Shown here in pieces: positions 1-46,420 of a stretch of DNA of 46,420 bases (position 1 is its first letter; each line of letters begins with the position of its first letter). Under the pieces are notes generated by a model, which saw only the letters and a list, made by a program, of their open reading frames with translations, was not told where the DNA came from and searched no databases. The position numbers were made by a program, and so were the translations under genes. Source of the stretch: a virus. The stretch is taken from the IMG/VR virus record IMGVR_UViG_3300018892_000009, positions 1 to 46,420 of that record; one strand, 5' to 3'.

Positions 1-64
1 GGATTCAGGTATTCCTAGCCTCTGAGGCTCTTTCCACCTTCAGAGGCTAGGAATACCTGAATCC
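1..64. repeat. Terminal fold-back (25-bp inverted repeat)
   Basis: Bases 1-25 are the exact reverse complement of 40-64, with a 14-base spacer. The gpV reading frame is broken where the left arm starts, and the right-hand copy of this region (from 46295) continues into coding sequence instead. The left arm is therefore most easily read as an assembly artefact, not a native hairpin end. Confidence 0.75.
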
Positions 65-200
65 GGTTATGCTCTAGAGGGTCATCTACGTTTACTATTT
101 GTCCTAATGTCAATGAAAGGTTTCTACCTGTTAGCTGGCTCAGTGTTGAGGCGCTTGACTCGGTAGCCATCAGCACATTGAAAATATTATCGAGTGACAC
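1..200 (-). CDS. Baseplate spike/assembly protein gpV-like, 5' part (split by the window ends)
   Basis: This is the start of the gpV-type baseplate protein, which continues at 46294-45940. I choose the GTG at 198-200 because a strong Shine-Dalgarno AAGGAGGA (207-214) sits six bases upstream; an in-frame ATG further up (239) lacks such a site. The N-terminal part reads VSLDNIFNVLMATESSASTL and leads into LGQIVNVDDPLEHNRIQVFL, the usual OB-fold start of P2 gpV-like spikes. From about base 21 down, the sequence is the fold-back and no longer encodes the true protein. Joined across the circle, the product is 177 residues. Confidence 0.8.
22..147. repeat. Terminal direct repeat, left copy
   Basis: These 126 bases are identical to 46295-46420. 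The identity starts exactly where the fold-back sequence at 1-21 ends. Joining 46294 to 22 gives one uninterrupted gpV-type reading frame. This is the signature of a circular or circularly permuted molecule assembled with an overlap. A short true terminal repeat is an alternative. Confidence 0.9.
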
Positions 201-263
201 TTGACATCCTCCTTGAGAGTTGCTAGATTGTAGAAACAAGAACGCAATACACCTTAAACACCC

Positions 264-536
264 ATGACACTCACATATATCAAATCAGACTTGACCAAGA
301 TTGACGGCGGCGTTGAGTGTGTTGACATACACTACCTTGACAATGGAAGAGAACCGGGCTGGGAGTACTCATCGTTCACCGCATCATGCTCCTTAAGTCT
401 TAGAGATTGCTACTTAGAACTACCAGAGTCCAAGAGCTACCAAGCTTGGGTTGCTGGGATTGGTGCTATGTTATGTGCCATTGACCAAGACGCTGATGCC
501 CGGGTGCTAATCGGTTTAGCCCATATCTCATTGTAG
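264..536 (+). CDS. Hypothetical protein, 90 aa, opposite to the tail operon
   Basis: An ATG-started frame of 90 codons fills the only gap between gpV and the tube-adaptor gene and runs against both. I do not recognise the product. It is mildly acidic, has five cysteines and no membrane segment or signal peptide. No clear Shine-Dalgarno precedes the ATG. It converges with the gene ending at 547, with a weak hairpin (TGTAGC/GCTACA) between the two stops. It resembles the HNH gene at 8105-8548 in being a lone plus-strand insert in the minus-strand virion operon. A chance frame is possible. Confidence 0.5.
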   Translation: MTLTYIKSDLTKIDGGVECVDIHYLDNGREPGWEYSSFTASCSLSLRDCYLELPESKSYQAWVAGIGAMLCAIDQDADARVLIGLAHISL

Positions 537-546
537 CACATTAAGG

Positions 547-1332
547 CTACATCATGCCAGTTGCCTCAGTCTTGGGCGCTGGCTTCACTTTAGGCTTATC
601 CGGTTTTGTCGGTTGAGCCTTTTTCATGTCTGGGCTGTTTAGCGCTGGGGGTGTTGCAGTGCCTAAGATGTCGGCAAGCTTACCGATCACACTGTCCTTA
701 ACTTTAACGTCTCCATCGTTACTCACGGTTACAGGCGTTTTACCTTTCTCGTAGGAGTAGAGCTTTGCCTTGGCTTTATCTGTGTCGAGTAGCTTGGTAA
801 TGTCCGTTACTGCTTTAGCCCTCTCAGCCTCGCTCAGGACGGTCGTAGCAGGTGCTAAAGTCGGCTCAGGTGGTATAGGGTCAATAATGAAATCCAGTGA
901 GCCTGTGGCGCTTGTAGGTGTTCCTCCCATCATTAGGTCTACCTTGTATTGAAACTTAGTCACCCTGATACGCTCATAGACCACAGTACCCATAGAGAGC
1001 CTAAGTACAGGTGGCTCTAGAGTTTCCTTGAGTGGCTTGGTGAAGTTAGCAATATCCTTAAGGTGAGCGCTGATATCCTTCATATTGCCATACACCCAGA
1101 ACTTAATATCAGGTAATGATACCTGATGCTCCGAGTGTCTGTAGTTTATGAATGGTTGCTCTCTTCCTAGGACTGGAATCTTAGAGTACTCAGCGTTGAA
1201 CGTGTAAGCTTGCTCAGATGGAGTAATGAGAAACTCGACCACTTTTGAGCGGTCGAGTGTTTCAAGCTTGAAAGGTTGAGTTTTGGAGCCAGTTGGTAGA
1301 GTAGGCGGAAAGCTAGATGTTACTGTATCCAT
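547..1332 (-). CDS. Tail-tube/baseplate adaptor protein (CIS-tube-like N-terminus)
   Basis: 261 residues, just downstream of the tape measure gene (stop 1337, start 1332). Residues about 20-150 (VVEFLITPSEQAYTFNAEYS, then PVLGREQPF and LSMGTVVYERIRVTKFQYKV) resemble the N-terminal domain of contractile-injection-system tube/LysM baseplate proteins. These join the tail tube to the hub, as T4 gp53/gp54-type proteins do. The C-terminal third is charged and rich in Lys, Pro and Thr, and probably flexible. The family assignment rests on pattern and on position between tape measure and gpV; the exact role is inferred. Confidence 0.65.
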   Translation of the reverse strand: MDTVTSSFPPTLPTGSKTQPFKLETLDRSKVVEFLITPSEQAYTFNAEYSKIPVLGREQPFINYRHSEHQVSLPDIKFWVYGNMKDISAHLKDIANFTKPLKETLEPPVLRLSMGTVVYERIRVTKFQYKVDLMMGGTPTSATGSLDFIIDPIPPEPTLAPATTVLSEAERAKAVTDITKLLDTDKAKAKLYSYEKGKTPVTVSNDGDVKVKDSVIGKLADILGTATPPALNSPDMKKAQPTKPDKPKVKPAPKTEATGMM

Positions 1333-1336
1333 GTTA

Positions 1337-3268
1337 TCACGCCATGCCTGTTGCTAGTTGCCGGGATTTATATTCTTGGTACTGAGCGCCTAGGGTGTCC
1401 ATTACCGTCTTGAGTAGTTGAGGGTTAGGCGCGCTACCATCAGCGGTGTTTATAGTCGTTGTAGGTGCAAAACTCATCAAGTTACCAGTGTTACCTGCTG
1501 GGGTTGGGATTAGTGGCTTAACGTCCTTAGTGCCATCCGTACCGGGCGCTAGGGTCTTTATGTCTTTAGGGTCTGTAGAGAATCCCATCTTCTCTTTGAG
1601 CCAGTCAGCCGCACCTGATGCCTTCTCAGCTACAAAGTCCTTAGCGCCAGCGATTGCATTACCAGGCGCAGCGGCGATACCTTGCACTATTGACCCTGGC
1701 ATATTGAGCAACCCTTTAGCGCCCTCGATGAAGCCTTTAATGGCATCTACTACCATAGTGAAGGGTGTTAGGAGCCAAGTGAACAGATCGAGTACAGCTT
1801 GCCCAAAGCTCTCAGCACCACTCTTTATAGGCTTAATGATGAGGCTGTTAACCAGTCCTTTCAATGCACCCAAAACAAACTGAAGGATAGCTCCTGACAT
1901 CGCATCGAGTAGCCCAAATATTGCACCGATGGCATTTATCCAGTTTTTCAGGTCAAACGCCCATAACACTATAGCCCCTAAACTCTCACCAACTATTACA
2001 CCTAAACTTCCATAATCTAGAGTCCTAATGTAGTCCGATACACCATTAATAGTGCCTATTAAAAACCCCCAGATACCACTCACTAGACCGTCAGAACCCA
2101 TGCTAGTTAGACCGTTAGCAGCTTGCTTAATGTAGCCGTTTAACCAGTTAGCAATACCCTTAGTTAGAGTTGATAAACTAAAGCCTTCTAAACCGCTGGC
2201 GCTCTCTTTCGCTCTAGTTATTGTGTATGCAATGTTATTCATGAATCCTGTCACAAAGTCCAGGGTATCAATCACTACTGCCATAGGGTCAAAGCTTAAA
2301 CCTAAAGCATCGGCAAGCTCACTGATTAAGCCAGTAGTGACTTTGAAGGATTGAAGGAAGTCATAACTAGCCGTCATTGCGGTACGATTCTCACGAGTCC
2401 CAACTTCTCTAAGTACTCCTAATGTGCCACTTAGAGGGTCAGTAAGCCCAGAGATTATACCTTGATAAAGACTCTCGGTTGTGCCTTCAAACTCCTTGAT
2501 TAAGCTATCAGGTGTTGCAGCTTTAAGAGCATTTTGTACAATGTCTTTACGCTGTTTAGTGGTCATTTCTTTCCAGTCATCAGTCGTTAACCCAGCATCA
2601 CTGATGCCTTTAAGAATGCCTGATTTTAATACTGGAGACTTAGCAAAAAGGTCAATGGTATTTAGTAACTCAGTGATATTCTGTCCACCTGATATTGCTC
2701 TATTTATTGCACCTCCTGAATCGTTAACATTGATACTTTTAGTAGTTGCTAAGATGGTAGCTCTTTTAGCAATATCGAGCGCGTCCGACTTAAACCCTTC
2801 CTTGTCTCCTTGGTTAGCCATTGCCACTGATTGAGACATGGCGTTGAGCATTGTGTTATAATCAGCGGTAACACCTGGCAAGCTAGCGGCATCTTTAGCT
2901 AGTTGTTTTTGCATCCCTAAGAGCATAGACTGGTTATCGCCCATACTTCCACCGAGACTCATTTGGATGTCAGAAGCAACCACTTTGCTCATGGTTTGAA
3001 ACTTCATCCCATCCATCATCGCCCCTGAGAAGGCTGACCCTATGCGTTGTACTGCCATTGCTGCAACACCTGCCGCCGCTGCAAAGCCCAGCATAGAGCC
3101 AGTAGAGCCGTCAATCTTAGTTCTGACCCCATCCATTCCAGTATTAGGCGTTGTACCTCCCAGATTACCTAAGACACCCTGAAGGCTACGTGCTTGAGAG
3201 CGTATACGGTTTAACATCGGTGTGATGTTATCTATTGCCTGGAGGTCAAAACTAACGCCGTTCAACAT
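1337..3268 (-). CDS. Tail tape measure protein
   Basis: 643 residues, the longest gene of the tail operon after the hub, placed directly after the tail assembly chaperone genes as in most myophages. It begins MLNGVSFDLQAIDNITPML, typical of tape measure N-termini. It has an Ala/Gly-rich hydrophobic stretch near residues 55-80 (MLGFAAAAGVAAMAVQRIG) and several hydrophobic segments around 380-530 that could become membrane-inserting during DNA ejection. It sets tail length and is threaded through the tube. The modest size predicts a rather short contractile tail. The start is ATG at 3268 without a clear Shine-Dalgarno. Confidence 0.88.
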   Translation of the reverse strand: MLNGVSFDLQAIDNITPMLNRIRSQARSLQGVLGNLGGTTPNTGMDGVRTKIDGSTGSMLGFAAAAGVAAMAVQRIGSAFSGAMMDGMKFQTMSKVVASDIQMSLGGSMGDNQSMLLGMQKQLAKDAASLPGVTADYNTMLNAMSQSVAMANQGDKEGFKSDALDIAKRATILATTKSINVNDSGGAINRAISGGQNITELLNTIDLFAKSPVLKSGILKGISDAGLTTDDWKEMTTKQRKDIVQNALKAATPDSLIKEFEGTTESLYQGIISGLTDPLSGTLGVLREVGTRENRTAMTASYDFLQSFKVTTGLISELADALGLSFDPMAVVIDTLDFVTGFMNNIAYTITRAKESASGLEGFSLSTLTKGIANWLNGYIKQAANGLTSMGSDGLVSGIWGFLIGTINGVSDYIRTLDYGSLGVIVGESLGAIVLWAFDLKNWINAIGAIFGLLDAMSGAILQFVLGALKGLVNSLIIKPIKSGAESFGQAVLDLFTWLLTPFTMVVDAIKGFIEGAKGLLNMPGSIVQGIAAAPGNAIAGAKDFVAEKASGAADWLKEKMGFSTDPKDIKTLAPGTDGTKDVKPLIPTPAGNTGNLMSFAPTTTINTADGSAPNPQLLKTVMDTLGAQYQEYKSRQLATGMA

Positions 3269-3281
3269 GGGTCATAATGGT

Positions 3282-3789
3282 CTAAGAAGGTTTATTCTGT
3301 AGCTCTACTAGCTCTAACGCCTCAAGAAGCCTAGAGATTTTCATCTTAAAGGCTTCATTGTAAAAGGATGTAAGCTGATTACCACTTGCAGCGATGATTG
3401 ACCTTTTTAAGGTGGTGTCATCAAATAGCCGACCGTGGCACACACAGGATAGATGCTTACCCGTTACTCTGAGCGTAAATCGGAAAGCACTTAAGACCCT
3501 CGATGACCTCCTTACCTTCACGAAATGGCAACTTGCACAAGTCATCAAATGAGAGGTTCTTAGGCTCAACCATTGTATCGGCAACACAGAGGCACATTGC
3601 AAAGATGAGTTGCCCTGGGTTATTCTGGTTATAACAGGCTAGCTTATCAATCGTTCCCATCGTCGGCTCACTCAACACGATCCGAGTTGTGACGCCTTTA
3701 ATAGGTAGATTGGCTACCGCGTTTCCGTTCTCATCCATCTGCCAGGTTGGAGGTGTAATCGTTTTATCGTTGGCGTTCTCATCGGACAT
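3282..3789 (-). CDS. Tail assembly chaperone, frameshifted long form (gpGT analogue)
   Basis: A second frame runs open downstream to 3282, overlaps the chaperone end and lies +1 (equivalently -2) relative to it. At the end of the first frame the mRNA reads AAC GGG TAA GCA. A P-site tRNA-Gly on GGG can re-pair with GGT one base forward while the stop codon waits, giving ...QSNG-KHLSCVCHGR.... The extension is 58 residues (ending LLEALELVELQNKPS) and the fusion 168. Families with G/GT frameshifts use -1 most often; +1 and the -2 of phage Mu are rarer. The exact slip site is inferred. Confidence 0.72.
3457..3789 (-). CDS. Tail assembly chaperone, short form (lambda gpG analogue)
   Basis: 110 residues between the tail tube and the tape measure genes, the standard place for the chaperone that coats the tape measure protein. 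The start ATG has a strong Shine-Dalgarno (AAGGAG, nine bases upstream). The frame ends GGG TAA (3462-3457). The overlapping frame that follows has no convincing start of its own, so it is probably reached by ribosomal frameshifting (see the long form). The sequence (RIVLSEPTMGTIDKLACYNQ, then a Cys-containing helix) fits small helical chaperones. The assignment relies mainly on position and on the frameshift architecture. Confidence 0.8.
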   Translation of the reverse strand: MSDENANDKTITPPTWQMDENGNAVANLPIKGVTTRIVLSEPTMGTIDKLACYNQNNPGQLIFAMCLCVADTMVEPKNLSFDDLCKLPFREGKEVIEGLKCFPIYAQSNG

Positions 3790-3832
3790 AGTGTTAGGCT
3801 CCTTAGTGGTTCATTTTGGTTCACTCAAAAGG

Positions 3833-4273
3833 TTAAGCAATCTCATCGATGGAGATTTCTATCTCTATCATTGCCATCCCTGTGGCACTGTGGTCAACTT
3901 CCACGCCTTTGATGCTAAGTACTTGACACCCTAGCATTTGCTCAACTTGAGAGCCAGCTAGAGGGGTACTGGAGGTATTAGCCTGAATGGGTTGACTAGT
4001 GACGGTGAACTTAGGCTTATCACTGTTGACGTAGGACTTCCACCAAGTCTTGATAGCTGATGCAAGGCTAACCGAGTATAGATGTGTCAGTGTGACGTTC
4101 TCTACCGTGTACTTACCGATAACGTGAGTAAGCTCTCGCCCGGTCTGTGGGTCAACATACTTGGTGGACGCTCTGACCTCCTTGGGGGCTGTGCGCTTGC
4201 TCCAATATGTACCCGCTAGCTCTGGTATTTGAATCGACCATTGACTTTGACTAACTAGATCCTGAAGTGGCAT
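3833..4273 (-). CDS. Tail tube protein
   Basis: 146 residues, directly downstream of the sheath gene, matching the sheath-tube order of contractile tails. The size and beta-rich sequence (VENVTLTHLYSVSLASAIKT, then MIEIEISIDEIA at the C-terminus) fit the T4 gp19/injection-system tube fold, which stacks as hexamers inside the sheath. The ATG has AAAGGAG nine bases upstream. A palindromic TTGTTATAACAA promoter or operator motif (4287-4303) immediately precedes it, which could boost this abundant protein over its neighbours. Confidence 0.8.
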   Translation of the reverse strand: MPLQDLVSQSQWSIQIPELAGTYWSKRTAPKEVRASTKYVDPQTGRELTHVIGKYTVENVTLTHLYSVSLASAIKTWWKSYVNSDKPKFTVTSQPIQANTSSTPLAGSQVEQMLGCQVLSIKGVEVDHSATGMAMIEIEISIDEIA

Positions 4274-4286
4274 AGGGTTTGTCTCC

Positions 4287-4303
4287 TTTGGTTGTTATAA
4301 CAA
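4287..4303 (-). promoter_or_regulatory. Palindromic promoter/operator motif before the tube gene
   Basis: The 17-mer TTTGGTTGTTATAACAA (plus strand) is exactly repeated at 7605-7621. On the minus strand it reads as an extended -10 (TGT-TATAAC) followed at once by the Shine-Dalgarno of the tube gene. It contains the perfect 12-bp palindrome TTGTTATAACAA, so a repressor or activator site is an alternative. A related copy lies at 43309-43319. Confidence 0.6.
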
Positions 4304-4310
4304 TGTCACG

Positions 4311-5855
4311 TCACTTAGTGCCAGATGTTGAGGTGGCTCCGGGTGTACCTGTTGGTGTGGCTGTTGCTTCCGGTTGCCCAGTGGTTGAAGCGCCCCCCGT
4401 TCCAATGCTGGTGAGGTCGAAGCTCAAAGGCACTCTGTACACGATCGTCTGTAAGAACTCAATCAATGGGGCTGGTTTGACGTATACTTGAGCCAGTGGC
4501 TTGCCTTGGTCTAGCATATCAGGTGAGTTGTTGGTACCATCGCATATTACACGATAAGCACCTTCAGCCGTTCCGGTTGCCGACCATAGAGCGCCCTGAC
4601 TTCTCATAAGCTCGCAAACATTAGTGATAAGACCTGTAATGCGCTGCATCTGAATACCTACACCGTCAATGGTACGGAAAGGTACATTCCTCAAAGTGTC
4701 ACGTAATGAGTTCTCTAAGACATTCATGATGACACGAGTGGTCAGATAGCGGTAGTTCAGGTCAGTCGCCAGAGTCCGAGCGCCGTAGATTACTGGCACA
4801 CCAACCTGTCTAAGACCTCCAGACACTTGCTTGGTCAGCATTCGACCACAGTTTATGTTAGCTGGGTTTAGGATGGCTTGAGCGTTGTAGGACACTAAGA
4901 ACGTTTGACCCACCACTCCTCTAACTGGGTAGTCCTCACCAGCAGGAGGTTGAATAAATGACTCATTGCGGTAGCGCTTCAATGCGATTGCTGCAACGCT
5001 GGCACTCATAGGCACGGGTTGGTTGACTGCATTGACCCAGTACGGAAAATAGTATGCAACGTGACCTCTTGGCGTTGATACCCCTGAGATGTCCACCAGT
5101 GCTAAGTTGATAGCACCACCACCGCTTGAACTTGAGGCAACCTCAGCACCACAGTCCATTAAGTGCATCCAGAAGCGAGAGTTATCAGCTACCAGAGACT
5201 CAATACCATTGGCTAAGGACTGTCTATCGGTCATGTTGAAAGACTGGTAAAACTCTGGTGCGATGACAAACCCAGGTCTTAAGTTGTCAACCAGTGCCAT
5301 TTTGAGGGAGTCTACAACGTCCAAGGCTACGGGGTATGTGGCAGTGTTAGCGCTTCCCAGTGTTACCGTTGCCGACGCTGTGACCGTCTTACCTGTCAAA
5401 TAGCGGAGCTTGTTACCATAAACTGATGCAACATGGTTAAGCTTGGAGTTGATCAACCCAGCCAGCTTACCGATTACCGACGCTGGAGTGTCACCAACTA
5501 AAGCAGTATAAGTGACGGGGTAGCCGTCGATGGTTAGTGTGAAGATGTCGGCAGGCGTTACCGTGGGAATGGTTATCGTTCTCTCTGCTCTCATGTCCAC
5601 ATTGATGAACCAGAAACCTAAACCCGGCTCTTGGTCAAAGTAGAGCTTAACGCTCGGACTGCTCAAGGAGTCACCAAACACATTAAAGAAATCGTCAGCA
5701 CTCTCAACATAGTAACAGATATTCTTAGGGGCTGCTGTAACTGTTGAGCGTCCAACCATATAGACCTGTGAGTGATCAGCCATTTGAGCGCTACTGATGC
5801 CTAGTTGACCTTCTGTAATGTATGAGCCAGGGACTTTCAAATCAGCATATGTCAT
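4311..5855 (-). CDS. Tail sheath protein
   Basis: The contractile sheath subunit. Near the N-terminus it reads MTYADLKVPGSYITEGQLGI, the family hallmark (VPGVYIEE-like), and a conserved C-terminal region contains RYLTTRVIMNVLENSLRDTL, typical of the sheath core that binds the tube. The frame is open up to a TTG at 5933 (540 residues). I prefer the ATG at 5855 (514 residues) because a late-promoter-like motif (5895-5909) lies between the two. The C-terminus carries a Thr/Gly/Ala-rich tail (about 30 residues). If the TTG were used, the gene would overlap the upstream one by 19 bases. Confidence 0.88.
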   Translation of the reverse strand: MTYADLKVPGSYITEGQLGISSAQMADHSQVYMVGRSTVTAAPKNICYYVESADDFFNVFGDSLSSPSVKLYFDQEPGLGFWFINVDMRAERTITIPTVTPADIFTLTIDGYPVTYTALVGDTPASVIGKLAGLINSKLNHVASVYGNKLRYLTGKTVTASATVTLGSANTATYPVALDVVDSLKMALVDNLRPGFVIAPEFYQSFNMTDRQSLANGIESLVADNSRFWMHLMDCGAEVASSSSGGGAINLALVDISGVSTPRGHVAYYFPYWVNAVNQPVPMSASVAAIALKRYRNESFIQPPAGEDYPVRGVVGQTFLVSYNAQAILNPANINCGRMLTKQVSGGLRQVGVPVIYGARTLATDLNYRYLTTRVIMNVLENSLRDTLRNVPFRTIDGVGIQMQRITGLITNVCELMRSQGALWSATGTAEGAYRVICDGTNNSPDMLDQGKPLAQVYVKPAPLIEFLQTIVYRVPLSFDLTSIGTGGASTTGQPEATATPTGTPGATSTSGTK

Positions 5856-5894
5856 AAGTCTAAAGCTAGATAATGGATAAGTATTAATCGGTTG

Positions 5895-5909
5895 CTCACT
5901 ACTAGAATG
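5895..5909 (-). promoter_or_regulatory. Candidate late promoter motif, sheath gene
   Basis: On the minus strand CATTCTAGTAGTGAG, identical to 10328-10342 (upstream of the scaffold gene) and 13/15 identical to 14836-14850 (upstream of gpI). All three precede major virion genes at 14-39 bases from the start codon. Confidence 0.55.
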
Positions 5910-5914
5910 AGCGG

Positions 5915-6475
5915 CTAGAGGGCTATGTGCCAATCTAGTGTAGCGTCTTCCAAGTCCTTGAGCGTAGATCGGTAGACCTCTAAATCTATACCGTTGAGTA
6001 GTATCGTTGGTATGGGCGTTTCCGGTTGAGCGTTGAACTCAATCCGGATAATCAGGCGTATTTCTGCTAACCAATCCTGATTTGCATAGGACAACTCGCT
6101 CACTTTGATAGGCATCTCAACCGCTGAGGTACTTAAACCTTGCAGCAGTGGCACTCCTGGATTATCAGCACTATCTAAGTCACCATGCTCTAACTCTAGA
6201 TGGATGACAAGATTGGCGTACAGTCCTTCTAGATAGCTGATAGGTAGCTCATTGTAAGGCGTAGAGCCTGGGTAACGTGCCAAGAGCCAAAGGTCTTGAT
6301 AGGCTGTCCCGTTCACAATGTCAGGTGGTGAGCGTGTTAGCTTGACATCCCTCAAAGGTGGTAGATGTGCTAGAAAGATGTCGTAGGTATCAGGCTCAGA
6401 GACACCATAGCCCTCAATCTGGACGTGTTTAGCCATGAAACGCTTAAACGCTGGACGCCATTGTGAGAGCTTCAT
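5915..6475 (-). CDS. Tail terminator / neck protein candidate
   Basis: 186 residues, overlapping the upstream connector gene by four bases (ATGA). It sits at the position where myophages encode the tail terminator or neck protein, just before the sheath. The sequence is mixed alpha/beta (NELPISYLEGLYANLVIHLE, then WLAEIRLIIRIEF), compatible with a ring-forming terminator, but I see no diagnostic motif. The role is inferred from gene order only. Confidence 0.5.
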   Translation of the reverse strand: MKLSQWRPAFKRFMAKHVQIEGYGVSEPDTYDIFLAHLPPLRDVKLTRSPPDIVNGTAYQDLWLLARYPGSTPYNELPISYLEGLYANLVIHLELEHGDLDSADNPGVPLLQGLSTSAVEMPIKVSELSYANQDWLAEIRLIIRIEFNAQPETPIPTILLNGIDLEVYRSTLKDLEDATLDWHIAL

Positions 6476-6867
6476 CGGTTTATTCTGTCCTCTCTAATGT
6501 AAGCTGTATAGAATACCGTGTCTGTTGTGTCCAGGTGGGTACAGAAGTACACTTTGTTGTTGTAAAGGTACTTTCCCTTAGATAACACTGTCTGCGTACT
6601 TGCTGGGTCAATGAGCGTCTGATAGCGTGTAATCTCGCTCACCACCAAGTCACCTTGGAACACCTCTACGCTGGCACTTAGAAACTTACCAATCTGTTGA
6701 GGTTTTACCAGCTCAACGTTAGGGTTAGGGGTGATTGGAATGGTTAAATCTATACCAGCTTGGTTAGTGTACTTAATCAGAACGTCCTGATATGTCTCTA
6801 CACCAAACTTACTAGGCAGAGCATTGAGACGGGCAACGAGCTTCTGTAGGTTTTGAACTAGTGGCAT
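6472..6867 (-). CDS. Head-tail stopper/closure protein candidate
   Basis: 131 residues, ATG start, two bases downstream of the HK97 gp10-like gene. It contains several short beta strands (KFLSASVEVFQGDLVVSEIT, then GKYLYNNKVYFCTHLDTTDT), consistent with the small beta-barrel stoppers that close the portal channel after packaging. No motif decides it; the assignment is by synteny (capsid, adaptor, gp10-like, this, terminator, sheath). Confidence 0.5.
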   Translation of the reverse strand: MPLVQNLQKLVARLNALPSKFGVETYQDVLIKYTNQAGIDLTIPITPNPNVELVKPQQIGKFLSASVEVFQGDLVVSEITRYQTLIDPASTQTVLSKGKYLYNNKVYFCTHLDTTDTVFYTAYIREDRINR

Positions 6868-6869
6868 TG

Positions 6870-7352
6870 TTATGACCTGATGTACTTTTTAGCTGATTCT
6901 AGGAACTTACTCGTGCTAACGCCTGAGCCACTCCTGAACCCCGTAGTACCCGACACTTGACGCCCTGAGCTTACCAAGTCCTTAAAGCCTAAAACGTCTG
7001 GTGTTGAGCCTGTTAAGCTGATTTGCTTGGCTAGCTTTTTCCCAACCTCATTGCCTAACTGCTTCCTAAACTCAGCACGTATCAGAGGCAACGCCTTAGC
7101 CAATGGCGCTCTAGCGGTCATATGCCTAGTACCACCCTCGACAAAGCTTGAATACTTGGCTGTGTTAATCCATCGGATACCATAGCCTTCAAGCTCTGCT
7201 TTCCATGAGGCTTTCATGTTGCCAGTCTTGACAGGTGTGTTACCCTTGACTAGCTTAAGCCCATATTTAAGGGTGTTCTGAGTAGCCCTTTTAATGGCTG
7301 GAGTGACCGAGAAGCCATCGGCTAAAGCGCCATAGAATGATACCTCTGACAC
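6870..7352 (-). CDS. HK97 gp10-like head-tail/tail completion protein
   Basis: 160 residues. The core (VKGNTPVKTGNMKASWKAEL, then NTAKYSSFVEGGTRHMTARA) is the characteristic signature of the HK97 gp10 family: a TP-x-TG-x-L/M-x-x-SW motif followed by A-x-Y-x-x-x-x-E-x-G-T. These proteins act at the head-tail junction or on the tail terminator. Translation probably begins at the GTG at 7352, with AAGGAAGG five bases upstream. This is one of the better-supported small connector calls. Confidence 0.82.
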   Translation of the reverse strand: MSEVSFYGALADGFSVTPAIKRATQNTLKYGLKLVKGNTPVKTGNMKASWKAELEGYGIRWINTAKYSSFVEGGTRHMTARAPLAKALPLIRAEFRKQLGNEVGKKLAKQISLTGSTPDVLGFKDLVSSGRQVSGTTGFRSGSGVSTSKFLESAKKYIRS

Positions 7353-7364
7353 GCTACACCTTCC

Positions 7365-7589
7365 TTATTTTTTCGGTGCTTCCGGCTGAATCTTAGCACT
7401 CATAGGGGTTTCAATCCCTTGAGCCTTATCCGCTTCAATCTGATCTCGATAGTTTTCTTCTGGAGGAATGACAGGTTGATACATGACAACAACCTCAGCC
7501 CGTCGCAGAACATGATCGGCAGTTTCAAACGGTACAACGGTAGGCTGTACAGACTCAACAAGTGCTTTAGGCTTAACATCTTCAGACAT
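7365..7589 (-). CDS. Small hypothetical protein in connector operon
   Basis: 74 residues, ATG with AAAAGGA upstream. Pro-, Glu- and Lys-rich, no membrane segment, not recognised. It has its own upstream promoter/operator motif (7605-7621), identical to that before the tail tube gene, so it starts a separately controlled sub-operon running toward the connectors. It could be a head or neck accessory protein. Confidence 0.65.
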   Translation of the reverse strand: MSEDVKPKALVESVQPTVVPFETADHVLRRAEVVVMYQPVIPPEENYRDQIEADKAQGIETPMSAKIQPEAPKK

Positions 7590-7604
7590 AATCAGTCAAT
7601 CCTT

Positions 7605-7621
7605 TTTGGTTGTTATAACAA
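7605..7621 (-). promoter_or_regulatory. Palindromic promoter/operator motif, second copy
   Basis: Identical 17-mer to 4287-4303, with the TTGTTATAACAA palindrome and an extended -10 reading (TGT-TATAAC) on the minus strand. It sits just upstream of the Shine-Dalgarno for the 7589 start. Confidence 0.6.
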
Positions 7622-7628
7622 GGCTATG

Positions 7629-8051
7629 TTACCACTGAGTAGCAACGTAACCAGTGGACGTGTTAGGCGCGATACCAAACAATGCGTATAGCTCTTGACT
7701 GGCAGGGTACTCATCCAAGTAGCGGTTCCAGAATAGCCTTACCCCGGTTAGCTGGGCTAGCTCGGTTAACAGTGCTGTAGCTTCAATCTTGAGTGCTGAT
7801 AAATGAGTTTTAAAATCAAGCTTCATCGTGCCTAAGTTGATAGCCATTGTGTTAGCTCTAGCCTCAGCCAGTAACCCGTCAATCGTTGACAGGTCATCAA
7901 CTATCAGCGTTAGGCGTTGTTGCCGCTCAGGTGTTAGCACTAGTAAGCCGTTCAGTCCTACAAGGTCTGAGGGTATAATGTACTGCTCAATACTGGGCTT
8001 AACCTTTGGATACCCTAATAGCACTAGCAACTTGTCTATTGTTATTGACAT
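7629..8051 (-). CDS. Head-tail adaptor candidate
   Basis: 140 residues, helical throughout its middle (LSTIDGLLAEARANTMAINL, then LDFKTHLSALKIEATALLTE), which fits adaptor proteins (gp6/gp15-like) that sit below the portal. It is the first gene after the capsid gene in the direction of transcription once the inverted HNH gene is discounted. The function is inferred from that position. Confidence 0.5.
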   Translation of the reverse strand: MSITIDKLLVLLGYPKVKPSIEQYIIPSDLVGLNGLLVLTPERQQRLTLIVDDLSTIDGLLAEARANTMAINLGTMKLDFKTHLSALKIEATALLTELAQLTGVRLFWNRYLDEYPASQELYALFGIAPNTSTGYVATQW

Positions 8052-8104
8052 GGTTTGAATACTCTGTTAGGCTCTAAGGGTAGGCAGAAATGAAGGATTG
8101 AGCA

Positions 8105-8548
8105 GTGACAAGTACCAGCTACGTTATGAAGGTCTGTACTAAGTGTCTGACACCTAAGGGGTTAGAAGCATTTGGCGCTCATAAGATGGGTGTCTATGGT
8201 AAGCGCCCAAGCTGTAAAACCTGTGTCAATCAAGACAAGAAGGCTAAACGCGCACAATACACGGCAACTGAAAGCGCTAGACGTTCAAAGGGTAAAATCC
8301 AGCTAAGTACTGAACAGAGAAGGCAGATAAGGGTTATCTACAATGCAGCTAAAACGATGAGAGAGCAAGGGTTAGCCGTTGCTGTTGACCACATTGACCC
8401 GATTAACGGTGTCTTAGTTTGTGGGTTTCATTGTCCGGATAACCTAATGATTATCACCGCTGAGGCTAACATGAAGAAGTCTAACTCTTTCCAACCTTAT
8501 CGAGTTCAGTACTTACCCGATGGCTCCACGGTCACTACATTAGTCTAG
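8105..8548 (+). CDS. HNH endonuclease (likely homing type)
   Basis: 147 residues. An N-terminal CTKC (about residue 11) and a following CKTC pair could bind zinc. The C-terminal half contains the HNH core VDHIDPINGVLVCGFHCPDN followed by LMIITAEANMKKSN, matching the His-Asn/His catalytic pattern of phage HNH nucleases. The start GTG at 8105 has GAAGGA about eight bases upstream. It is inserted between the capsid and adaptor genes on the opposite strand and overlaps the capsid stop by four bases, as expected of a free-standing homing endonuclease, though a packaging-associated nuclease is possible. Confidence 0.85.
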   Translation: MTSTSYVMKVCTKCLTPKGLEAFGAHKMGVYGKRPSCKTCVNQDKKAKRAQYTATESARRSKGKIQLSTEQRRQIRVIYNAAKTMREQGLAVAVDHIDPINGVLVCGFHCPDNLMIITAEANMKKSNSFQPYRVQYLPDGSTVTTLV

Positions 8549-9642
8549 CTGACCGCAATATCTGATAGCACCGCGATCGACTTACGGTTGTAAACGGCTA
8601 GCTGAGGGTAAATCCTGAGTGTGAAACTAATCGCATCAGGATTTCCTTGTGGCAACGATGACAGCACGAACTGTAAGCCGTAAGTGTCCTCTGGGTTTGT
8701 TACCGCCGTGGTGATGCTATCATTTTCATCGACAACGCTGTCAGGCTGACTCATGTCGAACTGTACTAACTCAATCTGACTTGAGTCAACAAACAACATA
8801 AAGCCCACAGGCACTCTAGGATCTTCTGTTAAAGGAATACCATTGTAAGAGCGCGAGGTGTGACCCAGGTCAACCACTGGGAAATCCATTTCTCCATCGG
8901 TTGCTTTGGGCAGCGTACCACCACCACCAATGTCATAGAAGATCTTGTTATATTGCCGAGCGGTAGACGGATTCACCAGGATTGTGTCAAAAGATGACTC
9001 GTTTAGTTGTACCAACTCTTCAACTCTCAGAAGAGTGTCACGAGTTAGTACTGTGGGCGTTCCACCATTGCTGATGCCCAAAGGAGTCCAACTAGGAACA
9101 TTTAGTCGGCTAATACCTGCATATGGGTCAAAGTACGGTGCTGTAGGCTGATACGTTACAGGAGAACCACCGATGCTTGCAGGATGTAGTAACCCCACGA
9201 ACTCTCCATCCCCCGTAACACCCTTTGTGCCAGTGGCATAACCGTTATAGATTAGAGTGTTCAAGCGTCGAGTGATGCTCAACACCTTATCACCCATCGT
9301 CTTATTGATGAGCTTCTTGACCGCACCAACACCACGGCTTTGGGCTTGTTTCAGGTCTTGACGTAAAAAGCTGAATGTTTCAGACAGTCGATAGTGTCCA
9401 ACTTCTAAGCGCGCGGCAACAGCACCGTCTTTAGACCCTTCTGTGGGGATGTCAGTGATTGCTTCCATCCGAGCGGCTGACCCACCGACATCAACCTGCC
9501 ACTTAATATCATAGCTGGATTGTGTAGTAATCATACCACGCTGACTAAACATTGCCAGCGTAGGAGCTGCTTTTAGTCGTTGGTCAGGGCGTCGAGTCTT
9601 GAAAGTCTCTACAATGAGAGACGGGTCTAAATAATCAGCCAT
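8545..9642 (-). CDS. Major capsid protein (HK97-fold candidate)
   Basis: 365 residues directly after the scaffold-like gene. The start ATG carries AAAGGA upstream. The N-terminal arm is followed by a region compatible with the E-loop and P-domain of capsid proteins (SETFSFLRQDLKQAQSRGVG, then DTILVNPSTARQYNKIFYDI; the latter resembles the A-domain segment DTIVMNP of known capsids). Nothing else in the genome has the right size and place. The promoter before the scaffold gene probably drives both. Confidence 0.8.
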   Translation of the reverse strand: MADYLDPSLIVETFKTRRPDQRLKAAPTLAMFSQRGMITTQSSYDIKWQVDVGGSAARMEAITDIPTEGSKDGAVAARLEVGHYRLSETFSFLRQDLKQAQSRGVGAVKKLINKTMGDKVLSITRRLNTLIYNGYATGTKGVTGDGEFVGLLHPASIGGSPVTYQPTAPYFDPYAGISRLNVPSWTPLGISNGGTPTVLTRDTLLRVEELVQLNESSFDTILVNPSTARQYNKIFYDIGGGGTLPKATDGEMDFPVVDLGHTSRSYNGIPLTEDPRVPVGFMLFVDSSQIELVQFDMSQPDSVVDENDSITTAVTNPEDTYGLQFVLSSLPQGNPDAISFTLRIYPQLAVYNRKSIAVLSDIAVS

Positions 9643-9674
9643 TTGAGTTTAGTCCTTTGGTAAGTTAGAATCAG

Positions 9675-10313
9675 TTAGATTGCACCAACACCACGCATTA
9701 GGCGCTCATCAAGCGTCGAGATATCAACAGTGTTAGGTCGGCTGGTGTTGGATGGCGGTGGGGTTACACCTTGTAAAATGCCTGATGGTAACACTCGCTT
9801 ACCGCTTGGAGACTCGTAGAACTCTTTAGCGATCGTTGTTAAGTCTTTGCCATTCTCACTGATGAACTTCCCATCAACCTTGGTCAATGACCCAGCGAAA
9901 TGCTGTAACCCAGCCAATGCCAAGTTGTAGTCCTCTGGACTACCCGATGCCACTGCATCCTTGAGTGCCGCGTCTAGCTCTGCTTTGTCTTGCTTTGCCT
10001 TGTTCTGTCGGTTCTCATTCTCCAGAGCCTCAATCTTTGCCATGAGAGCTTTAACTGCTGGGTTAGAACTATCTGGCGCTTCATCGTCAGAGGTCTTAGG
10101 CGCTTTAGTTTCAGCAAACTTAGCATCCATAGCCTGAGTAAGCTCAGATTGCACTCGCTTAAGTTCAGATTGCGTTTTAACCGTCAACTGATTGATAAGC
10201 GGAGTGATGATGTCTGACAGCACTTGCTCGATGTTCACCTCATCAGCGTTTCCGTCTGTGGGCTTATCCTCAAGGGTACTCTCGGAATCGGTAGTCTTCT
10301 TTACTGGCGGCAT
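9675..10313 (-). CDS. Scaffold / prohead core protein candidate
   Basis: 212 residues, very charged, with a long helical and probably coiled-coil middle (LINQLTVKTQSELKRVQSEL and KALMAKIEALENENRQNKAK). This is the usual make-up of capsid scaffolds, and it lies immediately before the capsid gene. The C-terminus (STLDERLMRGVGAI) could be the capsid-binding end. No protease gene is visible nearby, so scaffold removal may not need cleavage or may use a protein I did not recognise. ATG start after a C/A-rich leader. Confidence 0.72.
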   Translation of the reverse strand: MPPVKKTTDSESTLEDKPTDGNADEVNIEQVLSDIITPLINQLTVKTQSELKRVQSELTQAMDAKFAETKAPKTSDDEAPDSSNPAVKALMAKIEALENENRQNKAKQDKAELDAALKDAVASGSPEDYNLALAGLQHFAGSLTKVDGKFISENGKDLTTIAKEFYESPSGKRVLPSGILQGVTPPPSNTSRPNTVDISTLDERLMRGVGAI

Positions 10314-10327
10314 GGTTGTTGTCCTCT

Positions 10328-10342
10328 CTCACTACTAGAATG
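10328..10342 (-). promoter_or_regulatory. Candidate late motif, scaffold-capsid operon
   Basis: CATTCTAGTAGTGAG on the minus strand, 14 bases before the scaffold start codon. Exact copy at 5895-5909, near-copy at 14836-14850. Confidence 0.55.
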
Positions 10343-10358
10343 TATCGTTGTCACTATC

Positions 10359-10388
10359 ATTATAACGTTTTATTGCGAGACTGTGTAA
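10359..10388 (-). promoter_or_regulatory. Sigma70-like promoter for scaffold and capsid genes
   Basis: On the minus strand TTACAC (10388-10383), 18 bases, TATAAT (10364-10359), just upstream of the CATTCTAGTAGTGAG element. The perfect -10 fits a strongly expressed operon. Confidence 0.6.
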
Positions 10389-10597
10389 AAATCCTTGACA
10401 TTCTTTAGAGATTTGATAAGATCTATCAACACCTGGCATTCAGCCTTTGGGCGCTCATCCTTCTGATACACTTCTCGAATCCTAACTTGCTTTTTCAGTC
10501 TCTCCTCAGCCCATACCGCCATAGTTCCTATCATCTCGACCTCATGGCGTTGTAACAATGTCACATCATCAGGTCTTCGGCTCGGTTGCTTGTTCAT
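10370..10597 (-). CDS. Small hypothetical protein
   Basis: 75 residues, basic N-terminus, mostly helical, no membrane segment. It overlaps the stop of the upstream membrane-protein gene (ATGA at 10597-10594), so it is translationally coupled to it. Not recognised. The pairing with a small membrane protein behind the fibre genes makes a lysis-related or fibre-related role possible, but nothing in the sequence shows it. Confidence 0.6.
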   Translation of the reverse strand: MNKQPSRRPDDVTLLQRHEVEMIGTMAVWAEERLKKQVRIREVYQKDERPKAECQVLIDLIKSLKNVKDFYTVSQ

Positions 10598-10974
10598 TGC
10601 TCATCGTCATCCTTTCCCAGAGTACTCTCTAGGGTCATTTGAGCCTTGGTCAACTCCATCTTGATAGAATCTACAGCTTCTTGAGTACTGGATAGCCGGG
10701 GGTCACTCATGAGGTCAGCTATCCGCTTATTAGACGTTGCTATAATCCTTAAGCTTTTAGCATTTGACTCTTGGACATCCTTTAACGTCTCCAATAGGTC
10801 AAAATGCTTATGCCATGCACGACCTATGGACTTACGAGTTAACACATAGACAACTGCTATTGCCAATAAAACCGCATAGCTACCAGTTTGGATGCCAGTC
10901 ATCACCTCTCGATACACGTCAATCGTACTACTTGGCGCTTGCACTGTAATCGGGGTAGTCTCACTGTTGCTCAT
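10594..10974 (-). CDS. Single-pass membrane protein with coiled coil
   Basis: About 126 residues if it starts at the ATG at 10974, which has AAGG eight bases upstream; two in-frame ATGs lie just ahead (10980, 10995). A membrane segment (TGSYAVLLAIAVVYVLTRKS) is followed by a basic stretch and a long amphipathic region (LLETLKDVQESNAKSLRIIA...). Type and size would allow a holin-like or spanin-like lysis protein, but one membrane span with a long cytoplasmic coiled coil is not diagnostic. The gene overlaps its upstream neighbour by 14 bases. Confidence 0.65.
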   Translation of the reverse strand: MSNSETTPITVQAPSSTIDVYREVMTGIQTGSYAVLLAIAVVYVLTRKSIGRAWHKHFDLLETLKDVQESNAKSLRIIATSNKRIADLMSDPRLSSTQEAVDSIKMELTKAQMTLESTLGKDDDEQ

Positions 10975-11392
10975 TTTCATTACCTTGGCTTTCAACCCAC
11001 TGCATCAACTTTTGATATGTAGCCCCCAGCATTGCCTCATCCTTAATCGTGTAAGCTGCTAAGAGGCTCAATAGCAGCGTTAACACCATTGAATCCTTAG
11101 CACCCTGAGCTAGAGCTAGTTGCATCTTAGGGTTAGTGAAAATCTCACTAATCGGTATTTCTACACCTGGAGCAACATTGACGCTGGGCGGTAACACCCA
11201 TTCGCCAGTCATGTTGTTAAAACAGATAGCACCTTCAGGTCTAGGAGGTATCGGCAGTACTACCCCATCCTTTATATACAGTTGCTCTATGTCTGTATAG
11301 CCTTCGGGCGCTTCAAGTAGCAGGAATCTATCTCTTGACTGTGTGCCATCATCCCAGCCATATATAGACTGTCCATCGGTCAATAAGTACAT
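10961..11392 (-). CDS. Tail-fibre assembly/attachment-like protein
   Basis: 143 residues, ATG with AAGG nine bases upstream, directly downstream of the glycine-rich fibre. The N-terminal half (YTDIEQLYIKDGVVLPIPPR, then MTGEWVLPP) resembles fibre-associated Tfa-type chaperones, with their short GxW motif. The C-terminal half is helical (MVLTLLLSLLAAYTIKDEAM). It probably helps fold or decorate the fibre. Moderate support. Confidence 0.5.
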   Translation of the reverse strand: MYLLTDGQSIYGWDDGTQSRDRFLLLEAPEGYTDIEQLYIKDGVVLPIPPRPEGAICFNNMTGEWVLPPSVNVAPGVEIPISEIFTNPKMQLALAQGAKDSMVLTLLLSLLAAYTIKDEAMLGATYQKLMQWVESQGNENEQQ

Positions 11393-11403
11393 ATACGAAT
11401 ACC

Positions 11404-12780
11404 TTAATAGAGTGGGATGTTCTCGTAAGTTCTGATGACTCCATTGGTTGCCGCTGTGGTATGAGTGCCACCTGTGCCACCGTTACCACCTCCTCTTGTA
11501 ACAATCCCATTCTGGTTAGCTACGTTAGCGCCTACCGTGCCAGCTAGTACGTTGAGATTAGCGCCTGAGTAGTTGATGGATGGAGACATGAGGACTATCT
11601 GACCTCCAGCACCACCCCCCCCGGGAAAACCACCAAATATTGTGGTATCTGGCTTATTACCTGGCACACCGTTACCACCTCTACAAAATATGCTTGAAGT
11701 ATTGCTGATAAACACTGAATAGATAGCTGATAATACAACCGTGCCACCTGACCCACCGGAACCACCGCAATAGTTGAAAGCTGTAGAGCCAGGTGGTGTT
11801 GAAGCACTGTTACCGTTACAGTTTATAACACCACCATTGACAATAACTTTCTGAGCTTCAACCCATAAGCCTGATCCACCTTCACCACCGTTAGGTACTA
11901 GATGCAGGTTGCTAGATGTGGGGCTAGCGTACCCAAACCCAGCACTTCCACCACTCCCATAGGGTTGAGCTAACCAGGAATAAGCACGACCGGATAGACC
12001 AGCACCACCACCGGAACCTGCACCGATACCACCACCGGGGAAACCCCCGCAGCTACCGGAACCACCCGCAATGTAGCCAGCACCGCCTAAAATGCACGGT
12101 GTCATCGTGATAGTACCATTGCAGGTAAAGTTACCAGAGCATAAAATCTTAGTGTTGTTGGTGATAGTGCAAGTGATACCCGCTGGTACAGTGAAGTTAC
12201 GACAATAGACTAGCGCCTCATCAATGACCTCATTCTGAGTAACAACTCTATCTATGCGACTTTGACCGCCGTAGACCTTGATAATGTTGGTAGGTACATC
12301 GACTCTACGAGTAGCCAGCGATCGATAGTCCTCAATCGTTGTAACATTAGTACCGACAGTTGTAACACGAGCTAGCACTAGCCTAATGGTTGACATTTTA
12401 GCGTAGGCATCTGGCTCAGTAACATCTGATACCACTTGCACTGTTGCAACACTGTCAATGAATATGTAGCTTACACTGTCAGCAGGTAATGAGACTTGAC
12501 CACCTACAACTGATAGTATTCTGCCATCTGTACCCCTCACTACACCACTAGCCCAAGAGACAATAGAGCCTGACACCTTGACAACCCTAAAAGGCTCTAC
12601 GACCGCTGACACTCTACTCAGGACACCATTAGGGTCTAGCGATTCATCACCAAGCTTGGGTAAGTGACCAAGAAACTGGGTTAGACCATCAAACACCGGA
12701 TTGGCTATACAATAAGCCATATCGCCTGTAAAATAGTCAACCGTTGAGAAATCGGTATTCGGTAACAATGGGGCTGGCAT
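11404..12780 (-). CDS. Glycine-rich tail fibre / receptor-binding protein
   Basis: 458 residues. The N-terminal 150 residues look like a virion attachment domain. Residues about 215-440 are dominated by long glycine runs (GGGIGAGSGGGAGLSG, FPGGGGAGGQ, GGGNGGTGGTH) alternating with short hydrophobic beta-like strands. This composition recalls polyglycine-II sandwich adhesins such as phage S16 gp38, which form fibre tips that bind host receptors. It lies between the collar fibre and the Tfa-like gene, so it is probably a host-range determinant. The polyglycine-II fold is inferred from composition only. Confidence 0.72.
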   Translation of the reverse strand: MPAPLLPNTDFSTVDYFTGDMAYCIANPVFDGLTQFLGHLPKLGDESLDPNGVLSRVSAVVEPFRVVKVSGSIVSWASGVVRGTDGRILSVVGGQVSLPADSVSYIFIDSVATVQVVSDVTEPDAYAKMSTIRLVLARVTTVGTNVTTIEDYRSLATRRVDVPTNIIKVYGGQSRIDRVVTQNEVIDEALVYCRNFTVPAGITCTITNNTKILCSGNFTCNGTITMTPCILGGAGYIAGGSGSCGGFPGGGIGAGSGGGAGLSGRAYSWLAQPYGSGGSAGFGYASPTSSNLHLVPNGGEGGSGLWVEAQKVIVNGGVINCNGNSASTPPGSTAFNYCGGSGGSGGTVVLSAIYSVFISNTSSIFCRGGNGVPGNKPDTTIFGGFPGGGGAGGQIVLMSPSINYSGANLNVLAGTVGANVANQNGIVTRGGGNGGTGGTHTTAATNGVIRTYENIPLY

Positions 12781-12801
12781 AGTTGTTAAGTTTTGTAAAG
12801 T

Positions 12802-14133
12802 TTAAACGTTAGCGAATCCAATAACGTACAAACCCATGTAAGGCTGTAAGTTATTATGTGCTGTACCTGACCCTGTGGACGATGTAGCTATGTTAGTACC
12901 ACTGCCGAGAGCCGCAACGACACTATTAGGCGTACCCGTGCCAGCATTGCTCGGTGCAAATGCCGTATTGTGGGTGTGTGCTGGCAACTCTGCCAAGCTT
13001 AAGCTATGGGTAGCTGTACCACCTCTAAACCCAAGCGTTGTTAAAGTCGGTATAACGTTGGCAGCACCCATCAGCGTACTCATATTATCTAGCCCAGCCA
13101 TTACACGCCCTCTTAAATCCGGCACTCTGAAAGTACCCGACACCTCATTGCCGATATTATAGAGAGTCCCTAGCACCGCAAAAAGGTCAGCATATGTAGT
13201 GGTCGAAAGGGTTCTACCGTCATACATAACCCAGTATTGAGGCGCGCTCGGTGTCACCCAGTAAGCTGGCATACCGATCGGGTTGATAGCCTTAGCCGTA
13301 GGAAACACCAGATTCCTAACCCATGATGTTGATGGCACTAATCCGCTGTTATCACTGGCTAGCGGTGAACTCGCTAAGGTTGGAGCGGTCAGCACTGCAT
13401 TAGTGCTAGACACCTTAGACGCTACAACAGCCTTAGTCTCTAACGTCTCGATAACATTCCTTACCGATTGCTTGGAAGGTGCTGTAGTTGAGGAGTTGCC
13501 AGTGTTCCACGCTGTAGCATCATAGGGGCTGTTATCACCTGTTGTACCCGCGCCTGTGTCGCCTTTCTGGCTGAAAATCTGCCACAGTGTAGGGTTGCTA
13601 ATCGGGTCTTTACCAGCGATAGGTACACTAGACACTGATGAGTACAGATTGCCTTGGTAGTAGACAACCTGACCAAACGTATAAGTTGCCGTCGCTGAAT
13701 AGTTGCCTTTCCTAGGGTAGAAAGTCTGCTGCAACTTGACCCAGAATCCATCATTATAATACAAACCCCTGATGATGGCTTGGAACGAAGAGTCCTGGTT
13801 ATCCTCACTAATACCCGTCTGAGTGATTAAATCTGTCCATTTGATAGGTGTCAAACTAGCGGGTACTGTCGCCTTGAACTCCCAAATAAGCTCAGACGCT
13901 TGAGCCTGCCCATACTGATAAATACTAAACGTGTACTGTTGCCCAGCCGTGGCACTATTTTCTAGTGCTATTGAGCCTTGCCCTCCAACTAGCTCAACCC
14001 TACTAATCGCTGGCAAGTACGTCTTATTGGTATCTTGGTCTACCACAGGATTAGACAGCTTTATCAGCACATAACCATTAAGCGCTACACCCTGGCTATC
14101 ATATTGGTCAATCAGAATAGTAGTTTTACTCAT
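12802..14133 (-). CDS. Tail fibre with collar domain and possible carbohydrate-binding module
   Basis: 443 residues. The C-terminus has an unmistakable phage tail-collar domain: INPIGMPAYWVTPSAPQYW, then TFRVPDLRGRVMAGLDN, SLAELPAHTHN and a terminal LQPYMGLYVIGF. Around residues 145-185 a segment (YTFGQVVYYQGNLYSSVSSV ... PTLWQIF) resembles small family 5/12 carbohydrate-binding modules. The gene follows gpI and precedes the glycine-rich fibre, so it is most likely the main fibre that links baseplate and receptor tip. Confidence 0.85.
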   Translation of the reverse strand: MSKTTILIDQYDSQGVALNGYVLIKLSNPVVDQDTNKTYLPAISRVELVGGQGSIALENSATAGQQYTFSIYQYGQAQASELIWEFKATVPASLTPIKWTDLITQTGISEDNQDSSFQAIIRGLYYNDGFWVKLQQTFYPRKGNYSATATYTFGQVVYYQGNLYSSVSSVPIAGKDPISNPTLWQIFSQKGDTGAGTTGDNSPYDATAWNTGNSSTTAPSKQSVRNVIETLETKAVVASKVSSTNAVLTAPTLASSPLASDNSGLVPSTSWVRNLVFPTAKAINPIGMPAYWVTPSAPQYWVMYDGRTLSTTTYADLFAVLGTLYNIGNEVSGTFRVPDLRGRVMAGLDNMSTLMGAANVIPTLTTLGFRGGTATHSLSLAELPAHTHNTAFAPSNAGTGTPNSVVAALGSGTNIATSSTGSGTAHNNLQPYMGLYVIGFANV

Positions 14134-14150
14134 TTGGTGTTATCACAAGG

Positions 14151-14810
14151 CTATATGGTTACAGTGTAGGTGGTTCCGTCCGGGTTGGTGTTTAAGAACT
14201 GAGAACCACTAGGAAATATAGGATCGCCAAGCTTTGAACGTCCAAGTATGAAGCCCTGATAAGCTACTACTGACTCCACTACGGCGGGTATGTAGCCCTT
14301 TAACACTCTACGCACCTCACGCCACTCGCGCCCAGTCCTAGAGGTTAGCTTAGGCATAAGTATAAATACTCTCATGCGCCCTTTGCCAAACTTACCCGGT
14401 AACTTGAACGGCAACATCAGCACCGTGTCTTGCCAGTAACAATATGTCACCTGCAACAACTCTAAAACCTTGCTGATTCCAGCCTTAGTGCCTCGATGCT
14501 TCTTCAAATATTGCTGATTGACTAGTATCGCTCTCTTAATCTCAGGCTCCCAGTCCTTAACCCAGTAAGGCTGAAAGGATAACCCAAATAAGAACGCTAC
14601 ATAGTCCAACCACTCATCAGGACACGTCTCAGGGTCTAACGTCAGGTACAGGTTAGACAGAATATCCTGCCACTCACTCAGCACCTCATCAGGATAAGCT
14701 GTTACCCAGCCTACCACCTCATTATCCTGGTAGCCCTTCTGAGGCAAGATGCCCATTATCGGCTCTCTATTCGCCCATGCTTGTTGTTCCCTTGTTTGGA
14801 GTCCTACCAT
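14151..14810 (-). CDS. Baseplate protein gpI-like
   Basis: 219 residues, first gene of the leftward virion operon. The segment CPDEWLDYVAFLFGLSFQPY, then W..EIKRAILVNQQYLKKHRGTKAGI, matches the P2 gpI baseplate family (CP-x-x-x-L-x-x-LA...W, then KR-x-x-I...HR-x-GT). With gpJ and gpW it forms the wedge. In P2-like phages gpI directly follows gpJ; here it has moved to the front of the fibre genes, about 15 kb away on the circle. Confidence 0.8.
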   Translation of the reverse strand: MVGLQTREQQAWANREPIMGILPQKGYQDNEVVGWVTAYPDEVLSEWQDILSNLYLTLDPETCPDEWLDYVAFLFGLSFQPYWVKDWEPEIKRAILVNQQYLKKHRGTKAGISKVLELLQVTYCYWQDTVLMLPFKLPGKFGKGRMRVFILMPKLTSRTGREWREVRRVLKGYIPAVVESVVAYQGFILGRSKLGDPIFPSGSQFLNTNPDGTTYTVTI

Positions 14811-14835
14811 ATGATCGGCGCTCGGTCAATGTATC

Positions 14836-14862
14836 CTCACTACTATACTGTTGTGCTATAAT
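14836..14862. promoter_or_regulatory. Divergent promoter region between virion and methyltransferase operons
   Basis: On the plus strand TGC-TATAAT (extended -10, hexamer 14857-14862) lies 28 bases before the methyltransferase ATG. On the minus strand CAGTATAGTAGTGAG (14850-14836) is a near-copy of the late motif found before the scaffold and sheath genes and lies 25 bases before gpI. The two start regions are adjacent, so opposing transcription could be coordinated here. Confidence 0.6.
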
Positions 14863-14889
14863 GAAGGAACACCCTAAAATCTACACACT

Positions 14890-15867
14890 ATGAGCTTTTC
14901 TAATCTTAACCTTTTTGCAGGCTCCGGCTCTCTAAGCTATGGGCTAGCACAATCTGGACTCGTGGGCAACACACTCGCTATCGAGTACGACGCTGAGGCG
15001 CTTACAACTCTACGCGCTAACCGTGGTAACTTCTGGATGCTCGGCAAGGACAAAGACTTAATCACGGTCAACGGTGACTTGAGCATCAACCCTGATAAGT
15101 TCATCTATTCTGATAGAGTAGATATGCTTACCGCTTCATTGCCTACTAAACACTACACCGCTCGGAGTGTCAGCACTCGTCAGCAATCCATTGTGGACAC
15201 CCACGACATCAGCGCTACTCTTTCCCACGTTATCCAGTGCAGACCTAAAATCGTCTACATTGAGGCACTCCCAGGACTCCGAGAGTGTAACGCTGGTAAC
15301 CCTTTCCGCTGGCTCCTTTCTAGTCTTAGAATGCAAGGCTACACAGTCATCAGCCAGGTTATCAATATGGTTCATTATGGTGTACCCCAGCACCGCGATC
15401 GTCTCATAATCCTTGCCTGGGAATCTACCAAAATACCACCCCTAGGACTGCATGGCGGCTTCTTACCCTTGGAACCTATCAGCCCTCATAAGACCTTGCG
15501 CCAAGCACTTGAAGATGTCCCGGAGTCCATAGGCTCAAAGCTTGCACCTCAAACCGCTGAGAAGTTCAAAGCTGTCAAACCGGGTACAACCTACCGAGGT
15601 CAGAACTCCTCTGCCATCTACCACCGATTAGCTTGGGACGCCCCAACGCCAGCAATGGGCACCACTCAAGATGCCTACTGCCATCCTGACCAACTTCGAC
15701 GGCTCACAGTGCGAGAAGTTGCCAGGGTTCAAACCATACCAGACCATTATGTTATAACCGGTAATCTGTTGCAACAGTATCGGCTTATTGGCGCTGCAAC
15801 CCCTCCAGAGTTTACCCGTCAACTCGGTCTAGCAATCCTTAAGCGCTTGACTTCTAATCTAACTTAG
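14890..15867 (+). CDS. DNA cytosine-C5 methyltransferase homologue lacking the catalytic cysteine
   Basis: 325 residues with the C5-methyltransferase layout. Motif I is NLFAGSGSLSYGLAQSG (7-23). An acidic residue follows (IEYD). Motif IV reads SLPTKHY (84-89) where active enzymes have PCQ, so the attacking Cys is Thr86 and the Gln is Lys87. Motif VI is YIEALPGL instead of ENV. Motif VIII is VPQHRDRLIIL. Motifs IX-X are LRRLTVREVARVQTIPD and YRLIGAATPP. SAM binding looks intact but C5 attack is not expected. Two base changes would be needed to restore Cys, so a single error is unlikely. Possible roles are DNA binding, a decoy or another chemistry. No Shine-Dalgarno; short leader after the promoter. 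Confidence 0.85.
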   Translation: MSFSNLNLFAGSGSLSYGLAQSGLVGNTLAIEYDAEALTTLRANRGNFWMLGKDKDLITVNGDLSINPDKFIYSDRVDMLTASLPTKHYTARSVSTRQQSIVDTHDISATLSHVIQCRPKIVYIEALPGLRECNAGNPFRWLLSSLRMQGYTVISQVINMVHYGVPQHRDRLIILAWESTKIPPLGLHGGFLPLEPISPHKTLRQALEDVPESIGSKLAPQTAEKFKAVKPGTTYRGQNSSAIYHRLAWDAPTPAMGTTQDAYCHPDQLRRLTVREVARVQTIPDHYVITGNLLQQYRLIGAATPPEFTRQLGLAILKRLTSNLT

Positions 15868-15876
15868 TGCTATCAT
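15847..15876 (+). promoter_or_regulatory. Sigma70-like promoter
   Basis: TTGACT (15847-15852), 18 bases, TATCAT (15871-15876) with an extended TGC. It overlaps the end of the methyltransferase gene and serves the gene at 15910. Confidence 0.6.
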
Positions 15877-15909
15877 TTCAATATGGATTATCAATCTCGT
15901 GGGTGAGCT

Positions 15910-16377
15910 ATGTTCTCATTTAATCATCATCATCTCAAGGAAGCTATGGATAGAGCCGTTATGAGTTCATTGATTGGTAAGATTGAATCAGGCGATCCTT
16001 TAGACAGTGTAGGTTCTACTAACATTAAAGTTGGTCAAGCGTTCTACTTGTTGCCAGATAATGACGATAGCCCTACGTTAGTTGGACACATCTACCAACG
16101 GGTAGAGTTTGGGTCTACAATGTACTATCTGTTGAAAAGGTATGAGCAAGCTGACCTTAAGCTAGTCACAGATGCAAGATACCATAAGGGTTGCATAGTT
16201 CCAACCGATAACCCCACCCTTGTACTCTTTACCCTAGAAGCTTGTGAGACTTTCAAAAAGTCGGCTACCCTGGTTATCTACCTCAAGGAGTGTATTGAAA
16301 AGCTAGAAGGCTGCATGGACGCTATCGAGTACAATAAAGAAGTTTACGACCTCTTAGACTTTATCAACGCTCAATAA
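15910..16377 (+). CDS. Hypothetical protein, 155 aa
   Basis: Not recognised. The N-terminus is His-rich (FNHHHLKEAMDRAV); a beta-rich middle (VGHIYQRVEFGSTMYYLLKR) and an amphipathic C-terminal helix follow. The gene has its own promoter at 15847-15876 and is followed after 14 bases by a small zinc-finger gene, so the two probably form one unit that ends at the terminator at 16585-16609. Confidence 0.75.
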   Translation: MFSFNHHHLKEAMDRAVMSSLIGKIESGDPLDSVGSTNIKVGQAFYLLPDNDDSPTLVGHIYQRVEFGSTMYYLLKRYEQADLKLVTDARYHKGCIVPTDNPTLVLFTLEACETFKKSATLVIYLKECIEKLEGCMDAIEYNKEVYDLLDFINAQ

Positions 16378-16391
16378 TCAAAGGTATCAAA

Positions 16392-16559
16392 ATGGCTAAG
16401 TGTATGATTTGTGGTAAGTCTCCTCTAGAGACGGCATTATTTAGAGTCAATAAGACAGGTGTTGAGGGTGTCTTCGCTTGTAAGGTGCATCTACCTAAAA
16501 CTGTCAAAGTTGATAGAGTTGTCAAGGATATCCTTAAAGCGGTTGACGATTCCAACTAG
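16392..16559 (+). CDS. Small zinc-finger protein, 55 aa
   Basis: Translation gives MAKCMICGKSPLETALF... with FACKVHL. Cys4-x2-Cys7 and Cys30-x2-His33 make a four-ligand zinc site. The start ATG has AAGG seven bases upstream and the stop lies just before a strong terminator. Such phage micro-zinc proteins often bind nucleic acid or host regulators; this one's target is unknown. Similar CxxC knuckles occur in many unrelated small proteins, so function cannot be assigned. Confidence 0.7.
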   Translation: MAKCMICGKSPLETALFRVNKTGVEGVFACKVHLPKTVKVDRVVKDILKAVDDSN

Positions 16560-16584
16560 TAAGCTACTGATAACTAACAACTTT

Positions 16585-16609
16585 AAGCCCTGGCACTAGG
16601 TCAGGGCTT
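16585..16609. terminator. Bidirectional terminator
   Basis: AAGCCCTG (16585-16592) pairs with CAGGGCTT (16602-16609), nine-base loop, T-rich on both outer sides. It lies between the convergent zinc-finger gene and the Dam-like gene and can serve both. Confidence 0.8.
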
Positions 16610-16618
16610 TATTGTGTC

Positions 16619-17131
16619 TCAGTACCCAGGTGTAATCGTACCCAGCGCTGCGAATGCCATCTTGAACCGGGTCTTGATGATATCGTCTTTAGTCATCAGT
16701 ACCATTGCTGAGTACTGGGTAGAGCCGACCATACCCTTTAGAAACCGAGGGTTAGGCACTTCTAGCCCTTCCTTGTTGAGCAACGTCTCACGCCCGTCTA
16801 TCCAGCTTATGCGCTTTCGGATGTAGCACATAGGATGTCTCAGTAATCCCGGTTGCTGGAAGAGGACGTTGGGGCTGAATGCTGCAAAGATAATGGTACT
16901 CTTAAAGTCTGGTTGACTGAACCACGCTAGAGCCTCATCAGCCCACCGAGCCGCTGGAATGGGAGGGTTAAGGTAAATGAACTTGTGACGGCTCCAATCT
17001 GTTGAGAGTCCATCCTCAACCACATCAGGCGCTCTCGGTGTTGGGTCATAGTATGCTTGACCGTTGAAGGTGTCAGAAACCGCTTTCAGTAAAAAGTCAG
17101 GCGTGTACCAAGTTGATGTTGACTTGGGCAT
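16619..17131 (-). CDS. Dam-like DNA N6-adenine methyltransferase homologue with NPPI motif
   Basis: 170 residues from the ATG at 17131. A longer frame to 17182 is rejected because it contains the promoter. The order STWYTPDFLLKAV, YYDPTPRAPDVVEDGLSTDW, FIYLNPPIPAARWADEAL, then a hydrophobic strand TIIFAAFSP matches the phage Dam family. In most members the catalytic motif is NPPY; here it is NPPI, which removes the aromatic residue that stacks on the flipped adenine. Activity may be altered or lost. It is convergent with the upstream operon and has its own minus-strand promoter. Confidence 0.78.
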   Translation of the reverse strand: MPKSTSTWYTPDFLLKAVSDTFNGQAYYDPTPRAPDVVEDGLSTDWSRHKFIYLNPPIPAARWADEALAWFSQPDFKSTIIFAAFSPNVLFQQPGLLRHPMCYIRKRISWIDGRETLLNKEGLEVPNPRFLKGMVGSTQYSAMVLMTKDDIIKTRFKMAFAALGTITPGY

Positions 17132-17161
17132 AAGGCTTTTAGGTGGTGGTATTCTATCACC

Positions 17162-17170
17162 ATTATAACA
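17162..17170 (-). promoter_or_regulatory. Extended -10 promoter, Dam-like gene
   Basis: On the minus strand TGT-TATAAT (hexamer 17167-17162), about 31 bases before the ATG at 17131. The same 9-mer occurs on the plus strand at 17866-17874 and 18809-18817. Confidence 0.65.
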
Positions 17171-17257
17171 TAAATCGCTCAATCTGTTACAGTGTAAGCG
17201 CTCCAGGGCATGACGTATATCAACGTAAAAGATGTTAGAGAAATATTGCTAAATCGC

Positions 17258-17286
17258 TTGACACTTCCTGAAATACACGTTATATT
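17258..17286 (+). promoter_or_regulatory. Promoter of large RNA A
   Basis: TTGACA (17258-17263), 17 bases, TATATT (17281-17286), near-consensus. The TATATT -10 is shared by the other three non-coding units and differs from the mRNA promoters here. Confidence 0.8.
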
Positions 17287-17292
17287 AGAAGA

Positions 17293-17857
17293 GTCAAGAG
17301 GAAAGGGAGCCGAAAGGCACTCGCTACCAAGAGCCTCACTGCTCTACCGTAGCACACTTTAACACCTTGACGCTTCTGGTTTAAGTTAAGTAGTTTCTCA
17401 ACAGTCCCGACAAAACTTGTGGCGAGCGGGTGAAAATGATGATTAAGGATGTACGAGCCTTAGCCCTGTTGAGATATCCCTTATAAAGGACAAAGCTACA
17501 AATCACAATCTAGATGTTCTCCGCGTATGACCCTAAAGGCTGCGAGGGCTAAAGTTGAACTAGAGGAAAACCATTAAGGAAGCGGCAACGTTAGCTTGTT
17601 TTTCCTGAGTGTCTTCGAGAGTGGCAACACTTTCAAGGCTTAACCAAACATACAATAACCGGATATATCACTTTAGTCGTCGAGGCTCTGGGTGAGAAAT
17701 AAGGGGAAGGTATGGGCGGTAAATATTCACCAATCTGCAAGCGTTGAGCCTCGACAACCTGCCTTGCGGTGAATAACTCTCACTTGCAAACTCTCACTAG
17801 CCTAATAAGCTGCGAAGTATCGCATCAAACGCCCACAAAGCTTTGATGCGATTTTTG
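17293..17857 (+). ncRNA. Large structured RNA A, about 565 nt
   Basis: No credible reading frame lies between the promoter at 17258 and the terminator at 17819-17852. The sequence holds several exact helices. GTCAAG (17293) pairs with CTTGAC (17366). CTCAACAG (17397) pairs with CTGTTGAG (17466). A GNRA hairpin GAGAGTG-GCAA-CACTTTC lies at 17617-17634. A 10-bp helix joins GTCGAGGCTC (17679) and GAGCCTCGAC (17746). TATTCACC (17724), inside its loop, can pair with GGTGAATA (17768), forming a pseudoknot. It looks like an ornate phage RNA of the kind exemplified by GOLLD and ROOL, but I cannot match it to either. Its 5' end resembles that of RNA B (41246). Confidence 0.72.
17819..17857 (+). terminator. 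Strong intrinsic terminator of RNA A
   Basis: ATCGCATCAAA (17819-17829) pairs perfectly with TTTGATGCGAT (17842-17852) and is followed by a T run. Confidence 0.88.
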
Positions 17858-17865
17858 CGTTTACG

Positions 17866-17874
17866 TGTTATAAT
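17866..17874 (+). promoter_or_regulatory. Extended -10 promoter
   Basis: TGT-TATAAT (hexamer 17869-17874), 28 bases before the ATG at 17903, directly behind the RNA A terminator. Confidence 0.65.
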
Positions 17875-17902
17875 GAAAGGACACTATACATTCAGGTTCA
17901 CA

Positions 17903-18187
17903 ATGCATACAGATGTACCTAAATGGTTTATTGACCGAGTGGCTGAGTCTTACTACCCTAAGAGTGAACCACACCCGGACACCCTCTATGTTATGACGCT
18001 GGTTGACTTGGAGCCTCATTTGTTCTATGTGTCTAAAGATGGTTGGTTATTTGAAGCTTACCACTTTACACGGGTGTCAGATGGGGTACAGGACATAATG
18101 ATTACTCGTGTCAGGCAACCAACCAGAGAAATGCTCGACTACTTCAGAAGTGAGTCAAGCATCTTATCTTCTCTTTCATTAGGGTAA
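17903..18187 (+). CDS. Small protein of a three-member tandem family, copy 1
   Basis: 94 residues from the ATG at 17903. Upstream in-frame starts (17843, 17873) fall in the terminator or promoter. The middle reads HLFYVSKDGWLFEAYHFTRV followed by SDGVQDIMITRVRQPTREML. This aligns closely with copy 3 (WFIGIDGYIYEFQVFTKLSDG...FMITRKEQPRPGII), so the two are paralogues. Compact beta-rich domain, function unknown. The three genes run as one unit to the terminator at 18777. Confidence 0.8.
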   Translation: MHTDVPKWFIDRVAESYYPKSEPHPDTLYVMTLVDLEPHLFYVSKDGWLFEAYHFTRVSDGVQDIMITRVRQPTREMLDYFRSESSILSSLSLG

Positions 18188-18191
18188 CACC

Positions 18192-18380
18192 ATGAAAACA
18201 TCAACACTCAATCAGCATCAGCGCTTTGACACTAGCCAGGTTGCCCACTTTGGAGTTCTCCAAGGTCTAGGCACTCAACACTCGGCATGGTATCTGGTAG
18301 GCTTCTCAGGGCTTATCAATGAGTACCGTGACCAATACGGCAACCGTTGCCTCTTGAACCCCAGGAACGTCAAGCTATGA
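18192..18380 (+). CDS. Small protein of the tandem family, copy 2 (divergent)
   Basis: 62 residues, four bases after copy 1, with AGGG seven bases upstream of the ATG. The segment SAWYLVGFSGLINEYRDQYG matches the WFIGIDGYIYEFQVF core of copy 3 in pattern, but the SDG-x-Q-x-x-MITR half is missing, so it looks like a shortened or diverged member. Function unknown. Confidence 0.7.
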   Translation: MKTSTLNQHQRFDTSQVAHFGVLQGLGTQHSAWYLVGFSGLINEYRDQYGNRCLLNPRNVKL

Positions 18381-18421
18381 GGCGCATAAAGACCAAGAAA
18401 CTATCAACCAAGGACACCTAA

Positions 18422-18727
18422 ATGTTTACCACCCCTGACTGGATTAAAGAGAAAACATTTGCACTCTCAGAACATGACCAAGTACCACACTCCCAGACGC
18501 CTTACTATACTACCCTCTATGAAGGTTTACACCCTACAACTTGGTTCATAGGTATCGATGGGTACATTTACGAGTTCCAAGTCTTCACCAAGCTAAGTGA
18601 TGGCTCTCAGGGCTTTATGATTACAAGGAAAGAGCAACCCAGACCTGGAATAATCTACAACCTTACCCACCTGTACGCTGGCACACCAACACTCTTAAAT
18701 GAAACATATCACCGTTTCTTGATGTAA
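18422..18727 (+). CDS. Small protein of the tandem family, copy 3
   Basis: 101 residues with AAGGA seven bases before the ATG. The shared core is TTWFIGIDGYIYEFQVFTKL, then SDGSQGFMITRKEQPRP. No membrane or signal sequence. Tandem small paralogues near the start of an early or middle region often act on host or anti-host targets, but no target can be read from the sequence. Confidence 0.78.
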   Translation: MFTTPDWIKEKTFALSEHDQVPHSQTPYYTTLYEGLHPTTWFIGIDGYIYEFQVFTKLSDGSQGFMITRKEQPRPGIIYNLTHLYAGTPTLLNETYHRFLM

Positions 18728-18776
18728 CACCCCTGAGCGCTAGCACTCCTCACAGCCTGACACTGAGCATTGAATA

Positions 18777-18802
18777 AGCTCTAAGTTTAACCACTTAGGG
18801 CT
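18777..18802 (+). terminator. Terminator after the small-protein family
   Basis: AGCTCTAAG (18777-18785) pairs with CTTAGGGCT (18794-18802; one G-T), followed by ATTTT. Confidence 0.7.
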
Positions 18803-18808
18803 ATTTTG

Positions 18809-18817
18809 TGTTATAAT
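18809..18817 (+). promoter_or_regulatory. Extended -10 promoter, exonuclease gene
   Basis: TGT-TATAAT (hexamer 18812-18817), 24 bases before the ATG at 18842. Confidence 0.65.
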
Positions 18818-18841
18818 GTAAGAATACTCTATTGGATTAAG

Positions 18842-19783
18842 ATGATGAGACAGGTACTAATCATAGATATGAACGTTATCGCCCACGGGATTCTAGCAGT
18901 TATAGAGTCCTTGGGCACTAAGCGTTATGACCTGAACAAGGTTGTAGAAGCCCAGATGCTTTGGTGTCAAAGTGGAAGGTGGTTAAGACCTGACCTAACA
19001 GACGCTAACTATGTTAATGGTTTCTTACCATTCAACACTCAGCCCGTGGTCATTTGGTGTATGGACTCTAAACCGTATTGGCGTACTGAGTATCTGTTGC
19101 GTGATAGTGTATGGTCTAAGATTGTACCCGTCAAGCGACGGATTAAGCAAGTACCAGCACCAATGCATTACAAAGGTGGGCGTAAGAAGCCGCCCACCGC
19201 TCTAAACCTAATCCGCTCTAGCATGAGAATGGTTATCATTAAGAACGGCTGGAACTTGCTAGAAGGAATGGCAGATAGCAGCCACGGGTATGAAGCTGAT
19301 GATATGGCAGCGCTGCTGTGTCGCCTCAACGCTTACGGTGATAACAATGCCAAGCTGTATCTAATGACTTGTGACCACGACTGGATAGGACTAATCGACC
19401 AACACACTAGCTGGCTCAACACTTACGGTGCTTTCCCTCGATACCGTAATATGTCTAACTGGAATACGGGCTACAGCTTGCCAGCGCTCGACCCTACAGC
19501 GCTGTGGACGCACAAGGCTAAGACGGGTGACAAGTCCGACAATCTACCAAATGTAGGCGGCGATCCGGATAGCGTTGCAGCGCTGTTACCTGTAATCTCG
19601 CTCAACGCACCCCCGGTTGAATATGACCCATTGCTTGACATGGGCATAGTGATGAGCGCTAGACGCTTCCTAGAGTCCAATGCTGTGCCTTTTACCTCTG
19701 AGCAGGATGAAACGTTAGCTAGATTAAGCAGTTCAGGTATGCCGCTCTGCATGAAAGTACTGACACACTCTGTGTCATCCTAA
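18842..19783 (+). CDS. 5'-3' exonuclease / flap nuclease (FEN family)
   Basis: 313 residues from the ATG at 18842, because the longer frame overlaps the promoter. Acidic metal-binding motifs of the T4 RNase H/T5 FEN type are visible in order: VLIIDMNVIAHG at the N-terminus, SHGYEADDMAALLCR, LYLMTCDHDWIGLI, and the helix-hairpin-helix signature KTGDKSDNLPNVGGD. It should remove RNA primers and flaps and serve the polymerase encoded 5 kb downstream, a job done by the N-terminal domain in bacterial PolI but missing from this phage's polymerase. Confidence 0.9.
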   Translation: MMRQVLIIDMNVIAHGILAVIESLGTKRYDLNKVVEAQMLWCQSGRWLRPDLTDANYVNGFLPFNTQPVVIWCMDSKPYWRTEYLLRDSVWSKIVPVKRRIKQVPAPMHYKGGRKKPPTALNLIRSSMRMVIIKNGWNLLEGMADSSHGYEADDMAALLCRLNAYGDNNAKLYLMTCDHDWIGLIDQHTSWLNTYGAFPRYRNMSNWNTGYSLPALDPTALWTHKAKTGDKSDNLPNVGGDPDSVAALLPVISLNAPPVEYDPLLDMGIVMSARRFLESNAVPFTSEQDETLARLSSSGMPLCMKVLTHSVSS

Positions 19784-19801
19784 CATCTTTCAGGTTAACG
19801 C

Positions 19802-19831
19802 TTGACATCTGGAACTAACCCAGGCTAGTAT
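19802..19831 (+). promoter_or_regulatory. Early-type promoter
   Basis: TTGACA (19802-19807), 18 bases, TAGTAT (19826-19831), continuing TTTAG. It matches the minus-strand promoter at 40268-40297 in both boxes and in flanking bases (TTGACATCT, TAGTATTTAG). Each is followed by an A/C-rich leader without a Shine-Dalgarno. Confidence 0.8.
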
Positions 19832-19862
19832 TTAGGAGTAGAAAACAAACACAAACACAACA

Positions 19863-20561
19863 ATGTCTAACACTAAAGCACTCTCACTTAAAGAACTCAA
19901 CGCCAAGTACAACCAATATGGTTACAGTTTTGAAGTATTGGAGGGTTTCAAGCGCATCAAGTTTGAAAACTCAGTAGTTTGGGTAGTTCGTTCACGCACC
20001 TACATTAAGGAGATGAACGCCGCAATGGTTGAGGCTGAATGGTTAGAAGAGTCTGACCTTATGGGCGCTTTCTGCCCTGTCACATTCGCAGCGGTTGAAG
20101 TGCTGACCGATAAGGCGTCTGGGACTTCCTACAGCTTCACCGATGGGGTGCTAACTAGTATGACTCTGGATGATGGTAACATCATCCTAGATGATCTTGA
20201 TGGTAGTGATTTAAAGTGCTTCTATCATGCTAACCGTTTGGATAATGTCATTGAATGGCAACCCGTACAGGGCTGTGAGGGTGGAGGTGCACTACAAGTG
20301 TTAAAGTTGATGAGCCATCCATCGGAGTGCTACAAGTATCAACCCTTTATGAAGTATTCCGAGTCAGCACCTTGTGAGGTTGAGCCTGTGATGATAAACC
20401 GGGTTGGTGCGTTCAATGTTTCAGCGTTTTGGCAGGTGCTAGGCTCCATCGTGGGAGAGTTTGAGAGCTTCTACCTGAAATCCTTTGTACCTTACTGGGC
20501 TACTCTCGCTAAAAATCTTTTCTCTAACCCTTGCCAATCCAACCAAGACGCGCTACAATAA
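19863..20561 (+). CDS. Hypothetical protein, 232 aa, strong early-type promoter
   Basis: Not recognised. Soluble, slightly acidic, with seven cysteines and a beta-rich centre (SYSFTDGVLTSMTLDDGNII). The ATG has no Shine-Dalgarno but sits at the end of a C/A-only leader (ACAAACACAAACACAACA), the same leader type as the early minus-strand genes at 38.6-40.2 kb. By promoter class this should be an early, well-expressed protein. Confidence 0.8.
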   Translation: MSNTKALSLKELNAKYNQYGYSFEVLEGFKRIKFENSVVWVVRSRTYIKEMNAAMVEAEWLEESDLMGAFCPVTFAAVEVLTDKASGTSYSFTDGVLTSMTLDDGNIILDDLDGSDLKCFYHANRLDNVIEWQPVQGCEGGGALQVLKLMSHPSECYKYQPFMKYSESAPCEVEPVMINRVGAFNVSAFWQVLGSIVGEFESFYLKSFVPYWATLAKNLFSNPCQSNQDALQ

Positions 20562-20570
20562 AGGAGAGCA

Positions 20571-20630
20571 GGTTAAGAGAGGAAACCAAGATTCAGCGCT
20601 GCTAATCACTACGGTACTACTCTCTTAACC
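20571..20630 (+). other. Long perfect hairpin, 11-bp stem
   Basis: GGTTAAGAGAG (20571-20581) pairs exactly with CTCTCTTAACC (20620-20630) around a 38-base loop that contains the palindrome CAGCGCTG. It lies between two genes with no T run, so it is not a classic terminator. A small structured RNA, an operator or a replication-related element are possible. Confidence 0.6.
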
Positions 20631-20638
20631 GCTCAAGA

Positions 20639-20647
20639 TGCTACACT
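20639..20647 (+). promoter_or_regulatory. Extended -10 promoter
   Basis: TGC-TACACT just after the 11-bp hairpin and 26 bases before the ATG at 20673, followed by an A/C-rich leader. Confidence 0.5.
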
Positions 20648-20672
20648 TTGTAAACCTTACACACTCAAAACT

Positions 20673-20870
20673 ATGATTCCTTCAAAGCTGGCTGTTATGC
20701 ACCTTGTGCTATTTCTTGGTTTTGTGGTTGCTCTCTATCAGCCCGTCAAAAGCCTAAGCCCTGAAACTAAGGAGCTGATGGCAATCTACACCGCTGGCAG
20801 TGTTGCATCCTCAGCGTCTATCGGGTTCGGTATGGGACTTGCTAAGGGATTTAAGATTACCAAAGATTAA
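20673..20870 (+). CDS. Small membrane protein, two hydrophobic segments
   Basis: 65 residues. Segment one (KLAVMHLVLFLGFVVALYQP) is a clear membrane span. Segment two (YTAGSVASSASIGFGMGLAK) is weaker and small-residue rich. A short basic tail follows. The layout fits a class II holin, but similar small membrane proteins are common and it lies in the replication region, not next to a lysin. Function open. Confidence 0.65.
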   Translation: MIPSKLAVMHLVLFLGFVVALYQPVKSLSPETKELMAIYTAGSVASSASIGFGMGLAKGFKITKD

Positions 20871-20873
20871 GGG

Positions 20874-20903
20874 TTGACAATCTTCCAAGGTTGATGCTAC
20901 AAT
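20874..20903 (+). promoter_or_regulatory. Strong promoter before the acidic-tail protein
   Basis: TTGACA (20874-20879), 18 bases, TACAAT (20898-20903) with extended TGC. Both boxes and the extension are near consensus. Confidence 0.8.
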
Positions 20904-20952
20904 AGACAAAGACAGACAAAACGTAAACCGCTAAAACTCAAAGGATTCTCAA

Positions 20953-21897
20953 ATGTTTGACACTACTGCTCTAGCTCGTTTAATCAATGCATTGAACTCT
21001 AAGAACGGAACTTACCCTCAGCGTATCAGCACAACAGCCGACAACATCAAAAGCACTCCTAGCCTCAAGGGTTTGGTTGCTGAAGTTGCCAAAGCTGCAA
21101 GCGCTTTCGGTGTAGACCTAAATACAGTAAAGTATACGTTCAATACTGGGGTTGACAAGGCAACGGGTGCTATCAGGATTTACCAGCCCAGCGTTGGGAA
21201 TCTGGGCGGTGTTCCGGTTATTAGTTGGGGCGCTTTGACGATTCCACTGGCTGAGGTTGCAAGCAATCGTGACTTGACCATCACCAAGGAAGAGAACGGC
21301 TTCGCGCTTCAATCCTCAGCGGTTGACGGCAACGGCAAGGTAGTCTCAGGCAAGCTCAAGCTCAAGATTGCTAAGGGGACAAAGGTTAGCCTGTCCGACC
21401 TTCAGGGGTTGTTAGGCGACGATGAAACACCGATGGCACTTGAGCAGGTGTTGGACAACGTAATCATTGACTTGGTTCCTAGTGTTGCTCTTGCCAAGTA
21501 CAAAGGTCAGACGCTTAACGTGACCAAGTGGGTCTGTACTGGCTCTGGTGATTTTGGAAAGCGTGGGTACATTCAAACCGCTGAGACTGGTGACGCTCGG
21601 ATTCAATGTCCCTCAAAGGTAAGAGACGAGCTACCTAAGAACGGCTTCGAGGTTCCTGATGTACGCGAGTTTGAGGTTGGTGAGTTCCTGTTGCGGATTG
21701 GTGGAAGTGCAACCAACTCTAGCAGTAAGCAACAATACTTGCAATGTTACCCCATCTTTACAGGTGTTGACTTGTCAGGGTTTGAGAGCGATGACAATGG
21801 CAGCACTGATGCTTATGGGCTGCCTGATGCTGAGAGTGCTTTAGATGGTGGCGATTTAGACGGGTTTGAGATGGGTGATGAGTTAGCACTGGTTTAG
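20953..21897 (+). CDS. Candidate single-stranded DNA-binding protein
   Basis: 314 residues, ATG with AAAGGA seven bases upstream and a strong promoter, so probably abundant. A beta-rich central region (LNVTKWVCTGSGDFGKRGYI, then EVGEFLLRIGGSATNSSSKQ) is followed by a very acidic C-terminus ending GGDLDGFEMGDELALV. Acidic tails with a final hydrophobic end are typical of phage and bacterial SSBs. It directly precedes the helicase and polymerase operon, where an SSB is otherwise missing. No OB-fold motif can be proved by eye, so the function is inferred. Confidence 0.55.
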   Translation: MFDTTALARLINALNSKNGTYPQRISTTADNIKSTPSLKGLVAEVAKAASAFGVDLNTVKYTFNTGVDKATGAIRIYQPSVGNLGGVPVISWGALTIPLAEVASNRDLTITKEENGFALQSSAVDGNGKVVSGKLKLKIAKGTKVSLSDLQGLLGDDETPMALEQVLDNVIIDLVPSVALAKYKGQTLNVTKWVCTGSGDFGKRGYIQTAETGDARIQCPSKVRDELPKNGFEVPDVREFEVGEFLLRIGGSATNSSSKQQYLQCYPIFTGVDLSGFESDDNGSTDAYGLPDAESALDGGDLDGFEMGDELALV

Positions 21898-21922
21898 AAC
21901 TAAGGAGGATTGACAACTTAAG

Positions 21923-21960
21923 GCGCTAGAGTTAAAATAAAGAAAAGCTCTAGCGCTTTT
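21923..21960 (+). terminator. Intrinsic terminator after the SSB candidate
   Basis: GCGCTAGAG (21923-21931) pairs with CTCTAGCGC (21948-21956), followed by TTTTC. Confidence 0.85.
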
Positions 21961-21996
21961 CAATGGCAACTAGTAACTATATAGGACTTAATCATT

Positions 21997-23901
21997 ATGC
22001 CACGTAGCAAATCATTTAGAGACGAAAACCCAGTTGGTGAGAAAGAGAATGCATACACCGACCACAGAATATTGCGTAGCATCCATGAGGATAAGTTTGA
22101 GGAGGAGTTTGATGGTAACGACTGGGATGGCTTAACGGTCAACATATTCCAGAGCTTTAAGGATGCACTCAGGGGCAAGGACATCTACGTTGAGGCTGTC
22201 CCCGGTGGACGCTGGTGTGGTTTAGAGCTTTACTTCTTGAGTCCTTTGGGTATAAAAGGGCTTAACGTGCCTTCTGATTTCCGATACCGTCGCCCGTTGT
22301 TGCCTGATAATGATGAAGACTTAGCGCTGGTGTTGAAAGCAGCGTGTGATGCTGCGGATACTGAGTGCGATGGTGACAAGAAAAGAGCAAAGCAGTGGTT
22401 TGAGCTAGTCAACCAGCTAACCAGTCAGCAAGGTAAAAAGGATACACGTTTAGCCTTGTTAGCTCAAGGACGGGCGCGTACTAGCCCGTTCAAGGTTCGT
22501 ACCATTACCGGACGCTACGGCGCTCATATTGTCTTACCTGAGCGCGAGTGGTTCCCTGAAAGTGTCCAGAATGTAGACCCGTTACGGCTACTTAGCATCA
22601 TGCCACCGGCTGAGGCGGAAACGTTTATGCTTAACTTGGGACGTGCTGTAGTTGGTAGCTCTGGGAATGAGATGTATGAAGGTGCTATAATCCATGATTA
22701 CAGGTACTTTGCTGGATTGATAGGTGATGCATCAATCGGTAAGTCTCAACTAGTAGGATTCATTCAAAGCGCAATGGAGAAACTAGGCTACAAAACTAGT
22801 GAGTGGAACTTAAGGCAGAATAACCCTTTCGGCTGGGCTGAGAGGCTAATGAGTGACTGGTGTACCCTTAAAGACGTTCCAACCAAACAAACTCCAGAAA
22901 TAATCAATAATCCGTACCTTAAGCCGTGGTCTAGTGGTGATTCAGTAGTAACCGAGGCGAAAGGACTTGGGGACGTGACCATTAAGCAACCTACGAGCGG
23001 CGGTTTTTTATTCCTTGCTAACGGTCTAAACATCCCAGCGCTGGTTATGTCGGATGATAGTGGTGTTACCGATCGCTTCTTACCTTTAGCCTGCTATGAG
23101 CTTGAGGAGCTAAAAGCAATGTATGGTACAGCACCAGGTGTGCCCGGCGGTAAGGCGTTGGCTGGTATGACGGGCTTTATGTGGGAGAGTATCAGCGCTG
23201 AGTGTGGCGGTGTCTCTATGGACGTGCTGGCAGCATGGCTGATGCGTTGTGCCGCTGACTTCTTTATTGAGCTGGCAGGCTATGACGTGTCCAAGGATTG
23301 TGTTATTAGCAAAGTCCGGGTTAGCAAGATTAAGACTTGGGTATATGAGCAACGCTCAAAGCTACGGTACAACTTTGAGCTAAACACTCGGAATGATGTT
23401 GTTTCCAGCATTAAGCATTCTATTGCCTGGTACATCTCCGAGCAGAAACGCCCTCAAGCGCTCTTGGATATGTTGCCTGATGTAGAGTTCAACTACCACC
23501 TTCTGAATGCTGTAGTGGGCTTTACGGTTGAGCCTGGGTCGAATAAAGTACCTGAACCGCTCAAAGATTTGAGGATGAATCAGCTTGCACCTGTTACCAG
23601 TGGAGAGTTCTTTAAGGCTAACGCTAGGAAGATTAAGCAACTGGCAGAAGCAGCGAGTAGCCCGTTGGACGCTTTCAAGTTCATCACCAACCTACTAAGA
23701 ACTAAGGGCGATGGGTTTGGTTATCCTTCTAACCCGGTTGCCTATGCTAACTTGTGGCGATCGGCACTGAAAGAGATACCAATCCTTGTTAAGAAGTATG
23801 AAGATCTAGCCGTGGATTACGGCAACAATGCTGCACTCCAGGGATTGTGTGTTAACATGGGTGGTATATTCAACGAAATAAACCGCTCAAAAGGCTCATA
23901 G
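21997..23901 (+). CDS. Replicative helicase (SF3/D5-like)
   Basis: 634 residues. A P-loop GDASIGKSQL stands at about residue 243. Then comes GGFLFLANGLNIPALVMSDD with DRFLPL, the arrangement of SF3/D5-type helicases (sensor-1 Asn, then a DRF/RRF arginine). The preceding segment MPPAEAETFMLNLGRAVVGS is also typical of that group. The 200-residue N-terminus has no primase motif I recognise, so where priming activity resides is unclear. First gene of a tightly packed operon (helicase, nuclease, polymerase) with a four-base gap to the next gene. Confidence 0.8.
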   Translation: MPRSKSFRDENPVGEKENAYTDHRILRSIHEDKFEEEFDGNDWDGLTVNIFQSFKDALRGKDIYVEAVPGGRWCGLELYFLSPLGIKGLNVPSDFRYRRPLLPDNDEDLALVLKAACDAADTECDGDKKRAKQWFELVNQLTSQQGKKDTRLALLAQGRARTSPFKVRTITGRYGAHIVLPEREWFPESVQNVDPLRLLSIMPPAEAETFMLNLGRAVVGSSGNEMYEGAIIHDYRYFAGLIGDASIGKSQLVGFIQSAMEKLGYKTSEWNLRQNNPFGWAERLMSDWCTLKDVPTKQTPEIINNPYLKPWSSGDSVVTEAKGLGDVTIKQPTSGGFLFLANGLNIPALVMSDDSGVTDRFLPLACYELEELKAMYGTAPGVPGGKALAGMTGFMWESISAECGGVSMDVLAAWLMRCAADFFIELAGYDVSKDCVISKVRVSKIKTWVYEQRSKLRYNFELNTRNDVVSSIKHSIAWYISEQKRPQALLDMLPDVEFNYHLLNAVVGFTVEPGSNKVPEPLKDLRMNQLAPVTSGEFFKANARKIKQLAEAASSPLDAFKFITNLLRTKGDGFGYPSNPVAYANLWRSALKEIPILVKKYEDLAVDYGNNAALQGLCVNMGGIFNEINRSKGS

Positions 23902-23905
23902 AACA

Positions 23906-24646
23906 ATGGACTCCTATTACACAATACAGACACGTAAAGGTTTGATGGCTGAGGCGCTGGTAGTTGATACACTTGAGACGTTTGACACTCTTAAAAGTGG
24001 TTGGACATCAGCCGACTATGAGCAACAAACCCGCCAAGACATTGACCTTTTAGGTGTGGTCAAGTTGCCAAGTATACAGTCAATGGGTGTCCTAGAAGTA
24101 TCAATCAAGTATCAGGAAGCTGGCAAGAGCTACGGCGCTGGCGGTGAGTTTGGTTTTGAGCTTTACGAGGTCAGAGCATCAGACAATCAGCGTGAGTATA
24201 AGCCATTCCTGACCGCTGATGACTACAAAGTGTTGACCGTGCTGCAAGGTGGTAAAGTGTACGTCTTCACCGTTGGAATGGTTAGGCGCTACCTCAAGAG
24301 CAATAATGGTGGTGAGCATAACTTCACCAAGACAAGAGGCTTAACGGCTAAACTGAGGCAACAGCTAGCGGATTGCAACTATCGGTACTCAAACACCATC
24401 AGTGGATACATCGACGTTGAGGACTTTGTAGCTAGTCAGCCCGTAGTGGTGTTAGAGGTTGAACCAGCAAAGCTTGAGGTGATGGAACTTTTAGCAGAGG
24501 TCAATCTGTCGGTTGATGCGCTAAGGGACACGCACTATGCACTCAGTCTGCTAAGGTTTGTAACAACTTTAACGAAAGGCAAGACAAAGGGAACTAAACG
24601 CGCTATGCTTAGTTTAGTTGAACAAATCACCAGTCTTTATGCATAA
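23906..24646 (+). CDS. PD-(D/E)XK-type nuclease
   Basis: 246 residues. The N-terminal 75 residues hold RKGLMAEALVVDTL (catalytic Glu region), then TRQDIDLLGVV (Asp-x-Asp) and VLEVSIKYQ (E-V-x-x-K), in the order and spacing of PD-(D/E)XK nucleases such as Holliday junction resolvases and RecB-like enzymes. It lies between the helicase and polymerase genes and overlaps the polymerase start, so a recombination or replication-fork role is likely. The C-terminal half (DALRDTHYALSLLRFVTTLT) is helical and unassigned. Confidence 0.7.
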   Translation: MDSYYTIQTRKGLMAEALVVDTLETFDTLKSGWTSADYEQQTRQDIDLLGVVKLPSIQSMGVLEVSIKYQEAGKSYGAGGEFGFELYEVRASDNQREYKPFLTADDYKVLTVLQGGKVYVFTVGMVRRYLKSNNGGEHNFTKTRGLTAKLRQQLADCNYRYSNTISGYIDVEDFVASQPVVVLEVEPAKLEVMELLAEVNLSVDALRDTHYALSLLRFVTTLTKGKTKGTKRAMLSLVEQITSLYA

Positions 24647-27443
24647 TACAGTAGAGCAAGCGGTCAAGGGCATGATGGGAGTCAAGCTCATCAGCCCAGA
24701 GTGTCACAAAGTATTATTCGCCAAGTCTCAACCGCTAATACCGTCCGATATTCAGGACATTGTAAACTCCGAGCTTGAGAAGTTTGGACTCTCAGACATT
24801 GAGGATGATACAGAGGATGGAGAGCTACCACTACCTAGGTTTGGAACGTCAGCCAAGACTATGTTCGAGAAGGCATCAGAGGAGTACTTAGAAGCTGTTA
24901 ACCCTCTGCTTGACTGCCTGACAATGACTAGCGCCAAGGTATTGGAAGGTAAGATTCCTAAAGTACCGAGCGCGACTTGGCGCTCTAAGTTCCAACCGGG
25001 ATGGCAGATTGTTACCTCAAAGCACGGTATTATTCCGATCGATGTCCCGCCGTCAAATAGTGCATACTTTTTAGACTTCGAGACGTTGCCGCTGAATGGG
25101 GTTGATGTTGCATGGTTGCCGAGTTGTTGTGTTGCCGTTCGTTGCCTACCCGATGGCTCATACTTGGTATACGTTTGGGTGACTGACTTCTCACCGAGTA
25201 CAACCGTTGTACCTTTCGGACGTGACAATGTGATAACGGGTTGGAACGTTCCAGGCTATGACCGGATGTACCTTGAGCCTGAATGGTCTGTAGAGGATTC
25301 GGGTAACAGGTTCCCAGACCTGATGAGCTTTCATATCGTTACTCGTGGGGCGTCCAATCAACAGATCCCAGTGCTTAAGTTGCACAAGAAAGACTCCAAC
25401 GTCTTTATGCCTAGCTGGGTTGATGAGACTAGCAGCAATGGTCTAGCCGATGTGTATCACTACCATTTTGGTAGTCATCTCGACAAAGGCGTCAGAGATG
25501 AGATTAAGAAGGACTTAACAGGAAGTTGGACACGTCAGAACTGGTCAAGTGTTCTAGGTTATTGCTTTGATGACGTTTGGGTAACGATTGAGTTATGGTG
25601 TAAGATTTTCCCAGAGTATCTAGCAATGAATAGCCAGGATACCCAGCTTGTAGGCTCCTTGGTATCTTCAACCTCTTTTGTGCCTCTAGACCCTGAGCGC
25701 TTCCCAACTTACTACCAGAACGCTGAGGCGCTTTATCAGAAGACGATTGCAGAGATTAACGCTGAGTTGCTGGCTGTTGCAACAGAGCTTTATGATAAGA
25801 ATGCTGATTGGCTAGAGCGTGAGGCGCTCATCATTGAAGCGTGGAAGTCCTATCAGCGCTCGATGGCTCCATATACTCCTAAGAAGCCACTGAGTGAGGC
25901 TGCAATGACTAAGAAGCTAGCAGAACGTCAGAAGACACAGGATGAGCGATTAGAGCGCTTACTGGCTCTCACAGGTGGCACTCAGGATATTGAAGAAGTC
26001 CTACGAGCTAACCGCTTACACCTCGACCACTGGGAACGTCAACTAGACTGGGTGCATGGCGCTTCTAACTGGTACAGAAAAGCAGTCAAGGAAGGGTTAA
26101 GCCTGTCTAAGCGTGTTGTGCCGTTGCTACTCAAGATTAAGTACAAAGGAGAGCCGTTAAGCTTCTCAGATTATAAAGGCTGGTACACTGAATCGGAGAA
26201 AGTGCCACACCCTGAATGCGGTGACAAGAGAGCAACACAACTGTTTAGTAAGGAGATGAAGGAGCTATTCAATGGGGTTGTGCTGACTACTGAGCATCCA
26301 ACGCTGAAAGGGTTACTCGCCAAGGTCGAGAGTACTGTCATCTGGACTAGCATGAGGAAGCGAGTGCTTGGACTAAAGACCCATGAGGTTGAGTTTGAGG
26401 GTAAGAGCATTCCTTTTTATGTACCCCAAACCACCCCACATAAGACTATATCGGGGCGCGAGGGTTCAAAGGATATCCATGTGTTTGCACACCCTAAAGG
26501 TGCTAACCCAGAGAAAGGAAAACTTGGCAGCATCGGGTCTGGTTTCCTCTCATTGATTAAAGCACCGGAAGGTTGGAACATTCTTAAGTTTGACTTTGAT
26601 AGTCAAGAGCTACGACTGAGTTCTGACGTTGGTTGCCTTGAGCTGGGCTATGTTGCTAGTACTCCTCTGGCTCTAGTCGTAGAGATTGGAAACAAGGATA
26701 AGGGTACTGACTTTCACTCGGTCAACTCTTCCACTACTGGGATTGAGAATCGCACATTGGTGAAGAACTTTGGATACGCCATCATATACGGGGCGGGGTA
26801 TGCTACTCTGTTACTGACTGCGATGAAAGGGGGTATTAGCGAGGAGGTTGCTACCGTTTACGTTAAGAAGTTCATGAGTAGTTTTGTTGGTGAGAAGTTG
26901 TACGGTAGTCCTTACGGTGGGTTAGCGTCGGCAATGTTCCGAGTGTTGAAGCGTCTAGGTGCTGAGTACCCGTTACGCGCATTGTTTGGGGGTATGCAAC
27001 TGTCGAGGTCTATTAGTGGTCAAAAGGACTTTGCTACAACGCGCAATAACGCTGTGATTCAATCCACTGGGCGTGTAATGCTCAACCACGTTATGACGTT
27101 GATACCTTACCTGGCAAAGCGCTACAACATTCCATGCCGTTATATGTTGAGTCGTCACGATGAGATTGCCTATCTCGTGAAGGAAGGCTACGAGCAACAG
27201 TTTGCTTATGTCATGCAGATGGCACATTGTTACACATGGGCTAAGTACATCAAGGAGATGGGGCTAAACACCTTACCGCTTAACCGTGCATATGCTTCAA
27301 GTATTGAGGTTCTAAAGTACTATCTGAAGGAGCCGAGTGCTAAGACAAGCACACCAGATATGCCTGAGAACGTGCAGACGGGTTACAGCATTAAAAAGTC
27401 TGACCTCTTGACCGCAATAGACCAAGGTATGCTACAATATTAG
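24639..27443 (+). CDS. Family A DNA polymerase, Pol gamma-like
   Basis: 934 residues from the ATG at 24639, which overlaps the nuclease stop; an upstream TTG frame is less likely. The 3'-5' exonuclease motifs are YFLDFETLPL (about residue 143), TGWNVPGYDRMYL with FPDLMSFHIV, and YCFDDVWVTIELW. Polymerase motif A is KFDFDSQELRLSS (about 651), motif B is LVKNFGYAIIYGAGYA with TDFHS before it, and motif C is SRHDEIAYLV (about 838). DSQEL, TD-x-HS, IYGAG, the spacer after exo III (TSFVPLDPERFPTYYQNAEA) and the tail after motif C (LNTLPLNRAYASSIEV) recall mitochondrial Pol gamma more than E. coli PolI or T7. Its flap nuclease is separate (18842). Confidence 0.92.
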   Translation: MHNTVEQAVKGMMGVKLISPECHKVLFAKSQPLIPSDIQDIVNSELEKFGLSDIEDDTEDGELPLPRFGTSAKTMFEKASEEYLEAVNPLLDCLTMTSAKVLEGKIPKVPSATWRSKFQPGWQIVTSKHGIIPIDVPPSNSAYFLDFETLPLNGVDVAWLPSCCVAVRCLPDGSYLVYVWVTDFSPSTTVVPFGRDNVITGWNVPGYDRMYLEPEWSVEDSGNRFPDLMSFHIVTRGASNQQIPVLKLHKKDSNVFMPSWVDETSSNGLADVYHYHFGSHLDKGVRDEIKKDLTGSWTRQNWSSVLGYCFDDVWVTIELWCKIFPEYLAMNSQDTQLVGSLVSSTSFVPLDPERFPTYYQNAEALYQKTIAEINAELLAVATELYDKNADWLEREALIIEAWKSYQRSMAPYTPKKPLSEAAMTKKLAERQKTQDERLERLLALTGGTQDIEEVLRANRLHLDHWERQLDWVHGASNWYRKAVKEGLSLSKRVVPLLLKIKYKGEPLSFSDYKGWYTESEKVPHPECGDKRATQLFSKEMKELFNGVVLTTEHPTLKGLLAKVESTVIWTSMRKRVLGLKTHEVEFEGKSIPFYVPQTTPHKTISGREGSKDIHVFAHPKGANPEKGKLGSIGSGFLSLIKAPEGWNILKFDFDSQELRLSSDVGCLELGYVASTPLALVVEIGNKDKGTDFHSVNSSTTGIENRTLVKNFGYAIIYGAGYATLLLTAMKGGISEEVATVYVKKFMSSFVGEKLYGSPYGGLASAMFRVLKRLGAEYPLRALFGGMQLSRSISGQKDFATTRNNAVIQSTGRVMLNHVMTLIPYLAKRYNIPCRYMLSRHDEIAYLVKEGYEQQFAYVMQMAHCYTWAKYIKEMGLNTLPLNRAYASSIEVLKYYLKEPSAKTSTPDMPENVQTGYSIKKSDLLTAIDQGMLQY
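27408..27438 (+). promoter_or_regulatory. Promoter inside the polymerase 3' end
   Basis: TTGACC (27408-27413), 19 bases, TACAAT (27433-27438) with extended TGC, for the downstream kinase/membrane operon. Confidence 0.6.
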
Positions 27444-27471
27444 TATCAACCAAACGAGAGGATTCTAACCC

Positions 27472-27717
27472 ATGACACTATCTCAACTTGCCGACTTGCT
27501 CAACGTCCCAGTCTTTACGCTGGCAATGCATCAGGGGACTAAGGCGCGATATCATGCATACTATGTACGACGGCTACCGATCGCGGTTATCCTTGATATC
27601 ATTTTCCACTTTGCCAATAAGCCTTTCGCAACGCCAGAGGCTCAGAATGTCAGACGCCGTATCGCTGAAGGTTCAATCCGATTCACCACTAAGGGAGATG
27701 TGATTTATAATGGTTAA
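27472..27717 (+). CDS. Hypothetical protein, 81 aa
   Basis: ATG with GAGAGGA upstream. Basic. The N-terminus MTLSQLADLLNVPVFTLAMH could form a helix-turn-helix. It overlaps the kinase gene by eight bases and heads an operon of five overlapping or abutting genes. Regulatory DNA binding is possible but unproven. Confidence 0.7.
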   Translation: MTLSQLADLLNVPVFTLAMHQGTKARYHAYYVRRLPIAVILDIIFHFANKPFATPEAQNVRRRIAEGSIRFTTKGDVIYNG

Positions 27718-28303
27718 GCCTTTTATCGTGGTGATGGGTGCTAGCAACTCAGGTAAAAACCACTTTGCCAATGTTGCTCTAGACCTTACTTATGATTTAG
27801 AGTTTAAGTGGATAGCTGGATTAAAGCGGTGCATTGAGAACCTTTATGACTTACCAAGTGGTATGCTTGAAGAGGATTACTACCGTAATCAGTTAGTACC
27901 TAATCAGTCATATACTTTCCTCGACCTTCTAATCATGCTCTATAAGGAGCAAGAAAGCTCAGACCCTCTAGCGCTGAGGATGTTTAAAGAAGCTGCATTC
28001 AGTGAGTTACAGCGCTATCTAGCTAACGGCTGGGCTATTGTTTCAACGGATACGCGCTCACCTAGAGAAATGCTCTACATTAGAGAGATTGCAAAGTCCT
28101 ACCCAGTGGCACTAGTCAAGATTGTAGGACGTGGCACTATACTCGACTCCGACAAGAGCCTGGAAAGAAACTGGCAAGCTCAAGTGCCGACCGCTTCAAG
28201 ATGGGTGCTGCATAATGACTCAGACCTTGACGCTTATACCCTAGCCTGTGCTAGAATGGTAAAAGAGATCGAGGTCTATCATGCAACATCCGAGCAACGA
28301 TAA
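27710..28303 (+). CDS. Deoxynucleoside monophosphate kinase-like
   Basis: 197 residues. The P-loop is MGASNSGKNHFAN (9-21). The substrate-binding portion WIAGLKRCIENLYDLPSGML resembles the LK-x-x-(I/L)...L region of T4 gp1-type dNMP kinases, followed by LANGWAIVSTDTRSPREMLY (lid/Asp region). It would phosphorylate dNMPs recycled from host DNA for phage replication. The P-loop Asn in place of the usual Ser/Thr after GK also occurs in that family. Confidence 0.75.
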   Translation: MVKPFIVVMGASNSGKNHFANVALDLTYDLEFKWIAGLKRCIENLYDLPSGMLEEDYYRNQLVPNQSYTFLDLLIMLYKEQESSDPLALRMFKEAAFSELQRYLANGWAIVSTDTRSPREMLYIREIAKSYPVALVKIVGRGTILDSDKSLERNWQAQVPTASRWVLHNDSDLDAYTLACARMVKEIEVYHATSEQR

Positions 28304-28481
28304 CACGATTACAAATCTTAAAATGTTGCTAGCTGGTAGCTTGACCTATGGAGTTCTTATGACCTTCCTGTCGAGCTACCTTTTTACTAGTCAGCTTCGA
28401 GATGATGCTACACCGTCAACATCAAGCACTACAATAAAAATCGAGTACCAACGCCATGTCAGTAGAGAACCAAAAAGTTGA
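28281..28481 (+). CDS. Small single-pass membrane protein
   Basis: 66 residues. One hydrophobic segment (LLAGSLTYGVLMTFLSSYLF) is followed by a polar Ser/Thr-rich tail. The gene overlaps the kinase gene by 23 bases and the next membrane protein gene by 26 bases. ATG with GAGG six bases upstream. Probably a partner of the ATPase encoded two genes on. Confidence 0.68.
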   Translation: MQHPSNDNTITNLKMLLAGSLTYGVLMTFLSSYLFTSQLRDDATPSTSSTTIKIEYQRHVSREPKS

Positions 28482-28821
28482 CCTAATCCTAGAGTCCAAG
28501 ACTCCTACGCTAGGTGAACAGTTTAAGCCTGTAGACCTCGGACAATCTAGCAATCTAACCCAGCAATGGATAGACGCTTACACCCGGTTCATCCTCATCA
28601 GACCTAATCTGTTAGGCTCAGTGGTTGACTGTTGCTTATGGGTCAACCTTACCGGGCTAGCCATCCATCTAGTGCCGATTATGCCCTGGCTCTTGATACC
28701 CTTAGCGATTATGATTTTAGGGCTATCCATAGGTGTAACTTATCTGACTGGAATGCCTAGAGTACTGAGCGTTGTACGGCTCATCATGTTAGTAGCAACC
28801 TGCATAATGGTGATAAGCTAA
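28456..28821 (+). CDS. Polytopic membrane protein
   Basis: 121 residues. A polar N-terminus of about 50 residues is followed by two or three membrane spans (LLGSVVDCCLWVNLTGLAIH, PWLLIPLAIMILGLSIGVTY, VVRLIMLVATCIMVIS). Its stop and the ATPase start share a base (TAATG), so the two are translationally coupled. It could anchor or gate the ATPase. Confidence 0.7.
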   Translation: MSVENQKVDLILESKTPTLGEQFKPVDLGQSSNLTQQWIDAYTRFILIRPNLLGSVVDCCLWVNLTGLAIHLVPIMPWLLIPLAIMILGLSIGVTYLTGMPRVLSVVRLIMLVATCIMVIS

Positions 28822-30176
28822 TGGACTTTAACACTCAAACATCCTATAAGATCTGGGCATTATCCAAGGGTATAGCGGCGATCGCTGCTATGGGTGGTTG
28901 TGCTACCCTGTGGAACTATTGGCAGACTAAGCAACCTTCATGGTTGATGACTGGCTTGAGCCTCAACGGTATCGCCCTGGCAGCGTCCAAGCTTGATGAG
29001 GACTCAGCATTGATTCTGAGTAACCGCTTAAGCCTGTCAAACCTGGCACGTAATAACTCAGAATACGCTAGAATGGTTCAACCGCTACCAGTCGAGGGTT
29101 ATCAGCCTTTCAACTGGGTAGAGCTTAAAGACTATCCCGATAAATACCCTCACTTGATGCTGGTAGGTGACACAGGGCGCGGCAAGTCTACACTGGTCAA
29201 TAACATCGCTGGCTTGCTTCAACCTGCCTTAACGGTTGCCGTAGTACCACACTGGCAGGCTGGGGACTTTGAGAGCTTCAATCTCATTTTTGGTAAAGGT
29301 CGCAACGTTGGTGAAGGCTTCAACACTGACCCTTGCAAAACTCAGCCGTTGTATCAATGGTCAGACATAGAAGCTGGGCGCTATGACCCCTCAGCGTGTG
29401 AGGTCTTACACAGTTTATACTGGGAGATGGATAGGCGCTACCAACATGATGCTGATGGTAAGTTTGTAGGGGGTCAGCCGATCGTGGTAGCCTTAGACGA
29501 GTTCTTGCTGTATGCCCAGCTACCCGGTGTTAAGTCCTTGTGGTCTAAGCTAGTCAGAGAAGCGAGAAAGGTAAGCATCAGGCTAGTGTTGCTGGTACAG
29601 GGTGCAACGGTCAAGAGCCTAGATATTGAGGGTGAAGGTGATTTGCGTTCTAACCTAAAGTACGTTAGGCTAGGTCAGTTTGCTACACAGTACATTGATG
29701 AGAACATTGAAAAGTCAAGAGGTACAGACAAGCATCAGTACTGGTTATGGGCTAAGGAGCAACTGAGGGCTAATGAGTATTCTTGTACTGTAGACACTAG
29801 GTATGGTATCGCCCCACCACCTGACACCTGGAAGCTAACCAAAGCGTTACCAGTTGCAACCGTTCAACCTGTCAGCATTCCAAGCGTTGAATCGCCTAGC
29901 TCTTTGGCTGTTGCAACAATGCCACAAGAATACAGCCCTGATGAGGTAGCAGCTATGTTGTGCCAGAGTCCTGAGACTATGGATAAGTACATTAAGACCC
30001 TCTATGATAGGGCTAAGGATGTTGCTGGCACGATTCTGGAGAACGGTCAACATCCGTCTAGGCAGTGGATTATTAAGCATACCTGGGGGTTTGAGTCAAA
30101 ACAATATGACTTAGGTTGCTCTATCTGGAAGATTGTCGAGGCTAAGTACGGTAAAATCATAAAGGTTGAAGCTTGA
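28821..30176 (+). CDS. Membrane-anchored FtsK/HerA-like DNA translocase
   Basis: 451 residues. Two N-terminal hydrophobic segments lie within residues about 10-60 (ALSKGIAAIAAMGGCATLWN, WLMTGLSLNGIALAASKL). Walker A is GDTGRGKSTL (about 115) and Walker B IVVALDEFLLY (about 221). The following LWSKLVREARKVSIRLVLLV motif, with Arg and a final QG, is typical of FtsK, HerA and VirD4-type pumps. The C-terminal 110 residues (GQHPSRQWIIKHTWGFESKQ) look like a DNA-binding winged helix. It is not the terminase, which is at 34084. In phages such pumps are rare; similar genes occur on plasmids. Its role in infection is unknown. Confidence 0.78.
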   Translation: MDFNTQTSYKIWALSKGIAAIAAMGGCATLWNYWQTKQPSWLMTGLSLNGIALAASKLDEDSALILSNRLSLSNLARNNSEYARMVQPLPVEGYQPFNWVELKDYPDKYPHLMLVGDTGRGKSTLVNNIAGLLQPALTVAVVPHWQAGDFESFNLIFGKGRNVGEGFNTDPCKTQPLYQWSDIEAGRYDPSACEVLHSLYWEMDRRYQHDADGKFVGGQPIVVALDEFLLYAQLPGVKSLWSKLVREARKVSIRLVLLVQGATVKSLDIEGEGDLRSNLKYVRLGQFATQYIDENIEKSRGTDKHQYWLWAKEQLRANEYSCTVDTRYGIAPPPDTWKLTKALPVATVQPVSIPSVESPSSLAVATMPQEYSPDEVAAMLCQSPETMDKYIKTLYDRAKDVAGTILENGQHPSRQWIIKHTWGFESKQYDLGCSIWKIVEAKYGKIIKVEA

Positions 30177-30201
30177 CAAGCGCCTAAGCTTTTGATAATA
30201 T
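30173..30201 (+). promoter_or_regulatory. Sigma70-like promoter
   Basis: TTGACA (30173-30178), 17 bases, TAATAT (30196-30201). It begins over the ATPase stop codon (30174-30176) and serves the gene starting at 30240. Confidence 0.7.
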
Positions 30202-30239
30202 TAAAAGGTAGGCACTACACCGTTAAGCACTGGGATACC

Positions 30240-30659
30240 ATGAAAGCTAAAGAATACATAGGTAAAAAGCTCTATATCCTTAGGTGGGATAGATTTACAT
30301 TCACATATCAAATGGAGGAAGTCGGTACACTTTCACGCATAGGGCGTAAGTATTACTACTGTCTAAACAAGTTCAATCAAGAAACTAAGTTAGAACTGTC
30401 AACCCTTAGCGATGAATACTCCATGATATTCAGGGTAGTGAGTGCCTACGATTGTGAACACTACTATCCTTATGAAGGAGCCATAAAGAAGCTGAGGGAG
30501 TATCAAATGAACCAAGCACTCCCTCAACCATTGCACAAGTATGGCAACACTGTAGAAGTCCTAGAGAAGTATCTAGAAGAATGCGCTTTAGTGCTTGAGG
30601 GTACTAAGGCTAAAATAGCCAAAGATTTAAAAACCTGGGAAGAGAAAGGTAAGCCCTAA
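30240..30659 (+). CDS. Hypothetical protein, 139 aa
   Basis: I start it at the ATG at 30240, because the promoter -10 lies inside the longer frame (30192). The sequence MKAKEYIGKKLYILRWDRFT with many Tyr and Lys residues is soluble, basic at the C-terminus and unrecognised. It has its own promoter and converges with the hub gene, whose stop is only two bases away. Confidence 0.75.
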   Translation: MKAKEYIGKKLYILRWDRFTFTYQMEEVGTLSRIGRKYYYCLNKFNQETKLELSTLSDEYSMIFRVVSAYDCEHYYPYEGAIKKLREYQMNQALPQPLHKYGNTVEVLEKYLEECALVLEGTKAKIAKDLKTWEEKGKP

Positions 30660-30660
30660 C

Positions 30661-32865
30661 TTACTTCTGACCTACTTTGACCTCAGCACCTACCTTTAAA
30701 GAGGGTAGGTATTTTTTTGGGTCTATGGGTATGTTACCAGCGGTTCTAATCTCGAAATGCAAGTGGTTGCCAGTGCTGGAGCCTGTAGTGCCTTGCTTGC
30801 CAATCTCTTGACCTCTTGTAACGGCTTGACCAACACGCACACCCACACTCTGAAGGTGGGCATATCTGCTAAGTTCACCATTAGCGTGTTTAATGTCTAC
30901 ATGGTTGCCGTAAAATCCACCACACGAGGTATCACCTACTCTACACCCTACCGTAACGTGTGACACTATACCAGCATCCATTGCTATGATCGTATCGCCA
31001 CCTGTACCGGATATATCCCAACCTTTATGTAATCTAGTGCCTCCATCTCTAGGATGTCCAAAATACCCACTAGGTAGAATCAGACCGTTAGCTGGCATTA
31101 TGTACCCAGAACCGGGGGGGATATTTGTAACGGCAGTTTCACCAGTAGCAGCGCTAGCACCTGCTACTGGCGCGGGTGTCAAGTCTATAACCTCAATAGG
31201 GCTATAAACCTTAATCTCTGTAGTGCTATCACTACCTTTATGAGCAACATGATCAACTATCCACTTTCGACTGAGTACAGCATTAAAGCCTGTAGTTGTG
31301 ATAACGTCTAAAGGTTTGAGGTTTAAGAGTGCTTTTGAGGTGTACACTACAAAGGTAGCTGGTAAACCTTTAACACGCTTCTTGCGTGAGCGCTGGGCAA
31401 CCTGTACCGCTTCCATACCCTCAGCAACTTTACCTGTGGGCTTCTCAGCCTTTTTACCTGTGACCGATGTATCCTTCACCGTGTCAACATCTGGCAGCTT
31501 AGGCGTCATAGTACCGGACGCTGGGTCTATTTTAGCCTTTGGCTCATCCTGGAGTAGAGCGCTTGAGTTGTCAACCTTTGAGCCGTCTAGCGCTTCATCT
31601 CTGAAGACGGCTGAAACCATATCACTTTTAGCGAGTGTGACGCCTGACTCTTTAACCTGGCTCAGTGCCTTAACCGTTATTGTGCCATTGTTATCACTGA
31701 CAAAGTAGCCTGACTTTTGACACTCTCGGATTAGGACAGCGAAGTCGCTAATGCCTTGCTGAGTTATGGCTGTATAGCTGATGTCGGTGGGTGCTTGCCA
31801 GTCTAGCTTAATCTTAGAGTCCTTAGTCAGCTTCTCAGCAAATGCCTTAAGCGTGGTATCGGTCACAGTCCTAGACCGTTTACGCCTATCCATCACATAA
31901 CGCACTGACTGACCACCTATGACCGTTACACCCTTTATCACGTCATAGTTTGTAGATTGGTGGAAGTACTCGAAGTTCACACCGTCAATGCTTATGGAGA
32001 TTTTAGACCCTTTAATGGGAGGTGTGGCAGGTTGAGCGGTTACAGCGCCAGCGCTAGGGGGTGTTTCAACCTTAGCAGGTGGGGCGGCTCCTGTTGCCTC
32101 AGCAATCATGCTGTCAATCTTGGCATAATAACCCATTGCATAGTTAGCATATTTAGGTGCATTGATACCTCCCACAATACGCCTAGCGCCAATGAAATCT
32201 TGTTTCTGTCCAACGATGTAATCGCCTATTGGTCTACCATTAGCGAACCAGCCATCGCGCATCCCAATCACGAGCGCTGATAGTGACACGTCCGGTCTAT
32301 TAGCTAGGTTAGGATTGGAGACTACATCCACACCCGTCTTTTTCTTTACCGTCTCGTAGCTAGCAATACCCGTAATCTGGATAAGTCCACGCCCTAAGTC
32401 AGTAGCACCTCCTTTGTCATACCATTGACCTGATGATTTTTCATTCATGTTTTGACCCATATCCGTCTCACCTTTGGCAGTCGCCAAGATGTAGGATATT
32501 TGACCCTTATCTGTCACCTTATTGGCTAAACAGAACCTAATAATGGCATTCTCCCATTCTTTAGGATTCTTGGGGCTAGTCGTTGGAGCGCCAGCACCAG
32601 TAATGGCGGGTGCATCACCGGGCGCTGTAATCCCTCCAGCAGCACTAGGTGCTGGGGCTGATGAGCCTTTGAGCTTCTGAATCCCCCCAGTTAGGAGTGT
32701 ATGGTTGATAAGCTCCCCAGCAATATCGCCTTTAACGTCTGCAACGGTTACAGAGCAGGTGCTTGATAGCTCATCCTGCCCTACGGTTACAAGGTACTCT
32801 ACAAGGTTATCGCCTGCAAAGATTGAGCGCTTTAACCCTTCCATTGTTACAAATACGTCACGCAT
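30661..32865 (-). CDS. Tail hub with GH19-like and M23 peptidoglycan hydrolase domains
   Basis: 734 residues. The N-terminal 60 residues (GDNLVEYLVTVGQDELSSTC, then SVTVADVKGD) and residues about 290-420 (KISISIDGVNFEYFHQSTNY, then KGVTVIGGQSVRYVM) look like the two halves of a gpD/gp27-type baseplate hub. Between them a glycoside hydrolase 19-like domain is inserted (residues 105-265): ATAKGETDMG (catalytic Glu), LGRGLIQITGIASYE, GARRIVGGINAPKYA. The C-terminus (about 595-730) is an M23 peptidase: RLHKGWDISG and GNHLHFEIR supply the zinc ligands. Such hubs bore through the cell wall during ejection. It is separated from the other baseplate genes and reads opposite to its flanks. Confidence 0.87.
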   Translation of the reverse strand: MRDVFVTMEGLKRSIFAGDNLVEYLVTVGQDELSSTCSVTVADVKGDIAGELINHTLLTGGIQKLKGSSAPAPSAAGGITAPGDAPAITGAGAPTTSPKNPKEWENAIIRFCLANKVTDKGQISYILATAKGETDMGQNMNEKSSGQWYDKGGATDLGRGLIQITGIASYETVKKKTGVDVVSNPNLANRPDVSLSALVIGMRDGWFANGRPIGDYIVGQKQDFIGARRIVGGINAPKYANYAMGYYAKIDSMIAEATGAAPPAKVETPPSAGAVTAQPATPPIKGSKISISIDGVNFEYFHQSTNYDVIKGVTVIGGQSVRYVMDRRKRSRTVTDTTLKAFAEKLTKDSKIKLDWQAPTDISYTAITQQGISDFAVLIRECQKSGYFVSDNNGTITVKALSQVKESGVTLAKSDMVSAVFRDEALDGSKVDNSSALLQDEPKAKIDPASGTMTPKLPDVDTVKDTSVTGKKAEKPTGKVAEGMEAVQVAQRSRKKRVKGLPATFVVYTSKALLNLKPLDVITTTGFNAVLSRKWIVDHVAHKGSDSTTEIKVYSPIEVIDLTPAPVAGASAATGETAVTNIPPGSGYIMPANGLILPSGYFGHPRDGGTRLHKGWDISGTGGDTIIAMDAGIVSHVTVGCRVGDTSCGGFYGNHVDIKHANGELSRYAHLQSVGVRVGQAVTRGQEIGKQGTTGSSTGNHLHFEIRTAGNIPIDPKKYLPSLKVGAEVKVGQK

Positions 32866-32875
32866 AGCATTTTAG

Positions 32876-32884
32876 TGTTATAAT
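32876..32884 (+). promoter_or_regulatory. Possible extended -10 promoter for the terminase operon
   Basis: TGT-TATAAT on the plus strand in the short gap between the hub gene and its upstream partner. Transcripts would run antisense through 32895-33239 before reaching 33233. It may be fortuitous. Confidence 0.35.
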
Positions 32885-32894
32885 GGATACAGAC

Positions 32895-33239
32895 TTAAAG
32901 AAGCCAGTCGATCGAGTTTAGGAGCGCTTCTGGGTCTACCTTGCCGCCTTCTGTGCCTGCCAAAATCTTAGTAACGGTGCTTGATGCTTGCTTAAAGATG
33001 TCAGACCCTCTGATGCCACCTAACACCTTATCGATCTCACCGTTAGCCATCTTGAGCAGATCGTCAGATGTAGGTATCTTAACCCCAAGCTGACCCGCAA
33101 CTCCAGAAGCAGTATCTAGCACCTTTAACCCCATCTGTACCTGTGGAGGTAGCAACGCTGTAGAGAGCTGAGGATTGAAGTCTAATATTTTCGATACACT
33201 ACTCAAACTAGATAATGAAGGGATGGAGAAAAATGACAC
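32895..33239 (-). CDS. Small tail/baseplate-associated protein candidate
   Basis: 114 residues, rich in Ser, Leu and Val, mostly helical, with an N-terminus like a surface-exposed virion protein (FFSIPSLSSLSSVSKILDF). It probably starts with the GTG at 33239 and overlaps the divergent terminase-side gene by a few bases. It is the only companion of the hub gene in this minus-strand island, so a hub chaperone or hub-cap role is plausible. Not recognised. Confidence 0.6.
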   Translation of the reverse strand: MSFFSIPSLSSLSSVSKILDFNPQLSTALLPPQVQMGLKVLDTASGVAGQLGVKIPTSDDLLKMANGEIDKVLGGIRGSDIFKQASSTVTKILAGTEGGKVDPEALLNSIDWLL

Positions 33240-33727
33240 TTAAGAACCCCCGCTTAGATAAAATGCTAACCCGTATGGGTTGGGACGATTCAGACCCTAG
33301 TAAAGATATCGAGGCACTGTATATGTGCTGGCTATATGGAGTCAGCCTTAAGACCCTGGCTAAACAGCTTGACACCTCCATTACTATTCTATGTAGGCTA
33401 TTTGAGGCTTCATATGGTACTCAAGCTACAAACCCAGCAATGAAGTCACTACTAAGAAGCATGGCTGAAGACTACCCAGACAATGATCTAGTGCAGCGCT
33501 GGATACGTCATCAGATTAGGTATCTGGAGCCACCCAGAAGCTATGTAGCGACACAGATGGAAAGTTGCCCTGTCAAAGCTCTATATGGCGGGGTGCATCG
33601 CTCTAAGAAGCTTCTGGACGGCATGACAGATAATGAGTATAAATACTGGACATCGAGCGAGACACTAGATCGCCTAGGTGTCCAACCTAACAACGGTAGA
33701 AAAGTGAAAGGTGTCAGATATGAGTGA
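33233..33727 (+). CDS. Terminase small subunit candidate
   Basis: 164 residues from the ATG at 33233 (GGAG upstream; an in-frame ATG at 33215 is also possible). A helix-turn-helix-like segment GVSLKTLAKQLDTSITILCR lies at about 38-57. DNA-binding small proteins two genes ahead of the large terminase are usually small subunits. The C-terminal half (PVKALYGGVHRSKKLLDGMT) is unassigned. The next gene is the alternative candidate. Confidence 0.55.
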   Translation: MTLKNPRLDKMLTRMGWDDSDPSKDIEALYMCWLYGVSLKTLAKQLDTSITILCRLFEASYGTQATNPAMKSLLRSMAEDYPDNDLVQRWIRHQIRYLEPPRSYVATQMESCPVKALYGGVHRSKKLLDGMTDNEYKYWTSSETLDRLGVQPNNGRKVKGVRYE

Positions 33728-34091
33728 AGCCCAGGATAAGTACAAAGACCTGTTGAAGAAGTTAGACCAATATGGGCTAGAACCTGAACAACTAGCCCAG
33801 AAACTTGTTCAGGTCTATGAGCTAGCAATCAGTAACACAGAGGAGCGTATCAATCCTAAGCTCTCAGAACCCGTAGAGGTCAAGGTGTCTAACCTGCCAG
33901 TTGCTCTAGCCTGTGTCAAGACTATGGCTGAGTTTGCTGAAAAGATTAGACAGGGTAGCGGTGAGACTGAGAGCAGTGATATCCGGTATGAGCTAGTACA
34001 ATCCTGGGTGTCTGAGAAAGAGGACTGGCTAACCCTTCCGGATGATAACAATGGTGATGTTATAACAACTAGAGAGGTAGCCCGTGCCTAG
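33720..34091 (+). CDS. Helical protein upstream of the large terminase
   Basis: 123 residues from the ATG at 33720 (AAGG eight bases upstream), overlapping the previous gene by eight bases. Largely alpha-helical and acidic (KDLLKKLDQYGLEPEQLAQK, then LACVKTMAEFAEKIRQ), with the stop overlapping the terminase start. It may be the oligomerising part of the packaging machinery, a second small-terminase candidate or a regulator. Confidence 0.6.
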   Translation: MSEAQDKYKDLLKKLDQYGLEPEQLAQKLVQVYELAISNTEERINPKLSEPVEVKVSNLPVALACVKTMAEFAEKIRQGSGETESSDIRYELVQSWVSEKEDWLTLPDDNNGDVITTREVARA

Positions 34092-35400
34092 CCTGATGAT
34101 GCCTCACCCAGCACAGAAGGAGATACTTAGGGCGTTTGGACACCCTAGAGCGCCTGCTCATCTTCAACTTAGATGCGGTCGGCGCTTTGGTAAGTCCTCA
34201 CTGGCTAAATATGCAGCGCTCAAAGTAGCGCTAGACTTCCCATCCTGGTCAGCAACTAGGATGGGTAAGTGTTTAGAACTGTCCGAGCGTCCTATGCCTA
34301 GCACCGTTATGATTGGTTGCCCTACCAAGGTACAGGCACGAGATCTATACTGGGATAGCATTCTCCAGGACTTAGACGGCAACCCACTGGTTAAAAAGAC
34401 AAACTCAACATCCTTAACCGTATCATTCCACGGCAACCGACCACGCATTAAGTTAACAGGTGCTAATGATAAGAACGGTGAAGGGATGCGAGGCAGTGAA
34501 ATCGTGGCAGGGCTGTACGATGAGTTTCAGGATTGGAACTGGGATAGCTACGAAAAAGTTTGCATACCTGCAATGGCTAGCGTGGAAGGTTCCCAGTGCA
34601 TCATCGCTGGCACTCCAAAGGGTAAAGCGCTCAATCCTATGTATCGGGTCTACCTTCTAGCCCAGTCACACCCTGAGCGTTACCACTCATGGCACTTCTA
34701 CACCAAAGATAACCCAACCATTAGTCGCCTAGAAATAGCTTTAGCTAAGTCCACTATGGCGGCTAGAGAATACCGAGAGGAGTTTGAGGCATCATTTGAG
34801 GACTTCCCAGGCAGAATATGGGAGGAGTTAGAAGCTGACAGCATCATAAGCGTTAGTCCTAGGGGTGGTCAGAATGTTATGGGATTCGATATGGGTGATG
34901 TTAACCCAGCCTTAACCATCTGGAATGTATCGGATTTCAATGACTGGACATTTTTAGACGGTTGGACAACCAAAGGCGATCGCCCCATAACTTTTGTAGA
35001 GCAACGGCGCTACATCTCGGAGCTATGCCGCCAATACGATTGTAGAGCTACCGTGTGCGACCCGTCAAGACCTGCTCAAATCTTAGAGCTTAGAGAGCTG
35101 GGAGAAGAGACGGGATTAGAAGGACTAATAAACAGCGTTGCGGGTGACAACTCTATTAAAGAGGGCAACGCCTATGTACACGGGCTGATTCACCAAAAAA
35201 AGCTCAAAATCCTAGATAGTCCAAACACTCAGACACTCAGAGGTGTTGATGTCTATGATTGCTTTACTTCTTACCATCGTAAGAAGGATAGACACGGCAA
35301 CTACTTAGATGAAGTTGCACCAGGTCAACCCGACCACCCAGCCGACGCCTCGCGCTATGCCATTTACACATTAGGGTATTCGTACCAAGGAGCCTCATAA
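34084..35400 (+). CDS. terL: Terminase large subunit
   Basis: 438 residues. The ATPase domain has LRCGRRFGKSSLAKYAAL (Walker A, about 28-45) and a Walker B-like VAGLYDEFQDWNWDSYEKVC. The C-terminal nuclease starts with NVMGFDMGDVNPALTIWNVS (RNase H-like Asp) and continues with ATVCDPSRPAQI. It drives genome packaging into the prohead through the portal encoded next. The start is the GTG at 34084 or ATG at 34096; the stop and the portal start share a base (TAATGG). Confidence 0.9.
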   Translation: MPSLMMPHPAQKEILRAFGHPRAPAHLQLRCGRRFGKSSLAKYAALKVALDFPSWSATRMGKCLELSERPMPSTVMIGCPTKVQARDLYWDSILQDLDGNPLVKKTNSTSLTVSFHGNRPRIKLTGANDKNGEGMRGSEIVAGLYDEFQDWNWDSYEKVCIPAMASVEGSQCIIAGTPKGKALNPMYRVYLLAQSHPERYHSWHFYTKDNPTISRLEIALAKSTMAAREYREEFEASFEDFPGRIWEELEADSIISVSPRGGQNVMGFDMGDVNPALTIWNVSDFNDWTFLDGWTTKGDRPITFVEQRRYISELCRQYDCRATVCDPSRPAQILELRELGEETGLEGLINSVAGDNSIKEGNAYVHGLIHQKKLKILDSPNTQTLRGVDVYDCFTSYHRKKDRHGNYLDEVAPGQPDHPADASRYAIYTLGYSYQGAS

Positions 35401-36935
35401 TGGTTACAGATTTACGTGATAACAAGTACCAGACTCGTAAAGTTGCAACGTTGCTACAACGCCATGATGATTACAACAGAAAGCTATCATCCTGGAATGT
35501 CCTATCAGATATCCATCATGGTACGGCTCAGGTCATGAGCAACATTCAGAAGTACATTCTCCCTAAACCTAATGAAGATGCGACCGTCTATGATGCTAGG
35601 TTGAGAAATGCCAGCTACACACCCATCCTAGCTAACACATTCCGAGAAACCATCAATAAGCTATGCTCTGCACCCGTACACGTCAAGGGGGGGGACACTC
35701 CATATTGGCTCAAAGTACGTCAAGCGCTAGACGGTGACACCCAGGATGAGAAAGACTTCATTGAGCTAATCTTCACCCATCTCCTGTACTATGGCGTATT
35801 TTATGCTGTCACCTATCGCCCAACCATACCTCTACAGCCCTCTAACAGCGCTGAGGATGAGCAAGTGTTATCCGCTGGGTATCAGTCTAGAGTTAAGGTA
35901 TTGCACCCTCTCAACGTCATCAACCACGGCTCTGACTGGGTGATTACTCAGGACATCTACAAGGACGTGCAACCGTTAGAGGATGCCAAGTTAAGGGTCA
36001 GATGGACTCTATACGCCCCCTATGTGTCCTGGGAGTATGACGCTGAGTGTCAGACCGATAAGGGTAAGCTAATGAGCATCATGGTAGATGGACGCTGGGC
36101 GTCGGTACTAGAACCTGATTTGACCATAACAGGTACTTCAACCTTACACGGTCTAGAGCGTTGTCCAGTAGTAACTAGCACACTTGAGGCTCATCACTGG
36201 GCTGGCGATCTGGCTTACCAGCAACAACTGAGACACTTGAGGATTGAATCACAGCTTAATGAGACAGGCTCAATCGCTGGGTCAGTAGTCAGGCTGTTTA
36301 CACCCTCCCAGCCTAAAGAGGAGAACGCTAACACCCTACTCAGAAAGGACAAGCATGAGGAGAACAAGGCGCTTAAGATGCCAGGAGCCTACACCCTTGT
36401 TGGTGATAACTACAGGTTTGTGGAAAGTACGGGCGCGGCTATCTCAGGACTATTAGACCTCCTGGACAAAATAGAGCGGTACATTAGAGCGGTAGGCTCC
36501 TTAGACTTTAAAAGCTCGGACGCCAAACACCAGAGCGCTGAGTCCAAGGAGACTGATATGTCTATGCTAGAAAATGAGATGATGTTTCTAGGCTCCAAGG
36601 CTATCAAGATTTATCAGGATGTCATTGATAGGATTGCTGACCTTGATAACCAACAGCGCCCAGTTGTAGAAGGACTGCAAAACTACGGTATCAACAATAT
36701 CAGCGTCATGCTAAAGCAAAGCGTTGTAATGGAGTCAGTTGGTGAGCGCCTACCACCCGTTGCCCTAAGGCTCTGGTACACTAGACTTGCTACACTCATG
36801 ACGGGTCAAACATTTGGCGAAGTGGAAACCCAGCTACAAGATGAGGTTGAAGAGATATACTCTAAACCTCTTAAGTTCCCTCTGATTGAGCCACCTAAAC
36901 CCCCTACAGTATCCGCTAAGGTAACAGACATCTAA
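35400..36935 (+). CDS. Portal protein
   Basis: 511 residues immediately after the terminase, with AAGGAG seven bases before the ATG. The sequence has the typical portal layout: an N-terminal clip/wing (YTPILANTFRETINKLCSAP), a stem-like helical region (ISGLLDLLDKIERYIRAVGS) and a C-terminal helical crown. It forms the dodecameric ring at the capsid vertex. It is far from the capsid and connector genes and on the opposite strand, an unusual split of the head module. A bidirectional terminator follows. Confidence 0.82.
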   Translation: MVTDLRDNKYQTRKVATLLQRHDDYNRKLSSWNVLSDIHHGTAQVMSNIQKYILPKPNEDATVYDARLRNASYTPILANTFRETINKLCSAPVHVKGGDTPYWLKVRQALDGDTQDEKDFIELIFTHLLYYGVFYAVTYRPTIPLQPSNSAEDEQVLSAGYQSRVKVLHPLNVINHGSDWVITQDIYKDVQPLEDAKLRVRWTLYAPYVSWEYDAECQTDKGKLMSIMVDGRWASVLEPDLTITGTSTLHGLERCPVVTSTLEAHHWAGDLAYQQQLRHLRIESQLNETGSIAGSVVRLFTPSQPKEENANTLLRKDKHEENKALKMPGAYTLVGDNYRFVESTGAAISGLLDLLDKIERYIRAVGSLDFKSSDAKHQSAESKETDMSMLENEMMFLGSKAIKIYQDVIDRIADLDNQQRPVVEGLQNYGINNISVMLKQSVVMESVGERLPPVALRLWYTRLATLMTGQTFGEVETQLQDEVEEIYSKPLKFPLIEPPKPPTVSAKVTDI

Positions 36936-36953
36936 TACACCCCTGACACATTA

Positions 36954-36984
36954 AACCCCTCTAGGTAGGCAAGCTAGAGGGGTT
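36954..36984. terminator. Bidirectional terminator between portal and early genes
   Basis: AACCCCTCTAG (36954-36964) pairs exactly with CTAGAGGGGTT (36974-36984). It separates the convergent portal gene and the minus-strand early block. Confidence 0.85.
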
Positions 36985-37008
36985 ATAGCGTTTGAGTGTT
37001 GACCAGAT

Positions 37009-37701
37009 TTAGAACATCGCAATCAGAGCAACTACGCCAATGAGTACCACAGTGCTTAAGGTGATACACGCCATTGTTATAACACGCATTTCCGCTCGGA
37101 CTTGGTTAATCATTGCATCAACCACACCGAACATCTCCTCAGCTTCATCATATTCATTGTACTCATCTTCATAGATGTCCTGTAGTACTTCTTTAGCTTT
37201 TTCGTATCCTTGCTCATATGCAGCTTTAACTTGAGACTCTATAGCCTCATCAGACTGGTAAAGCTCTTTAGCTTCCTCATAGCCTTTCTGCCAGTGGTGA
37301 AACTTGACTTTATCGTTAATCTCTTGACGTGTGTTATAGCCTTCATGCCATCCCTCTGTCCTGGCTTGTGTGACCATCTTATCGGTGACATCCTGACCAA
37401 GTGCCATAGCTTCTGAGAATCCCTCAGCTTTAGCCTGTGCAACCATATTGCTTACTTCATCAGGATTGTATAATCCTTTAGGTGTTTCTTGGTTTGGATA
37501 CTTACCGCTACCAACTGAATAGCCCAGTGTGTAGCCAGCAGCAAAACCTTCATTATGAGCCAGATTCAAATCAGCTTGATATGTAGGGTTGATAGGGGTG
37601 TTAGGGTTCATTTTTGCTTGTCTCCTGATATGGTTGTTAAACATCTCTTTCTCGGACTGTTCGTAGTATCGGTTATAGTCTGATAGGCTGTACTTATACA
37701 T
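37009..37701 (-). CDS. Tail-anchored membrane protein with tandem repeats
   Basis: About 230 residues from the ATG at 37701; an in-frame GTG at 37737 would extend it. Residues about 50-190 contain five degenerate repeats of roughly 25 residues: AHNEGFAAGYTLG, AKAEGFSEAMALG, ARTEGWHEGYNT, HWQKGYEEAKEL, AYEQGYEKAKEV. A very acidic patch follows (YEDEYNEYDEAEEMF). The last 24 residues (ITMACITLSTVVLIGVVALI) form one membrane anchor, leaving the protein in the cytoplasm. It overlaps the membrane/SAP-domain gene before it by a few bases, so the two may work together. Confidence 0.78.
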   Translation of the reverse strand: MYKYSLSDYNRYYEQSEKEMFNNHIRRQAKMNPNTPINPTYQADLNLAHNEGFAAGYTLGYSVGSGKYPNQETPKGLYNPDEVSNMVAQAKAEGFSEAMALGQDVTDKMVTQARTEGWHEGYNTRQEINDKVKFHHWQKGYEEAKELYQSDEAIESQVKAAYEQGYEKAKEVLQDIYEDEYNEYDEAEEMFGVVDAMINQVRAEMRVITMACITLSTVVLIGVVALIAMF

Positions 37702-38080
37702 TTCTACCACTACCTCGGTTATCGTCATCGTTCTCACCTATGTTGTTGTCTAGGAAGTACTGGTTAAGTGCCATAATCATTTCCTTCTTTTTGCTTGACA
37801 TCTTTAAAACTATGCCGTATGATTGAGCTAGGGACACCAGATCCTTTTTGGTCAAGAACGTATCAACCTTAAGAGGCTTAAACTCCTCAGCCTCATCTAA
37901 CTCATCATCGACCTCATCTTCTAACCAAGGGTCTTGGATGGGGTCTAGGGTATCATCGACAACGCTGGGCGCTTCAACCACTAAAGGTGTAGCCTTCTTA
38001 ACCGTCTGAGCTTGGAGCCACACCAGCGCCAAAGGCACGGCTATGTAGAGGACTGTCTGGAATAATGGGTCATGTGTCAT
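37694..38080 (-). CDS. N-anchored membrane protein with SAP/Rho-N-like domain
   Basis: 128 residues from the ATG at 38080. A TTG frame to 38101 lacks a leader like its neighbours. A single N-terminal membrane span (LFQTVLYIAVPLALVWLQAQ), a highly acidic linker (EDEVDDELDEAEEF), then FLTKKDLVSLAQSYGIVLKM with SSKKKEMIMAL, which resembles the small SAP, HeH or Rho N-terminal domains that bind DNA or RNA. This would tether nucleic acid to the inner membrane. Promoter TTGACA-17-TAGAAT at 38126-38154. Confidence 0.72.
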   Translation of the reverse strand: MTHDPLFQTVLYIAVPLALVWLQAQTVKKATPLVVEAPSVVDDTLDPIQDPWLEDEVDDELDEAEEFKPLKVDTFLTKKDLVSLAQSYGIVLKMSSKKKEMIMALNQYFLDNNIGENDDDNRGSGRNV

Positions 38081-38125
38081 TGTTGTAACCTTTAAAGCCA
38101 ATGGGCTAAGTGGTTTGTTACTAAC

Positions 38126-38154
38126 ATTCTAGCAACTCCTCTCAGCCCTGTCAA
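38126..38154 (-). promoter_or_regulatory. Early-type promoter for the membrane pair
   Basis: Minus strand TTGACA (38154-38149), 17 bases, TAGAAT (38131-38126). Confidence 0.75.
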
Positions 38155-38238
38155 TACTCTAGCCTAGAAATATTCATCGTCTTAGCCCTTGACAACGTTA
38201 AGCCCTCCAGGTTATGATTACCTTAGAGGGCTATGTGT

Positions 38239-38535
38239 CTAATACTTAGAATCTTGGTTGCCTCGGTAACACTCTTCCTCTAGCCAGCGTCGATCATACA
38301 TCTCATCCTCAGTCTCTACCTCATAGTGTACCTGTGTTCCCTCTGTGACGCCTACCATACGCCGCCCATCTGGTAGTATAAAGAGTTGAATGTTTACCCC
38401 ATCGGATAAGGTTGTAGAGCCTCGTAGGGTAGGCTCTGAGCCTAGGTAGTGCTTGACTAGCTCGTAGTGTTCAGAGCCATAGGTGACAGTGAACTTGTTA
38501 CCTGATTCGTTTATGTTTAGGAGGGTTGCTTTCAT
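38239..38535 (-). CDS. Small early protein, 98 aa
   Basis: Not recognised. Beta-rich N-terminus (SGNKFTVTYGSEHYELVKHY), acidic C-terminus with many Glu, Asp and Tyr. ATG after an A-rich leader without Shine-Dalgarno. Own promoter TTGACA-18-TAGTAT (38578-38607), whose -35 lies in the loop of a hairpin that may terminate the upstream gene. A GC-rich hairpin (AGCCCTC/GAGGGCT) lies just after the stop. Confidence 0.75.
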   Translation of the reverse strand: MKATLLNINESGNKFTVTYGSEHYELVKHYLGSEPTLRGSTTLSDGVNIQLFILPDGRRMVGVTEGTQVHYEVETEDEMYDRRWLEEECYRGNQDSKY

Positions 38536-38577
38536 GGTTTTTTCTGGTTTCTTCTGGTGTTTTCTTGGTATGCTCTA

Positions 38578-38607
38578 ATACTATCAGGCTCCTAGGGAGG
38601 TTGTCAA
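38578..38607 (-). promoter_or_regulatory. Early-type promoter with -35 inside a hairpin loop
   Basis: Minus strand TTGACA (38607-38602), 18 bases, TAGTAT (38583-38578). The -35 lies in the nine-base loop of AGGGAGG/CCTCCCT (38594-38616). Confidence 0.8.
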
Positions 38608-38616
38608 CCCCTCCCT
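38594..38616 (-). terminator. Hairpin after the 38629 gene, overlapping the next promoter
   Basis: AGGGAGG (38594-38600) and CCTCCCT (38610-38616) form a 7-bp stem. Lack of a T run makes intrinsic termination uncertain; an operator around the -35 box is the alternative. Confidence 0.5.
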
Positions 38617-38628
38617 GGAACTTTCTTT

Positions 38629-38940
38629 CTAGCTGAATGCTTGCTCTGTAACCGCTCTCAGATGGTCTACAAAGGACACTGGGCAGGAGAACGTCATACC
38701 CTCCTCGATGTCCTCTACCGTGGCTTGTAGGAACTCTTGGCGCTCACTGTTGTAACGAGTGCCTAAGAGGTTCAGGATGCTAGTCTTAGGGCTAGTGAAG
38801 AACTTCTTAGCAAAAGCGCTTTGTCCGTACTTAGCATCTAAGCGTCCGAGCTTTAAGGTTTGAGCGTGGTAGGCTTCTAGAACCTCAGCGGTTACGGTGT
38901 AGAAGGCGTTGAGTTTGTCAGGTGTGTTGTAGTTGGTCAT
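38629..38940 (-). CDS. Small early protein, 103 aa
   Basis: Start set at the ATG at 38940, because the longer frame to 38985 runs through the promoter. Helical (LNAFYTVTAEVLEAYHAQTL), basic middle, unrecognised. The leader is almost pure A and C (GAAACAAACACACACCGCAC...), as for the genes at 40212 and 19863, and has no Shine-Dalgarno. Its own promoter is at 38974-39004. Confidence 0.75.
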   Translation of the reverse strand: MTNYNTPDKLNAFYTVTAEVLEAYHAQTLKLGRLDAKYGQSAFAKKFFTSPKTSILNLLGTRYNSERQEFLQATVEDIEEGMTFSCPVSFVDHLRAVTEQAFS

Positions 38941-38973
38941 TTGTTTGTGCGGTGTGTGTTTGTTTCTATATCT

Positions 38974-39004
38974 AAAGTATGCCACGATAAACCCAGCCTG
39001 TCAA
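38974..39004 (-). promoter_or_regulatory. Early-type promoter with -35 inside a terminator loop
   Basis: Minus strand TTGACA (39004-38999), 19 bases, TACTTT (38979-38974). The -35 is held within the hairpin CCCAGCCT/AGGCTGGG (38992-39013). Confidence 0.7.
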
Positions 39005-39013
39005 GAGGCTGGG
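38992..39013 (-). terminator. Intrinsic terminator of the 39457-39044 operon
   Basis: CCCAGCCT (39013-39006 read on minus) pairs with AGGCTGGG (38999-38992), followed on the minus strand by TTTATC. The loop carries the next gene's -35 box. Confidence 0.7.
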
Positions 39014-39043
39014 CGACAAATATTTGATATTGGTTGAAAGGCT

Positions 39044-39247
39044 TTAGGTGCCAGGGTTTGAGGGTTTAGGCGGCTGGGCGCTAAATGCTCCCTCTAGGAT
39101 GCCCTCTAAGGTGGCTCTAACATTGTCCGAGTACGTTTGCTTACCGGTTACCTGTATGAACGGCTGACGGGTCATATCGGCTAAGAAGCTAGGGATTTTA
39201 GGCTTATCAGGCTCATCTGCGGAACCTGCTACAAGGGTACTAGGCAT
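39044..39247 (-). CDS. Small early protein, 67 aa
   Basis: ATG start four bases after the preceding gene, so co-transcribed with it. Pro-rich and neutral (DEPDKPKIPSFLADMTRQPF), ending AFSAQPPKPSNPGT. No domain recognised. Possibly a host-directed early protein; nothing in the sequence decides. Confidence 0.65.
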   Translation of the reverse strand: MPSTLVAGSADEPDKPKIPSFLADMTRQPFIQVTGKQTYSDNVRATLEGILEGAFSAQPPKPSNPGT

Positions 39248-39250
39248 TTC

Positions 39251-39457
39251 TTACCATCTCCATAATGTGCGGGGTTTCTCTGGCTCACTGTCACTGTAGG
39301 CGATAGCGGCGGTCTGGGAGTCATTCATCTCATCGTTACCCTCTGGGAAGTCCTCAGACGTTGCAGGGGTTGAACGCTGGGCAACCTCAGCAGGTGCTAC
39401 TGTTTCCTCGTATGCTCCATCTGTATCCTTATCTCCTCCAAACCATCCACTAAACAT
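39251..39457 (-). CDS. Small acidic early protein, 68 aa
   Basis: ATG directly abuts a -10-like TAAGAT (39463-39458; TTGACA at 39486-39481, 17-base spacer). If that promoter is used the RNA would start inside the frame, so the real start site or the promoter assignment is uncertain. Very acidic (DKDTDGAYEETVAPAEVAQR), unrecognised. First gene of a two-gene operon. Confidence 0.6.
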   Translation of the reverse strand: MFSGWFGGDKDTDGAYEETVAPAEVAQRSTPATSEDFPEGNDEMNDSQTAAIAYSDSEPEKPRTLWRW

Positions 39458-39507
39458 ATCTTAAACCTTAAATGGTGAGTTGTCAAGGGCTTATCAGATT
39501 TATTTCT

Positions 39508-39528
39508 AGAGGGGTTGCTAGCCCCTCT
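39508..39528 (-). terminator. Hairpin after the 39540 gene
   Basis: AGAGGGG (39508-39514) and CCCCTCT (39522-39528), 7-base loop. AT-rich but not T-only on the minus-strand 3' side. Confidence 0.5.
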
Positions 39529-39539
39529 TTGCCTAGGTC

Positions 39540-39692
39540 TTAGTTTTTCTCAGCCTCCTTCTGGTCATCGCTTTGGGTGTTCGGACGCCAAGCGTAGAGC
39601 GTACCTTCCTCATCCTTGGCGATGTCGGACTCCTTAGCACCTTGCTCGGTCGGCTTCTGTTCTGGCTCTGGTTTGGAGTTTTGGTCTGACAT
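39540..39692 (-). CDS. Small acidic protein, 50 aa
   Basis: MSDQNSKPEPEQKPTEQG... ending DDQKEAEKN. Extremely hydrophilic and probably disordered. Support comes from its own early-type promoter (39725-39754), an A/C-rich leader ending CAACACACAATG and a hairpin after the stop. Such disordered acidic micro-proteins can be DNA mimics or inhibitors of host enzymes; this is speculation. Confidence 0.65.
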   Translation of the reverse strand: MSDQNSKPEPEQKPTEQGAKESDIAKDEEGTLYAWRPNTQSDDQKEAEKN

Positions 39693-39724
39693 TGTGTGTT
39701 GTCCTTTGCTTGCTTTACTCTTAC

Positions 39725-39754
39725 AGTATAGCCTACCTAGTTTTAGGATGTCAA
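39725..39754 (-). promoter_or_regulatory. Early-type promoter with -35 inside a hairpin loop
   Basis: Minus strand TTGACA (39754-39749), 18 bases, TATACT (39730-39725). The -35 lies largely in the loop of TTAGGAT/ATCCTAA (39743-39766). Confidence 0.8.
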
Positions 39755-39766
39755 GGGTTATCCTAA
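39743..39766 (-). terminator. Hairpin at the end of the 40212 gene
   Basis: A 7-bp stem TTAGGAT (39743-39749) with ATCCTAA (39760-39766). It overlaps the stop region of the upstream gene and encloses most of the next -35 box. Confidence 0.5.
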
Positions 39767-40212
39767 GAATATTTGAGAGGGCTGAAACCCTTACCAGCTA
39801 GAGCGCTCAAAGTATTAGCACCCTTTAAGAGGTTACGCTTGCTAGCCTTTACCATGTCTTTAAAGCTGTACACCTTAGGCTGTGTGGTCACTAGACGGCT
39901 AGGGACTGACGTGGTTGGTGTTTGTACCTTCAGAGGCTCTCCAAACATAGCCGTGTTAGCCATATGAGCTTCTTTCTCCTCTAGGTTGCAGTATTCAGCG
40001 CTGGCTGGCTTTAGGTTGCTATACTGCTCTAGAACATAGTCAGCCAGTTTTGCTGTTGGGCTGTTGAGCGCAATCTTAGGGGTGTTGAACCAATCCATCA
40101 AGACCTTAGCCGCAGCTTTATACTGTCCAAACTCTGAGAGCTTCCTGCCTGTGCTGTCGGTGGTTACGTTGTAATCGCGGTTCAGGTTGCCTAGTACTTG
40201 GTTAGCGTTCAT
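39763..40212 (-). CDS. Early protein, 149 aa
   Basis: Not recognised. Helical N-terminal 75 residues (GQYKAAAKVLMDWFNTPKIA, then LADYVLEQYSNL), basic C-terminus (MVKASKRNLLKGANTLSALA) that could bind nucleic acid. The promoter (40268-40297) is almost identical to that of the 19863 gene, and the leader (ACACACAAAACACACACACA...) is A/C-rich with no Shine-Dalgarno. By position and promoter it should be strongly expressed early. Confidence 0.75.
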   Translation of the reverse strand: MNANQVLGNLNRDYNVTTDSTGRKLSEFGQYKAAAKVLMDWFNTPKIALNSPTAKLADYVLEQYSNLKPASAEYCNLEEKEAHMANTAMFGEPLKVQTPTTSVPSRLVTTQPKVYSFKDMVKASKRNLLKGANTLSALAGKGFSPLKYS

Positions 40213-40267
40213 GGTGTTTAAGGTTGTGTGTGTGTTTTGTGTGTTTCAGCGCTTGGCTGACTTCTAA

Positions 40268-40297
40268 ATACTAACCCGGTAGCTCTCTAGATGTCAA
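40268..40297 (-). promoter_or_regulatory. Early-type promoter
   Basis: Minus strand TTGACA (40297-40292), 18 bases, TAGTAT (40273-40268), flanks shared with 19802-19831. A 7-bp hairpin TAGAAAA/TTTTCTA (40304-40320) lies just upstream. Confidence 0.8.
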
Positions 40298-40391
40298 CCC
40301 TTTTAGAAAACTATTTTCTAGCACACCCTCAACACCATAACCTGCAACCGTTCCAGCCTTTCAACCCTCAACCTTTGGGCATTGTCACAAG

Positions 40392-40406
40392 TACATTGTT
40401 ATCACA
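40392..40406. repeat. 15-bp inverted repeat, left arm, flanking small RNA 1
   Basis: TACATTGTTATCACA. Its exact reverse complement is at 40608-40622. The two arms enclose the RNA 1 promoter, RNA and terminator. Confidence 0.75.
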
Positions 40407-40424
40407 CCCAAGAGGCTCCAATGT

Positions 40425-40551
40425 TAAACCCCTCTAACCAGATAGGTTTGTGAGGGGTTCGGTGTGGAGTGCTTAGTAAGCCTGACTCTCTTGGCGACCG
40501 GAGTGACCCGGTGAGCTTCAACCTCATATGCCTGGGCTTTTCGCTCTCCAC
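40425..40551 (-). ncRNA. Small structured RNA 1, about 127 nt (paralogue of RNA 2)
   Basis: It has a promoter TTGACA-18-TATATT (40587-40558) and ends in AACCCCTC/GAGGGGTT (40459-40427). It shares blocks with RNA 2: TATGAGGTTGAAGC, CGCCAAGAGA, CTTACTA and CCTATCTGGTTA. The outer stem is GTGGAG/CTCCAC here and GTGAAGG/CCTTCAC in RNA 2, with a G-C to A-T compensating change. The inner hairpin is ACCGG/CCGGT here and GGTA-GAGA-TACC there. Conserved single-stranded blocks between covarying helices are the mark of a functional RNA. No open frame of useful length. Confidence 0.75.
40427..40459 (-). terminator. Terminator of small RNA 1
   Basis: AACCCCTC (40459-40452) and GAGGGGTT (40434-40427) form an 8-bp stem, followed by TAAC. 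The loop contains AACC-TATCT-GGTT. Confidence 0.65.
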
Positions 40552-40557
40552 CCTTTT

Positions 40558-40587
40558 AATATAACACCATTGTCTAGAGGGTGTCAA
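40558..40587 (-). promoter_or_regulatory. Promoter of small RNA 1
   Basis: Minus strand TTGACA (40587-40582), 18 bases, TATATT (40563-40558), preceded by GTGT as in RNA 2 and large RNA B. Confidence 0.8.
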
Positions 40588-40607
40588 GAGGTTTGACCAA
40601 CTTTTTC

Positions 40608-40622
40608 TGTGATAACAATGTA
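40608..40622. repeat. 15-bp inverted repeat, right arm
   Basis: TGTGATAACAATGTA, exact reverse complement of 40392-40406. Confidence 0.75.
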
Positions 40623-40739
40623 ACGCCCTAGGTTGGGCTGTGGGACGCTTTAGTGGGTTAGCCGTTACGTTGCCCCATTCTTGAGCGCTAACACGTCCTA
40701 GCGCCTCACAGGTGGCAGTGCTATACTTTACACCCTCAA

Positions 40740-40869
40740 AGCGAAACCCCCTTAACCAGATAGGCTTGTAGGGGGTTTCTTGTGAAGGAGCTAGTAAGCT
40801 TGGTTCTCTTGGCGGGTATCTCTACCGGGCTTCAACCTCATATACCGGAGCGGTTTGCTTTCCCTTCAC
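40740..40869 (-). ncRNA. Small structured RNA 2, about 130 nt (paralogue of RNA 1)
   Basis: Promoter TTGACA-17-TATATT (40904-40876) and a strong terminator GAAACCCCC/GGGGGTTTC (40779-40743). It carries the same conserved blocks as RNA 1 in the same order, with compensating changes in two helices, and lies 318 bases from it in tandem. Local duplication followed by divergence under structural constraint is the simplest reading. It is not a tRNA: no T-loop or acceptor pattern is present. Confidence 0.76.
40743..40779 (-). terminator. Terminator of small RNA 2
   Basis: 9-bp perfect stem GAAACCCCC/GGGGGTTTC, 19-base loop that contains CCTATCTGGTTA, also present in the RNA 1 terminator loop. Confidence 0.75.
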
Positions 40870-40875
40870 TTCTTA

Positions 40876-40904
40876 AATATAACACCCTCAGCAATAGGTG
40901 TCAA
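40876..40904 (-). promoter_or_regulatory. Promoter of small RNA 2
   Basis: Minus strand TTGACA (40904-40899), 17 bases, TATATT (40881-40876). Confidence 0.8.
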
Positions 40905-41029
40905 GCGTTTTAGCAAAAATACTTTAGAGGGTTATCACGGTTTACCAGTCTCAACCCTCAAAGCTTTAACCTGTAAGCGCTTGAGGGTATCGAGCTAGTA
41001 CAAGTCCCAAGGTACATAATATAGATGTC

Positions 41030-41092
41030 CTAACCATCTTCCTCTATTTCCTCTGATGTCCTGATATCTGTATCATCTGGGTACTCATCCAC
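41030..41092 (-). CDS. Acidic micro-peptide, 20 aa
   Basis: GTG start with GGAGGG six bases upstream: MDEYPDDTDIRTSEEIEEDG. It sits behind a promoter (41125-41154). A hairpin CCCTCAA/TTGAGGG lies about 40 bases after the stop. Eleven of 20 residues are acidic. The alternative is that the transcript is another small RNA and the frame is incidental. Confidence 0.4.
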   Translation of the reverse strand: MDEYPDDTDIRTSEEIEEDG

Positions 41093-41124
41093 GGTCAGCC
41101 CTCCATATGTTAGTCCTTAAGAAC

Positions 41125-41154
41125 ATGGTAGCACAATAAACATATGAGTGTCAA
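41125..41154 (-). promoter_or_regulatory. Promoter of the leftward early block, distal end
   Basis: Minus strand TTGACA (41154-41149), 18 bases, TACCAT (41130-41125). It lies back to back with the RNA B promoter (41211), so this is a divergent control region. Confidence 0.6.
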
Positions 41155-41210
41155 TACCTTTATAGAATATCATTCTTTAGACATATCCTAGGGAAATCTT
41201 TCTACAATCC

Positions 41211-41239
41211 TACACACTTCTTGAAAAAGGTGTTATATT
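41211..41239 (+). promoter_or_regulatory. Promoter of large RNA B
   Basis: TACACA (41211-41216), 17 bases, TATATT (41234-41239), followed by AGAGGAGTGGAAGAGGAA, close to the RNA A start AGAAGAGTCAAGAGGAA. Confidence 0.65.
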
Positions 41240-41245
41240 AGAGGA

Positions 41246-42180
41246 GTGGAAGAGGAAGGGCAACCGACCAACCCCACAAGGAATGCGTCAAGCGAGTCAG
41301 CAATGTCAAGCTTGGTTTGTCTGACAGGAGAATATCTAAAAGGGTAACACGTTCCAAGGTGGACAACGTGCGAGAGTATTAGAGAAGATACTGTCTACAT
41401 ATTAGAACCGACCTTATTGGAGTCCACCCCACGACACTAAGGTTCTGATAGCTCTCCTTTGGTATGATACTTTCTTCTTGTAGCGACTCATCGAACCCTT
41501 TGGCAGGGGAGTCTGAAAGTGACGAACTTGGTGTATAAGAGCCATAACCTTACAAGATAGGCGCAAGCTGACAAGAGAGCGAGTTGAGAACCGTGACACC
41601 TTGTGAAGAAGAACCCATCAAGGAAGTGCAAGGGTGAAGAAATAAGATGAGGAGCAATGTTAGAATCCTGAAAGGGCGTCACCTCATCCACTCCGGAGCG
41701 GCAACCGTACCAGAACCCTTAAAGATTGGCAGTCCTTAAGTTGCTAGGATTAAGACACCTCAACGTCTTGGGTGGACAGGCTCTTTAACGGATTAGAACT
41801 AAGGGTAAGAGCCTTAAACCAATCTCACAGCTAGGCGCTCAACGTCTCTAGCCTGGTAGTACCCAGGCAACCGCCCTGAATGGCAACAGGCGCTAAATAA
41901 TCACTTCGCTCCAAGCTTGATGGTTAACCAGGCAAGGCAACGTTAACGCCTCAAAAGCTAACGGTTTAAGGGTAGCGCCCTGACAAGGTGAGTGAAAGAT
42001 TTCTCACTAGCAAGATTACCCGACTAACCGAACCACTTTGATTCATGAGCTGTGGATTGGCGTAAGTGCTAACCATCCGAATACTGGCAACAGTGAGTAG
42101 GTATCCGAGAGGGCAGAACTAGGGGAGCAGGTAGAAGGAAGGGTATTAAGCCTCAGAGTATTATTACTTTGGGGCGTTTT
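41246..42180 (+). ncRNA. Large structured RNA B, about 935 nt
   Basis: No credible coding frame; short frames on both strands look like chance. Long-range exact helices include GGAGTGGA (41243, partly at the start site) with TCCACTCC (41687), GGTGGAC (41358) with GTCCACC (41422), GCCTGG/CCAGGC (41851/41863) and several local hairpins, some with GCAA tetraloops (ACTG-GCAA-CAGT near 42090). The motif GGCAAC recurs about six times, and twice in RNA A. It ends at the hairpin 42151-42174. It resembles large ornate phage RNAs in size and texture, but I cannot name the family. Confidence 0.7.
42151..42180 (+). terminator. Terminator of RNA B
   Basis: CCTCAGAGTA (42151-42160) pairs with TACTTTGGGG (42165-42174; two G-T pairs), 4-base loop, followed by CGTTTT. 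Confidence 0.75.
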
Positions 42181-42190
42181 GCTGTTTATA

Positions 42191-42199
42191 TGGTATGAT
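42191..42199 (+). promoter_or_regulatory. Extended -10 promoter
   Basis: TGG-TATGAT just after the RNA B terminator, 26 bases before the ATG at 42226. It has the same layout as RNA A, terminator, promoter, small gene at 17.8 kb. Confidence 0.5.
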
Positions 42200-42225
42200 G
42201 GATTTATAACCATTCAACCAAGCAC

Positions 42226-42504
42226 ATGAGAACTCTAACCCTAGTACATGAAAAGCAAGGTACATCAGGTACTCAGTCCTACTTTGATAAACCTTATGGT
42301 AGCGGGTTTCTTCTCATTGCCTACCGCGATCGCCATTATCAGGGATGGTACAAGGCTAAAATATGGGTTAATAATGAGCTGGTAGACTCTTGGAAATGTG
42401 AGGACGGGCTATGGACTAACAACACTTCTGGTGTCCAACTTCGACATTTGAGAAGCGTGGTTAAGTACCACGGTAAGAGAATGAAGCAATATAAGACGCA
42501 TTGA
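42226..42504 (+). CDS. Small hypothetical protein, 92 aa
   Basis: ATG after a C/A-rich leader. Aromatic- and basic-rich (YRDRHYQGWYKAKIWVNNEL), ending KYHGKRMKQYKTH. A HIP1 palindrome lies inside the gene (42326). Not recognised; a small beta domain is likely. Confidence 0.7.
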   Translation: MRTLTLVHEKQGTSGTQSYFDKPYGSGFLLIAYRDRHYQGWYKAKIWVNNELVDSWKCEDGLWTNNTSGVQLRHLRSVVKYHGKRMKQYKTH

Positions 42505-42529
42505 CACCCAGCCCTGGTAATGTTATGCT
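42501..42529 (+). promoter_or_regulatory. Sigma70-like promoter
   Basis: TTGACA (42501-42506), 17 bases, TATGCT (42524-42529). It overlaps the stop codon of the previous gene. Confidence 0.65.
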
Positions 42530-42557
42530 TGAGTTACATGGAACCGATTAGAACCTA

Positions 42558-42806
42558 ATGCCTAAAACACCGAACACTATGAAACCTAGCAACATTTTAC
42601 TCTCACAACTCTCAGAGCTTACCGTAGAAGGCATTGAAGTCGTACAACCCTTTGAGGTATTAATGGGACTTAATGAGTCTGACCTTACGGACACTGGAGA
42701 CTTTTACCTGGTAGATGACTTAGATTACATGATAAATGGAAAGTACCACCGCTTGAGCCTAACCAAAAAACCAGACGGTACATATAAAGGCACACTTAAG
42801 TGTTAA
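42558..42806 (+). CDS. Small hypothetical protein, 82 aa
   Basis: Starts MPKTPNTMKPSNILLSQLSE; a second ATG (42579) is possible. Acidic centre (MGLNESDLTDTGDFYLVDDL), basic C-terminus. Own promoter, followed by a strong terminator. Not recognised. Confidence 0.7.
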   Translation: MPKTPNTMKPSNILLSQLSELTVEGIEVVQPFEVLMGLNESDLTDTGDFYLVDDLDYMINGKYHRLSLTKKPDGTYKGTLKC

Positions 42807-42860
42807 TAAGTTCCTAGGCTTCAACGCTTACTAGCCCAGCACCTAGCACCCTCAAAAGTA

Positions 42861-42892
42861 AACCGCTCAAGGTGTCCAACATCTGAGCGGTT
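42861..42892. terminator. Bidirectional terminator
   Basis: AACCGCTCA (42861-42869) pairs with TGAGCGGTT (42884-42892) between convergent genes. Confidence 0.82.
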
Positions 42893-42920
42893 ATTCCTCC
42901 TTTAGTTCATCGCTTTATGG

Positions 42921-43259
42921 TTATGGAGTGCTAGAGGATTCTAGGTGCTGGTCACTGATACCCTCCGAGTGCCGACGTGCTAGGCGCTCATTAAGTCGGT
43001 TCAATGCAGCTTCAAGGTGAGCGATCGCCAGCTCATTCTCTCTACACGGAAACTGACCATTCTTGAACCGTAGCTCATCTAAACAAGCCTCAATAACCTC
43101 AACGATAAAAGCACCATTACGTCCGTTGTCCTTCAGGCTGCCACGTTGCCAAGCTATGCAGAAGCCTACACCGTAGCTCTGCCCTCCATCTGGTACACCA
43201 TCTGTAGTCCAATGGGTAGCTTGCCACTGAGATTGATGAGGAAATACGTTGTCTGTCAT
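42921..43259 (-). CDS. Acb2/Tad1-hairpin-like protein, candidate anti-defence sponge
   Basis: 112 residues. The middle and C-terminal part, NGAFIVEVIEACLDELRFKN, then FPCRENELAIAHLEAALNRL with NERLARRHSEGI, has the pattern NGAF-x-x-x-V-x-x-A...F-x-C-x-EN-x-x-AI-x-x-L-x-x-AL-x-x-L-x-x-R that I associate with phage helical-hairpin proteins grouped with Acb2 and Tad1. Those bind the cyclic nucleotide signals of CBASS and Thoeris immunity. The N-terminal half (WTTDGVPDGGQSYGVGFCIA, then WQRG) is a separate beta domain. Ligand residues cannot be checked by eye, so the function is inferred. ATG with AGGGAG upstream, preceded by an 11-codon leader. Confidence 0.6.
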   Translation of the reverse strand: MTDNVFPHQSQWQATHWTTDGVPDGGQSYGVGFCIAWQRGSLKDNGRNGAFIVEVIEACLDELRFKNGQFPCRENELAIAHLEAALNRLNERLARRHSEGISDQHLESSSTP

Positions 43260-43260
43260 G

Positions 43261-43296
43261 TTACTCCCTAGTCTTAAGTTGCAGCTTGCTAGGCAT
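43261..43296 (-). CDS. Leader peptide, 11 aa
   Basis: MPSKLQLKTRE, with a perfect Shine-Dalgarno (AAAGGAG, seven bases upstream). Its GAGTAA end supplies the next gene's ribosome site (AGGGAG, four bases before the 43259 ATG). Translation of the leader may control or couple that of the hairpin protein. Very short, so chance cannot be excluded. Confidence 0.45.
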   Translation of the reverse strand: MPSKLQLKTRE

Positions 43297-43308
43297 TGTC
43301 ACACTCCT

Positions 43309-43319
43309 TTGTTATAACA
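43309..43319 (-). promoter_or_regulatory. Promoter/operator motif before the leader peptide
   Basis: Minus strand TGTTATAACAA, the same core as 4287-4303 and 7605-7621, directly before the leader's Shine-Dalgarno. Confidence 0.5.
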
Positions 43320-43329
43320 CCCTAAAAGG

Positions 43330-43950
43330 TTATACGTTAACCAGTGGCGCGGTGTTAGCGTTGAGCTTCCCATCGCCAAACACTAAGCGCCAGGGCAGGA
43401 AGGTACAGTCAAATAAGGTATTGCCTGTATCCTTGAGGCTCCTGATGAACTTCTGATGCAGGCTGAAGTCTAGCCCAACATGGCAACCTGCCGACCAGTT
43501 GCCTACCCCACCGCTGTAACCTCGATAAGTTGAGTGTCCGTTGATGCCACACTCAGCACCCGCTACCACTGGCTTACTGGCACGACTGAAGGAGCCATCT
43601 TTGACCCGATGCACTCGGATATTGGCACACTGAACTAAGGACTCGTGAGGGTTTGAGTACCCATGAGTTCCAAATGTCCAAGCGTCCCGGTGCTGACCGT
43701 AGGCAATGAGCGCACACCCAGCGGCGTTCATCGGATTATCCATATAATATTGACCGGGGCGAATGGTTGCCAGTTGCTTAAATGTCACCTCTCCCTTGTC
43801 TGAGACTATTAGGCGCACGTCGTTCCATTGGTCAGGTACTTGGGGAAATAAATCACCATTCGTGTCACAGCTTCCAATGTAGACAACGTTACGTGCCTTG
43901 AGCCTCATACCGTTAGCAACCATAGCCTTGATAATCTTTGAGCCATCCAT
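43330..43950 (-). CDS. YkuD-like peptidoglycan peptidase, endolysin candidate
   Basis: 206 residues. The order FGTHGYSNPHESLVQCANIR, VHRVKD, then AECGINGHSTYRGYSGG and VGNWSAGCHVGLDF matches phage proteins with an L,D-transpeptidase/YkuD-type fold. A conserved His (in INGHS) is followed about 16 residues later by SAGC, the catalytic Cys motif. Enzymes of this type cleave or exchange peptidoglycan stem peptides. As the only free-standing wall enzyme seen, it is the best endolysin candidate. Its ATG lacks a strong Shine-Dalgarno, and no holin lies next to it. Confidence 0.68.
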   Translation of the reverse strand: MDGSKIIKAMVANGMRLKARNVVYIGSCDTNGDLFPQVPDQWNDVRLIVSDKGEVTFKQLATIRPGQYYMDNPMNAAGCALIAYGQHRDAWTFGTHGYSNPHESLVQCANIRVHRVKDGSFSRASKPVVAGAECGINGHSTYRGYSGGVGNWSAGCHVGLDFSLHQKFIRSLKDTGNTLFDCTFLPWRLVFGDGKLNANTAPLVNV

Positions 43951-44004
43951 ACGCTAAACCTTTTGAGTGAACCAAAATGAACCAAACAAAAGCGCTTTAC
44001 GCCC

Positions 44005-44033
44005 TTGCACTATCTAGACTGAGGTGCTACAAT
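44005..44033 (+). promoter_or_regulatory. Sigma70-like promoter
   Basis: TTGCAC (44005-44010), 17 bases, TACAAT (44028-44033) with extended TGC, for two micro-genes. Confidence 0.7.
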
Positions 44034-44066
44034 GAGAGTATCAACACAGAATAAAGGGCTAGCAAC

Positions 44067-44207
44067 ATGGGCAACCTATCACTCTATCATCAGGCTATGT
44101 ACAGGACTAAGAAGCACCCTAAGACCTTCATTGGTACTCTTGAGCAACTTGACGATATTAAGTACTCCCAGCCTCAACGTCCTACCACTAAAGGATTCAA
44201 AGCATAA
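44067..44207 (+). CDS. Micro-protein, 46 aa
   Basis: MGNLSLYHQAMYRTKKHPKT... ending PTTKGFKA. Preferred over the overlapping longer frame from 44032 because AAAGGG sits eight bases upstream of this ATG and its stop shares a base with the next start (TAATG). Basic, unrecognised. Confidence 0.65.
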   Translation: MGNLSLYHQAMYRTKKHPKTFIGTLEQLDDIKYSQPQRPTTKGFKA

Positions 44208-44380
44208 TGTCTAAGAGCAAGCAACGGCAACAGGCGATTAGCGACTTCAAGGATAACCACTCAGAGCGTGTTTACTCTGATGATGGCTCTAGCGTCCGGT
44301 GGGGTGGTATCTGGCATGAGTTTAAAGGGCAAACGTGCCAAGTGCCAACGCCTAAGACGCCTGACAAGCCTAGCGCTTAA
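44207..44380 (+). CDS. Micro-protein, 57 aa
   Basis: MSKSKQRQQAISDFKDNHSE..., with a Trp-containing centre (SSVRWGGIWHEFKGQTC) and a Pro/Lys tail. Coupled to the 46-residue gene (TAATG) and overlapping the gpJ stop by four bases on the opposite strand. Not recognised. Confidence 0.65.
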   Translation: MSKSKQRQQAISDFKDNHSERVYSDDGSSVRWGGIWHEFKGQTCQVPTPKTPDKPSA

Positions 44381-45594
44381 TCGACTACATCCCCTTGGTC
44401 TTGGACGGGTAGACCGCTCCCACGTTCATAAATCTTAGAGTATCCCTCGACATCGACTAGTGTGATAAACATGAAATCAAGTCGGGGAAAACTCCATTTG
44501 TTAGGCATCACTAGGTTATAGGTTGCCATGTTGATGAGCATTGACGTTACTGACTTTACATCTTGGACGCTCCGAGCGGCAAACGTTAGCTCAGACTGTA
44601 GGATTGTAGTGCCTATCTCTAGGTTGCCCGGTGTCAGGTACTCTTGCATGGCTAGATAAATCTCATCAGCTAAGGCGTCTGAGTGCTGGGCTACCACGGC
44701 GGTAACGTCTAGTTGGACTCTGACCGGGTTGAGCGGTTTAACCCAAACGTATGACCCAGCGAAGCACCGTTGGGCTAGCTGGCTTCTGATGCTGCTGCAA
44801 GTTGCTTCACTTGGTAGCGTTCCATCGTTGTAGCAGAAAAATACCGACACGTTGCCGACCTTCCCAGGCATCGACTCTGCATCCATTAAGCCGATAGCCT
44901 TTGGTACGCTGGCAGCTCCAGCTAGTTGCTTTGTTGCCGTCTCGTAGTCCTGAAGGGTTATCAGCGTCTCATTGCTTCTCATCTCGACCTGTACGCGCTT
45001 GATGTAGTCGTACATCTCCTCAAGGTCAGCACCCCCGGTGATAGGCGCTCGGTTGCTTACAGAGTTGATGTAAGGCATTCCTAAAGCGCTACCAGCTACG
45101 GACAACTGAAAGGCTGAAAGGTTCATAAAGCTACCAAGTTGAGATGCTTCGACCGTTACAGTGCCTTCAATGTCTCCGGGCTGAATGGTTAAGCTCTCCA
45201 GGGTTGTGTAGCCGACTAGCTGAGAGCTTACGATTTCATTGGTTGAACGTGCTAAGGGTAGGAATGTCCCAGCGCTGATAAGTACAGGCGTTGAGCGTGG
45301 TTGGTTGAGCAACACTGTAACCTCACCGCTAGCAAATGCACCAGCGCTGCGACGGATACCACTAAAACGCATCATTTCTATGGCTAGAGCTTCTGGGAGG
45401 AGGTTAAGATACCAGCGCTGATATGCTAAAGCGTATGTGATGCCCTCAAATAGAGCGGCTAGGACTGACCCAGATTGCACCATGTTGAGCTTTCCACCGC
45501 TGGCGTTTAGTACCCTCATGTGCATCTGGGTTAACACTTCTTCATCGTTCCGAGGGTCTAACTCGATTTTAGGGATATCAGCATAAATACTCAT
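44377..45594 (-). CDS. Baseplate wedge protein gpJ-like
   Basis: 405 residues of the Baseplate_J family. The N-terminus MVQSGSVLAALFEGITYALA, then LNLLPEALAIEMMRFSGIRR, is typical (A-x-G-x-x-x-R/L-x-A-x-G...). The middle has AGTFLPLARS and the GDIEGTVTVEASQLGSFMNL repeat (G-x-x-GNV-x-x-G-x-I-like), and the C-terminus a beta-rich tail domain. With gpW and gpI it builds the baseplate wedge of P2/Mu-type tails. The ATG overlaps the gpW stop (ATGA). Confidence 0.88.
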   Translation of the reverse strand: MSIYADIPKIELDPRNDEEVLTQMHMRVLNASGGKLNMVQSGSVLAALFEGITYALAYQRWYLNLLPEALAIEMMRFSGIRRSAGAFASGEVTVLLNQPRSTPVLISAGTFLPLARSTNEIVSSQLVGYTTLESLTIQPGDIEGTVTVEASQLGSFMNLSAFQLSVAGSALGMPYINSVSNRAPITGGADLEEMYDYIKRVQVEMRSNETLITLQDYETATKQLAGAASVPKAIGLMDAESMPGKVGNVSVFFCYNDGTLPSEATCSSIRSQLAQRCFAGSYVWVKPLNPVRVQLDVTAVVAQHSDALADEIYLAMQEYLTPGNLEIGTTILQSELTFAARSVQDVKSVTSMLINMATYNLVMPNKWSFPRLDFMFITLVDVEGYSKIYERGSGLPVQDQGDVVD

Positions 45595-45947
45595 ATTGCT
45601 AACCTTAGTTGCTCTGTTAAGTTTGAACCGTTTACACTGTAGGAGACGTTAACCACTGTTAAGCCATCGGTGATAAAGCCTGTGACTGAGTAAGGTACAT
45701 CAGGGTATTCTAACGTAAGAACCTTAAGCGCTGATGATGCTGCACGTATTGACAGGATTAGAGCATCAGTGTTGAACAAGGTTGTCTCGGTTCCGTAGTC
45801 ATCCCGATAGACCCTTTCGCCCCTGACCGTGTTGAGTGCTGAAAGTATTGCGCCTCTGACCTGTTGAGCGTAGTCGCTTGTAGTGTCGATGTCTCCATAC
45901 TTGTTTCGCCTCATAGGATAGACTAGCTCAGTCAGTGTCTCATTCAC
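45591..45947 (-). CDS. Baseplate wedge protein gpW/gp25-like
   Basis: 118 residues. The run YAQQVRGAILSALNTVRGER, then VYRDDYGTETTLFNTDALI, fits the GPW/gp25 family (I-x-x-x-L-x-T-x-x-GER-x-x-x-x-D-x-G). It joins the spike and wedge proteins and is essential for sheath assembly initiation in relatives. It overlaps gpV and gpJ on either side, so the three are one translational unit. Confidence 0.85.
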   Translation of the reverse strand: MNETLTELVYPMRRNKYGDIDTTSDYAQQVRGAILSALNTVRGERVYRDDYGTETTLFNTDALILSIRAASSALKVLTLEYPDVPYSVTGFITDGLTVVNVSYSVNGSNLTEQLRLAI

Positions 45948-46420
45948 TGGCTACCTCCCAGCCTTTGAGAATGGCTTGATGTCCTTGAGTGTCCTTAGCG
46001 TCAATGGTTAGTACGCTCTTGCCGTTGATGGTTAGGTCTGAATCAGTTAGGGTCATGGTAACGTTACCAGTGCTGAAAGTTATAGCGCCGTCCTTGACCG
46101 AGACTGATGAGCTACCGAGCCGATACATTAGCTCCTCCTCTTTCTGGTTCATTTTGGTTAAGTCATTGACTAGCAACCCCAGTACAACGCCTTCATGAGG
46201 ATCGCCGTCAATGTATCCACATACAGCGGTAGCACCTGTGAGGTCTGTGGGCATTGATAGCCTACTGATGGGTAACATTCGATAGTACCAAGGGCTGAGG
46301 CTCTTTCCACCTTCAGAGGCTAGGAATACCTGAATCCGGTTATGCTCTAGAGGGTCATCTACGTTTACTATTTGTCCTAATGTCAATGAAAGGTTTCTAC
46401 CTGTTAGCTGGCTCAGTGTT
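45940..46420 (-). CDS. Baseplate spike/assembly protein gpV-like, 3' part (enters from the window edge)
   Basis: This is the rest of the gene whose start lies at 200. The frame is open from the window end and corresponds to residues about 19-177. After the OB-fold region (LASEGGKSLSPWYYRMLPIS, then GDPHEGVVLGLLVNDLTKM) comes a short beta-helical spike (VSVKDGAITFSTGNVTMTLT, DSDLTINGKSVLTIDAKD). Such proteins form the trimeric needle that pierces the outer membrane. It ends in an eight-base overlap with the gpW start. Confidence 0.85.
   Translation of the reverse strand, partial: TLSQLTGRNLSLTLGQIVNVDDPLEHNRIQVFLASEGGKSLSPWYYRMLPISRLSMPTDLTGATAVCGYIDGDPHEGVVLGLLVNDLTKMNQKEEELMYRLGSSSVSVKDGAITFSTGNVTMTLTDSDLTINGKSVLTIDAKDTQGHQAILKGWEVASE
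46295..46420. repeat. Terminal direct repeat, right copy
   Basis: Exact copy of 22-147. Confidence 0.9.

Follow-up and report, generated by a model that had tools for sequence, protein, structure and literature searches.

Paralogous genes for probable structured small RNAs beside a large non-coding RNA candidate in a phage of probable cyanobacterial host

The stretch of DNA analysed here (the window; 46,420 nucleotides, IMG/VR record IMGVR_UViG_3300018892_000009) is a 46.4-kb record of a contractile-tailed phage with genes for a tail sheath, DNA polymerase, primase, terminase and portal. Its terminase is nearest to that of the Leptolyngbya phage Lbo402-yong5 (35%) and to those of other cyanophages. 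Besides this kinship, the excess of GCGATCGC sites, of which the window has four against 0.5 expected and the sister phage described below has 15, suggests a cyanobacterial host. A region of 2 kb, flanked by a minus-strand gene with its start at 40212 and by a plus-strand gene at 42226, has no credible gene; in it are two predicted small RNA copies on the minus strand, C1 and C2, and a large non-coding RNA candidate, NC1, on the plus strand (Table 1).

Table 1. Predicted RNA features of the window and positions of the large RNA candidates in the sister phage (positions without prefix are those of the window).
Feature	Position	Strand	Remarks
Small RNA copy C1	40551 to 40425 (approx.)	-	Predicted transcript; ~40551 is the first G of P1
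Small RNA copy C2	40869 to 40740 (approx.)	-	Predicted transcript
C1 promoter	40558..40587	-	TTGACA-18-TATATT, TG just 5' of -10
C2 promoter	40876..40904	-	TTGACA-17-TATATT, TG just 5' of -10
C1 terminator-like hairpin	40427..40459	-	Invariant CCUAUCUGG apex at 40446-40438
C2 terminator-like hairpin	40744..40778	-	CCUAUCUGG apex as in C1
C1 conserved block TATGAGGTTGAAGC	40515..40528	-	GGUUGAAGC part also in C3
C2 conserved block TATGAGGTTGAAGC	40829..40842	-	
C1 variable hairpin P3	40497..40512	-	ACCGG/CCGGU
C2 variable hairpin P3	40815..40826	-	GGUA/UACC
NC1, large non-coding RNA candidate	41245..42176	+	Adjoins C1/C2; outside the small RNA family; ~930 nt
NC1 in sister phage	L004:8560-9580	+	
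NC2, second large non-coding RNA candidate	17290..17860	+	~570 nt
NC2 in sister phage	L005, about 12610-12050	-	Inverted orientation

The original prediction had described twin minus-strand units with shared blocks, and both their coordinates and the blocks proved right: C1 and C2 are 70.4% identical over 169 nt, promoters included (E 7e-15), and TATGAGGTTGAAGC, CGCCAAGAGA, CTTACTA and CCTATCTGGTTA are the same in both. The proposed promoters were also found, with a TG that had not been part of the proposal. With a strong promoter site defined as an exact TTGACA plus at least five of six matches to TATAAT, the window holds 11 such sites against 0.7 expected from shuffled sequence, and by this measure the predicted promoters of C1 and C2 are real outliers. 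That each copy has its own terminator is supported with qualifications: the hairpins are there and carry compensated pairs, but their U tracts are modest (GGGGUUUAACAUU, GGGGGUUUCGCUUU) and neither hairpin is on the list produced by a terminator scan of the window. The units are, as had been supposed, without coding capacity. A single long frame, of 61 aa with a TTG start, covers C1, and C2 does not keep it, since two of the conserved blocks are 18 nt apart in C1 but 14 nt apart in C2; ATGAGGTTGAAG as the start of a small gene was ruled out since its frame differs between the copies. The spacer between C2 and C1 (40590-40735, minus strand) has a hairpin of its own, GCGCUA/UAGCGC, and may belong to a longer transcript. 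Near-palindromic TTGTTATMACA sites recur in the window (37072, 40394, 40609, 43307 and others), several of them just 5' of genes or of C1, and are perhaps an operator or promoter element.

A covariance-model search, one of the checks proposed at the outset, was run with a model built from C1 and C2 alone and yielded one more copy, C3, in a sister phage (IMGVR_UViG_3300034029_000005, 45.6 kb). This phage shares ~68% DNA identity with the window phage (83% for the terminase) and is collinear with it except for inversions. One of these spans ~30.8-40.1 kb of the window (sister segments L004 and L006) and terminates on one side near the RNA island; the NC2 segment is inverted separately. C3 is the single copy in the sister genome (L005:11519-11350, minus strand; 32.3 bits, with the runner-up at 10.9 bits), and its E value is 4.6e-6 with filters on and 1.8e-6 with filters off. 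C3 occupies a 289-nt coding gap downstream of the sister NC2, a position that is non-syntenic with C1 and C2, behind a promoter related to theirs (TTGACA-18-TATCTT). Aligned with C2 it scores 38, whereas 1000 shuffles reach 28 at most; the alignment of C1 with C3 alone is not significant (score 25, shuffle maximum 31). The order and orientation of promoter, body and terminator are alike in the three copies. C3 retains GGUUGAAGC, CGCC and CUACUAGCU, besides the stem that closes the rod and the terminator loop CCUAUCUGG, and GCUACUAGCU is present as well. Few elements are constant, since CGCCAAGAGA and AUAUGA are missing from C3. Weak matches of the covariance model in the window itself comprise one at 41229-41306, which is the promoter common with NC1, and one at 38192-38366.

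The consensus fold is a rod of ~90 nt closed by its own ends (P1/P1b) and followed by the terminator hairpin. The compensatory changes between C1 and C2 that had been claimed for P1 (GUGGAG/CUCCAC against GUGAAGG/CCUUCAC) and for P3 were found, together with more in the terminator stem, and the independent copy C3, in which stems are again rebuilt by compensation, brings further ones, which supports the view that the RNA structure is selected. In P1 one pair is G-C in C1 and A-U in both C2 and C3, the latter having an additional G-U within its closing stem (GUGAGGG...CCUUCAC, then AGC...GCU); P1b is AGC/GCU. P2 consists of GCC/GGC and GGC/GUC in C1 and of GCU/AGC and GGU/ACC in C2, and an invariant GGU/GCC precedes P3. 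For P3 there are three wholly different sequences, all of which pair (GCUAGG/CCUAGC in C3). The terminator hairpin of C3 reads AACCCGCC-ACG-CCC-UAUCU-GGG-AA-GGCGGGUU, and its apex, CCUAUCUGG, is constant in all three copies. Most letters of C3 differ from those of C1 and C2 while the fold stays the same, and the identical blocks sit in loop and bubble sections next to stems that are rewritten. Between C1 and C2, however, paired positions are not less identical (46/66) than unpaired ones (39/53).

The minimum free energies of C1 and C2 have z-scores of -3.7 and -3.3 against shuffles. RNAalifold on MAFFT alignments, which are built without structure and are unbiased, gave z -4.3 for three copies and -4.7 for two, with none of 500 column shuffles as good; a hand-made structural alignment, which is biased toward pairing, gave -43.2 compared with -8.9 +/- 2.7 in shuffles (0/500). 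In the terminator hairpin, with an alignment not fitted to the structure, both sides have changed in 4 of 13 pairs, a result matched by 7 of 500 shuffles and by none of the slid controls. The minimum folds of C1, C2 and C3 taken singly surpass the consensus rod by 4-24 kcal/mol, and the exact fold of the middle of the modelled rod, above all in C3, is uncertain. The hairpin-rich character of this intergenic region could also be read without any functional RNA, as a duplicated promoter-terminator insulator or as DNA hairpins of an origin. However, promoter, body and terminator follow one another in the same order and orientation in all three copies, the cumulative GC skew has no extreme at 40-41 kb, and the body minus its terminator covaries too (z -8.5, on the hand-made alignment biased toward pairing), all of which speaks against such a reading; RNA is, moreover, favoured over DNA hairpins because G-U pairs occur in the stems. 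We regard this reading as very improbable, and C1 and C2 are in all likelihood functional structured RNA genes.

The original statement that the twins cannot be placed in a known class was upheld by the Rfam scan that had been suggested along with it, which matched no family to C1 or C2 down to E<=10. Neither did blastn against phages and plasmids give a credible homologue, nor two- and three-block patterns in IMG/VR a match, and ten distant relatives by terminase large subunit (TerL) have no C1/C2-like copy. A looser three-block pattern in IMG/VR found the sister phage as well as L012 and L013, which are chance matches unmatched by the covariance model. The two-block pattern gave three chance matches among 85,000 species genomes (Actinomycetes, Paenibacillus and Nitrospirales), none of which the covariance model matches. 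When four named cyanophages were searched with the model, its one match, in Dolichospermum phage Dfl-JY23, was rejected, as it covers a generic terminator and lacks the entire body. GAGGUUGAAGCCCGG, which we took to resemble a helix of the 16S rRNA, has no rRNA family match in Rfam. The family is known from three copies in two genomes only. With their own predicted promoter, covarying fold, terminator (with a modest U tract) and lack of coding capacity, its members are of the general kind of phage-encoded structured small RNAs, and C1-C3 most likely represent a real, new and narrowly distributed family of this known kind, its rarity being provisional because records very similar to the window may have been masked in these searches of Rfam, phages, plasmids, IMG/VR and species genomes.

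To our knowledge, few phage-encoded small RNAs have been characterised, and the ones described from cyanophages are cis-regulatory RNAs, antisense RNAs or look-alikes of Rfam families. CfrI of cyanophage S-PM2, a ~225-nt RNA (PMC12197685) and the best known of cyanophage RNAs, is likewise a non-coding RNA encoded by a cyanophage; however, it is cis-antisense to psbA, whereas C1 and C2 are paralogous and structured and have no gene opposite them among the open reading frames of the window. They are, consequently, not of the CfrI type, and the antisense control that had been left open as a function finds no support on the viral side, where a conserved target is lacking too (see below). The 6S-like mimic that had likewise been considered, an RNA binding host RNA polymerase, recalls 6S RNA in the bubble between paired rod sections that is predicted in both C1 and C2. 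However, the rod is only ~90 nt, half as long as 6S RNA, with a terminator hairpin attached, no 6S family in Rfam matches at E<=10, and the bubble sequence is lost in C3, which makes such a role the least probable of those considered.

Counter-defence by RNA mimicry of host RNA, be it of a CRISPR repeat or of an RNA antitoxin such as abiF, has comparable anatomies to recommend it. RNA anti-CRISPRs (Racrs), solitary units driven by strong phage promoters (PMC10651486), are, like C1 and C2, short phage RNAs, but no CRISPR-repeat-like unit was found in C1/C2, the copies of which differ by 30%. Compared with the CRISPR-repeat families of Rfam, C1-C3 have no match above the cut-off, and their only constant stretches fall far short of the length of a CRISPR repeat. 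The abiF antitoxin RNA is a small RNA of 100-130 nt that runs from promoter to terminator and has hairpin motifs (PMC12373285), and C1/C2 share with it the phage location, the length, a sigma-70-type promoter, the terminator and the hairpins. Nevertheless, the abiF model (RF03085) matches neither genome at E<=10, the outer terminator stem of C3 being weakly abiF-like (15.7 bits, where the cut-off is 37), and no gene for an Abi_2 protein was found in these phages, although a toxin-less decoy would also be without one. Mimicry of this sort is, on balance, improbable. A retron ncRNA, suggested by the conserved AGC after the closing arm, was rejected since reverse transcriptase (PF00078) is absent from both phages.

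No other DNA is as well conserved between the two sister phages as the NC1 candidate, which has the promoter element GTTATATTA (80% over 152 bp; alifold z -3.6), and a long-range complement, GGUGGAC/GUCCACC, occurs in both. NC1 can be regarded as a candidate for a large structured RNA. NC2, likewise conserved in the sister phage, has a TTGACA-17-TATATT promoter and an alifold z of -2.8. An NC1 pattern match in L018 is due to chance, being GC-rich DNA without NC1 context. GOLLD and ROOL are large structured RNAs of 600-900 nt encoded by phages (PMC12286853), with which the candidates NC1 and NC2 can be compared, but the latter are unmatched in Rfam at E<=5-10, GOLLD and ROOL included, and the window has no tRNA genes. 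Since C1 and C2 lie beside NC1, and C3 downstream of the sister NC2, the small RNAs could be partners of these large RNAs, docking via the terminator loop. An 8-nt complement exists in each NC1, between GCCUAUCU of C2 and AGAUAGGC in NC1 and between CCCUAUCU of C3 and AGAUAGGG in the sister NC1. However, the two NC1 sites do not align mutually and the best duplex energies of C1-C3 with NC1/NC2 are within the genome background (fractions 0.06-0.9), so that there is little probability in such a partnership. A broader arrangement, in which at least two paralogous ~130-nt rod RNAs and two large RNAs (~930 and ~570 nt) would act jointly on the host as an RNA-only system, e.g., as ribonucleoprotein decoys or RNA assemblies, is unlikely, albeit conceivable. 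We know of no such combination of small and large RNAs in phages.

Among 42 orthologous translation starts of the two phages no conserved viral mRNA target was supported: the duplex energies correlate between the phages with r 0.04 for the GGUUGAAGC block, 0.16 for the CGCC block and 0.42 for the short UAUCU loop, the energies of the last being weak. Since neither a conserved target among viral mRNAs nor pairing with NC1/NC2 beyond the background was seen, a partner of C1 and C2 would belong to the host. We infer that the RNAs are transcribed, stable and bound by a host factor, and tentatively propose the following. C1 and C2 would be paralogous genes, each with a strong sigma-70-type promoter used by the RNA polymerase of the host, and their products would be stable non-coding small RNAs that act in trans. 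Each product would form an end-closed rod in which the variable P3 is framed by the constant GGUUGAAGC and CGCC, with the downstream terminator hairpin displaying the invariant CCUAUCUGG apex. The constant elements would be functional sites and the stems scaffolding; the RNA would present these elements to a factor of the host, in the likeliest case a protein, and occupy or sequester it as a decoy, and two copies would provide dose or variety. Taken as a whole, including the step with a host protein, this proposal is possible rather than probable.

The results single out neither protein binding nor base pairing with host RNA, and the latter is nearly as likely. As trans-acting antisense small RNAs, C1 and C2 would use the unpaired GGUUGAAGC or the UAUCU loop as a seed for host mRNAs; an identical stretch between changing stems is seed-like, and promoter plus terminator are the usual anatomy of a small RNA, but the correlations given above offer such a seed no conserved target on the viral side. 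The decoy is preferred because a closed rod and an exposed constant apex fit protein binding somewhat better than a seed.

C1-C3 constitute a covariation-supported family of structured RNAs, with paralogues in one genome, from an uncultured phage lineage, in which the RNA island takes up ~2 kb of a 46-kb genome. NC1 and NC2 may prove to be a bigger and more surprising find than the twins. If the partner of the small RNAs is indeed a host protein, they would represent an RNA-based device for takeover of the host or for counter-defence.

Follow-up and report, generated by a model that had tools for sequence, protein, structure and literature searches.

In the IMG/VR virus record IMGVR_UViG_3300018892_000009, the whole of which (46,420 bases) we refer to as the window, nearly 1 kb of DNA has no plausible open reading frame (ORF). 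This locus, here called RNA B, is close to an endolysin-like gene.

41211 to 41239, plus strand: promoter-like site for RNA B, TACACA-17-TATATT with an extended -10 TG; inferred start at about 41245
41245 to 42180, plus strand: RNA B, about 936 nt, without a plausible ORF; a syntenic RNA occupies 8558 to 9566 of the relative G001
42150 to 42180, plus strand: stem-loop of 11 pairs with a T-run, resembling an intrinsic terminator
43330 to 43950: endolysin-like gene

The window contains myovirus genes (tail sheath, baseplate, terminase and portal). The HIP1 palindrome GCGATCGC occurs four times, compared with 0.18 expected, and the nearest relatives of the terminase and polymerase include many cyanophages, from which we infer that the host is a cyanobacterium. 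No tRNA or tmRNA is present anywhere in the window. The sole relative that we found, the IMG/VR contig IMGVR_UViG_3300034029_000005 (G001), was reached via its terminase, which is 83% identical at the amino acid level. Positions 1 to 600 and 45800 to 46420 of the window are adjacent in G001 (46377 corresponds to 13660, and 587 to 14352), so the record probably represents a near-complete, circularly permuted genome, though one without a terminal repeat. Directly 3' of RNA B are two small plus-strand ORFs (42226 to 42504 and 42558 to 42806) with no Pfam or PHROG match, the second of which has a TTGACA-17-TATGCT site at 42501 to 42529. Elsewhere, a plus-strand gene at 30192 to 30659 encodes a 155-aa protein that matches Phage_ProQ_C_like with an E value of 0.002, below the curated cut-off, and might be an RNA-binding protein of the phage.

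Frames running from stop to stop reach at most 76 aa in 41245 to 42180, counting both strands, which is below the median for mononucleotide shuffles (96 aa; 5-95% range, 70 to 146). RNA B is surrounded by an ORF-less gap of 2,013 nt (40213 to 42225) that no other gap in the window exceeds; the median gap, computed with a hand-picked gene set, is 53 nt. Taken alone, the promoter is weak: it scores 9/12, and matches of this quality are common (the region has 19, against an expectation of 11.6). What speaks for it is recurrence, as the same arrangement is found at a second large RNA in the window (RNA A, described below) and ahead of each of the two G001 RNAs. The terminator of the G001 counterpart matches that of RNA B, with the stem kept despite several two-sided changes. 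Large structured phage noncoding RNAs (ncRNAs) generally occupy a long locus that lacks ORFs and has a promoter and a terminator of its own, and here this arrangement is repeated in G001. These results agree with a preliminary description of this DNA, which had placed nearly 1 kb without a plausible gene between a promoter and a terminator and whose coordinates were right to within a base or two.

Folding of the RNA B sequence on its own

The preliminary description had also portrayed RNA B as full of local hairpins, GCAA tetraloops and long-range exact helices. Its minimum free energy (MFE), -276.9, is within the range expected by chance (shuffles, -268.8 +/- 8.6; z -0.95), and the folding z of the antisense strand is 0.13. 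Since the MFE is no better than that of shuffles, the sequence on its own does not justify describing RNA B as rich in hairpins and long-range helices, and an argument for function from the folding of a lone RNA B fails. The tetraloops held up: GCAA occurs 12 times compared with about 4.9 expected, and four GNRA hairpins with at least three stem pairs are present, compared with 0.56 in dinucleotide shuffles, of which 0 of 300 reached four. RNA A has three such hairpins against 0.3 in dinucleotide shuffles (1 of 300), and the excess is not significant in the G001 RNAs (two and one hairpins; 54/300 and 106/300 shuffles). Support for a structured RNA B comes only from its comparison with the relative.

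Conservation and covariation between RNA B and its G001 counterpart

The G001 counterpart (8558 to 9566, about 1,009 nt) has its own promoter and terminator; relative to the baseplate and endolysin-like genes, it is on the same side as RNA B. The following elements of RNA B were identified in the comparison.

41308 to 41459, plus strand: conserved core domain, 79.6% identical to G001 over 152 nt (E 7e-31)
41348 to 41370, plus strand: hairpin H1, CACGU-UCCA-AGG-UGGA-CA-ACGUG, 9 pairs, 3 of them changed on both sides
41400 to 41450, plus strand: hairpin H2, UAUUAGAACC/GGUUCUGAUA, with an invariant stem and a large conserved apical loop
41358 to 41364 (in H1) and 41422 to 41428 (in the H2 loop), plus strand: GGUGGAC and GUCCACC, exactly complementary and identical in both phages
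41935 to 41963, plus strand: H-type pseudoknot formed by AGGC/GCCU (41935 to 41938 with 41948 to 41951) and CGUUA/UAACG (41941 to 41945 with 41959 to 41963)
41987 to 42008, plus strand: 3' hairpin, GGUGAG-UGAAAGAUUU-CUCACU, followed by the conserved AGCAAGAU

Long homologous coding blocks shared by the window and G001 are 64 to 70% identical, below the 80% of the 152-nt block, and within that block 61 of the 63 positions from 41392 to 41454 are identical (alignment A7). Stops interrupt the frames of the block, leaving only short stretches open. A protein-coding reading of the block was rejected, as the frames are broken, the nucleotide conservation is too high, and amino acids change where a frame is open. 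A second conserved domain (41929 to 42016) is located well apart from the first, and the wider 3' domain is 68.5% identical over 89 nt. The sequence between the two domains is poorly conserved, and outside the core and the pseudoknot region identity is approximately at background. Poor conservation over most of RNA B, together with the unexceptional single-sequence fold, would suit a decaying gene or an unselected spacer, but the core is conserved above the level of coding DNA, compensatory changes are present, length has been retained, and both phages have the promoter and terminator; we regard decay or lack of selection as highly improbable. The two well-separated conserved domains would also suit a primary transcript that is processed into several small RNAs, as would two smaller putative RNAs with related promoters that lie just upstream on the other strand. 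However, no internal promoter or terminator was found on the plus strand between the domains, and total length is similar in the two phages (936 and 1,009 nt), making processing an improbable explanation for the locus.

Three adjacent two-sided changes convert the lower stem of H1 from CACGU/ACGUG to CAACG/CGUUG in G001, with 9/9 pairs kept. The pseudoknot is represented in G001 by GGGC/GCCU and CAGCA/UGCUG, such that stem 2 has two-sided changes in three of its five pairs while none of the nine pairs is lost, and the 3' hairpin changes from GGUGAG/CUCACU to GGUAAC/GUUACC (two two-sided changes and one one-sided change). Covariation, another general trait of large structured phage ncRNAs, is therefore present in RNA B, as seen in one pairwise comparison, that of the window with G001. 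With two sequences, a within-pair shuffle control is weak (57 to 60 of 500 shuffles reached the values observed for H1 and the pseudoknot); when the partners were slid by one to three columns, pairing was found in 22 to 44% of cells, compared with 100% in register. The H2 pairs are neither supported nor refuted by the comparison because the stem is invariant. The invariance of this stem, as well as its loop, suggests either that the partner they bind is a fixed one or that the RNA has to adopt two alternative structures. The GGUGGAC/GUCCACC duplex (-11.4 kcal/mol) is a candidate switch, tertiary contact or kissing contact between H1 and H2, but it is only a lead, since a block of this size should contain a 7-bp match by chance; the upper stem of H1, which holds GGUGGAC, shows no covariation, whereas the lower stem covaries.

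We also aligned the RNAs with a purpose-written, unbenchmarked, structure-aware pairwise aligner, the final runs of which were anchored. RNA B gave a z of 4.2 relative to 24 class-preserving column shuffles, none of which scored as high, its antisense 3.8, RNA A 6.9, the antisense of RNA A 0.4, and one coding control -0.5. An earlier unanchored alignment of RNA B, in which the 3' domain was misaligned, was weaker (z of about 2.3), and the consensus structures derived from a plain MAFFT alignment were poor (SCI about 0.31). Because the antisense of RNA B scores nearly as high as the sense strand, the strand of RNA B is set by the promoter, the terminator and the gene context and not by covariation. 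Overall, the comparison shows that selection has acted on an RNA-like structure of several domains, including one core that is nearly invariant.

The near-equal antisense score bears on whether the locus is instead a cis-acting DNA element, such as a replication origin, packaging site or recombination hot spot, the inverted repeats of which would resemble RNA hairpins, since DNA also forms hairpins. Two segments of the window (approximately 30.2 to 41.2 kb and 16.6 to 18.7 kb) are inverted relative to G001; the first inversion boundary adjoins the upstream side of the RNA B promoter, which speaks for such an element, and the second segment contains RNA A. Near-identical inverted promoter copies (I1) could be the recombination sites for these inversions. 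Nevertheless, a promoter and a terminator flank the locus in both phages, a pseudoknot whose changes are compensatory fits RNA better than DNA, the structure of RNA A is strand-specific (z 6.9 vs 0.4), and the minimum of cumulative GC skew in the window is near 20 kb, away from RNA B. A role for the locus as a DNA element is, in our assessment, quite improbable.

A second large RNA and shared modules

17258 to 17286, plus strand: RNA A promoter, TTGACA-17-TATATT
17292 to 17856, plus strand: RNA A, about 565 nt, a second large RNA of the same type as RNA B
41245 to 41270, plus strand: 5' head of RNA B, also found in RNA A (17292 to 17313)

Among the ORF-less gaps of the window, the one that holds RNA A ranks second in size (720 nt), and the G001 orthologue of RNA A (32612 to 32051, minus strand) is 67% identical over 207 nt and 76% identical over 82 nt. 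In the window, RNA A and RNA B are alike in their promoter and 5' head, with 80% identity over 53 nt (E 9.5e-7), and the core of RNA B was not found in RNA A. The two RNAs of G001 have a different element in common, an 83-nt module (67% identity; E 2.5e-7 in direct comparison and about 1e-5 against the genome) whose consensus fold contains 20 pairs, 8 of them changed on both sides; this module was not detected in the window. Each phage thus carries a pair of partly related large RNAs, and the shared modules may have arisen by duplication or by exchange. Two tandem putative small RNAs of about 140 nt, approximately 70% identical to one another, are encoded on the minus strand upstream of RNA B (40875 to 40735 and 40557 to 40417). 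The TTGACA-TATATT promoters of both include an extended -10 TG; both have strong terminator hairpins, a CATATGAGGTTGAAGC segment is common to the two, and in the promoter/start region they are similar to RNA A and RNA B.

The syntenic locus, the conserved 152-nt block, the compensatory changes (including those in the pseudoknot) and the presence in both phages of a second RNA of this type all favor the proposal in the preliminary description that RNA B is a large structured ncRNA with a real function.

Comparison with known large RNAs

With Rfam 15 at the gathering score, no family was matched among the 4,227 scanned (chance matches only), and a search of 40900 to 42560 at E values up to 10 gave no match to GOLLD, ROOL, OLE, HEARO or raiA. 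At gathering and permissive thresholds, the A and B RNAs of both phages gave only chance matches to Rfam, and G001, like the window, gave no GOLLD or ROOL match in scans that were run without a positive-control GOLLD or ROOL locus. The check with GOLLD, ROOL and OLE models that the preliminary description had proposed was therefore negative, and its decision to assign RNA B to neither GOLLD nor ROOL was correct, no Rfam family having matched the region at E = 10. By blastn, nothing significant was found for the A and B RNAs of both phages among 50,697 phage records, for the core among plasmids, or for RNA B in E. coli genomes. Scans of IMG/VR with terminase, baseplate, DNA polymerase and RNA patterns identified G001 alone as carrying the RNA, and scans of genome contigs by RNA pattern and terminase alignment found nothing. 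A covariance model of the core, built from alignment A7, reached E values of only about 0.6 to 0.9, consistent with chance, in 14 other viral records, of which 11 were named phage records, nearly all of them cyanophages. In the annotation of Leptolyngbya phage Lbo402-yong5, the closest named phage as judged by its terminase (35%), no gap of this kind is seen. RNA B is probably a previously undescribed viral RNA that represents a new family of large phage ncRNA outside the Rfam families.

RNA B nevertheless resembles several known RNAs. GOLLD is likewise about 0.8 to 0.9 kb long, phage-associated and elaborate, with pseudoknots and GNRA loops (PMC12286853, PMC7567579), but RNA B has no match to the GOLLD covariance model even at an E value of 10, and, unlike GOLLD, which is often (commonly, not strictly) near tRNAs or carries them, it occurs in a window that has none. 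ROOL is also a large ornate RNA, found in phages and mobile DNA, whose covariance model RNA B does not match. In vitro, copies of GOLLD, ROOL and OLE associate into homo-oligomers (PMC12286853). The GOLLD cage is a 14-mer and the ROOL nanocage an 8-mer. In setting, the nearest analogy is provided by ICP1, a lytic phage without tRNAs whose most abundant transcript is an ncRNA of about 0.8 kb located at the lysis cluster in an ORF-less space of about 1 kb, and which has one further, smaller ncRNA (PMC7567579); RNA B, too, is located by an endolysin-like gene in a large ORF-less gap of a window without tRNAs. However, the phages and their hosts are unrelated, and RNA B has no sequence match to any phage record. 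Phage K, a kayvirus, resembles the phage studied here in that it is reported to have two large ncRNAs (PMC9241854), but those adjoin tRNA genes, unlike RNAs A and B, to which they have no sequence match in the phage collection.

Proposed role of RNA B

We consider it very probable that RNA B is an independent structured ncRNA; if it is, the chances that it acts in trans as a scaffold or decoy are about even. We propose that RNA B would be transcribed during infection by the host RNA polymerase from its sigma-70-type promoter, would stay untranslated, and would act in trans, its folded form serving as a scaffold or decoy. The invariant core (41392 to 41454) would bind a specific macromolecule, which could be a host or phage protein, the ribosome or another copy of RNA B, the last as proposed for GOLLD and ROOL. 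Taken as a whole, this explanation, a stand-alone, untranslated, multi-domain RNA that acts as a scaffold or decoy in a cyanobacterial myovirus-like phage, is in our judgment moderately likely.

Its main rival is a trans-acting regulatory or sponge RNA that pairs with host or phage transcripts through invariant single-stranded segments, the fold serving as a carrier. Conservation of the core in sequence and not in structure alone (61/63) is as expected for a fixed partner, and regulatory RNAs are known in phages; the PLE IIR transcript has antisense homology to the leaders of its own genes (PMC7567579). On the other hand, judged by eye, no 10-nt antisense match of the core within the two phage genomes is at a recognizably corresponding site, none is convincing as a target, and a length of about 1 kb is far above what is usual for regulatory RNAs. 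We consider regulation by base pairing unlikely. A more speculative reading, to which we give little credence, is that RNAs A and B form a two-component system in which the invariant core of RNA B docks the RNAs into an RNA-only or mainly-RNA particle during cyanobacterial infection, the RNA pair of each phage having a promoter and head or an internal module in common.

For GOLLD and ROOL, structures have been solved, and function has not been established. A separate cyanophage family, with paired, related RNAs in two diverged phages and one short domain that has been steadier than the protein genes, offers a compact place to study the role of large phage RNAs; the near-invariant 63-nt core could be mutated or used as bait. 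Because neither RNA A nor RNA B has a family model, our data suggest that large structured RNAs are more widespread in phages than Rfam indicates.
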